From a virus, in IMG/VR virus record IMGVR_UViG_3300027708_000222, positions 1 to 31,802 of that record: 31,802 nucleotides of DNA; one strand, written 5' to 3'. The notes beneath the pieces were generated by a model. It saw only the letters and a program-made list of their open reading frames with translations. It did not search any database and was not told the DNA's origin. Shown one piece after another: positions 1-31,802 of this stretch (position 1 is the first letter of the stretch; each line of letters opens with the position of its first letter). The position numbers and the translations under genes are program-made.

Positions 1-40
1 CCATTTAGGGCGTTAAGCCGCCAATGTAGGATGCAGTAAG

Positions 41-120
41 TTAGGGTTTTTGCGGCTTTCCACCTAACAGCTAATAACTGCCAAATACAGCCCTGTTGTT
101 TTTTTGCAACTTAGGGTTTT
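41..120. repeat. Direct repeat TTAGGGTTTT, two copies upstream of the rightward promoter
   Basis: The 10-mer TTAGGGTTTT occurs at 41-50 and 111-120, a 70-bp period, with a partial copy (TTTAGGG) at 4-10. The 208 bp before the first gene hold no ORF that I can support, so this is a regulatory or spacer region. The repeats end 16 bp upstream of the -35 box at 137. They could be protein-binding sites or leftover duplications. The function is unknown. Confidence 0.4.
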
Positions 121-136
121 CCTTAGATAAAATGTC

Positions 137-165
137 TTGACAATGTTAAGCTAGCTTAATATACT
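137..165 (+). promoter_or_regulatory. Strong sigma70-type promoter for the rightward gene block
   Basis: A perfect -35 box, TTGACA (137-142), is followed by a 17-bp spacer and a -10 box, TATACT (160-165, five of six consensus bases). Transcription should start near 172. A small inverted repeat, ACTCC/GGAGT (172-176 and 182-186), sits at the start of the leader. The first start codon is at 209, preceded by a strong ribosome site, AAAGGAG. The promoter reads away from the leftward late genes, so it probably drives an early or regulatory set (209-1517). Confidence 0.8.
146..159. promoter_or_regulatory. Candidate operator: perfect 14-bp palindrome in the promoter spacer
   Basis: TTAAGCTAGCTTAA is its own reverse complement and fills the spacer between the -35 and -10 boxes almost exactly, ending one base before the -10. 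A dimeric repressor bound there would block RNA polymerase. The sequence shows the palindrome and its position. Repressor binding is inferred, and the cognate protein is unknown. The winged-helix protein encoded at 857-1183 in the same transcript is one candidate for autoregulation. Confidence 0.55.
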
Positions 166-208
166 GTAGTTACTCCATTGGGGAGTGAAATAGAAAAAGG
201 AGCAACAA

Positions 209-451
209 ATGAAATACAAATTAAACATAAACCGTGATGTTGATGCAGATGGCGATGCTTATATGCTTTGGTTACCATTTGGGTTTAGATTTTCAGATGA
301 TCTAGTTCATGTGCGTGGTTTTGACACCATTGCCGAAATACGCCAAGCCGCTAAAAACGATGTTATTTCTTGTGATTGTAATGATTGCAAACTTAATTCA
401 GAACAATTAAAAGCAAAAGAAAAAGCGTTTTTTAAAGAAATGTTGAAATAA
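209..451 (+). CDS. Small hypothetical phage protein with a CDCNDC cysteine cluster
   Basis: This is an 80-aa acidic protein that I do not recognise. Its start is well supported: the ATG at 209 follows AAAGGAG with 6 nt spacing and is the first gene after the strong promoter at 137-165. The C-terminal third has three clustered cysteines (residues 55-60, CDCNDC) followed by a charged, probably helical tail rich in Lys and Glu. The cysteine cluster could bind metal, but a single cluster of three Cys is weak evidence. There is no signal peptide or membrane segment. The reverse-strand ORF over the same bases (307-531) looks like a shadow. Confidence 0.75.
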   Translation: MKYKLNINRDVDADGDAYMLWLPFGFRFSDDLVHVRGFDTIAEIRQAAKNDVISCDCNDCKLNSEQLKAKEKAFFKEMLK

Positions 452-460
452 TTAATTAAC

Positions 461-529
461 GGCAGGCCATCGACACTATTCAGCTTTATGGCCCTTAGGG
501 ATTTCAAACTAAAAAGACTTTGGCCTGCC
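461..529 (+). repeat. Perfect 9-bp inverted repeat in the leader of the secreted-protein gene
   Basis: GGCAGGCCA at 461-469 and TGGCCTGCC at 521-529 are exact reverse complements separated by 51 nt. The region between the genes ending at 451 and starting at 549 is otherwise non-coding. As RNA it could form a GC-rich stem closing a 51-nt loop just upstream of the 549 start codon. No U-tract follows, so it does not look like an intrinsic terminator. It could be a translation-control or RNA-stability element. Confidence 0.5.
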
Positions 530-548
530 ACTTTACTAAGGAATCAAA

Positions 549-860
549 ATGAAAGACTTTATCGGAAGTTGTTTACTTGGGGCTTTGCTAGGTGCTATGT
601 TTGCATACGGTGTACCAGCTAAAGCGCAAACTTATCCTGTTACTAGTCCAATGGGCTACAACATGGGTACGGTTCAAATTAACGGCAATACAGCCCAGTT
701 TGTGAACTCAGCAGGGGTGACTACTCAAACTGCCACAATCTACCCAAATCAGGTTATTATCACCAGCCCTAGCGGTTATACACAAAGCGTTGTTGGTAAT
801 GCTGGTTACACAGTACCGCCTAGCCCACCAACATCATCAAGCCCACGGGTGCTGCAATGA
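549..860 (+). CDS. Small secreted (periplasmic) protein of unknown function
   Basis: This 103-aa protein starts with a clear Sec-type signal peptide: basic start (MKD), a hydrophobic stretch (about residues 5-20), then Ala-Lys-Ala before a likely cleavage at residues 26-27. The mature part is short, rich in Thr, Ser, Gln, Asn and Pro, with repeated PxG(Y) turns and a Pro/Ser tail. There is no lipobox Cys at the cleavage site. It lies in the rightward block and overlaps the next gene by ATGA at 857-860. An exported phage protein in a non-structural operon could act at the host envelope, for example in exclusion or infected-cell surface change, but that is inference. Confidence 0.75.
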   Translation: MKDFIGSCLLGALLGAMFAYGVPAKAQTYPVTSPMGYNMGTVQINGNTAQFVNSAGVTTQTATIYPNQVIITSPSGYTQSVVGNAGYTVPPSPPTSSSPRVLQ

Positions 861-1183
861 AACAAATGACCGATTACGAAATGGCTAAAAACGGTGATTA
901 TATAATTAATTATGATCCGTACACAAAAGCCAGAAATAGCGATCCATACACATCGCATCTGGCAGCCAATTCAATAAACCCGTCAGCCCATTACGCTTTA
1001 ATTATTGATGCTTTAAAAGTTTCATCAGCAGGCAAGACTTTAATTGCTAAAAGATCAGGATTGCATCACGGCCAAGTAGCAAGACGATTAAATGAATTAG
1101 AAAAACAAGGAATTATTAGTTTAACTGGCAAAACTGTTAAAAGCGATTCAAACCGCCAAGAAAGGGAATGGTATTTATTATGA
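857..1183 (+). CDS. Winged helix-turn-helix DNA-binding protein
   Basis: This 108-aa protein has a C-terminal half that reads as a winged HTH. A helix around residues 44-55 leads to an HTH-like segment (about 58-84, with TLIAKRSGLHHGQVARRLNE and LEKQGII), then a beta wing and a C-terminal strand ending EWYLL. The layout resembles MarR/ArsR-like phage regulators. The N-terminal about 40 residues are polar with no domain I recognise. The start overlaps the previous stop (ATGA), indicating translational coupling. It could bind the palindrome at 146-159 or another phage promoter. The fold is fairly clear from the pattern, the target is unknown. Confidence 0.8.
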   Translation: MKQMTDYEMAKNGDYIINYDPYTKARNSDPYTSHLAANSINPSAHYALIIDALKVSSAGKTLIAKRSGLHHGQVARRLNELEKQGIISLTGKTVKSDSNRQEREWYLL

Positions 1184-1332
1184 ACGCAAATGAACTAGCT
1201 GATAAGTTGGAACAAGGTCATTGGGAAGGTGGCACAAGAGAACAAGCAGCAATCATGCTACGCAAGCAACAAGCAGAAATAGAGCATTTAAAAGAACTAT
1301 TTGAAAAAGCAATGAGGATGATAGAAAAATGA
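1180..1332 (+). CDS. Small helical (coiled-coil) protein, 50 aa
   Basis: This short ORF (MNANELADKLEQ...) begins in an ATGA overlap with the previous gene at 1180-1183 and ends in an ATGA overlap with the next at 1329-1332. That perfect chaining on both sides is the main evidence that it is translated. The protein is highly charged and should be one or two helices, with a heptad-like C-terminal half from about residue 28. There are no catalytic motifs. Similar N-terminal patterns (ELADxLExxH) occur in small phage proteins of unknown function. Confidence 0.7.
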   Translation: MNANELADKLEQGHWEGGTREQAAIMLRKQQAEIEHLKELFEKAMRMIEK

Positions 1333-1517
1333 GTACAAGATCACGGGGCATGGTTGGTAAAAGCTATAAAACGGCTTCTGAGGCTTTTAAAGATGCTGAG
1401 TATGCTAGTGCCATAGAAAGACCGCAAGAAGGCGAATACGACATATTTTGGGGGCTTATGGGGGCTTTATTGTTTGTAGGTGTATTTGCCTACAGCTTTT
1501 GGAGAACTTTAGGCTAA
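1329..1517 (+). CDS. Small single-pass membrane protein
   Basis: This 62-aa protein has a polar N-terminus of about 37 residues and one hydrophobic segment (about residues 40-58, from IFWGLMGALL to SFW), so it is probably anchored in the inner membrane. It is coupled to the previous gene by an ATGA overlap and is the last gene of the rightward block. Its 3' end overlaps the convergent HNH gene by 9 nt, and I see no intrinsic terminator between them. The function is unknown. Confidence 0.7.
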   Translation: MSTRSRGMVGKSYKTASEAFKDAEYASAIERPQEGEYDIFWGLMGALLFVGVFAYSFWRTLG

Positions 1518-1961
1518 AGCGTTAAAACTAATGCCCTTTTGTAAATTTTGTTTGGCTGGAATTACTTGCAAATTGCTAGGCGTATGTAGTCCCGATACAA
1601 ATTTACCATGCAAAGGAATTATATGATCTACATGGTGCAATTCCCCCGTTAATTTGGTCAAAATATTGGCTAATTTGTATTGGGTTTCCATGCGTTCTAA
1701 ATGAATTGCAGTAAGCCAATTAGGAGTTCTTTGTTTTTTGCCTGTTTTACGCTTTTTGCTTAATGCGTTTACTTTTGCTGGATTTTTCTTTTTGTAATCA
1801 AGTTGATATTGCTTAATTTGTTCTTTATTAATTTTGTAATATTCAGCAGTTTTTTTCCGTTCTTGTTTTTGATTAGCTAAACGCCATGCCTTTTTATATT
1901 CTCGCAAAATTTTACGGTTTTTTGCCCTATATTCAGCAAAATATTCTTTAGAGCTACCCAT
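1509..1961 (-). CDS. HNH endonuclease, freestanding
   Basis: This 150-aa protein has a very basic N-terminal half (Lys/Arg/Tyr/Gln-rich, residues 1-75), probably DNA-binding, and a C-terminal HNH nuclease core. The core shows HHVDHIIPL (about residues 108-116), then SGLHTPSNLQVIP and the final Asn/Lys-rich segment, matching the H-N-H pattern with His and Asn ligands. It overlaps the endolysin start by 8 nt and ends the late leftward transcript. In phages, such genes are often freestanding homing endonucleases or packaging-associated HNH nucleases. Its distance from terminase favours a homing-type selfish gene. A link with the ORF-less intron at 15190-15424 is possible but unproven. Confidence 0.85.
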   Translation of the reverse strand: MGSSKEYFAEYRAKNRKILREYKKAWRLANQKQERKKTAEYYKINKEQIKQYQLDYKKKNPAKVNALSKKRKTGKKQRTPNWLTAIHLERMETQYKLANILTKLTGELHHVDHIIPLHGKFVSGLHTPSNLQVIPAKQNLQKGISFNALA

Positions 1962-2547
1962 TGTTTAACGCATCCAAAACTTTGTTAATTTTTACTTTTC
2001 TATCTTCTATTCCAATTAAACCGCCATTTATTCGTTTTGTCATAGTGTCTATATCCATAACATCAGATAATTGGTTTATGCTTTTTTTATTGAAAAACCA
2101 TCCTGCACTCAAAGCCGCATATTTAGGAGTAGCCAGCAGATCAGGATGACTGAGAAAATCCACACCCAAACCAAGTCCGCAGTTTGCATAATTTTCTTTG
2201 CCTGTAAGTTGTATTAAACCGCGCCCAATGTATTTACCAGCTTCTTCAGGTGTGGTGTTGCCCATCCGACCTGCATAAACTTTGCTGGCTATCTTTTCTG
2301 GGTTATGTTCGTACTTTTCAGCCGTATCCATATCAGGAAAGCGTGATGGCCATGTACGCATTAGCGCGGCAGCCGAATAGTTTAAGTTTTCTTGTAAGTT
2401 TTTAAATCCACCTGATTCGTGCATACATTGACCAATAAAACAGGCTTGACGCTTAGGCGTGTTGATCTCATACTTTTCAAAGGTTTCGTTTAACGGGTCT
2501 AACCACTTGTGATCTAAACCTAACTTGTCTAACTGCTGTGGGGTCAT
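1954..2547 (-). CDS. Endolysin, GH19 chitinase-like muramidase
   Basis: This 197-aa glycoside hydrolase of family 19 would degrade peptidoglycan at lysis. Motifs visible are the catalytic region CMHESGGFKNLQENLNYSA (about residues 41-59), with Glu44 and Glu53 spaced as in the family, and the conserved GRGLIQLTGKENY (about 108-120). A C-terminal region with WFF and KRINGG also matches GH19 lysozymes. Full length for a single-domain phage GH19 endolysin. There is no signal peptide, so release should depend on a holin. It follows Rz/Rz1 with a 4-nt overlap (2544-2547) and overlaps the HNH gene. Confidence 0.93.
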   Translation of the reverse strand: MTPQQLDKLGLDHKWLDPLNETFEKYEINTPKRQACFIGQCMHESGGFKNLQENLNYSAAALMRTWPSRFPDMDTAEKYEHNPEKIASKVYAGRMGNTTPEEAGKYIGRGLIQLTGKENYANCGLGLGVDFLSHPDLLATPKYAALSAGWFFNKKSINQLSDVMDIDTMTKRINGGLIGIEDRKVKINKVLDALNNG

Positions 2548-2942
2548 TTAATACCCATTTGCTCGTTAATCCACTTTTGTAGACTAACTATTTGCTGGGT
2601 TGTTTCAGCGCATTGTCCAGCAAGAAGGTTGTAGGCGGTGACTGCATCAAGACCGCTGGTGGCATTGGATATTGTGGGCAAGCTGCTGGAATGGGGCTGG
2701 CGCACCCCGTTAGCATAATACTGGCGCAAAAGAGCCAATTTCGCATTGTATTCATTCTCAATTCCTTTAGTAACTAAGGCTTGTTGTTTAGTGATTGACT
2801 CGACTTTTGCTTCTTGCACTTTGGCGGCAATTTCAACTGACTTCTTATATTCAACATATCGTGAATATCCCAGCCACCACCCAGAACCGAAAGCAACAGA
2901 TAGAATAGCACCAATAATTGCCAATTTAGCATAGTCAATCAT
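2544..2942 (-). CDS. i-spanin, Rz-like inner-membrane lysis protein
   Basis: This 132-aa protein has an N-terminal membrane anchor (about residues 5-26, ending in GSGWWLGY) followed by a long charged helical periplasmic region. This is the classical Rz layout. Rz links the inner membrane to the Rz1 lipoprotein and disrupts the outer membrane in the last lysis step. It overlaps both the upstream holin-like gene (2939-2942) and the downstream endolysin (2544-2547). A nested Rz1 frame at 2588-2746 confirms the assignment. Confidence 0.88.
   Translation of the reverse strand: MIDYAKLAIIGAILSVAFGSGWWLGYSRYVEYKKSVEIAAKVQEAKVESITKQQALVTKGIENEYNAKLALLRQYYANGVRQPHSSSLPTISNATSGLDAVTAYNLLAGQCAETTQQIVSLQKWINEQMGIK
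2588..2746 (-). CDS. o-spanin, Rz1-like lipoprotein nested inside Rz
   Basis: A 52-aa ORF in a different frame entirely inside the Rz gene. It starts MRNWLFCASIMLTGCASP: a short lipoprotein signal with lipobox LTGC, giving lipidation on Cys15. The mature part is short and Pro-rich (PIPAACPQYPMPP), as Rz1 proteins are. ATG is at 2746-2744 and the stop TAG at 2590-2588. Rz/Rz1 embedded architecture is well known in lambda-like phages. Mature Rz1 sits in the outer membrane and pairs with Rz across the periplasm. The ORF is below the usual length cutoff, so gene callers tend to miss it. Confidence 0.85.
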   Translation of the reverse strand: MRNWLFCASIMLTGCASPIPAACPQYPMPPAVLMQSPPTTFLLDNALKQPSK

Positions 2943-3124
2943 TCTACAGGCCCAGTAGTGATAAAGCGCAATACAGCAGTAATAATACCAATCCCAACCA
3001 AAAGTATTCCATAGTATTTATCGCTAATGACCGATTGTAAGTAAGAAAAGTTATCAAAAATTGCGCCAAAGACAACAAGTAACAACGAAAACCACATTGT
3101 CTTGCTTTGGTACGACTTTTTCAT
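2939..3124 (-). CDS. Holin-like small membrane protein
   Basis: With the ATG at 3124 this is a 61-aa protein (MKKSYQSKTMWFS...) with two hydrophobic segments (about residues 10-30 and 37-55) separated by a short polar loop. That is the size and layout of a two-segment holin. I chose this start because it overlaps the upstream stop as ATGA (3121-3124). The longer frame from a TTG at 3196 would overlap the neighbour by 76 nt and adds an implausible Cys-rich extension. Its position between another small membrane protein and Rz supports a role in forming the lysis hole. Confidence 0.75.
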   Translation of the reverse strand: MKKSYQSKTMWFSLLLVVFGAIFDNFSYLQSVISDKYYGILLVGIGIITAVLRFITTGPVE

Positions 3125-3327
3125 TTTGTGCTGATGTAGTGGGAAACAAACCCAACAAATGTAGAAAGAGCAGAAACAATAGCCATGCCTGCCCAAAAAC
3201 CACCACGACCTTTATTAGCCAATTCTAATAATTGCTCCATGCCATGCTCTAGCTTATCTATTTTCTTTTCCATAGCGTCTACTTGCGCTACGAGTTGGCC
3301 ATACTGAAAAAGGTCGATGTCGGACAT
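3121..3327 (-). CDS. Small coiled-coil membrane protein of the lysis cassette
   Basis: This 68-aa protein has a charged helical N-terminal part (residues 10-40, with VDAMEKKIDKLEHGMEQLLEL in heptads) and a C-terminal membrane segment (about 44-62). The layout resembles XhlA-type haemolysin/holin accessory proteins. It precedes the holin-like gene with an ATGA overlap. It could be a second holin, an antiholin or a holin partner. The sequence does not settle which. Confidence 0.7.
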   Translation of the reverse strand: MSDIDLFQYGQLVAQVDAMEKKIDKLEHGMEQLLELANKGRGGFWAGMAIVSALSTFVGFVSHYISTK

Positions 3328-3328
3328 A

Positions 3329-3541
3329 TTATCCTACCAAGGCTTTAACTTCATCAGCCGTTAGACCAAGTGCAGTTAGTTTAGCTAGTGCTGATTCTTT
3401 AGCAGTTGTTTGTGCTTGTTCTAATGCAATTTGAGCAGCATCAGCAGCTTGTCCTGCGGCTAATTCCTCAGCAGTAAATGGAGTAATTGTTTGGGTTATT
3501 TCACCAGTAATAACATCTACATTAATTTGAATTTTATCCAT
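3329..3541 (-). CDS. Small tail-fibre-associated protein, Ala/Gln-rich helix
   Basis: This 70-aa protein begins with a strand-rich segment (IQINVDVITGEITQTITPFT, residues 4-23), then an Ala/Gln/Glu-rich helix and a short HTH-like end (LGLTADEVKALVG). The segment VDxxTGExxxxxxTxEE followed by a coiled Ala/Gln region recurs in small genes beside tail fibres (XkdW-like or tail-assembly-chaperone-like). It sits between the receptor-binding cluster and the lysis cassette. It is probably a virion-associated or fibre-assembly protein. Confidence in function is low. Confidence 0.65.
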   Translation of the reverse strand: MDKIQINVDVITGEITQTITPFTAEELAAGQAADAAQIALEQAQTTAKESALAKLTALGLTADEVKALVG

Positions 3542-3544
3542 GAT

Positions 3545-4159
3545 TTACTCGTAAAGAATGTTAATAGAACCAGCAGTAAAAGTGTCTGTGCCGTTGGATG
3601 TAGTAATGACAACCCTATCTAATATTCCTGAAAGAGTTATTTGACCGACTGTGGTAAAACTTCTAGCAATTGATGATGTTGCACCATTATAAGAACAAAT
3701 CCAAACATTGCTTCCTAAAGTAGTCAATACCATGCTCCCGCTAATTACATACGCAGAAGATTGAGAGTTACCAGTAATATTAAATCCATTAGAAATATTA
3801 GTTCCACCATAAGTAGGAGTAGAGCCATCAACTACAGTTGCAGCACCTAAATAACCACTTGTAGTAGCAGAACCAGAACCTAATTGTGCAATAGGAATAG
3901 ATGTGGAACTTGTAGAAACACTTTTAAACATTACAGTAATCCGCTTTACCCAACTAGGAATGCCTGTAAAAGTAATGCTTGTACCGCTTGTAGAAGCCTG
4001 TGCAGTACCGCTAACAATCTTTGCTACAGATGACCAACTTGTGCCATTGGTAGTAAATGGAATATTGCCTGTTGTAGTAGGATTTGGAGAAGCAGTAGTT
4101 TGCGTAGTAGCATCACTAAAAGTTACTGAAGGGCTATCGCCACTAATTATTGCGCTCAT
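3545..4159 (-). CDS. Tail fibre / receptor-binding protein, paralogue of 5234-5839
   Basis: This 204-aa protein is Ser/Thr/Gly-rich and beta-predicted. Its C-terminal about 160 residues align with those of the protein encoded at 5234-5839: both contain GTAQASTSGTSI followed by FTGIPSWVKRITVMF, and both end with NGTDTF, one residue, AGSINILYE. The middle is variable, as expected of a host-contact surface. The start at 4159 forms an ATGA overlap with the upstream gene. It is probably a tip domain of a short fibre or an alternative adhesin. The duplication in one fibre cluster suggests diversification of host range. Confidence 0.75.
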   Translation of the reverse strand: MSAIISGDSPSVTFSDATTQTTASPNPTTTGNIPFTTNGTSWSSVAKIVSGTAQASTSGTSITFTGIPSWVKRITVMFKSVSTSSTSIPIAQLGSGSATTSGYLGAATVVDGSTPTYGGTNISNGFNITGNSQSSAYVISGSMVLTTLGSNVWICSYNGATSSIARSFTTVGQITLSGILDRVVITTSNGTDTFTAGSINILYE

Positions 4160-4317
4160 ACTGTCACCTCATCTGCTGGTAATGGTTGATTTCCAGCGTC
4201 TACCCATTCAAGGTAGGTTTGGTAGTCTGTGTTGGCTGGGTCAAATGGTATTGATGCGTTATCAGATAAACGAATAACATCTTGACCGCCTAAAGGTAAA
4301 TTTTGTAATTTATACAT
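4156..4317 (-). CDS. Small tail-fibre-linked protein, 53 aa
   Basis: This short protein begins MYKLQNLPLGGQDVIRLSDN and contains IPFDPANTDYQTYLEWVDAG. This motif (PxDxxNxDYxxYLxWxxxGN) recurs in small genes and domains next to phage tail fibres. I chose the ATG at 4317, two bases after the upstream stop ends at 4320, rather than a start at 4392 inside the neighbour. It overlaps the next gene by ATGA. It may be a fibre-assembly factor or fibre-bound protein. Confidence 0.7.
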   Translation of the reverse strand: MYKLQNLPLGGQDVIRLSDNASIPFDPANTDYQTYLEWVDAGNQPLPADEVTV

Positions 4318-4319
4318 TT

Positions 4320-5225
4320 TTATAGCTCCGAAGAAGCAGACCAAGAAGAATTTGATTGCACGCTGTTTACTGTTGTTTGGTAAACTCCACAAACATCATT
4401 TGGTGTTGCAAGGTTTGTTAAAACACCGCCTGTACCAGCGTTAATAGTTATAGATGTTAATGTTGGTGCGGCTCTTTTGGTTATTTTGTAATAGCCACTT
4501 CTTAAAAGATTTGTAGCGTCTAAAATAAAACCAAATATTTCAAAATAGCGTTGGCAGTTAGCTAATTGAGTTTGATAGTTGTTGTATTCATATCCAGTAG
4601 CAAAGCTACCTGTTTCTAATTGAACTAATCCTAATTGCCATGTACCGCTAGTTTGTGCGCCAACAGTAAAGACAATTTCAATACCAGTAGTTGCTGCTGC
4701 TGGAATAGTAATCTGTGCGTTATATTGCGTTAGCGTAGAAGTTACAGTAAATGTACCTGTAGCAATCTGGGTGCGTGTAGGACTAGCTAAAGAACCAAAG
4801 GTATCTGTAGTATTGGCGTAATATGCTGTCCAAGTTACTGATGTTAAAAGACTGTTTGCAATATAAGCAGATAAAGTTGCTGTAGAGCCAGCCATATCAT
4901 AAGAATTGACTGCTTCAATACGCTGACCTACTCCAATAGCAGTTACGCTTGCTGCGCCTGTAAATTGTAGTAAGTTGCGGTTATTTCCTGAGCCAGCTAC
5001 TTGTGCCATTGTCACATTCGCACCAGTACAGTAGCCATAAAATCTATCTACTGTTGCATAGTTTAAAGCTGCTGCTGCTGTAATTGTTGCAGATGTAGCC
5101 CTTTGTGCAATGTACATATCGCCATTAATTAGGCGATTTTTCATTAGGGTAGCGTTACCTGCTCCTAAGTTACTGTTTGCTACGCTTGTACCGATTACAT
5201 CGGCTAAAACTTGACCGTATGCCAT
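4320..5225 (-). CDS. Tail fibre / carbohydrate-binding receptor protein
   Basis: This 301-aa beta-rich protein carries a pattern seen in many phage tail fibres: a start of about 30 residues, then RLINGDMYIAQRAT and a TVDRFYGY segment (residues 32-65), a jelly-roll-like middle, then QLETGSFATGYE and CQRYFE (about residues 205-231). This INGDM...QLExGxxAT...CQRY(F/Y) layout is typical of receptor-binding domains on the fibre. It lies in a run of four fibre genes with little spacing. The exact receptor is unknown. Confidence 0.8.
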   Translation of the reverse strand: MAYGQVLADVIGTSVANSNLGAGNATLMKNRLINGDMYIAQRATSATITAAAALNYATVDRFYGYCTGANVTMAQVAGSGNNRNLLQFTGAASVTAIGVGQRIEAVNSYDMAGSTATLSAYIANSLLTSVTWTAYYANTTDTFGSLASPTRTQIATGTFTVTSTLTQYNAQITIPAAATTGIEIVFTVGAQTSGTWQLGLVQLETGSFATGYEYNNYQTQLANCQRYFEIFGFILDATNLLRSGYYKITKRAAPTLTSITINAGTGGVLTNLATPNDVCGVYQTTVNSVQSNSSWSASSEL

Positions 5226-5233
5226 TATTTATC

Positions 5234-5839
5234 CTATTCGTACAAGATGTTAATTGAGCCAGCATCAAAGGTGTCTGTGCCATTGCCAGTTATTCTGACA
5301 ATAGACAATGTTCCAGCTAATGATTTTGAACCACTTATTAAGTAACTATACGCAAAATCTCCAGCTCTCGATAATGCGCCTTGAGCTGTCCAAATATTGC
5401 CCGTTGCATTTAATAATGTTAAAACTACTGAGCCTTGATATGTGGCAGCAGAAGCACTATTACCTGATAATAAAATATTTGTTGTAGAATTTGTATTTAC
5501 TACAGTTGAACCTAAAATACTAGCAGCATTAGAAACATATCCAGTAGATTCAACTCCAGCAACAGGGCCAATAAGAATATTTGGTGAGCTTGTTCCACTT
5601 AATGAAACACCATTAAACATCACAGTAATGCGTTTAACCCAACTAGGAATACCAGTAAAGTCAATACTTGTACCGCTAGTAGAAGCCTGTGCAGTACCAG
5701 CAGTAATAGCACTATTTTGACCTGAAATAACAGCAGTTCCAGTTAAAGCTGGAATAGTAACTGTATTAGTACCAGCTACAGCAGGGACTGTTACGGTAAC
5801 TGTACCGCTTGTATCGCCAGAAAGAACCATTGAACTCAT
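5234..5839 (-). CDS. Tail fibre / receptor-binding protein, paralogue of 3545-4159
   Basis: This 201-aa protein starts MSSMVLSGDTSGTVTVTVPA, an N-terminal strand motif common in phage fibre and appendage proteins. Its C-terminal part is a paralogue of the 3545-4159 product (shared GIPSWVKRITVMF and end AGSINILYE). I place the start at 5839, where ATGA overlaps the upstream stop; an in-frame ATG four codons earlier (5851) is also possible. Low-complexity Ser/Thr/Asn sequence suggests a trimeric beta structure. Confidence 0.75.
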   Translation of the reverse strand: MSSMVLSGDTSGTVTVTVPAVAGTNTVTIPALTGTAVISGQNSAITAGTAQASTSGTSIDFTGIPSWVKRITVMFNGVSLSGTSSPNILIGPVAGVESTGYVSNAASILGSTVVNTNSTTNILLSGNSASAATYQGSVVLTLLNATGNIWTAQGALSRAGDFAYSYLISGSKSLAGTLSIVRITGNGTDTFDAGSINILYE

Positions 5840-6417
5840 AAAATCACCCATCTCTGTCCACTTGGGACTGTTACGGTAGCACCTGAATTAACAGTAATAG
5901 GGCCAACAGATTCAGCCGATTTACCTGTAGAAAGCGTATAACTTGTTGTTACAATTCTTGCGTTTTCTACAAATACCTGATTACCACCACCACCTGTTGC
6001 GCCACCACCAATATTACCCCATGCTCCATTAGCATAACCTTCAAAACTATTATAATCGGAGTTATAGCGAATTTCACCATTTACAGGTACAGCAGGTCTT
6101 TGAGCGGTAGTTCCGCTAGGAATAAGCACATATCCTGTGCTAGACATTGTGACATTACCAGTAAAAACAGGGGTAGTGAACTGTGCAAACTCAACAGCAT
6201 CACCAGAAGCAGTAGCCGTACCCATTCCTGTAACTTTATTGCCGCCCATCTTAAGTGCGCCAGTAATTGTAGTTTGACCATCAGCCGCAACAGATTGGGT
6301 AAGAGCGTTCTGAATGTCTGAAAGGGTTGAATTAGCCCATGTAGACGATATAGTTGTGCCAGTTACTACTGGGTTACCTGCTGGGAGCGAATAAACTCCC
6401 GATCCGTTTCTACTCAT
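5836..6417 (-). CDS. Tail fibre attachment protein
   Basis: This 193-aa protein starts with MSRNGSGVYSLPAGNPVVTG and continues SSTWANSTLSDI, an N-terminal signature of podovirus tail fibres that probably attaches to the tail. The middle contains repeats of the MGGNKVTGMGTATASGDAV type, typical of fibre shafts, then a Gly-rich hinge (GGGATGGGGN, about residues 137-146). The end, VNSGATVTVPSGQRWVIL, matches the end of the 60-aa protein at 19213-19395. It is the first gene of the fibre cluster and may be the adaptor onto which the following proteins dock. Confidence 0.8.
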   Translation of the reverse strand: MSRNGSGVYSLPAGNPVVTGTTISSTWANSTLSDIQNALTQSVAADGQTTITGALKMGGNKVTGMGTATASGDAVEFAQFTTPVFTGNVTMSSTGYVLIPSGTTAQRPAVPVNGEIRYNSDYNSFEGYANGAWGNIGGGATGGGGNQVFVENARIVTTSYTLSTGKSAESVGPITVNSGATVTVPSGQRWVIL

Positions 6418-6426
6418 AATATGTCC

Positions 6427-8298
6427 TTATTCCGCTGCCGTACCAGCAGATTGCATTAATAACATTTTGGCTAAATTTGCCCGTTCCATTTCTTTTACTG
6501 TCTTTGCCGTCATTTTAGTGCCTTTAGGAATAGTTTTAGCTATTTCCATGTATGAAGCTGCTTGTTGAGGACTTAGCAAAGTTTGGGCAAATTGATTTGC
6601 CAATTCTTTATTAGCTTTTCCATAAACAACATCGCTTGCTCTGGCCAACAAATTACCAGCAGTTTCAGCTAAACCGCGCCTACGCAACAAATTAGGTAAA
6701 TTTATTTGATTAAGCATATTGCCATAGGCTAATTTTTGAATTGTGTCAGAACCTACACCGCGACCAGCATTTTCAGCAAATTGATTACGCGCCAAATCTT
6801 GTTTAATTGCGTTTAAAGCATTTAGCTTTTCAGGAGAAACAACATTAGGGGCAATGTTTTCTAAATTCTGTGCAAATTTACCTGCATACATTTTTTCATT
6901 TAATGGATTAATTGCTTTACTTGCAATTTCTTGAATAACATCCATTTCATTGATTGGTTTAGACATTGCAGCATAAGTTTCTCTGGCTGTTTTGTATTCA
7001 GGGCTAATATTTTTGTTTTCTAAAAAACCAATTAATCTGTCTTTAGCTGCCAACAAACCAGCCATTTTGTTCTTTTCGGCACTAGACATATCAGGCTTTT
7101 TAAGGCGATCAATTGCGTCATCTATAGCCAGTTTAGTCTGATGCAAACCTTGAATACTGCCTTTTGGGTTTTTAATATCAATACCCAAGTTTTTAGCATT
7201 AATTTGGGCTTGTTTCATTGCATCTTTAATAGCAGGAGTTTGCACCAATTGATTAACTTCTTTAGTTAATTCAGGGTTCAAAGTCATCTTTTTATTAAAA
7301 GCAGCTTTGTATAAATCTTCTGCGGCATTTTCTCTAGCTAAGCTTAAAGCCGCTCTTTCGCCTTCTGTGCCAGCCATTTGATGTAATGCAGCGGCACGGG
7401 CTTCATTATTTGCGGCTTGTCTTGCAGCCATAGTGTTGGTCGCTTCTTGAGAAACAGCGGTAGCTGATCTTTGTGCAGCGGCAAGGCTAGGAACTCCAGC
7501 AGCTTCGCCAACAGTAGGCATAGAACCTTGTACTAATTCTTTTGCAGATTTTAAATTGGCAACAGCTTTTTCTGCTTCATTACCTGCATATTCTCTTAAT
7601 GCGCGACCAATAATTTTTTCTCTGCCACCAGTATATAAAGGTTCAATTAATGATTTGCCAACATTGTAGCCAGTTTTAAGAACTCCACCAACAACAGGAA
7701 TTGCAGCACCTAAAGTTCCTTGAATAGCAATATTTTTTGCTTTTTCATCTTTATATTGTTCGGGTGTTAAACCTACTTTTTCAGGAGTTAAAACACCTGA
7801 TAACGCGCCCATTCCTGCACCTTGGGCTACTTTTTGAGCAAAACTAGGAATCATTCCTGTTGTACCCATACCCATATAAGGCGCAGCTTGACCTACAGCA
7901 CTACCAACTTGATTGACTGCACTACCAACATCACCCATTTGGGCTTGTGTGCCTGATTCAATCTGATTGATAGCATTGACCATATTATCGCCAGTATTAC
8001 CACCGCCAATGTATTTGTCGTACATTTGCATGATTGCAGCAGGGGATTTAGCAATTCCTGTAGCTATATTGATTGGCAAGCTTACTGTGCTTGTTAAAGC
8101 TTGTTGTGCCGCTTTAGTAGCACCAGTAGGGCCAGCACCATAAGATGAAGTATTTAAAGGTATGCCCTCAGGAGAATATTGAATATCCTGTGCGCTTTGG
8201 GTATACATATTGCCTTGCTCAGGTTTAGCTTGAGCCATTTTCATTTTAGCTTCAGCAATAGCTAAAGCTTGTTGTTGTTCTAATGAAAATTCAGCCAT
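6427..8298 (-). CDS. Large internal virion / ejection-like protein
   Basis: This 623-aa protein is Ala/Gln/Lys-rich and mostly helical. A Gly/Ala/Pro-rich segment (about residues 85-220) has membrane-active character, followed by long charged helices. I recognise no enzyme motif. Size, composition and its position between tail-hub genes and fibres fit the ejection proteins of podoviruses (functionally like P22 gp16/gp20 or T7 gp15/16). I used the ATG at 8298, just after the upstream stop. A TTG four codons earlier (8310) is in frame but would overlap. Confidence 0.7.
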   Translation of the reverse strand: MAEFSLEQQQALAIAEAKMKMAQAKPEQGNMYTQSAQDIQYSPEGIPLNTSSYGAGPTGATKAAQQALTSTVSLPINIATGIAKSPAAIMQMYDKYIGGGNTGDNMVNAINQIESGTQAQMGDVGSAVNQVGSAVGQAAPYMGMGTTGMIPSFAQKVAQGAGMGALSGVLTPEKVGLTPEQYKDEKAKNIAIQGTLGAAIPVVGGVLKTGYNVGKSLIEPLYTGGREKIIGRALREYAGNEAEKAVANLKSAKELVQGSMPTVGEAAGVPSLAAAQRSATAVSQEATNTMAARQAANNEARAAALHQMAGTEGERAALSLARENAAEDLYKAAFNKKMTLNPELTKEVNQLVQTPAIKDAMKQAQINAKNLGIDIKNPKGSIQGLHQTKLAIDDAIDRLKKPDMSSAEKNKMAGLLAAKDRLIGFLENKNISPEYKTARETYAAMSKPINEMDVIQEIASKAINPLNEKMYAGKFAQNLENIAPNVVSPEKLNALNAIKQDLARNQFAENAGRGVGSDTIQKLAYGNMLNQINLPNLLRRRGLAETAGNLLARASDVVYGKANKELANQFAQTLLSPQQAASYMEIAKTIPKGTKMTAKTVKEMERANLAKMLLMQSAGTAAE

Positions 8299-8299
8299 A

Positions 8300-9514
8300 T
8301 TAGCCGCCAAATAATTTGCGTTGTTCAGGGGTCATATATTGCAATAAAGCTGGATCAATTTGTGTAGATGGAGCGGCAACAGGATTTGTTGTTGGCATTA
8401 AATTACTAGGAACATTTCTTCCATGTGTTTTAAACACATTAGTAGTCATTTGATCTAATTTAGATTCCAAATTAGCAATTTGTTGCATTTGTGTCTTTTT
8501 ATCAATTAATAAAGCTTTAGGAGAATTAGGATCAGTAATCATAGAAGTCAAAATAGCATAATCATTGCCATTTAAAACACCCAATTTCATTGCTTCTTTT
8601 AATTGCAATATTGCATTTTGATAATCTGTTGCTATTAATGCCCTTTTGTTTGGATTAACCATATCAAAAGTATTAAAGTTTTTCAAATTGGTTTTAAGGT
8701 CATTTAATGCAGATTTTACATTTTGTACGCCTGTAACTTGACCAGTAGCACCTTCAGGTAAATTACTTTTACTTCCAACTACAGCTTGTCCATTTAACAT
8801 TACAGGAGTAGCTTGATTTGGATTTCTTGGATTTACAGCAACATAACCATTTGCTGTTTCAATAATTTGAGGTTTATTAGCATTTGATTGTTCAATAGCC
8901 AATCTTTGACGATCAATTTCCAGTCTTTGTTTTTCGTTTCTATCTGACCAATCTGTAAACGACAATCTTTTACCTTCAGGTGTTTCAGCTTTGTAAGCTT
9001 CATAATTAATAAGTTGATCGGTTTTCTTAGGAATCATATTACCCACAAGCGCGGCTTTATATTCTGAACCAGCACCATAAGGATTGTTAGTATTAATGGC
9101 TTTTAATGCAGCAGCCAAATCAGGTTTAGTTGCAGGTGCAACAGCCATAGGCATAGGTACATTTCCAGCATAAGGCCCAGCTAATTCTGTGGCTTTTTCA
9201 GGAGTTCCAGTTACATAATTAGTAATTTCTTCTTCTTTAGCCATTTTGCCAGCACGGATTTTTTCAGCTAATTTAGCGGCTTCTGTATCACTTTGTTTAC
9301 CAATATAAGCACCAGCAAGTTGATTGGCTACAGGGTTAAGCATTTGAAAGAAACTAGGCGCAACATAACGACCACTAATCATTTGACCTTGTGGTTGCTG
9401 TCCTTGTTGCATCAACATATCAGCAAAGCGTTGCTGACGATTGATTAATTGCTGTTGAGCATAATCTTCGGGGCTTAAAGTACCAGCTTGCATTACATTA
9501 AATTGATCTTGCAT
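8300..9514 (-). CDS. Internal virion-like structural protein
   Basis: This 404-aa protein has a Gln-rich N-terminus (residues 10-45), a helical segment containing QLAGAYIGKQSDTEAAKLAE, and C-terminal helices (about residues 265-355) ending in a Pro/Thr-rich tail with YMTPEQRKLFGG. It shows no catalytic motif. It is packed between two other structural genes with 1-2 nt spacing, and is probably a minor virion or ejection protein. I do not recognise the family. Confidence 0.7.
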   Translation of the reverse strand: MQDQFNVMQAGTLSPEDYAQQQLINRQQRFADMLMQQGQQPQGQMISGRYVAPSFFQMLNPVANQLAGAYIGKQSDTEAAKLAEKIRAGKMAKEEEITNYVTGTPEKATELAGPYAGNVPMPMAVAPATKPDLAAALKAINTNNPYGAGSEYKAALVGNMIPKKTDQLINYEAYKAETPEGKRLSFTDWSDRNEKQRLEIDRQRLAIEQSNANKPQIIETANGYVAVNPRNPNQATPVMLNGQAVVGSKSNLPEGATGQVTGVQNVKSALNDLKTNLKNFNTFDMVNPNKRALIATDYQNAILQLKEAMKLGVLNGNDYAILTSMITDPNSPKALLIDKKTQMQQIANLESKLDQMTTNVFKTHGRNVPSNLMPTTNPVAAPSTQIDPALLQYMTPEQRKLFGG

Positions 9515-9515
9515 A

Positions 9516-9869
9516 TTATTTCATCCCCAAGTCTTGAGAAGCTAACATTAAACTTTGCTCAGAATAAGGGTTTGTTCCATATTGATTAAATGCAGCCATT
9601 TGATTCCAAGGCATATAAGCACCAAATTCATTCATTTTTGCTGCATCTGCATTTGTTTGCGGTGTTTGGTTACGCAACATCTTAGCTAGATCCATAGGGT
9701 TCATGCCAGAAGAACTTTGAGGGCGTTGTTGTGGCTGTGCCATTTGGTTATTTTGTGCAAGTTGTTGATTCATATATTGTTGTTGCGCGCCAATATTTTG
9801 ATATACAGGGTTAAGACCTTGTTGGTCTTGTGACATATATGGTGGAACTTGGGTGATATAAGGGTTCAT
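9516..9869 (-). CDS. Gln/Asn/Met-rich small structural protein
   Basis: This 117-aa low-complexity protein is dominated by Gln, Asn, Met, Pro and Tyr (for example QQQYMNQQLAQNNQMAQPQQ). There are no predicted hydrophobic segments or motifs. It starts in an ATGA overlap with the S74-domain gene (9866-9869) and is followed after 1 nt by the next virion-like gene. It may be a disordered linker or an internal virion component. The function is unknown. Confidence 0.65.
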   Translation of the reverse strand: MNPYITQVPPYMSQDQQGLNPVYQNIGAQQQYMNQQLAQNNQMAQPQQRPQSSSGMNPMDLAKMLRNQTPQTNADAAKMNEFGAYMPWNQMAAFNQYGTNPYSEQSLMLASQDLGMK

Positions 9870-10924
9870 AACATTCCGTAATCTACGACTTTATAGCCGT
9901 CATCTAATGTATGTACAGCGTAAGGAAATACTTGTTCTACTTCTTGAGCCATATAACCGTAATGAACGCCATGCCCAGCCAATTCATTGTCTTTAAACTC
10001 TAGTTTGTATTCGTAACGATATACAGTCAGACCGTTATGCGCTACGCCAACAGCTTCAATGTTTTGTTTAGTGCGGCTATCAGACATAATTGCTGCCGCG
10101 CCCAAAGTGCCGCCTAATCCCATTAAACCGCTATTAAATCCAGCTTGAGCAGCGTTAGAAGCGTTTGAACTAGCAAGGTTATAGTTACCAGCAGCAGTAG
10201 TAGCACCCAATAAATCTGCACCAGCCGTAGTAGCTTGTTGCGGTGCATTAATAAATGATGGGTTTTGAACTTGTGCGCCTGTACGCAATGCACTTAAAGA
10301 GTTAAGTGGCAAATTGTAATTAGTCAATGCTTGGTTGTAAGCTTGCTGATTTGCAGCTAGACCAGTATTAAATCCTTGGGTAGTATTTGCAGCCAACAAA
10401 TCGTTTTCTTTTTGTGCTTGATTCATTTGCGCTCTGTTGTAAGCTTCAGAACCTACGGGTATACCCGAATTAGATAATTGATTTGCTAACAATTCGCGTT
10501 GTTGTGAAAGTTGTGGTGCAAGCCTTTGCATTGCAGCATCTTGATAAGTCTGACCAGCATTAATTCCGACTTGTGGCAAATTAGGATTAAATCCTTGGCC
10601 CATTGTCTTTTGAACTTGACCAAGTTGGGAATTAATTGTAGAACCTAAACCTAAACTAGCTTGGTTTTGATTGTTTAAAAGTTGTGTACCTACATCATTT
10701 AAAGCTGTAGTAGCTGTCCAAGTAGGATTTCCATAAGGATCAGAGCCAGTAATAGCATAATTTAGGTTGCCATACGGGGTAACTTGGTTTACACGATTGG
10801 CAGCAGCAGCGGCTCTTGCCGCATCTAAATTACCTTGTGCTGTAGCTTGTGCTGCACCCGTATAATCAGGCGCGGCTGGCGCACTTGGGGTATCGCCTAG
10901 TCCTAAAAATCCACCACCACCCAT
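9866..10924 (-). CDS. Virion protein with C-terminal S74 intramolecular chaperone domain
   Basis: This 352-aa protein has a Gly-rich start (MGGGGFLGLGD), an Ala/Gln/Asn-rich helical body (residues 20-275), and a C-terminal domain of about 72 residues. That domain begins SDSRTKQNIEAVG and includes GLTVYRYEYK and GYMAQEVEQVFPYAV: the peptidase S74 / endosialidase chaperone signature, with the Ser-Asp start where autocleavage normally occurs. The domain usually trimerises fibre or spike proteins. Here the body looks helical rather than beta-fibre-like, which is unusual. It may be a tail needle or internal core protein. Confidence 0.82.
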   Translation of the reverse strand: MGGGGFLGLGDTPSAPAAPDYTGAAQATAQGNLDAARAAAAANRVNQVTPYGNLNYAITGSDPYGNPTWTATTALNDVGTQLLNNQNQASLGLGSTINSQLGQVQKTMGQGFNPNLPQVGINAGQTYQDAAMQRLAPQLSQQRELLANQLSNSGIPVGSEAYNRAQMNQAQKENDLLAANTTQGFNTGLAANQQAYNQALTNYNLPLNSLSALRTGAQVQNPSFINAPQQATTAGADLLGATTAAGNYNLASSNASNAAQAGFNSGLMGLGGTLGAAAIMSDSRTKQNIEAVGVAHNGLTVYRYEYKLEFKDNELAGHGVHYGYMAQEVEQVFPYAVHTLDDGYKVVDYGML

Positions 10925-10925
10925 A

Positions 10926-11369
10926 TCATTCTCCTCTTGCTGTTCTTAAAGGGCATTTGATGTCGAGAAACCGACAATCTTCACGCCTCATAGCCATAAT
11001 CACTAAATCACCATCCATGTGAGCATAAGGGATTTCGGCTATTACTTTAAAACCAAGGTGTCGGTTTAATCTTAGGGCAGATTCATTATCTGCACAAACT
11101 TGCCCTAGTATAACGCTAACTCCAAGTTTATTAAAGGGATAATCGAAAGCCGCCCACAATAAATCTCTGCTCATCCAATTTACTTCATCTACCGCAGCTA
11201 TGTGCATTTGCACCGCTTTTGGCATAAATCCATTAAATCCTACTACTGCCACTAAATTACCGTCAATTTCCTGACCAATAGTAACTGTATCTAAGGACAT
11301 TGGGTGATTCATCATTCGAACCAGCCAATCGCCCATGTATTGTTGATTTTCAGTAGTAACCCTTCTCAC
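10926..11369 (-). CDS. GNAT-family N-acetyltransferase
   Basis: This 147-aa protein shows a GNAT core: strands around VAVVGFNGFM (about residues 39-48) and VILGQVCADNESALRLNRHLGFKVIAEIPY (about 85-114), where NESALRLNRHLGF is the acetyl-CoA-binding helix and beta-bulge region. It lies within the tail-hub genes and overlaps the P22 gp10-like gene by ATGA. Similar acetyltransferases occur in the structural modules of several podovirus-like phages. The substrate, virion or host protein, is unknown. Confidence 0.85.
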   Translation of the reverse strand: MRRVTTENQQYMGDWLVRMMNHPMSLDTVTIGQEIDGNLVAVVGFNGFMPKAVQMHIAAVDEVNWMSRDLLWAAFDYPFNKLGVSVILGQVCADNESALRLNRHLGFKVIAEIPYAHMDGDLVIMAMRREDCRFLDIKCPLRTARGE

Positions 11370-13132
11370 AGCACTCCACCACGCTCCATTACATAATCAA
11401 CTGATGCCCAATGAAAATCTATACCTTGCGATGCAACATTTAAGTTAATTGATGCTGAAAAACCTGTACCTGTCACGCCTTGCCAAAATCTTGTAGTAAT
11501 TAATCCACCACCCCAATTTGCACCATCCCATAAAGAACTATCCCATACGCCTACTGTTAAGGATGATGGGTTAAAAGCTAATTGGTTAGTAAGTGGAACG
11601 GTATCAAAATCCGTACTAATACCGCATAAAACGGTCGGTAAACCGTTATCTGTTTGGAAGATAGGTCTTACTAAAGTAAAGCGTTTAAGCTGTCCACGGC
11701 TGTCAAAATAATTGTAGGCTTGCTGGCAATTTGCAGTGATATTGGTGTTATTGTCAGAAAAACCATTAAAAAACAATCCTACATAACCGTCACCGCCAAA
11801 GTGCATATCTTGGTCACCTGATACGGTAAAACAATAAGCTTCAATTCCTGTAAAACGCGCCCATGATTTATTAATGGTATTCATGACATACTGCTCCATA
11901 CCATTATTGGTCGGAATAGATAAGATCAACATATTGGCTTCAGCTAAATAACTCATTTGCCAGCCAAAATTGGTTGAGTAGTTACTAGCTGCCAAAGAAA
12001 CCGCGTAATAAATCTTATCAGTAAGATTGATACGAGGATCAAGACGATCAGATTGCAATGCAGAAGTTAATGGCAAAAGTCCATCTTGGGTTAAAAGAAG
12101 CAGATCACCGCCCCATTTAAAAAAGCACCTACGGCTAAAGGTTTGACCAAATTGCCATAAGCCTTTCATAGCCCAATTATTAGGGTCGCTAGGATCAAAT
12201 CCTTGATAAACAAGCACTTCACCCATACTGGTTACATATACAGCAAAGTCATCTACGCCATAACCAGCATCTAAAGTCCATGTTCCCATAGCCTGTAAAT
12301 AGCCACCATTACGGAAAAATGAGCCTAATTGAAACTGAGTAGCTGCCCCTGAAATAGCTTGAACGGGCAAATACCAAAAGCTTAAACTGTTGTTTTGGCA
12401 AAAATAAAGGCGGTTTTTAAACAAATTGACATTAGAAAATGTATTGCTGTTTACGCCAGTAATGCCTGTAATTGTATAAACACCCATTACAGTAGCACTA
12501 CCACTTGGCGTTGTTGCCATAGTGTATGTAAAGGTATTAGTACCTGTTACGGTAATGACATAAGTACCGCTGTAATCAGCAGGCGTTGTTCCTGAAATAC
12601 TAACTCTATTGCCAGTAATTAAACCGTGTGGCGCAGCCGTTGTTAATGTGGCAGTTGTTCCTACCCGTGTAATTGAACTAATGGTTTGGGCAGTTTGGGT
12701 CGTTGCCATATACGCCCAAGCTGTACCGTCATAAATTAAAGCAGGATCTACTCCGTTTACCGCAATAACAAAGTTACCACCAGCGGTAGTCATATTAACA
12801 AATTGCCACTTAGAGTTAGATAACCCCGTAAATACTACTGATGCCGTAGATGTTGTAGCGTCATAAATGCTAGTACCAGCAAACGCAAACAGTTTGTAAC
12901 CTTGAGAATTGTTATATGGATAGTTAATAATCGTATTAACTTTGCCAGTAATACCTGTGCAATATTTAGTCCAACCTTTTCTAAGCTGAACATCAGTAGG
13001 GGTAGGCCAAAAATTGACCATTTCTACCGCATCTAAAGGTGGCATTTCTGCTAATGAATCTCTATTATTCCATCCCCCAATTGGGGCTGCCATTGATGTT
13101 GTAGTGGCTGTTCTAGCTTGAGCGCGAGCCAT
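11366..13132 (-). CDS. Tail-hub / DNA stabilisation protein, P22 gp10-like
   Basis: This 588-aa beta-rich protein starts with ATTTSMAAPIGGWNNRDSLA followed by DAVEMVNFWPTPTDVQLRKG, a signature of the podovirus head-closure/hub family (P22 gp10-type, beta-propeller-like). Residues about 150-217 form an inserted domain (ISSITRVGTTATLTTAAPHG through to YTMATTPSGSATVMG), an AxPHGL...G..V.I.G beta module that recurs in phage virion proteins. It follows the adaptor gene after 2 nt. It should cap the portal-adaptor complex and hold packaged DNA. Confidence 0.8.
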   Translation of the reverse strand: MARAQARTATTTSMAAPIGGWNNRDSLAEMPPLDAVEMVNFWPTPTDVQLRKGWTKYCTGITGKVNTIINYPYNNSQGYKLFAFAGTSIYDATTSTASVVFTGLSNSKWQFVNMTTAGGNFVIAVNGVDPALIYDGTAWAYMATTQTAQTISSITRVGTTATLTTAAPHGLITGNRVSISGTTPADYSGTYVITVTGTNTFTYTMATTPSGSATVMGVYTITGITGVNSNTFSNVNLFKNRLYFCQNNSLSFWYLPVQAISGAATQFQLGSFFRNGGYLQAMGTWTLDAGYGVDDFAVYVTSMGEVLVYQGFDPSDPNNWAMKGLWQFGQTFSRRCFFKWGGDLLLLTQDGLLPLTSALQSDRLDPRINLTDKIYYAVSLAASNYSTNFGWQMSYLAEANMLILSIPTNNGMEQYVMNTINKSWARFTGIEAYCFTVSGDQDMHFGGDGYVGLFFNGFSDNNTNITANCQQAYNYFDSRGQLKRFTLVRPIFQTDNGLPTVLCGISTDFDTVPLTNQLAFNPSSLTVGVWDSSLWDGANWGGGLITTRFWQGVTGTGFSASINLNVASQGIDFHWASVDYVMERGGVL

Positions 13133-13134
13133 AA

Positions 13135-14040
13135 TTATGATCCATAGCCAGTATCGGGTATGTTTGCATATCCAATTAGGACTGCACTAGGCTGTGGAGC
13201 AAATGACAGATTTGCAGAACCCTTGTCATTAGCTTTAGCAATGCTTAAATAACGCTGATAATCTTGTTGCAATGCAGTAGTGTCAAATGACTTAATTTGG
13301 AAATATTTAAGTTTTGTTGCCAATACAATTACAGTATCGTCTAATACGGTTGTATCTGTATCTGTAGTAAAGCTATTCTTTACATTGCCAGAAGCATCGC
13401 GAACAAAGCCTCTAGAACGGTATTCAAAACCTAAATATTCTTGGGTGTTATATGGTGGCCATATTTGAAATTGACCGCCCAGAATACGCCAACGCACCCG
13501 TGGGCCTGTTGAAATATAACCAGATTTGAGCCATTGCCATTGTTGGGCATCTACAGGGCCAAGCATTTGCCAATGTTTTGTTTTATCCCAATGGGTGTTA
13601 TCTGTAATCGTTTCGTAATCTGCTGGCAAATCGTAAATAGTTTTGCTAAAAGTTACTGATCCACCTACTGAAGTGGCTGAAGCTAATTGAGTAGTTACAA
13701 GTGATGTTGAATCTGTAACGGTATTGACATAAGTATCTTGTGGGATGCTTGTACCAACAATAGAATAAGTGCTGTCCAGCCCTGTGGTACTAGGAATATT
13801 TGTTAAATTATAAGAACCATTCGTTGTATCACAGGTCGTGGTTACTGCTGTTGTATAAAAACGATATTCGAGTTCTAATGCTTGCCAATCGTACTCCTTA
13901 ACCAGATCATATCCAGCACGGTTCATCAAAGCTAGGATTTGTTGCACATCCTGATTTGGATTGCCTGCTACATAGGTAGGAACGGCTAAATTGAGTTCAG
14001 CGGTTACTTGCTGGACTAATTGGAGTAGATTGTATGACAT
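13135..14040 (-). CDS. Head-tail adaptor protein, gp4-like
   Basis: This 301-aa protein has an N-terminal helical segment (MSYNLLQLVQQVTAELNL, then a helix with ILALMNRAGYDLVKEYDWQA) typical of podovirus adaptors that bind under the portal. A beta-rich insert (about residues 64-135) precedes the conserved DLPADYE (about 137-143), and later come FQIWPPYN and LGFEYRSRGFV. It sits next to the gp10-like gene, matching the head-completion gene order. The insert may reach the virion surface. Confidence 0.78.
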   Translation of the reverse strand: MSYNLLQLVQQVTAELNLAVPTYVAGNPNQDVQQILALMNRAGYDLVKEYDWQALELEYRFYTTAVTTTCDTTNGSYNLTNIPSTTGLDSTYSIVGTSIPQDTYVNTVTDSTSLVTTQLASATSVGGSVTFSKTIYDLPADYETITDNTHWDKTKHWQMLGPVDAQQWQWLKSGYISTGPRVRWRILGGQFQIWPPYNTQEYLGFEYRSRGFVRDASGNVKNSFTTDTDTTVLDDTVIVLATKLKYFQIKSFDTTALQQDYQRYLSIAKANDKGSANLSFAPQPSAVLIGYANIPDTGYGS

Positions 14041-14042
14041 AT

Positions 14043-14693
14043 TTAGACTTCCTCTGTGGCTACCGTTTTAGTTTTACGGGGTTTCTTTTCACCAACAGCG
14101 GCAAGTATAGTTGCCATCTGTTCTTGCATTATGGCTAACTTTGCATCTGTTTCAGCCTTAATTTTAGCAGTTTCTTCTTCCTTTTTGGCAAGTTCTTGTT
14201 TTAAATCGTTAATTTCTTGTTCACGCTTGTCAGTTTCTGCTGATGCTGTGGCTAAATTTAAAAATGCCTTGGCTTTATCGCGGAAAGCATAAGGTGACAT
14301 TCCTGCTGCCATACCCACGCGCTGAAGCTGTTGATCCGATGCGTTAGCAATAGCTTCTACTGTATGGAACTTTAATCCACGCAGTTCTTCAGCTTGAGAT
14401 TTAGAGATTAAAGGCCATTCAGCTAGTGGAGTGCCTTCAAATCCTTGGCTATCACCGCCTAGTTTGTTGATATATTGCGCCCAATGTAACGGAAAGCGTG
14501 TTTTATGGTTTTCTAGGGCATAGGTATCGATTTCGGTAAGGTTATCGCCAGCCACGCAAATATTAACAAAATCAAACTCTTTATAGATTGGTCTGCCAGC
14601 TTCTGCTGAGGCATCATCTTGTTTGACGGGTTTTTTATAAAATCTTACTGACAATCTTGCATCAGCATTTTGCTCATCGCTTGGTAGTGCCAT
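14043..14693 (-). CDS. Hypothetical structural-module protein with C-terminal coiled coil
   Basis: This 216-aa protein has an N-terminal domain (residues 1-115) with ALPSDEQNADARLSVRFYKK and FDFVNICVAGDNLTEID, a helical region around residues 110-145, then a coiled coil (about 150-195, EQEINDLKQELAKKEEETAK) and a basic tail. A very strong ribosome site, GAGGAG (14702-14707), lies 8 nt before the ATG, so it is probably translated well although it lies just after a terminator. It may be a minor head protein or assembly factor. Confidence 0.7.
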   Translation of the reverse strand: MALPSDEQNADARLSVRFYKKPVKQDDASAEAGRPIYKEFDFVNICVAGDNLTEIDTYALENHKTRFPLHWAQYINKLGGDSQGFEGTPLAEWPLISKSQAEELRGLKFHTVEAIANASDQQLQRVGMAAGMSPYAFRDKAKAFLNLATASAETDKREQEINDLKQELAKKEEETAKIKAETDAKLAIMQEQMATILAAVGEKKPRKTKTVATEEV

Positions 14694-14732
14694 TTTTAAA
14701 TCTCCTCAAGGTATTAAGGTAAAAAGTTAAAC

Positions 14733-14763
14733 AAAAAAAGGGCTACCCTTGTGAGGTAACCCT
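14733..14763 (-). terminator. Rho-independent terminator after the capsid genes
   Basis: On the minus strand, AGGGTTACC (14763-14755) pairs with GGTAGCCCT (14747-14739) as a 9-bp stem with one G.U pair and a 7-nt loop, followed by a run of seven Ts (14739-14733). This is a textbook intrinsic terminator placed directly after the small head protein gene. It would limit readthrough from the capsid genes into the adaptor and tail genes, giving higher capsid mRNA levels. Confidence 0.88.
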
Positions 14764-14784
14764 TCGTTTTACTACAAAAAACTA

Positions 14785-15090
14785 TTAAACACTAGCCTTA
14801 CTAAACCAGCCATAATCGCCAGAAGCCATTGTGGTTGTTGGAGATAGGTAAGTACCAGCAGAAGCTGTAGCTACAAAGGTTGAAGCGTTAATAGAGCAGG
14901 TTGCTGTAGAGGCTGTGATAGCCGCGCCAGCTTGTGCAAATACATAACGCAAACCATCTGAACCAAAAGTTTCAAGACCTAGTGGGCCTTCTGTTGGAAC
15001 AGAAACAGTTGTAGAACCAATAACTTGTGAGTTATATGGTGCTAAGTTTACGAGATCAATCCCAGCAATAGGGAGCAATGAATATGCCAT
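14785..15090 (-). CDS. Small head protein, possible decoration protein
   Basis: This 101-aa beta-predicted protein begins MAYSLLPIAGIDLVNLAPYN and is rich in Ala, Ser, Thr and Gly. It starts 24 nt after the true stop of the spliced capsid gene (15115), with ribosome site AAAGGAA before the ATG, and is followed by an intrinsic terminator. Position directly after the coat gene and small size suggest a capsid decoration or head-stabilising protein. I cannot assign the family. Confidence 0.72.
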   Translation of the reverse strand: MAYSLLPIAGIDLVNLAPYNSQVIGSTTVSVPTEGPLGLETFGSDGLRYVFAQAGAAITASTATCSINASTFVATASAGTYLSPTTTMASGDYGWFSKASV

Positions 15091-15114
15091 GATAATTCCT
15101 TTCTAATCAATAGA

Positions 15115-16327
15115 TTAAGTTGTCAATACGCCTTGCAAGAACGAATTCGAGCAAGTCAAATTTCCAGCCCAACCATACAACTTCACAATCTTTCTGTTAC
15201 TTCGGCTTTCGCCTACTGACCACTTTCATGGCGGTGCAAACTCTTCGGATCGCACTCTAGGACTTCAAATTACAAGTTATATCCTAGTTCAGACTATCGC
15301 TTACTCTTTCGAGCCCATCTCACTTAGTCGTTCACGCTGCTTTCGCTTGCGCCCTGTCGTCTGCTTCCAGACTTCCAAGTCAATCAGAGTTGGTTTATAG
15401 ACACCATTAATGCAATGTAGGTTTAGCGTCTTGGTTAATGGACTGTCTTTCTCCACCGATAGGAACGAAATTACGCTCTTTGTGTGGGCGCAGGAAAATG
15501 TAGTTTGTGTTTAGCAAATACATTGTTGTTGCGCTTTCTTGTGCGCCATAACCGCCACCCAAGATCACATCAGCAGACATACCACCACCGTAGAACTTTA
15601 ATGAAGCAAAACCAGCCGCACCTTCTTCTACACCAGCAATACGCTGAATAGCTTGCAAGGATTGAACATAGTATGAATAGAAAGTGTTACCAGCAACGAT
15701 TGTGTCTACTTTATCAGTACCACGAACGGATTTGATAGCTGCATCAGTCATTTTAGCTTGAATGTTAGCGTAACCAGTTACACCAGTAGTCGCTTGGTTC
15801 TGCCAGAATGTCCAGTTAGCACGGTTAATACCACCGTATGTACCAGAAGTAGGTGAAGTTGAAACTGCTGCTGCCAAACCAGTAATGTTTTTACCGCCAT
15901 TACCTGTACCGTCACCATAGATGTCAGTAGAGATACGGTTTAACAAACGGGCTTCAGAAACTTGCATACGACCATCTAACAGGTCGATGATTGCTTCTTT
16001 GCTGCTGTTCTGCAACATTTCTAGACCACTCATTGTTACGCTATCAGCGTACTGAGTAATAGAGTACTGAGCCGCAGAGATTGGGCTATCAGGAGTGATG
16101 TTTAATACTTCGTAGCCAGAATAGCTGTTGGCGTTGTTAGTATTTGGATCGTTGTACATGATTTCTTGCAAAATCACATTACCACCTGAGAATGGTTGAA
16201 CATTACCCTTAGCGTTTAGACGCTGAAGGATCGCATTGTTTTGTGTCAAGTTATCTGCCAATACACCGCTACGGCTTTGAATGGTTGTAGCGATAATATC
16301 GGTGATTGCTGAGTTAGCAAATGCCAT
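15115..16327 (-). CDS. Major capsid protein, two exons interrupted by a group I intron
   Basis: Exon 1 is 16327-15425 (301 codons) and exon 2 is 15189-15115 (24 codons plus stop), giving 325 aa after removal of 15190-15424. Exon 1 reads as a full coat protein (MAFANSAITDIIATTIQSRS at the start, MYLLNTNYIFLRPHKERNFV near the end). Without splicing, the frame runs only five codons into the intron (KPTLH) and stops at 15407. Exon 2 encodes IVKLYGWAGNLTCSNSFLQG then VLTT, which I recognise as the usual WAGNLT...LQGVL end of this coat family. The joint is ...INQDA/IVKLYG. A ribosome site AAAGGAA precedes the ATG, and the scaffold gene lies just upstream. Coat identity is inferred from context and sequence pattern. 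Confidence 0.88.
15190..15424 (-). ncRNA. Group I self-splicing intron, ORF-less, in the capsid gene
   Basis: This 235-nt element interrupts the capsid frame. P1: exon AGACGCU (15431-15425) pairs with guide GGUGUCU (15405-15399), 7 bp with the required U.G pair at the 5' splice site. P10: exon 2 AUUG (15189-15186) pairs with UAAU (15409-15406) directly 5' of the guide. P7: GACUA (15329-15325), within GUGAACGACUA, pairs with UAGUC (15296-15292), within GCGAUAGUCUGAAC; these resemble R and S elements of phage introns. Hairpins include GUCUG/CAGAC (15372-15359), GCUC-GAAA-GAGU (15314-15303, P8-like), CUAGGA/UCCUAG (P9-like, 15287-15257) and GGC-GAAA-GCC (15213-15204). The last intron base is G (15190). 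I have not assigned P3-P6 fully. No endonuclease ORF is present inside. Confidence 0.87.
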
Positions 16328-16350
16328 GATATTTCCTTTATAAAATTAAG

Positions 16351-17463
16351 TTAAACCCGACCACTCTCTGCCTCTGACAATTGAGCCATTAACACAGAGC
16401 GTCTATCCTTTGCATCTGTCTTAGACACCTGACCGCTAGGAGTAACGGACTTCGGACTAACAGCAGTTGCTTTGGCTTTTGCTACTTGTTGTGCCTTAGA
16501 TGCTTGGTTACCAGCCGATTTCAGGAGTTTGTCCTGTTCTAGCTTGTAAGCTTCATCGTTCATACGCACAGCTTTTGCATAAGCCGATTCAAGGTCTTGG
16601 GCTAAACCTCGCTCAAGTAGTTGAGCCATATCTTCCCTAACCATTTCAAAGTGCGGAAACCGCTCTTTGTTACTACTTACCCGACTGATTTCTTGGGTCA
16701 ATCGAGCATTTTCTTCTTGTTCTCGTATTGCTGACAGTTGCTGGACTTGTTGCTGAGTAGCTTGAAGTTGTTGCATTAACTGTTGCTGATACGGGTCTAC
16801 ATACGCCTGTTCTGGCATTTGCAGACTATCTTGATTTAATTGTATTCCATAATCTTGTGCAAGTCTATGAAACATCTGCACTTTTTGGTCATACGGTGCT
16901 TTAGATAGAATCATGTGGGCGCGACCAAGGTTATTAATCCAAGCTACTGGATGGATGCCTTGCGCCTGCAATTCAGGAACAAATGGCCCAATAGCCTGAG
17001 TTAATTGCTTTGCATTGTCGGCTTCTGCCTTGTAAGCAGATACACCACGCCTGTATTCATCTTCTCTTTGGTTGGCATATTGAGCAAATTTTTCAAATTC
17101 AGCTTTATCTAAAGGCTTTCCTTCTTGCATCTTATCCCAAACATCCCTGTACTCTTTTTTCCAAGTTGTCGGGCGCGATATTTTTACATCTTCTTGATTT
17201 TCAGTAGAATCTTCTCCCACCAAGTCAGATTCTTGATCGGTATTGTTTTCGCTACGGGTTTCTTCGGACTTACCTTTGAAGCGACCTTTTTCGTCACGGT
17301 CGTTGTTTTCTTGGTCGTTGCTTTCGGAACTACTATTTTCTTCATTTTCGGCTTGGATTGGATCGTCATTTACTTCTATCTCCTTTTCAATGGGTGCTTC
17401 TAAAGTGCCTTCTTCGGCTTGCTCAAGGGCTGCTTCTAACATTTCTCTGCGGTCATCGCTCAT
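16351..17463 (-). CDS. Capsid scaffolding protein
   Basis: This 370-aa protein has a very acidic, disordered N-terminal third (Glu/Asp/Asn/Ser-rich, residues 1-95), a motif DEKGRFKGK (about 58-66), then helices with Gln-rich coiled coil (about 225-265, QQQLMQQLQATQQQVQQLSA) and a basic C-terminus. This acidic-then-helical profile directly before the coat gene is typical of scaffolding proteins, whose C-terminus usually contacts the coat. It ends 23 nt before the coat ATG. Lys-rich and hydrophobic ORFs in other frames over the acidic region look like composition shadows. Confidence 0.82.
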   Translation of the reverse strand: MSDDRREMLEAALEQAEEGTLEAPIEKEIEVNDDPIQAENEENSSSESNDQENNDRDEKGRFKGKSEETRSENNTDQESDLVGEDSTENQEDVKISRPTTWKKEYRDVWDKMQEGKPLDKAEFEKFAQYANQREDEYRRGVSAYKAEADNAKQLTQAIGPFVPELQAQGIHPVAWINNLGRAHMILSKAPYDQKVQMFHRLAQDYGIQLNQDSLQMPEQAYVDPYQQQLMQQLQATQQQVQQLSAIREQEENARLTQEISRVSSNKERFPHFEMVREDMAQLLERGLAQDLESAYAKAVRMNDEAYKLEQDKLLKSAGNQASKAQQVAKAKATAVSPKSVTPSGQVSKTDAKDRRSVLMAQLSEAESGRV

Positions 17464-17472
17464 TTAATGCTC

Positions 17473-17850
17473 CTATTTGTAATTAAGTTTGGAATAAGCG
17501 ATTTCAGCGATTTGACGCTTACGGGCTTCTTGGTCTTTGCGGCTAAATTCATGTTGCTTTTGCTGAGTAGGAACATCGTTGCCTAATTCAACACAGCCGT
17601 TGCGTTTTAGGTTTTCCCTATGTTTTGATCTGGAAGATACCCAAGTGCCGTCAGCCATAGATATATGACCTTCAATATCGGACATCACCATCGGGGCTGC
17701 CCTTGATTTCATAGCCACTTTATCCTGCCATGAGGCTTTTGCTGCTTCCTCGCCAATAGTAGGTGTCCACCACTCAATAAAAAACTCCTCATCAGACTGT
17801 TTAGCTTTTACATGATTACTTTCAGAGTAACCGCAGTTAGGGCAAACCAT
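17473..17850 (-). CDS. Hypothetical protein with N-terminal CPNC motif
   Basis: This 125-aa protein starts MVCPNCGYSESNH, a single CxxC knuckle that may bind zinc (with His13 or a partner). The middle has FFIEWWTPTIGEEAAKASWQ and a WVSSRSKHRENLKRNGCVEL segment like one seen in phage proteins beside capsid genes. The C-terminus is helical and basic. It overlaps the glycosyltransferase stop at 17850 and is followed by scaffold after 9 nt. The function is unknown. Confidence 0.7.
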   Translation of the reverse strand: MVCPNCGYSESNHVKAKQSDEEFFIEWWTPTIGEEAAKASWQDKVAMKSRAAPMVMSDIEGHISMADGTWVSSRSKHRENLKRNGCVELGNDVPTQQKQHEFSRKDQEARKRQIAEIAYSKLNYK

Positions 17851-18758
17851 TACATTCTCCTTACTAGATCAGGGATTTTGTGCATTTCATCTTCTTCGAC
17901 TGTAACAATAGAGTTGTACCAAGTGCCGTGTTTCCAACGCCAGCATTTAAACTCTTTTCTAGGCATGATTACAACGGTTTTAACGCCTAATGCGCCTGCT
18001 AGGTGGGCTATCCCAGTATCGACTGTTACCAAGCCTTTAAGAGCCTTTAAATGGCTTGCAGTCTTACTCCAATCTTGTTTCCAGCCATCATTAGGTAATG
18101 GTGACCAATACTTATCTTCTTCAACATTTAAAGAGTAAGCATCGTCACCAATAATGTCTAAAACCGTATCTGGGTGCAAAGTGCGTACATAATGCAAAAT
18201 TCCCTTAGATGTAGACCAGTTAATACCTATTTTCTTGGGAATATTGCTAGGGGTAGCGTCTAAATAGCCTTCTGATCCAACAATTTTGTCTAAATTTAGG
18301 GGAAATAGGGCTTTAGCATAAGCAGGGGCTAGGCTTATGTAATAAGGCAGGGAAATCATGCCTAACCAGTAGTCAGATTCAACCGCGCCACCTTCTTCTG
18401 TCATATTTGTAAACTGATCTACGCACTCTAGCTGTCCAAGTAAGCGATGCAATGATCCGTGTTGAAGCAGAACCACTTTTTTAGCCCCCATGACCTTTAA
18501 AAAGGGTAAAAATCGAGCGTATTGAATAATATCGCCAAATCCTTGCTCTGCAATAATGGTAATTGACTTACCAATCAGGCTTTCACCTCTCCAAACGGGC
18601 ATTTTTAAAGGTTTAGCGTAACCTTCAAGTTGATTTGCCATTACTTCTGGATGCCAACGATACTCAAAACCCCTAAATCCCGCTTCCAAACGGCCAGCAT
18701 GTAGGTGTTCGTAGGCTTTTTTGTATTCCGTATGCGGATTTAATGTAGCAGTATTAAT
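17850..18758 (-). CDS. Glycosyltransferase, GT9 / TPR-linked type, probable ATT start
   Basis: This protein has the GT-B pattern of heptosyltransferase-like enzymes: EQGFGDIIQYARFLPFL (about residues 71-87), GAKKVVLLQHGSL, then IGINWSTSKG, and near the end VTVDTGIAHLAGALG and VKTVVIMP. The N-terminus carries a TPR-like half repeat (EYKKAYEHLHAGRLEAGFRG then FEYRW). A TTG at 18689 would cut this repeat and has no ribosome site. The frame opens only after a stop upstream and contains no ATG, GTG or TTG before it; ATT at 18758 follows GAGG with 7 nt spacing, giving 302 aa. It probably transfers a sugar to a virion or host protein; the acceptor is unknown. Confidence 0.78.
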   Translation of the reverse strand: MNTATLNPHTEYKKAYEHLHAGRLEAGFRGFEYRWHPEVMANQLEGYAKPLKMPVWRGESLIGKSITIIAEQGFGDIIQYARFLPFLKVMGAKKVVLLQHGSLHRLLGQLECVDQFTNMTEEGGAVESDYWLGMISLPYYISLAPAYAKALFPLNLDKIVGSEGYLDATPSNIPKKIGINWSTSKGILHYVRTLHPDTVLDIIGDDAYSLNVEEDKYWSPLPNDGWKQDWSKTASHLKALKGLVTVDTGIAHLAGALGVKTVVIMPRKEFKCWRWKHGTWYNSIVTVEEDEMHKIPDLVRRM

Positions 18759-19213
18759 ATGGATTCCTCATCGTCTAGTTCCTCTAGGCGTTTGGCTTCC
18801 ATATATATCAGTTGCTCTTGTATAAGAGTTTGCTGTTTTCTGTAAGCTACTGCCGCGAGGATGTTATCCCGTTGTCTTTCAAGGTAGCTTATAGACCGTT
18901 GTAAATCTTCTGTTTCAGCCAACGGTATATCAGCTTTAACCTCTTGTTTTAATTGTACTTTAGATTGCTTAACTTTAGCAACAGGCGATACTAGATCGCG
19001 AATACCTTGCTTACGAGCAGCGTTGTCATCTTTGAGGGTTTTTTCTAATAAGCGTTGCCGTGCCGCAATTTTCTTATCAAGTCTTTGCGCCCTTAGCCAT
19101 TCTTCTCTTGTCCAGCCATCACCACCAATAACACCTGTAGGTACAGGCGGTATGCCAGATACCTGAAAGGCATTATTTTGAAACGCATTAGCCTGAAAAG
19201 CTGTTGCAAACAT
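18740..19213 (-). CDS. Hypothetical coiled-coil protein of the head module
   Basis: This 157-aa protein starts with a repeat-like FQANAFQNNAFQ (residues 6-17), a motif I associate with small phage structural genes near head and fibre loci. It has a WTREEWLRAQRLDKK segment and long charged helices (about residues 35-155) that should form a coiled coil. The start is in a TAATG overlap with the previous gene; the end overlaps the probable glycosyltransferase start by about 19 nt. It is likely a minor virion or fibre-linked protein. Confidence 0.68.
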   Translation of the reverse strand: MFATAFQANAFQNNAFQVSGIPPVPTGVIGGDGWTREEWLRAQRLDKKIAARQRLLEKTLKDDNAARKQGIRDLVSPVAKVKQSKVQLKQEVKADIPLAETEDLQRSISYLERQRDNILAAVAYRKQQTLIQEQLIYMEAKRLEELDDEESILILLH

Positions 19214-19395
19214 TAGAGAACTACCCAGCGACTTCCACTTGGAACTGTTACAGTAACACCGCTATTGACTGTTAATGGCCCAACAGAACTTGCAGAGTAT
19301 CCCGTAGGAATACTAATGCTGACAGTCACAGTATTGTTATTGACCACTAAGCCATTGTTAGCTAGGACTTGAGGAAGGGTTTTAATGATTGACAT
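19213..19395 (-). CDS. Small fibre-end-like protein, 60 aa
   Basis: This small protein is strand-rich. Its C-terminus, SSVGPLTVNSGVTVTVPSGS followed by RWVVL, closely matches the end of the tail fibre at 5836-6417 (SVGPITVNSGATVTVPSGQ then RWVIL). It lies 8 nt after the long tail fibre. It may be a detached fibre tip domain or a small capping protein. Its N-terminus has an amphipathic segment and no signal peptide. Confidence 0.68.
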   Translation of the reverse strand: MSIIKTLPQVLANNGLVVNNNTVTVSISIPTGYSASSVGPLTVNSGVTVTVPSGSRWVVL

Positions 19396-19403
19396 ATTTA
19401 TCC

Positions 19404-22400
19404 TTAAGCTACAAAGTTACCAGCATTAGTCACAACTTTACGAACTGTGTACCAGCTACCAGCTTGCGGAGTAATTGAACCAGTACCAATGGTGTTATTT
19501 AAACGGAAGTTACAAGCCAAGTTGGTAGTAACCCTAATACGCAATTTGTGAACATGGTAAACAGCAGAACTTAAAGAAGCTGTTGCTGTATTAGTTAATG
19601 TTGTTGTTGTTTGCTGAGTTGCTTCCGCAGTAACCATTGCACCTGTAATAACTGAGGTAGTAAAACCTGTTACTGGGGTATATTCAAGCGCACAATGACC
19701 TACTGTAATTGCACTACTAAATGTAGGAATCCATTGAACAGTACCAGCAGTAGTTTTTAAGAAATAACAGTAGGCTTCAATATCGTAAGTAGATGTTGCC
19801 GCCAAAGATGCGGCAGAATTAGAGCCAAAGAAGTTTTGGGTTGCGCCTGATAAAGTACCACCAGCAGCACTTAAATAAAACTGCTGTACCGATTCAATAA
19901 CGCCACGACCTTGGGTTGTATCGGTTGTTACATATAAATTATTGCCGTCATATTCTATTGCTCCAACTTCAGCAGAAGTTAAGTTAGTACCTGAAGTTAG
20001 TTTTAATGGCGCAGTAGAGGCCGTAGCCGTACCAGCACCTAAATGTAAAAGGGCAGTAGATGTTGTGTTTGCAGAAGCATTATTAATAGCCCAGCGACCA
20101 GCACTTGAAATGCTGCCTGCGTCTGTTGCACCGCTATTAACTACAAAGTGAACTGCGTTTGCACCATAAGTACCAATAGCAAGGTCAGTAGAAGCTGAAG
20201 CTAAATAAACAGAACCAGCCGTACTAAATGAGCCTGTACCTGAAAATGCTGAGGAGTTAATACCAAACTCACCATAGTTTGTAGTGGCTGTACCAGCATC
20301 GTTAGAAATATTAAAGTTGGTAGATGCCGCAGCATTATTAGAAGTATTTTGCAACACTACTTGGTTATATCCAGCTACGCTAGAAGCATAAGAAGCTAGG
20401 ATATTGGTATCTGAATAGCCCAAAGTACCATAAGAAATAGCACCTTTATTGCCAGAAGCTGTTACAGAAGCGGTAGCGGCTAATTTTGCGGCAGTTAAAG
20501 TAGTGCCATCAAAAGTCATATTAGCTGAACCAGCCAATGTGCCTGCGTTGTTATATTGAACTTGCGTATCAGAACCAGCAGGAGTTAAAGCTGTGGTCGT
20601 TGCATAAGCAATGGTTTCAATAATATCGCCAGTTGCTGCACCGATCGCTAAGACTACAGAAGTACCATTTGAAGCGGTGTAATCTGTAGAGTTCAGCATT
20701 ACGCCATTTTGGTAAACCTGTAAGTAACCTGCTGTATAGGTAGCTGAAAAGGTTGTTTGTCCTACTGTGGCAGTAAAGCTAGTGCGAGTATAAGTTGCGC
20801 CAATGGATGACCAAGTGCCATCACCACGCAAATAATTGCTTGCTGAAGGTGTACCCGTTACAGGGTTATTAGCCATATTATTGACTGTGCTTATAACTGT
20901 ACCGCTAATAGGAAGCGTTAATGCTGTTGTTGCTGTTGATGTAAGCGTTGTTGCAAAAGCACCTGAAGTAGTTAAATTTCCACCTAAAGTAATTGTTTTG
21001 CCTGTATTAGCTACGCCTGTTCCACCGTTTGCGCCTAATACAATACCTGTCACATTTCCTGCTGTACCAGCAGTTGCAGCGTTTAAGTTGGCTACTTGAG
21101 TAGTAGATGCTACGGTAAATGGTGCTGTTCCTGTGGCTAAAGTAGATGTAATAACACCTGTAGCAGATATTGTGCTAAATGCGCCTGTGGTGGCTGTTGT
21201 AGCACCTACAGTACCGTTAATATTAATTGAGGCAGTACCAGTAAGGTTAGTTACTGTTCCACTAGACGGAGTACCTAATGCGCCACCTGCATACAATAAA
21301 GTGGCATTTGCGTCAGGCAATGTATATGTTTTTTCTGCGGTTGTTGCGCCAGAAAACTTGGTAAATCCGTTGCCAGTACCGCCATAAGTAGAAGCAATAA
21401 TCTGAGTTAATGCGGCAGAGCCATCAAAAGCATTGCCATAAATATTTCTAGGAGTAGTTAAAGTTGCGGCTGAACCTGTTGTGCTTTGGTTAAGCGTAGG
21501 TACATCAGAAGCTAACATTGCCCTAAATGTAGGCGCACCATCAGCAGCGTTAGGGGCAGCTAAAAAGTATTTAAGCGTTTTGCTTGCATAAGGGTTTTGA
21601 GTATCGCCATAATTTGCCGCCAAACTAATGGCTGGAGTGTTTCCACCGCTACTTACTACTGGACTTGTGCCTGTAACGCTAGTAACTGTACCTGTTGTTG
21701 GCGTAGTCCAAGTAGGAGTATTCCCTGTTCCAGCAGAAGTTAAGACCTGTCCTACTGTTCCTTGCAAAGTATCAAAACTAACTGCACCTGTAACACTTAA
21801 ATCAACAAAACTACCATTTTTAGGGGTTGTAGCCCCAATAGTCATATTGTCCATTGTTCCTACATAAGTAGGCGCAATTTGAATTGAATTAACGCCAGTA
21901 GGGTTTATATGAACATGACCTGTACCTGTAGGGCTAATATCAATTTGTGCGTTTGTACCATTCATATTGGTAGAAACATTGATTGAAGCATTATCGCCAC
22001 CGCCAGCACCCATGCTAATTTGGGTTGTTCCAGCAGAGTTTTTAAGGGATAAACCACCTGAATTTGATGCTTGTACTATAGGCGTAGTAAGGCTAGTAGA
22101 AGCGTTTAATGTAGTAAATTTGCCTGTGCTTGTAGTTGTAGCACCAATAGTTGTGCCATCAATCGTACCGCCTGTAATTGCTACTGCATTGGCATTTTGC
22201 GTAGACATCGTGCCAAAGCCAGTAATGTCTGTATTTGTTAATACGACTGTGCCTGTATAGCCATTTACGCTTGTAACTGCATCGGTATTGTCTACCTTTT
22301 GCCATGCTGTGCCGTTATATACTGCCCAATCGCCTACTTTCCAATCAGTAATACCATCAAGGTTTGTTGAGCCAGCTACATTGACTACATAGTAGTAACC

Positions 22401-22799
22401 TTTAGTACCAACAGAAGATGTCAGCGTAGGGCTATTTGTACTAGCGTTCCATGTGCCTTGATAGCTTAATGCGCCCAATACTGCGGCAGGTAACTGAGAA
22501 ATAGGTACTGTACCGCTACCATCTAAGGTTGCTACTCCAAGGGCTACGCCAGCATCTTTAGTCGATGCAGTTCCTAAACCAGTAATGTCGGTGTTAGGAA
22601 TGGTGCTGGCAGCAGTCATAGCCGTAGTGCCAGTACCTTTTACATAACCCGTAAGCGTAGCTGCACCTGTACCACCGTTGGCAACAGGAACAGTTCCTAC
22701 TAAATCATGCGAATCGTTCCAATTAGACGGCTGGACAATCGTTGGATCGCCAGCGTCAGGAATGGCACTTACAAACTTATGCTTGACTGTAATAGCCAT
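19404..22799 (-). CDS. Long tail fibre protein with GTG/NGGTG repeats
   Basis: This 1131-aa protein is the largest gene in the window. The N-terminus (MAITVKHKFVSAIPDAGDPT, then VQPSNWNDSHDL and PVANGGTGAATL) is the attachment region common to phage fibres. It includes a LSYQGTWNASTNSPTL segment (about residues 112-127), then Thr/Ser/Gly-rich repeats, and a C-terminal beta domain (about 1000-1131) with a likely trimeric tip. The start overlaps the portal stop by 1 nt (TAATG). It is unusual for a fibre to lie between portal and scaffold; the other fibre genes lie near 3.5-6.4 kb. The shaft repeats explain several long ORFs on the opposite strand. Confidence 0.85.
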   Translation of the reverse strand: MAITVKHKFVSAIPDAGDPTIVQPSNWNDSHDLVGTVPVANGGTGAATLTGYVKGTGTTAMTAASTIPNTDITGLGTASTKDAGVALGVATLDGSGTVPISQLPAAVLGALSYQGTWNASTNSPTLTSSVGTKGYYYVVNVAGSTNLDGITDWKVGDWAVYNGTAWQKVDNTDAVTSVNGYTGTVVLTNTDITGFGTMSTQNANAVAITGGTIDGTTIGATTTSTGKFTTLNASTSLTTPIVQASNSGGLSLKNSAGTTQISMGAGGGDNASINVSTNMNGTNAQIDISPTGTGHVHINPTGVNSIQIAPTYVGTMDNMTIGATTPKNGSFVDLSVTGAVSFDTLQGTVGQVLTSAGTGNTPTWTTPTTGTVTSVTGTSPVVSSGGNTPAISLAANYGDTQNPYASKTLKYFLAAPNAADGAPTFRAMLASDVPTLNQSTTGSAATLTTPRNIYGNAFDGSAALTQIIASTYGGTGNGFTKFSGATTAEKTYTLPDANATLLYAGGALGTPSSGTVTNLTGTASININGTVGATTATTGAFSTISATGVITSTLATGTAPFTVASTTQVANLNAATAGTAGNVTGIVLGANGGTGVANTGKTITLGGNLTTSGAFATTLTSTATTALTLPISGTVISTVNNMANNPVTGTPSASNYLRGDGTWSSIGATYTRTSFTATVGQTTFSATYTAGYLQVYQNGVMLNSTDYTASNGTSVVLAIGAATGDIIETIAYATTTALTPAGSDTQVQYNNAGTLAGSANMTFDGTTLTAAKLAATASVTASGNKGAISYGTLGYSDTNILASYASSVAGYNQVVLQNTSNNAAASTNFNISNDAGTATTNYGEFGINSSAFSGTGSFSTAGSVYLASASTDLAIGTYGANAVHFVVNSGATDAGSISSAGRWAINNASANTTSTALLHLGAGTATASTAPLKLTSGTNLTSAEVGAIEYDGNNLYVTTDTTQGRGVIESVQQFYLSAAGGTLSGATQNFFGSNSAASLAATSTYDIEAYCYFLKTTAGTVQWIPTFSSAITVGHCALEYTPVTGFTTSVITGAMVTAEATQQTTTTLTNTATASLSSAVYHVHKLRIRVTTNLACNFRLNNTIGTGSITPQAGSWYTVRKVVTNAGNFVA

Positions 22800-25087
22800 T
22801 ATTGAACTCCGATGATTTTACCGTCTTGTCCCCGTACTACCTGTTTAGGTCTATTGTGGTTTTCGTTAATGGTATTTACCAAGTCAGTTAAGGCTAGTGT
22901 CATTTGTTGATTACTTTGTCCGATAGCATCTGCAATAGGTTTTAAAGGGTGTTCCATAGATGCGGCCATAGCTTCTTCAGATAGATAAGCTTGCTCACCG
23001 TTAGAATCATCTGCACCAATTCTTGCAACTTCAATCTTAGCACCGTTGTTAATGTGAGCCAACAAGACCTGAGTATTGCGCTCTGTGTTCATCTTCATTT
23101 GGGCTACGCGCATATCCATTTCGGCTTGCTGACGGTTACGCTGATCTTCCAATTGGAATTTAAGCTGATTCTCTTGGGCCTGATATTCCTGCTTGGCTTT
23201 CTCAAGTTCCATCTGCATCTGCATCTTTTGTTGTTCAAACTGCATATCCTGTTGGGCTTGTGCTTGTGCAGCTTGCATCTTAGCCTGCTCCAATTGCATA
23301 GTCATCTGCATTTTTTGCATTTCAGGTGTAGGTGGCTTAGGTTGTCCTTCAGCCTTCTTAGCCTGTTCGCGGAACTTATCAGCAGTTTCGTCAATAATTC
23401 CCTCAAGTCCTTTGCCAGCTTTAAATGCTGTTACTGCAAATTTAAGCATTTCCATCAACATCGGTGTCATTTCAGGCACTTGTGTAGCCATTGGAACAGC
23501 TTGCTGGAAAAATTGACCCATAGCCGATAGGAACTCCATGCGATCTTGCTTTTCCTGCATCTCATCTTGAAAGATCATGGAATCGCTAGTGACTTCTACG
23601 CGGAAGTTTTTAGCACATTCGTCACGCAATAAAGCTAAAGCAGGCTGGATATACTGTTTATCCGTATCGCTTAGTTGCATTGCACCACTAATCTTGATGA
23701 TCGTATCGTCTGTAAAGTGATTACAGATAATTTGAGCCTTGATAGATAACAGTTCTGTGGCAAAGTCTACGACATTGTGTTGCATAGTCTTTAAGCGACC
23801 AGCAGCGTTGTTAGACTTGATAATCTGTGCGCCAAGGGTTTCGTTAGGATCAGACTGTCCACGCTGAATATCGGCAATGCCCATAATCTCGTAGATTTGA
23901 CCTTTAACCTGATCCATTGCCTGATAAGCCATCTGTAATGCAGAAGCAATTGGGGCAATATCTACAAGGTTAATAGCCCCTTGCATACCCTGTTTCTCTG
24001 CAAACGCGCCCCAGTTCTTAACAGGAATAAGGGTATTGTTCTCACCTTCTGAGAATAAACGGGCAAGGCTAGGTTCGGCAGCATCGTAAACGCCCCGTAC
24101 TTTAAGGGCTTGGATAAAGCCATCGATACGGTCAGCTAGTGTGTCTAATTGTCTTGCTTGGTCTTGGTACAGAACAAAGTCAGGGATTGGTTCAAGCTTG
24201 TCGCTGGTTAATGTAGCGTACAAAGGCTTAGGGCATGGCCAAAAGTTTTCTAACTCTAGTGGGTCTGGGCGCGTGTCAAGGATTTCACCCATCGACTTAG
24301 ACAGCCAAATGACATCACCGCTAGTCTTATCCCATATCTCGTAGATACAAGCTTCTGATGCGCCTTCGCCCATCTTTTCGTTGTAAGTCTTTGTATTGTC
24401 AGGCTTTGTGTCAAGCGGAATTTTGCCGCCTAAATCTTCACCAAAGCGTTCAACAAGGGCAGGTCTACCCATATAAACCTTACGCCATACTGCGGTTACT
24501 TCTTCCCATGTACGGGCAATGGTATGACCAAAGTCACGCCAGTAAACATAATCTACAGGGGCGCACTCGTATTCAATACGCTCTTGATCTTCTTGATGGA
24601 TACCGCCTTCGGTTTCTGCTTCGTCTGTATTGCTGGTAACTTCAAAGCCATCTTCAGGTACATCAGCACCTTCCATCTCATCTTCTTTAGCTTTGCCAAC
24701 AATGTGTGGTTCATAACGAACCCAGCTAGTACCGCGCCCACCTAGTAAACGGTCTTGTACTGATTGCCCCATAGCGGATTTGTAGTCATTGTAGTGGGTA
24801 ATTTCGTAATCTAATGCTCTCTCAAGCATCATTGATGCGACTCGCGCTATTGGATCATTATCACGAAACCTGCGGCTTACATCTGGGCGAGGAAGTCGTG
24901 CAAAGATAGCAGGAGTAATGGTTTGGACATTGCTCCACAAAATATTAAATTTGGCATTAGGATTGTTTCTAGTACGGCTATCATCCCTAAAGCGTTTAAT
25001 AATTCTATCTGTACGACCTTCCCACTCTTTAAAGCTGCGCTCGTAACCTGCTATACAGTTATACCAATCAGTATATGTATGATCCAT
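22799..25087 (-). CDS. Portal protein
   Basis: This 762-aa protein forms the DNA-packaging ring. The N-terminal part has the expected pattern (WSNVQTITPAIFARLPRPDV, then DRLLGGRGTSWVRYEPH and the wing region with VDYVYWRDFGH). Later comes RQLDTLADRIDGFIQALK and a stem region (about residues 395-470, with DIQRGQSDPNETLGAQI). The C-terminal about 180 residues are Gln/Met/Glu/Lys-rich helix (about 590-680), like the barrel extension of P22-type portals. It is longer than many portals for that reason. It follows the terminase genes, as in most tailed phages. Confidence 0.9.
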   Translation of the reverse strand: MDHTYTDWYNCIAGYERSFKEWEGRTDRIIKRFRDDSRTRNNPNAKFNILWSNVQTITPAIFARLPRPDVSRRFRDNDPIARVASMMLERALDYEITHYNDYKSAMGQSVQDRLLGGRGTSWVRYEPHIVGKAKEDEMEGADVPEDGFEVTSNTDEAETEGGIHQEDQERIEYECAPVDYVYWRDFGHTIARTWEEVTAVWRKVYMGRPALVERFGEDLGGKIPLDTKPDNTKTYNEKMGEGASEACIYEIWDKTSGDVIWLSKSMGEILDTRPDPLELENFWPCPKPLYATLTSDKLEPIPDFVLYQDQARQLDTLADRIDGFIQALKVRGVYDAAEPSLARLFSEGENNTLIPVKNWGAFAEKQGMQGAINLVDIAPIASALQMAYQAMDQVKGQIYEIMGIADIQRGQSDPNETLGAQIIKSNNAAGRLKTMQHNVVDFATELLSIKAQIICNHFTDDTIIKISGAMQLSDTDKQYIQPALALLRDECAKNFRVEVTSDSMIFQDEMQEKQDRMEFLSAMGQFFQQAVPMATQVPEMTPMLMEMLKFAVTAFKAGKGLEGIIDETADKFREQAKKAEGQPKPPTPEMQKMQMTMQLEQAKMQAAQAQAQQDMQFEQQKMQMQMELEKAKQEYQAQENQLKFQLEDQRNRQQAEMDMRVAQMKMNTERNTQVLLAHINNGAKIEVARIGADDSNGEQAYLSEEAMAASMEHPLKPIADAIGQSNQQMTLALTDLVNTINENHNRPKQVVRGQDGKIIGVQ

Positions 25088-25096
25088 AGTAAATCC

Positions 25097-25399
25097 TTAA
25101 GTGAAATTGCCTACAGCCAATACAGTTGCGCCTGCACCAGTAGTAATCTTCCAAGCACCGCTAACTGAAACAGCATTGATTTCAATAACATACACGCCAA
25201 TAGGTGTGCTGGCAGCTATTAGCGGATAGGAAGTTGCACCGTCTAATAAAGCTACTGTTCCTGTAAGTGATGTGCCTACAGTCACAATAACGCGCATTAA
25301 AGTATCACCAACACCACCAGTAACGCCTAATACTTGAGCAGTTTGTGATGCGGCTACGGTTTCGTAGAATGTACCAAATGGTTGATTAACGCCTGACAT
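25097..25399 (-). CDS. Small beta-rich hypothetical protein between terminase and portal
   Basis: This 100-aa protein (MSGVNQPFGTFYETVAASQT...) is rich in Val, Thr, Gly and Ala and should be all-beta. It has motifs LGVTGGVGDTL and VTVGTSLTGTVALLDGATSYP. It lies 2 nt after terminase and 9 nt before portal. Small beta proteins in this position may be head decoration or fibre-like components. I do not recognise a family. Confidence 0.68.
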   Translation of the reverse strand: MSGVNQPFGTFYETVAASQTAQVLGVTGGVGDTLMRVIVTVGTSLTGTVALLDGATSYPLIAASTPIGVYVIEINAVSVSGAWKITTGAGATVLAVGNFT

Positions 25400-25401
25400 G
25401 A

Positions 25402-26763
25402 TTAAATCCTTTTAAAAGTTGATTTGGGGGTTTGTTTCCACATTTCGTCAAGCGTTACATCCGTTTGACCGACATGAAGTCCTTTAATTCTGGTGTCCGC
25501 AAGGATAGGTGATTCTTCGTCTTTCCATACAATTGAGAGATAACGGAAAGCGTCTGCGCTGTGACTTGTCCAATCGTGCTTTGGGCGATCCCGAAATACT
25601 TTCTTATCATCATCCCATTCCCTTTGATATTGACGCAAACATTCGATACCTTCTTCGCATCTATTATCGAACCAAGCGCGAGTTAATGCAAGCCTAGATG
25701 CTTGGATTCCGTCTTGAAGTGACAGGTTTGGTACGATTTTTAAATGTTTTATGTCGATTTTTGTCGCAAATTGTTCAATTATGCTTTTACCGCCAGATGC
25801 CATAGTCTTAGCCCTAGCGTCATGGGGCAGGTAATGATAGCCATATTTGTAACCAAACTCATCTTCTTTTTGGGCAAGTAATCCTGTATAGAATGGCACA
25901 GCCTGACCGTTACTAGAATGATGATCTAGTACCCGTATCTCCCCATAGACCACCTGAAACCACCATATTGATGTACTGTCGTTAAATCCCAAATCCCAAG
26001 CAGTATGGCAAGGGAACATAGGATCGTAATCAACAGTAGTAATGCGATCAAGATCAGTAATCCTGCGTAGTTCCTGCCCGTAATACGCCCCCAATATGGA
26101 AGCCTCAAATGAACAAAGGAACTCGGCCTCGTACTGATTGGCCGACATTGTAGCTTGAGCATCCAGCAATTCAGCTTCAGGCAACAATCCTGATTGGTCA
26201 GCCCTTAATAGTTTTGAATACCATTTTGGGTTGTTTTGAGCTTCTTTATATATATCGTAGAAAGCATTATGTCCCTTAGGCGTACCAATAAATACTGCCC
26301 AAGTCTGATGGCCATTTAATCCATTACGGTCTGTAAGCAACGGTCTGATAATCTCGCCCCATACTCTAGGCTTCATATCAGCATATTCGTCAAGTACGAT
26401 ACCGTCACAGTAGTTTCCACGCAAAGAATCAGGGGCATCTGCACCAAATAGCCTAATTCTCGAGCCATTGTGAAGTTCTACCCATAATTCTGATTGATTA
26501 GCTTTGACCATAGCTGGTGCTGCAAAGCGGCATAAATAATCCCAAGCCACGCTTTTAGCTTGTGAATAGAATGGACACATATAAAAATACCTGCCGTTAG
26601 GCTTGTTTTCTTTAATAGCCCGTTTAATCAAGTCATTGATGCTGGCTACGGTCTTTCCAGCCCTTCGGTGACATACTAGGACTGCCCAGCGTTCTTTACG
26701 CCTGTGGAAGTCTTTAAACGCATCTCTTACTTTGTATTCAAACTCATGAACTATCTCAGTCAT
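25402..26763 (-). CDS. Terminase large subunit
   Basis: This 453-aa packaging motor has an ATPase domain with Walker A CHRRAGKT (residues 31-38), Walker B GIVLDEYAD (121-129, Glu following Asp as catalytic base) and a coupling motif in FIGTPKGHNAFYD (about 158-170). The nuclease domain follows with TAWDLGFNDSTSIWW (Asp257) and HSADAFRY (about 401-408, Asp404). Length is normal for podovirus TerL. It overlaps the small subunit by 8 nt. No frameshift or intron is seen. Confidence 0.95.
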   Translation of the reverse strand: MTEIVHEFEYKVRDAFKDFHRRKERWAVLVCHRRAGKTVASINDLIKRAIKENKPNGRYFYMCPFYSQAKSVAWDYLCRFAAPAMVKANQSELWVELHNGSRIRLFGADAPDSLRGNYCDGIVLDEYADMKPRVWGEIIRPLLTDRNGLNGHQTWAVFIGTPKGHNAFYDIYKEAQNNPKWYSKLLRADQSGLLPEAELLDAQATMSANQYEAEFLCSFEASILGAYYGQELRRITDLDRITTVDYDPMFPCHTAWDLGFNDSTSIWWFQVVYGEIRVLDHHSSNGQAVPFYTGLLAQKEDEFGYKYGYHYLPHDARAKTMASGGKSIIEQFATKIDIKHLKIVPNLSLQDGIQASRLALTRAWFDNRCEEGIECLRQYQREWDDDKKVFRDRPKHDWTSHSADAFRYLSIVWKDEESPILADTRIKGLHVGQTDVTLDEMWKQTPKSTFKRI

Positions 26764-27049
26764 CTTGCCATTTATAGATATGGGTGACTGTTGCGGTGGT
26801 ATCGCCTGTTTGTTCTACCCTAGCTAACTTAGGCACATGATATTCAGCTACTTGCATAAAGCAATCAAACGCTACTTTAGGGCCTAACTTCTCGTTCATA
26901 GCGATCTCGTCAAGCCATTGTTGTAGTTTGTCTGCGTTACCATCCACGAACTTAGCGATCGCCTCTCTAGCGAGGGCTGTGGACTTATTAGGCACACCTG
27001 CAACGCGGCCGCCTGTCTTTTTTCTAGATTTATCTACAGTAGATTCCAT
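26756..27049 (-). CDS. Terminase small subunit-like DNA-binding protein
   Basis: This 97-aa protein starts with a basic stretch containing SRKKTGGRVAGVPNKSTALA, then helices with EAIAKFVDGNADKLQQWLDE and a conserved region VAFDCFMQVAEYHVPKLARV. This pattern is common for small terminase proteins next to TerL in phages of this type. It overlaps TerL by 8 nt. It would recognise phage DNA and load the motor. Low sequence conservation of TerS leaves some doubt. Confidence 0.78.
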   Translation of the reverse strand: MESTVDKSRKKTGGRVAGVPNKSTALAREAIAKFVDGNADKLQQWLDEIAMNEKLGPKVAFDCFMQVAEYHVPKLARVEQTGDTTATVTHIYKWQDD

Positions 27050-27089
27050 ACCTTACCCAAGTGGTTGATTAAGATAGATTAATTGTAGG

Positions 27090-28235
27090 CTATTTTTGCT
27101 CTGTAAGCAATTTGTTGAGCATTTGCTTTCTATTGATTGGCTCTAATACAGAAGCTGTATCAATAATTGCATCACTAGGATTTATATCTAATCCGTAAAT
27201 GTTTCCCTTGTCATTATTAAATGGATAAAATTGTTTGGCTTTTTCAGGAAATAAATCTCTGCGAAGTTGTGTAAGCCTTGCTTCTGCCTCGCCACCATAG
27301 TTTTTATAAATTTTGCTACCCTCTACTAACGGATCGCCTAATGCTTGAAGTTTTTTGGTGAGATTAGCCCGCCTATCCATTAAATAATCATATTCAGGTG
27401 TTCCTACCGCTTTACTCATTTGAGCGTTTAAATCACCTATTTCACCCATCAAATCATCATAATGCTTTACAGAAGCACCAATAATCTTGTTTGCATCAGC
27501 ACCCTTATTAAATCCTTCTATTTCTTGAATGGCGTGTTGCATTTCGTGAAGCATTGATGATCTAGCTTCTTTAGGGCTAAGTTTTTCATTTAATTTAATT
27601 ACATTAGTTGTAGGGTTATAACTAGCTGTAGCTTTGTTGCCTTTAGCTATAAATTCAATTTCAATATCACCTAATTGTGGATATGATTTATATATTTCAG
27701 GATGGTGAAAAACATCTTTTGCATACATTGGTTCACCACTTGGTTTTTCTAATGCTTTCATTCTATTCATTACTGCGTCATAAAATGTAGGGCCGCCTTT
27801 AATAAAACTATTTGCATCAGATAATTCTTGTCTAAATTGGCCTTCTAATCCTTTTGCAGTATTTGTTTGCTTAAATACTTCTGATGCTGGTATATCCTGT
27901 TTAAGCATTTTGGCAGCTTTAAAAGCATTTGCTTCATTCCAAAGCGCAGACTGTGGCCCTACCATCATTCCAGCTAAGTTAGGAGCATAGTCTGAAAATT
28001 CTTTAGCTGCTTCAGGATAATAATTTGGGTTCGGGTTGCCAAATGGGTCAGTTGGTAAAACGCCTTGCACCATTTTGTTGGTATTTATTGCGTTTTGTGC
28101 CGCCTTTGCGGGTATCTGTGAAATATAATCGCTTGTAACCGTTGATAAGTTTGGTTGTGTTGGCGCAGGGGCTTGTAACTGACCGTCTTGAGCGTATCCA
28201 GTTTGCCTAAGTGCGTCAGCAAGCGTTAAAGCCAT
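27090..28235 (-). CDS. HEMQH metallopeptidase-like protein, LPD23-like
   Basis: This 381-aa protein has an N-terminal low-complexity part (residues 10-75) and a C-terminal domain with a zincin motif, LHEMQHAIQEIEGF (H230-E-M-Q-H234). A downstream YGGEAEAR (about 313-320) may supply the third metal ligand. Segments IEIEFIAKGNKATASYNPTT and VIKLNEKLS precede it. This layout resembles domains of large polyvalent phage proteins (LPD23-like), often found in proteins injected with the genome. Here the domain stands in a small protein near terminase. It may be a protease delivered into the host. Confidence 0.75.
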   Translation of the reverse strand: MALTLADALRQTGYAQDGQLQAPAPTQPNLSTVTSDYISQIPAKAAQNAINTNKMVQGVLPTDPFGNPNPNYYPEAAKEFSDYAPNLAGMMVGPQSALWNEANAFKAAKMLKQDIPASEVFKQTNTAKGLEGQFRQELSDANSFIKGGPTFYDAVMNRMKALEKPSGEPMYAKDVFHHPEIYKSYPQLGDIEIEFIAKGNKATASYNPTTNVIKLNEKLSPKEARSSMLHEMQHAIQEIEGFNKGADANKIIGASVKHYDDLMGEIGDLNAQMSKAVGTPEYDYLMDRRANLTKKLQALGDPLVEGSKIYKNYGGEAEARLTQLRRDLFPEKAKQFYPFNNDKGNIYGLDINPSDAIIDTASVLEPINRKQMLNKLLTEQK

Positions 28236-28385
28236 TTACTTTACTTCTTTATCCAAGTCTTTAAGCTTGTTGGCAATAAGCTTCCTGCGATCTAGACGCT
28301 GTTGCTGGTTCTTCTCTAGTGTAGATTGCTTGTGTTCACGCAGTAAAGCGTTACCTTTTGGGTATTTGTGGTTCATGTGTTGCAT
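28236..28385 (-). CDS. Small basic helical protein, 49 aa
   Basis: A short ORF (MQHMNHKYPKGNALLREHKQ...) whose ATG overlaps the upstream stop by 1 nt (TAATG at 28383-28387) and whose stop TAA abuts the next ATG at 28235. It fills the gap exactly, with no spare bases. The protein is charged, Lys/Arg/Gln-rich and should be helical from about residue 11. It might bind nucleic acid. There is no family assignment. Confidence 0.7.
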   Translation of the reverse strand: MQHMNHKYPKGNALLREHKQSTLEKNQQQRLDRRKLIANKLKDLDKEVK

Positions 28386-28570
28386 TACATATCCTTCATC
28401 TTGGCACGGATCATATCTTTTCTGCTTTGTGGCTTTGCAGTCTTAGCAGATTCTTTAAAGTCTTTAGCTGTGGGCGCGTTTTTGCTGCCTACTTTGTTCA
28501 TGTGTTCGCCAGAGCCAGCAGCTATACGCGCTTGCTTTGCGTGAATATTGGCATAAAGTCCGTTTTTCAT
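28385..28570 (-). CDS. Small basic phage protein
   Basis: This 61-aa Lys/Ala-rich protein starts MKNGLYANIHAKQARIAAGS followed by GEHMNKVGSK and later AKDFKESAKTAK. The pattern is widespread in small phage proteins near terminase or packaging genes; I have no function for it. It overlaps the upstream gene by ATGA (28567-28570) and the next gene by 1 nt. It is basic and probably nucleic-acid- or capsid-associated. Confidence 0.72.
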   Translation of the reverse strand: MKNGLYANIHAKQARIAAGSGEHMNKVGSKNAPTAKDFKESAKTAKPQSRKDMIRAKMKDM

Positions 28571-28749
28571 TCTTTTTCGCTTATGTATTTGTCATACTGG
28601 GCTTCTAATTTGGCTTTACGGCTGCCTTTAGCGTATTCGCGCTCTGTATTTAAAGCAATCGCTAAAGCCTGCTTCTTACTTTTGCCTGATTTGACCTCAG
28701 TCTTGATGTTAGCCCCAACCGATTGTGCAGTTCCTGATTTGTCTAGCAT
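28567..28749 (-). CDS. Small Lys-rich phage protein
   Basis: This 60-aa protein has MLDKSGTAQSVGANIKTEVK, a SGKSKKQALAIALNTERE segment and a charged C-terminus. The GKSxKQAxAIAL segment recurs in many small phage proteins of unknown function. It begins 1 nt after the previous gene (stop at 28751) and overlaps the next by ATGA. Confidence 0.72.
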   Translation of the reverse strand: MLDKSGTAQSVGANIKTEVKSGKSKKQALAIALNTEREYAKGSRKAKLEAQYDKYISEKE

Positions 28750-28750
28750 A

Positions 28751-29110
28751 TTAAGCCTTGAATTTAAGTAAGTAGATGGTGGTATCGATTTCTTGCGCGA
28801 TGTTATCGATCAATTGCACGATTTCTGAATCTGTTGGTAGGTCTGCCCGTGCATCTTTAACAAATGCTTGTAAGGATTGTAGATATGCCAACGGTTCTTT
28901 GGGCATGTGGTATGTGCTAGGAAACTGGGTTATCTGACCATAAATGCCAAAAAAGGTTTCCGCTAAATCGTCTGTGAGCGATATGATCCGTTCGTAAAAA
29001 CCGCCTAATGCCTTATGTTTAGCGTAGGACTTGGTAGCCCAATGGAAAAAGTGGGCATTTGTACCCGAATGTAGCAATGTTGCTAAAAATAGTGCCATCG
29101 ATTTTTCCAT
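28751..29110 (-). CDS. DUF5856-like four-helix protein
   Basis: This 119-aa all-helical protein has LLHSGTNAHFFHWATKSYAK and HKALGGFYERIISLTDDLAE (residues 12-50), resembling the DUF5856 family of phage proteins. His/Glu pairs (HFFHWAT, ALGGFYE, and a later EIDTTIY) are spaced rather like those of a ferritin/Dps-type bundle. Metal binding is not shown. The role in the phage is unknown. It lies 22 nt after the nuclease gene and has a ribosome-site-like AAGGAG before the ATG. Confidence 0.75.
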   Translation of the reverse strand: MEKSMALFLATLLHSGTNAHFFHWATKSYAKHKALGGFYERIISLTDDLAETFFGIYGQITQFPSTYHMPKEPLAYLQSLQAFVKDARADLPTDSEIVQLIDNIAQEIDTTIYLLKFKA

Positions 29111-29132
29111 AAAACGCTCCTTTTGCGTTATT

Positions 29133-29417
29133 TTATAACACTTTTTGTATTATTCCTAACGCTCTGATGGCTGCATCTACGCTATCAACGCGACTGATTG
29201 CACCACCTTTCCACTTACCAATAAACTCTAACTGGTCGGAAGTAAATTTGGCTTTACTATCTTTTTTTATTTCCATAAGCAAGGTTTCATTTGCGTATCC
29301 CACCAGAAGGTCGGGACAGCCGTGCTTCATTGATGCTAAAGAAACAACAGTTGCACCTGCATCTCGTAAAGCTTTAACTATTTCTTTGTGATTTGTATCT
29401 ATTCGAGCGTATGTCAT
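29133..29417 (-). CDS. VRR-NUC-like / Holliday-junction-resolvase-fold nuclease
   Basis: This 94-aa protein has a PD-(D/E)xK core: KHGCPDLLVGYANETLLMEI followed by KKDSKAKFT, with Asp36 and Glu49-x-Lys51 as likely catalytic residues. An N-terminal helix (KEIVKALRDAGATVVSLAS) and a C-terminal segment DQLEFIGKWKGG match single-domain VRR-NUC proteins of phages. It probably cuts branched or recombining DNA. It is the first gene of the leftward operon, divergent from the metallophosphoesterase. Confidence 0.85.
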   Translation of the reverse strand: MTYARIDTNHKEIVKALRDAGATVVSLASMKHGCPDLLVGYANETLLMEIKKDSKAKFTSDQLEFIGKWKGGAISRVDSVDAAIRALGIIQKVL

Positions 29418-29473
29418 TGATTTTCATTTAAAATAGATTAGTATTGGCTAACTTTACCATTATAAAGGCTTGT
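29418..29473. promoter_or_regulatory. Divergent intergenic region with candidate promoter boxes
   Basis: These 56 bp separate the leftward nuclease gene (ATG at 29417) from the rightward metallophosphoesterase (ATG at 29474). On the minus strand a perfect TATAAT lies at 29463-29458 with no clear -35. On the plus strand TTGATT (29419-29424) is followed 16 bp later by TAGTAT. Both promoters are possible, neither is convincing alone. AAAGG (29464-29468) is the ribosome site for the rightward gene. Confidence 0.35.
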
Positions 29474-30433
29474 ATGGCTGCTTATTATTTATCGGATCAA
29501 GATTGGATTTTAGAATGGAATAAGATTGGTAGCCCTCAAAAATTTGCTGAAATCCATAGGCAAAACATTAGATCAATATATAACCGTAGACGCTCCATAG
29601 AAACTAGACTTGGCATTGAATTACCTAGCTTTAACGATCAAAGAGTTTCTCTTGGTCGAAAATTAGAGCAAACTGAAGGCAATACACGCAGAGGACAAGA
29701 TATTGAAAAAGGTCGGGTTATTGTTTTTAGTGATGCTCATTTTTGGCCTGATCTTACCACTACTGCTTTTAAAGCCTTGTTGGAAACTATTAAAGAATTT
29801 AAGCCGACTGCTATTGTTGCCAATGGTGATATGTTTGACGGTAGTTCTATTAGCCGCCATCCTATGCAAGATTTTAATCCACTTCCTAGCGTCAAAGAAG
29901 AATTAGAAGCCTGTCAGCATTATTTGGGAGAAATTGAAAATGTTGCTAAAGGTGCTAAATTATATTGGCCCTTGGGAAATCATGATGCGCGCTACACCTC
30001 AGCTATCGTAAACCAATTGCCAGCTTATGAGGGCGTAAGGGGAACAAGTTTAAAAGAGTTCTTTCCTGCGTGGTTACCGTGCTGGGCTACATGGTTTAAC
30101 GAGGATGTATGCGTAAAGCATCGCTGGAAAGGCGGTTGGTCAGCAGGTAGATCAAATTCTTTAAACAGTGGGGTATCAATGCTAACTGGGCATACCCACG
30201 CCTTAAATGTGATTGGCGTAACGGATTTTAATGGCACAAGATGGGGATGTCAGACAGGAACATTAGCTGATCCTACAGGGCCACAATTTGAATATTGCGA
30301 GGATGGAGTTAAGGACTGGATGAGCGGATTTGTTATGCTTACTTTTGAAAGAAGCCGTTTATTGCAACCTGAAATTATTAGGGTTTGGGGCGAAGATGAA
30401 GTTGAGTTTCGTGGCAAAATTCATGCTGTATGA
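29474..30433 (+). CDS. Phage metallophosphoesterase
   Basis: With ATG at 29474 this is a 319-aa calcineurin-like phosphoesterase. Motifs: VFSDAHFWPD (SDAH at 86-89), VANGDMFDGS (GD at 118-119), LGNHDARY (168-171) and TGHTHALNV (GHTH at 239-242), the complete di-metal site. The N-terminal about 60 residues, with IRSIYNRRRSIETRLGI, look like a helix-turn-helix DNA-binding part. I prefer 29474 over a TTG at 29444 because AAAGG lies 5 nt before this ATG. The substrate, DNA or nucleotide, is unknown. It is coupled to the SprT-like gene by ATGA (30430-30433). Confidence 0.9.
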   Translation: MAAYYLSDQDWILEWNKIGSPQKFAEIHRQNIRSIYNRRRSIETRLGIELPSFNDQRVSLGRKLEQTEGNTRRGQDIEKGRVIVFSDAHFWPDLTTTAFKALLETIKEFKPTAIVANGDMFDGSSISRHPMQDFNPLPSVKEELEACQHYLGEIENVAKGAKLYWPLGNHDARYTSAIVNQLPAYEGVRGTSLKEFFPAWLPCWATWFNEDVCVKHRWKGGWSAGRSNSLNSGVSMLTGHTHALNVIGVTDFNGTRWGCQTGTLADPTGPQFEYCEDGVKDWMSGFVMLTFERSRLLQPEIIRVWGEDEVEFRGKIHAV

Positions 30434-30777
30434 AGCTTACTCCATATATCCTTGAATCTCTGTATCTTTGTATGGCTGCCTGCCATCCGATGCGTAACTG
30501 GGATTTGCCTGCGCCAGAACTGATTACTTTCAAGGTGACTAGGGAAATAGACGCTATGGCCACCTATCGCTATGATGAAGCTTTGGATCGCCCACATATC
30601 ATCACTATCAGCAGGTTAAAAAACGAGCATTTTGATACTGTTCAACGCTCATTGGCTCACGAAATAGTCCACATGAGTTTTTGGAAAACAGGCGCATGGG
30701 ATAAGCACGGTAAAGCTTTTAGAACCCGTACTAGGCAAGTGGCTAGGGAATATGGCTGGGATTCTTTAGAACTATAA
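30430..30777 (+). CDS. SprT-like zinc metalloprotease-fold protein
   Basis: This 115-aa protein has an HExxH zincin motif, LAHEIVHMSFW (HEIVH at 77-81), followed by KHGKAFRTR (His93) as the probable third ligand. The layout is the SprT/Spartan-type core, without the C-terminal zinc ribbon. SprT-family enzymes act on proteins bound to DNA. Its coupling to a metallophosphoesterase in a two-gene rightward unit suggests a DNA-related role, but this is inference. Confidence 0.85.
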   Translation: MKLTPYILESLYLCMAACHPMRNWDLPAPELITFKVTREIDAMATYRYDEALDRPHIITISRLKNEHFDTVQRSLAHEIVHMSFWKTGAWDKHGKAFRTRTRQVAREYGWDSLEL

Positions 30778-30810
30778 AATGTTTCTTACATTAAACATTA
30801 TTTAATTTTT
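30778..30810. terminator. AT-rich terminator-like hairpin between convergent genes
   Basis: AATGTTT (30778-30784) and AAACATT (30793-30799) form a 7-bp inverted repeat with an 8-nt loop, followed by TTTAATTTTT on the plus strand. It lies just after the SprT-like stop and before the convergent small membrane gene ending at 30825. Stem strength is low (one G-C pair), so it is a modest candidate terminator for the rightward unit. Confidence 0.5.
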
Positions 30811-30824
30811 GTAAACTTTGAGAA

Positions 30825-30968
30825 TCATTTAGCCATAAAATACAAACCGATATTAGCGGTCGCATACGAAATATAAGTAATTCCCATAGGGGTGTTACCT
30901 TTTACTATTTGCTCTAGCCCTATGTAGGCGTAGATAGCCCCAGTAACGATTATTAGCCAGCTACTCAC
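30825..30968 (-). CDS. Small two-segment membrane protein, 47 aa
   Basis: This short ORF begins at a GTG (30968) overlapping the stop of the Ref-like gene and ends TGA at 30825. It encodes VSSWLIIVTGAIYAYIGLEQ followed by IVKGNTPMGITYISYATANI and GLYFMAK: two hydrophobic helices joined by a polar loop. The overlap, clean length and membrane pattern show it is a real gene. The pattern recurs in small phage membrane proteins of unknown function. Confidence 0.75.
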   Translation of the reverse strand: MSSWLIIVTGAIYAYIGLEQIVKGNTPMGITYISYATANIGLYFMAK

Positions 30969-31233
30969 CTATCAGTTCTTTCGTTTGCTCAAGGAGTTCT
31001 TCTTCAGTAATGCCGTAGTGTGATTCAAACCATTTACGGCCGCTGTGAATACTGGTATTTGCTCCTCGATGGTGAAAGGGACAGAGCGGAATAACAGGCG
31101 AGAGGCTTCTAACGCCACCTCGTCTAATGTGATGTAATTCCGCTGGCGTTCCTTCATTGCCTTGATGCCGACATAATGAGCAGCCTAATTCTGCAATTTT
31201 TCTGTTGCGTTCTTTTTCAAGCTTAGTGGCCAT
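30961..31233 (-). CDS. Ref-like / HNH-type nuclease
   Basis: This 90-aa protein has two zinc half-sites, CSLCRHQ (residues 18-24) and CPFHHRG (51-57), around AELHHIRRGGVRS (31-43), then SIHSGRKWFESHYG (61-74). This arrangement matches phage Ref-like RecA-dependent nucleases (DUF968/Ref relatives), with HHI and HH as metal-binding residues. Ref of phage P1 cuts DNA at RecA filaments. It overlaps the upstream small gene by 11 nt (ATG at 31233 inside its 3' end). Confidence 0.85.
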   Translation of the reverse strand: MATKLEKERNRKIAELGCSLCRHQGNEGTPAELHHIRRGGVRSLSPVIPLCPFHHRGANTSIHSGRKWFESHYGITEEELLEQTKELIGE

Positions 31234-31396
31234 TGATGTAATCGACCGTCAATTGCTCCAGTTTTTCTGCACTTTCAGCAATGTCCACACTTAACTCTAG
31301 CATCTGGGTAGGTCTAGCACCTTTAAGCGCATCGTCATACATTTTGCACAATAATCTGAGAATTAAAAATTCTTCGGTAACTTTTAAGGTGGTCAT
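31223..31396 (-). CDS. Small hypothetical helical protein, 57 aa
   Basis: This protein (MTTLKVTEEFLILRLLCKMY...) begins in an ATGA overlap with the upstream gene (31393-31396) and ends TAA at 31223, overlapping the Ref-like start. It has a polar/charged helical make-up with KLEQLTVDYINGH at the end and no hydrophobic segment. Its position and tight coupling on both sides support translation. Confidence 0.72.
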   Translation of the reverse strand: MTTLKVTEEFLILRLLCKMYDDALKGARPTQMLELSVDIAESAEKLEQLTVDYINGH

Positions 31397-31725
31397 TTTA
31401 ATATCCTGTCTTGATTGCGGTTTGATACTTCAAGGGTTTGCCATGTAGCGTGTCTAAGGCGAGCAGCTTCTAGTTCCCATTTTAACTTTTCTGCGTGTTC
31501 TGTCGCTGCGCCAATCGCTTTGCATAAATTCTGATAATCTTGGCTTCGATAAGCTTCACGCTCCTGCGCCCCAAGAGATTGTTCAGAAGTTTCAGCCATT
31601 TTAATGGCTTTGAGTGAACTTTTGTACGCCTCAAGTTGCGCCAATTCACCCTTGGCTTGTGCATATTTACCTGCGTTTTCTAAAATAAAGTCAATACATT
31701 TATTGGGATCTATATCTCTTGTCAT
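31393..31725 (-). CDS. Coiled-coil phage protein of unknown function
   Basis: This 110-aa protein starts MTRDIDPNKCIDFILENAGK and is almost wholly helical: heptad-like segments (about residues 18-60 and 65-100), with YRSQDYQNLCKAIGAATEHA in the middle. The composition and length resemble small phage proteins of recombination or replication operons. Its start is in an ATGA overlap with the gene cut by the window edge. I cannot assign a function. Confidence 0.72.
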   Translation of the reverse strand: MTRDIDPNKCIDFILENAGKYAQAKGELAQLEAYKSSLKAIKMAETSEQSLGAQEREAYRSQDYQNLCKAIGAATEHAEKLKWELEAARLRHATWQTLEVSNRNQDRILK

Positions 31726-31802
31726 CTTCCTAATCTTTTCTTTATCAGCATCTTAATGCGTTCTTCTTTGTCAGGGTATTGGGCTAACAATTTAACTACT
31801 TC
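31722..31802 (-). CDS. 3' end of a gene cut by the window edge
   Basis: The last 26 codons of a leftward gene lie at the window end. The frame reads EVVKLLAQYPDKEERIKMLI followed by KKRLGR and stops at TGA (31722-31724), overlapping the next ATG (ATGA). The charged helical tail says nothing about function. The gene continues beyond 31802. Confidence 0.65.
   Translation of the reverse strand, partial: EVVKLLAQYPDKEERIKMLIKKRLGR

Follow-up and report, generated by a model that had tools for sequence, protein, structure and literature searches.

Positions 137-165 of the virus record IMGVR_UViG_3300027708_000222, the whole of which (31,802 bases) was analysed and is called the window here, raise the question of what reads a palindrome that fills the spacer of a near-consensus promoter. 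The original prediction took the site for a strongly repressible early promoter, a simple switch for the rightward gene block, and named the winged-helix product of that block as a possible autoregulator. Comparison with related loci makes it highly probable that 137-165 is one promoter (promoter C) of a phage early regulon, carrying in its spacer a predicted operator for a Cro-like repressor, and the protein that docks on the palindrome is very probably a small Cro-type repressor from a gene elsewhere in the phage. The features on which the argument draws are the following.

110-126, unstranded: upstream imperfect palindrome CTTAGGGTTTTCCTTAG, its centre about 27.5 bp before the operator.
137-142, plus strand: -35 hexamer TTGACA, from the consensus scan and its kept position in relatives.
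146-159, unstranded: operator C, TTAAG-CTAG-CTTAA, predicted Cro-like dimer site in the spacer, from arm conservation and covariation with the Cro allele.
160-165, plus strand: -10 hexamer TATACT, from the consensus scan and relatives.
172-186, plus strand: predicted 5'-terminal RNA hairpin ACUCC-AUUGG-GGAGU from the predicted +1 (A172), from stem conservation and compensatory changes.
199-202, plus strand: Shine-Dalgarno-like GGAG ahead of the ATG at 209, from reading of the sequence.
209-451, plus strand: first operon gene, an open reading frame of 80 aa with 28 related loci in IMG/VR and no PHROGs match.
549-860, plus strand: second gene, an open reading frame of 103 aa with no PHROGs match.
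857-1183, plus strand: winged-helix protein, phrog_1123, which does not track the operator.

The promoter parts could be read off the window exactly as originally predicted: TTGACA and TATACT lie 17 bp apart and match the consensus at 11 of 12 positions, and between them ATG (143-145) is followed by TTAAGCTAGCTTAA, which takes up 14 of the spacer bases. In a scan of the whole window this was the sole promoter-like site with 11/12 matches, and hence the best sigma-70 match. Promoter-like sites as a class were not enriched (44 versus 52.9 in shuffles, in a scan of bases 1-20000), and near-matches of the 14-mer in the window occurred at chance level (4 versus 4.43), so that neither observation proves much alone. 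The exact TTAAGCTAGCTTAA, for which a search of the full record had been proposed, was found there once only. As for the palindrome itself, a perfect one of 14 bp is present in 0.036% of Markov-1 random 17-mers of the window's composition, and 60 simulated windows yielded just one promoter-like site (at least 10/12) that contained it.

The relatives indicated which parts of the palindrome are kept. The TTAAG and CTTAA arms persisted while the CTAG centre varied (CTAA, ATAA, TTGG, GTGG, CTGG, CCAC and others), and the operator unit is therefore TTAAG-N4-CTTAA, two 5-bp arms with a 4-bp gap; the perfect 14-bp palindrome that had been described does exist at 146-159, but taking all of it as the unit was an over-reading. 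Promoter and palindrome recurred exactly in one further contig (locus L055, on the same contig as L033), and in the first-gene set of 28 the promoter is retained by L002 and L014, whose palindromes have the arms TTAAG and CTTAA around a different centre. At the same place relatives carry TTGACA or TTGCAT/TTGCAA as the -35 region and TATACT, TAAACT or TATTCT as the -10. Across 22 chosen records, TTAAG-N4-CTTAA occurred 33 times versus 4 for the reversed control pattern. Fifteen of these records contained the dyad; those without it were six that had been fetched with the first gene, where the upstream sequence is different, and that of L051, which has TTTAG-N4-CTAAA at sites B and C. A scan of loci L001-L055 gave up to four dyads per locus. 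In relatives the dyad lies at three predicted promoters, A, B and C, overlapping the promoter in the spacer each time; the window contains C, which in relatives sits after the exonuclease gene. It is thus likely that the rightward block has a repressible early promoter, as a spacer operator conserved at three predicted promoters and its covariation with the repressor allele (below) support this, whereas a simple switch for that block is too narrow a description, since one operator type is present at three promoters. Elsewhere in the window, at 18959-18972, a dyad of mixed half-sites, TTTAGATTGCTTAA, recurs in other records; it lies inside the open reading frame 18740-19213 and may thus reflect only coding conservation.

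A candidate reader of the dyad is encoded next to operator B, which in relatives lies between a leftward gene of 74-76 aa and a divergent rightward operon encoding a protein of 67-80 aa, then the 204-aa phrog_862 (a family without known function) and then the exonuclease-like phrog_298. The product of the leftward gene matched Pfam P22_Cro (PF14549) just below the cut-off of 30.2 bits in L041 (29.5 bits, E = 6.4e-7) and at 23.1 bits in L053, and matched YdaS more weakly. Its AlphaFold model was all helical (pLDDT 88.3), and the nearest solved folds in Foldseek were Xfaso 1 Cro, YdaS (second entry) and P22 Cro, none with E < 0.001; for 3bd1 and 1rzs the probability was 0.97-1.00, but E was 0.08-0.23 and TM 0.49-0.62. 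The model is thus consistent with an all-helical helix-turn-helix fold like that of 1rzs and 3bd1, with weak Foldseek E-values, and in relatives this small helix-turn-helix gene stands beside its predicted operators.

By alignment search the Cro-like gene was single in 14 of 15 records, the window alone being without it; these 14 had been picked since one of their loci already showed the gene, so that the count says only that the gene is single and that the window is without it. The left and right ends of the window match a relative (locus L156, record G009) at 13069 and 9487, 3.58 kb apart, and the G009 segment between these points holds operator A, the Cro-like gene, operator B and the exonuclease-like gene. 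This arrangement argues that the window contig most likely lacks a segment of about 3.6 kb with the repressor gene; with that gene outside the window, the pairing of operator and repressor is drawn from the relatives. Just ahead of the repressor ATG in L033 and L041, at a distance of 5-6 bases, a possible -10 (TAAGAT) is overlapped by a partial site, TTAAGATAGCT(T/G); this suggests that the Cro-like gene is autoregulated and its message leaderless. Between operator A and the Cro-like gene lie about 400 bases without a clear gene (L033 1540-1960, L041 1450-1820); look-alike patches occur there in both loci, and the stretch, which had no Rfam match, is a possible non-coding RNA.

In the mechanism that we propose, the P22-Cro-like repressor, encoded about 2 kb upstream of site C in relatives and within the segment missing from the window contig, would bind as a dimer with one TTAAG per half-site, cover the spacer and so block RNA polymerase at the -35 and -10. 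This repressor would also act on the rightward operon with the exonuclease-like gene through operator B, on the leftward genes through operator A, and near its own start codon. The transcript of promoter C would start at A172 with a 5'-terminal hairpin.

Natural variation in the presumed recognition helix bears on the pairing. L051 carries a divergent Cro-like allele, AVTHW for AVSMW, together with the altered sites B and C, and more loci were therefore fetched, by the exonuclease (the best 80 of 328) and by the L051 allele (22 loci). Duplicates were removed, two loci with a cut-off helix (L107 and L111) were left out, and the loci were assigned to class I (AVSMW) or class II (AVTHW). Site C had TTAAG in 48/48 class I loci and TTTAG in 13/14 of class II, and site A had TTAAG in 37/38 and TTTAG in 9/9, respectively. 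At site B, which was scored with a pattern loosened by hand, the left half in class I was TTAAG in 45 loci and TTAAC in 2 (47/48), and in class II it was TTTAG in 16/16; the right half was mixed in class II (CTAAA 5, CTTAA 4, GTTAA 7, so that 11/16 were not CTAAA). Adding L107 and L111 as class I gives 50/50 at C and 49/50 at B. In the class II exception at site C, L048, the Cro is of class II and sites A and B are of the class II type too, but C still reads TTAAG; this locus may be a natural mosaic or an assembly join. Among the remaining gaps, a perfect site A is missing from L095 (class I), and the pattern used returned no site B for L014. Rarer helices were also seen: the single AVSQW locus combines TTAAG at A and C with a TTTAG left half at B; for AVAQW, site C reads TTAAG in one locus, and neither A nor B gave a match in two loci; and AVSLW (L028) and AVYQW (L026, a weak Cro match) gave no match at B. 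Since AVSQW and AVAQW also go with a TTAAG site C, the code between helix and operator is not one-to-one.

Because of its place between Cro and site C, the exonuclease gene gives a tree that is a fair background for counting independent changes. In a quick tree of 67 rows the Cro class changed 7 times and the operator 6 times, and the pairs on supported branches were 5 in the same direction, 0 in the opposite and 1 with none (sign test, p = 0.0625). A careful tree of 64 rows (without L141, L153 and L155), run after the outcome of the quick tree was known, gave 7 and 6 changes and pairs of 6, 0 and 1 (p = 0.031), and one of 65 rows (without L107 and L111) gave 8 and 7 changes with the same pairs (6, 0 and 1; p = 0.031). 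With all five loci removed (62 rows) there were 7 and 6 changes, with 4 or 5 pairs in the same direction (about 4.7/5) and 0 opposite, and p was 0.0625-0.125. The operator appears to follow the Cro class in a constant direction, in few independent events and with weak sign tests whose p depends on the rows chosen. Taken together, sequence comparison shows that the dyad is conserved, that it occupies three promoter-like positions and that helix and operators differ in step; binding, repression, early timing and autoregulation are what we infer.

A second palindrome is conserved ahead of the promoter. Of 64 distinct upstream regions, 50 reached a score of 9/12 or more for the pattern TTAGGG-N3..6-CCCTAA (shuffled mean 3.95), and in 49 of those 50 the centre of the match lay 25-27.5 bp ahead of the operator (shuffled mean 0.22); the CTTAGGGTTTTCCTTAG palindrome is a possible candidate site for an activator or a second regulator. 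L013 and L016 have CTTAGGGTTTTCCTTAG-like sequences ahead of their first-gene homologue too, and no operator at that place. The location of this separate palindrome at about -53, where an activator could sit, together with a sign of regulation that is not readable from sequence, speaks for the view that promoter C is activated, or regulated in both directions, and not repressed by the Cro-like protein when it binds the dyad. A dimer in the spacer of a near-consensus promoter would, however, overlap RNA polymerase, and we regard this view as unlikely. Operators in promoter spacers are typically repressive.

On a rival view the winged-helix protein at 857-1183, the possible autoregulator of the original prediction, would bind the palindrome and autoregulate its own operon. 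Its gene does sit in the operon, it has weak winged-helix Pfam matches (all below the curated cut-offs), and 25 related loci were found in IMG/VR. The recognition stretch DHNQVARRLTELERNG is nevertheless identical in L041, with a TTAAG operator, and L051, with a TTTAG operator, a single comparison because, among loci whose site C is TTTAG, a homologue turned up in L051 alone. Moreover, just 13 of 47 site C loci had a homologue (12 class I, 1 class II), the 47 being all those, out of 64 distinct loci, whose sequence runs on for 2 kb or more past the site, so that most loci have the operator without a winged-helix gene nearby; the same dyad also occurs at two other promoters, beside the Cro-like gene. 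Autoregulation by the winged-helix protein was set aside on this one-pair allele comparison and the absence of the gene from most site C loci, and is quite improbable. The 80-aa first gene travels independently of the dyad in 26 of its 28 related loci, where the upstream 150 bases contain none.

The view that the palindrome is read by a regulator of the host and not by one of the phage draws on the fact that no host was found: the host search gave no relative of the exonuclease in genome contigs, and a search with the upstream-palindrome pattern returned 40 stretches over scattered phyla, about the chance estimate at that length and hence no host signal. Against it, the site changes with the phage Cro allele in 5/6 to 6/7 of the independent pairs, and such a regulator is very improbable. 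A chance palindrome in an AT-rich promoter, the reading that the unenriched promoter-like matches and the chance rate of 14-mer near-matches would allow, is scarcely credible and was rejected on the conservation of the dyad across relatives, with the dyad after the exonuclease gene in every class I locus and far in excess of the control pattern.

Besides the operator that we assign to the Cro-like repressor, a stem at the predicted transcript starts is conserved. Of 56 distinct site C leaders, 53, among them that of the window, had a stem of 4 or more pairs whose first base is an A at +1 (shuffled mean 1.7, maximum 6), as had 44 of 46 site B leaders (shuffled 0.6, maximum 4); with any first base allowed, the counts were 54/56 (shuffled 4.6, maximum 12) and 44/46 (shuffled 1.8, maximum 6), respectively. 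From the leader count L038 was omitted by hand; it is on the same contig as L066, which was kept and is stemless. The stems at C show compensating changes (ACTCC/GGAGT, ACTCG/CGAGT, ACTTC/GAAGT, ACTTT/AAAGT and ACTGC/GCAGT), those at B include the variants ACGGC, ACCCT, ACCGC and ACGTC, the second pair is C-G in all 54 (C) and 44 (B) stems, and loop length ranges from 3 to 8. Covarying stems with a fixed C-G second pair and a variable loop are more easily explained by an RNA hairpin than by a DNA dyad to which a protein binds. The window leader folds at -5.9 kcal/mol (z -1.74) and the L033 leader has z -2.49; the B leader, folded for L041 only and from one base inside the stem, was no better than its shuffles (z -0.19). 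Protection of the mRNA is probably the role of the hairpin, and the likeliest one. A candidate conserved structured intergenic RNA was also noted at 461-529 of the window, with the stem GGCAGGCCA/TGGCCTGCC. This stem occurs in 9 distinct sequences including the window, with some paired changes (for example in L051), and the fold has z -2.79 in the window and -1.60 in L051; a tenth pattern match, L109, looks like chance and was dropped. Rfam gave no match in the window, L033, L041 or L053.

The structural genes of the window include those for terminase, portal, head and tail proteins. Integrase (PF00589) and resolvase (PF00239) were each found in 0/15 records, which are 32-37 kb long and may be incomplete, so these possibly incomplete records gave no mark of a temperate phage by either gene. 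Among named phages, the DNA of window 1-3000 had no match, and the exonuclease protein matched 8 records, all under 60% identity. At least two types of Cro and operators, presumably of different specificity, have replaced each other several times. A tentative idea, which we hold to be possible but doubtful, is that the Cro-like types are immunity groups, with the lone Cro-like protein as immunity determinant in a phage group without detected lysogeny genes. If so, an incoming phage would be silenced when the resident or co-infecting phage is of its own type and not when it is of the other, which hints at immunity-like specificity in phages that gave no sign of the usual lysogeny genes. The analysis also supplies a testable regulatory map for an uncultivated phage group, with one small repressor, three spacer operators and hairpins at the predicted starts, and the exchanges of helix and operator base that nature has made repeatedly offer ready-made material on a long-standing question, how helix-turn-helix proteins read DNA.

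Among the matches listed from the open-access literature, no title or beginning of an abstract described this switch in these phages. The 5'-terminal stems resemble stabilisers of the ompA type in their position at the predicted 5' end of the transcript, and an appended 5' hairpin can stabilise mRNA and impedes RppH, according to a passage of a review (PMC3997798). They differ in that the start sites here are predicted. YdaS of the cryptic prophage CP-933P (8co2 and 8c7k) supplies the nearest PDB chains by sequence, weakly (E 0.025 and 0.038), and has in common with the Cro-like protein a C-terminal R..L.P....IWPE stretch, but its chains are 94 and 109 aa long compared with 74-76 aa here. The P22 Cro/c2 system is similar in its operator: as given for the 2R1J operator in an excerpt of PMC9976882, the P22 c2 operator CATTTAAGATATCTTAAATA contains TTAAG-N4-CTTAA, the same TTAAG half-sites 4 bp apart as at 146-159 of the window, and the regulator here resembles P22 Cro in sequence and predicted fold. 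In contrast to P22, no S24-type repressor was found (Peptidase_S24 in 0/15 records, where a CI without an S24 domain is possible), and we therefore speak of a Cro-like protein and not of a lambdoid switch; in addition, the Cro-like gene is divergent from the rightward operon, and the sites are spread over three promoters. Finally, Hall, Lefevre and Cordes (2005), as cited in an excerpt of PMC4997575, found that Cro recognition helices correlate with operator half-sites, and helix residues and operator bases likewise vary together here; whereas that work, as cited, started from lambdoid phages, the change seen here affects three promoters at once, and repeatedly, within one uncultivated phage group.
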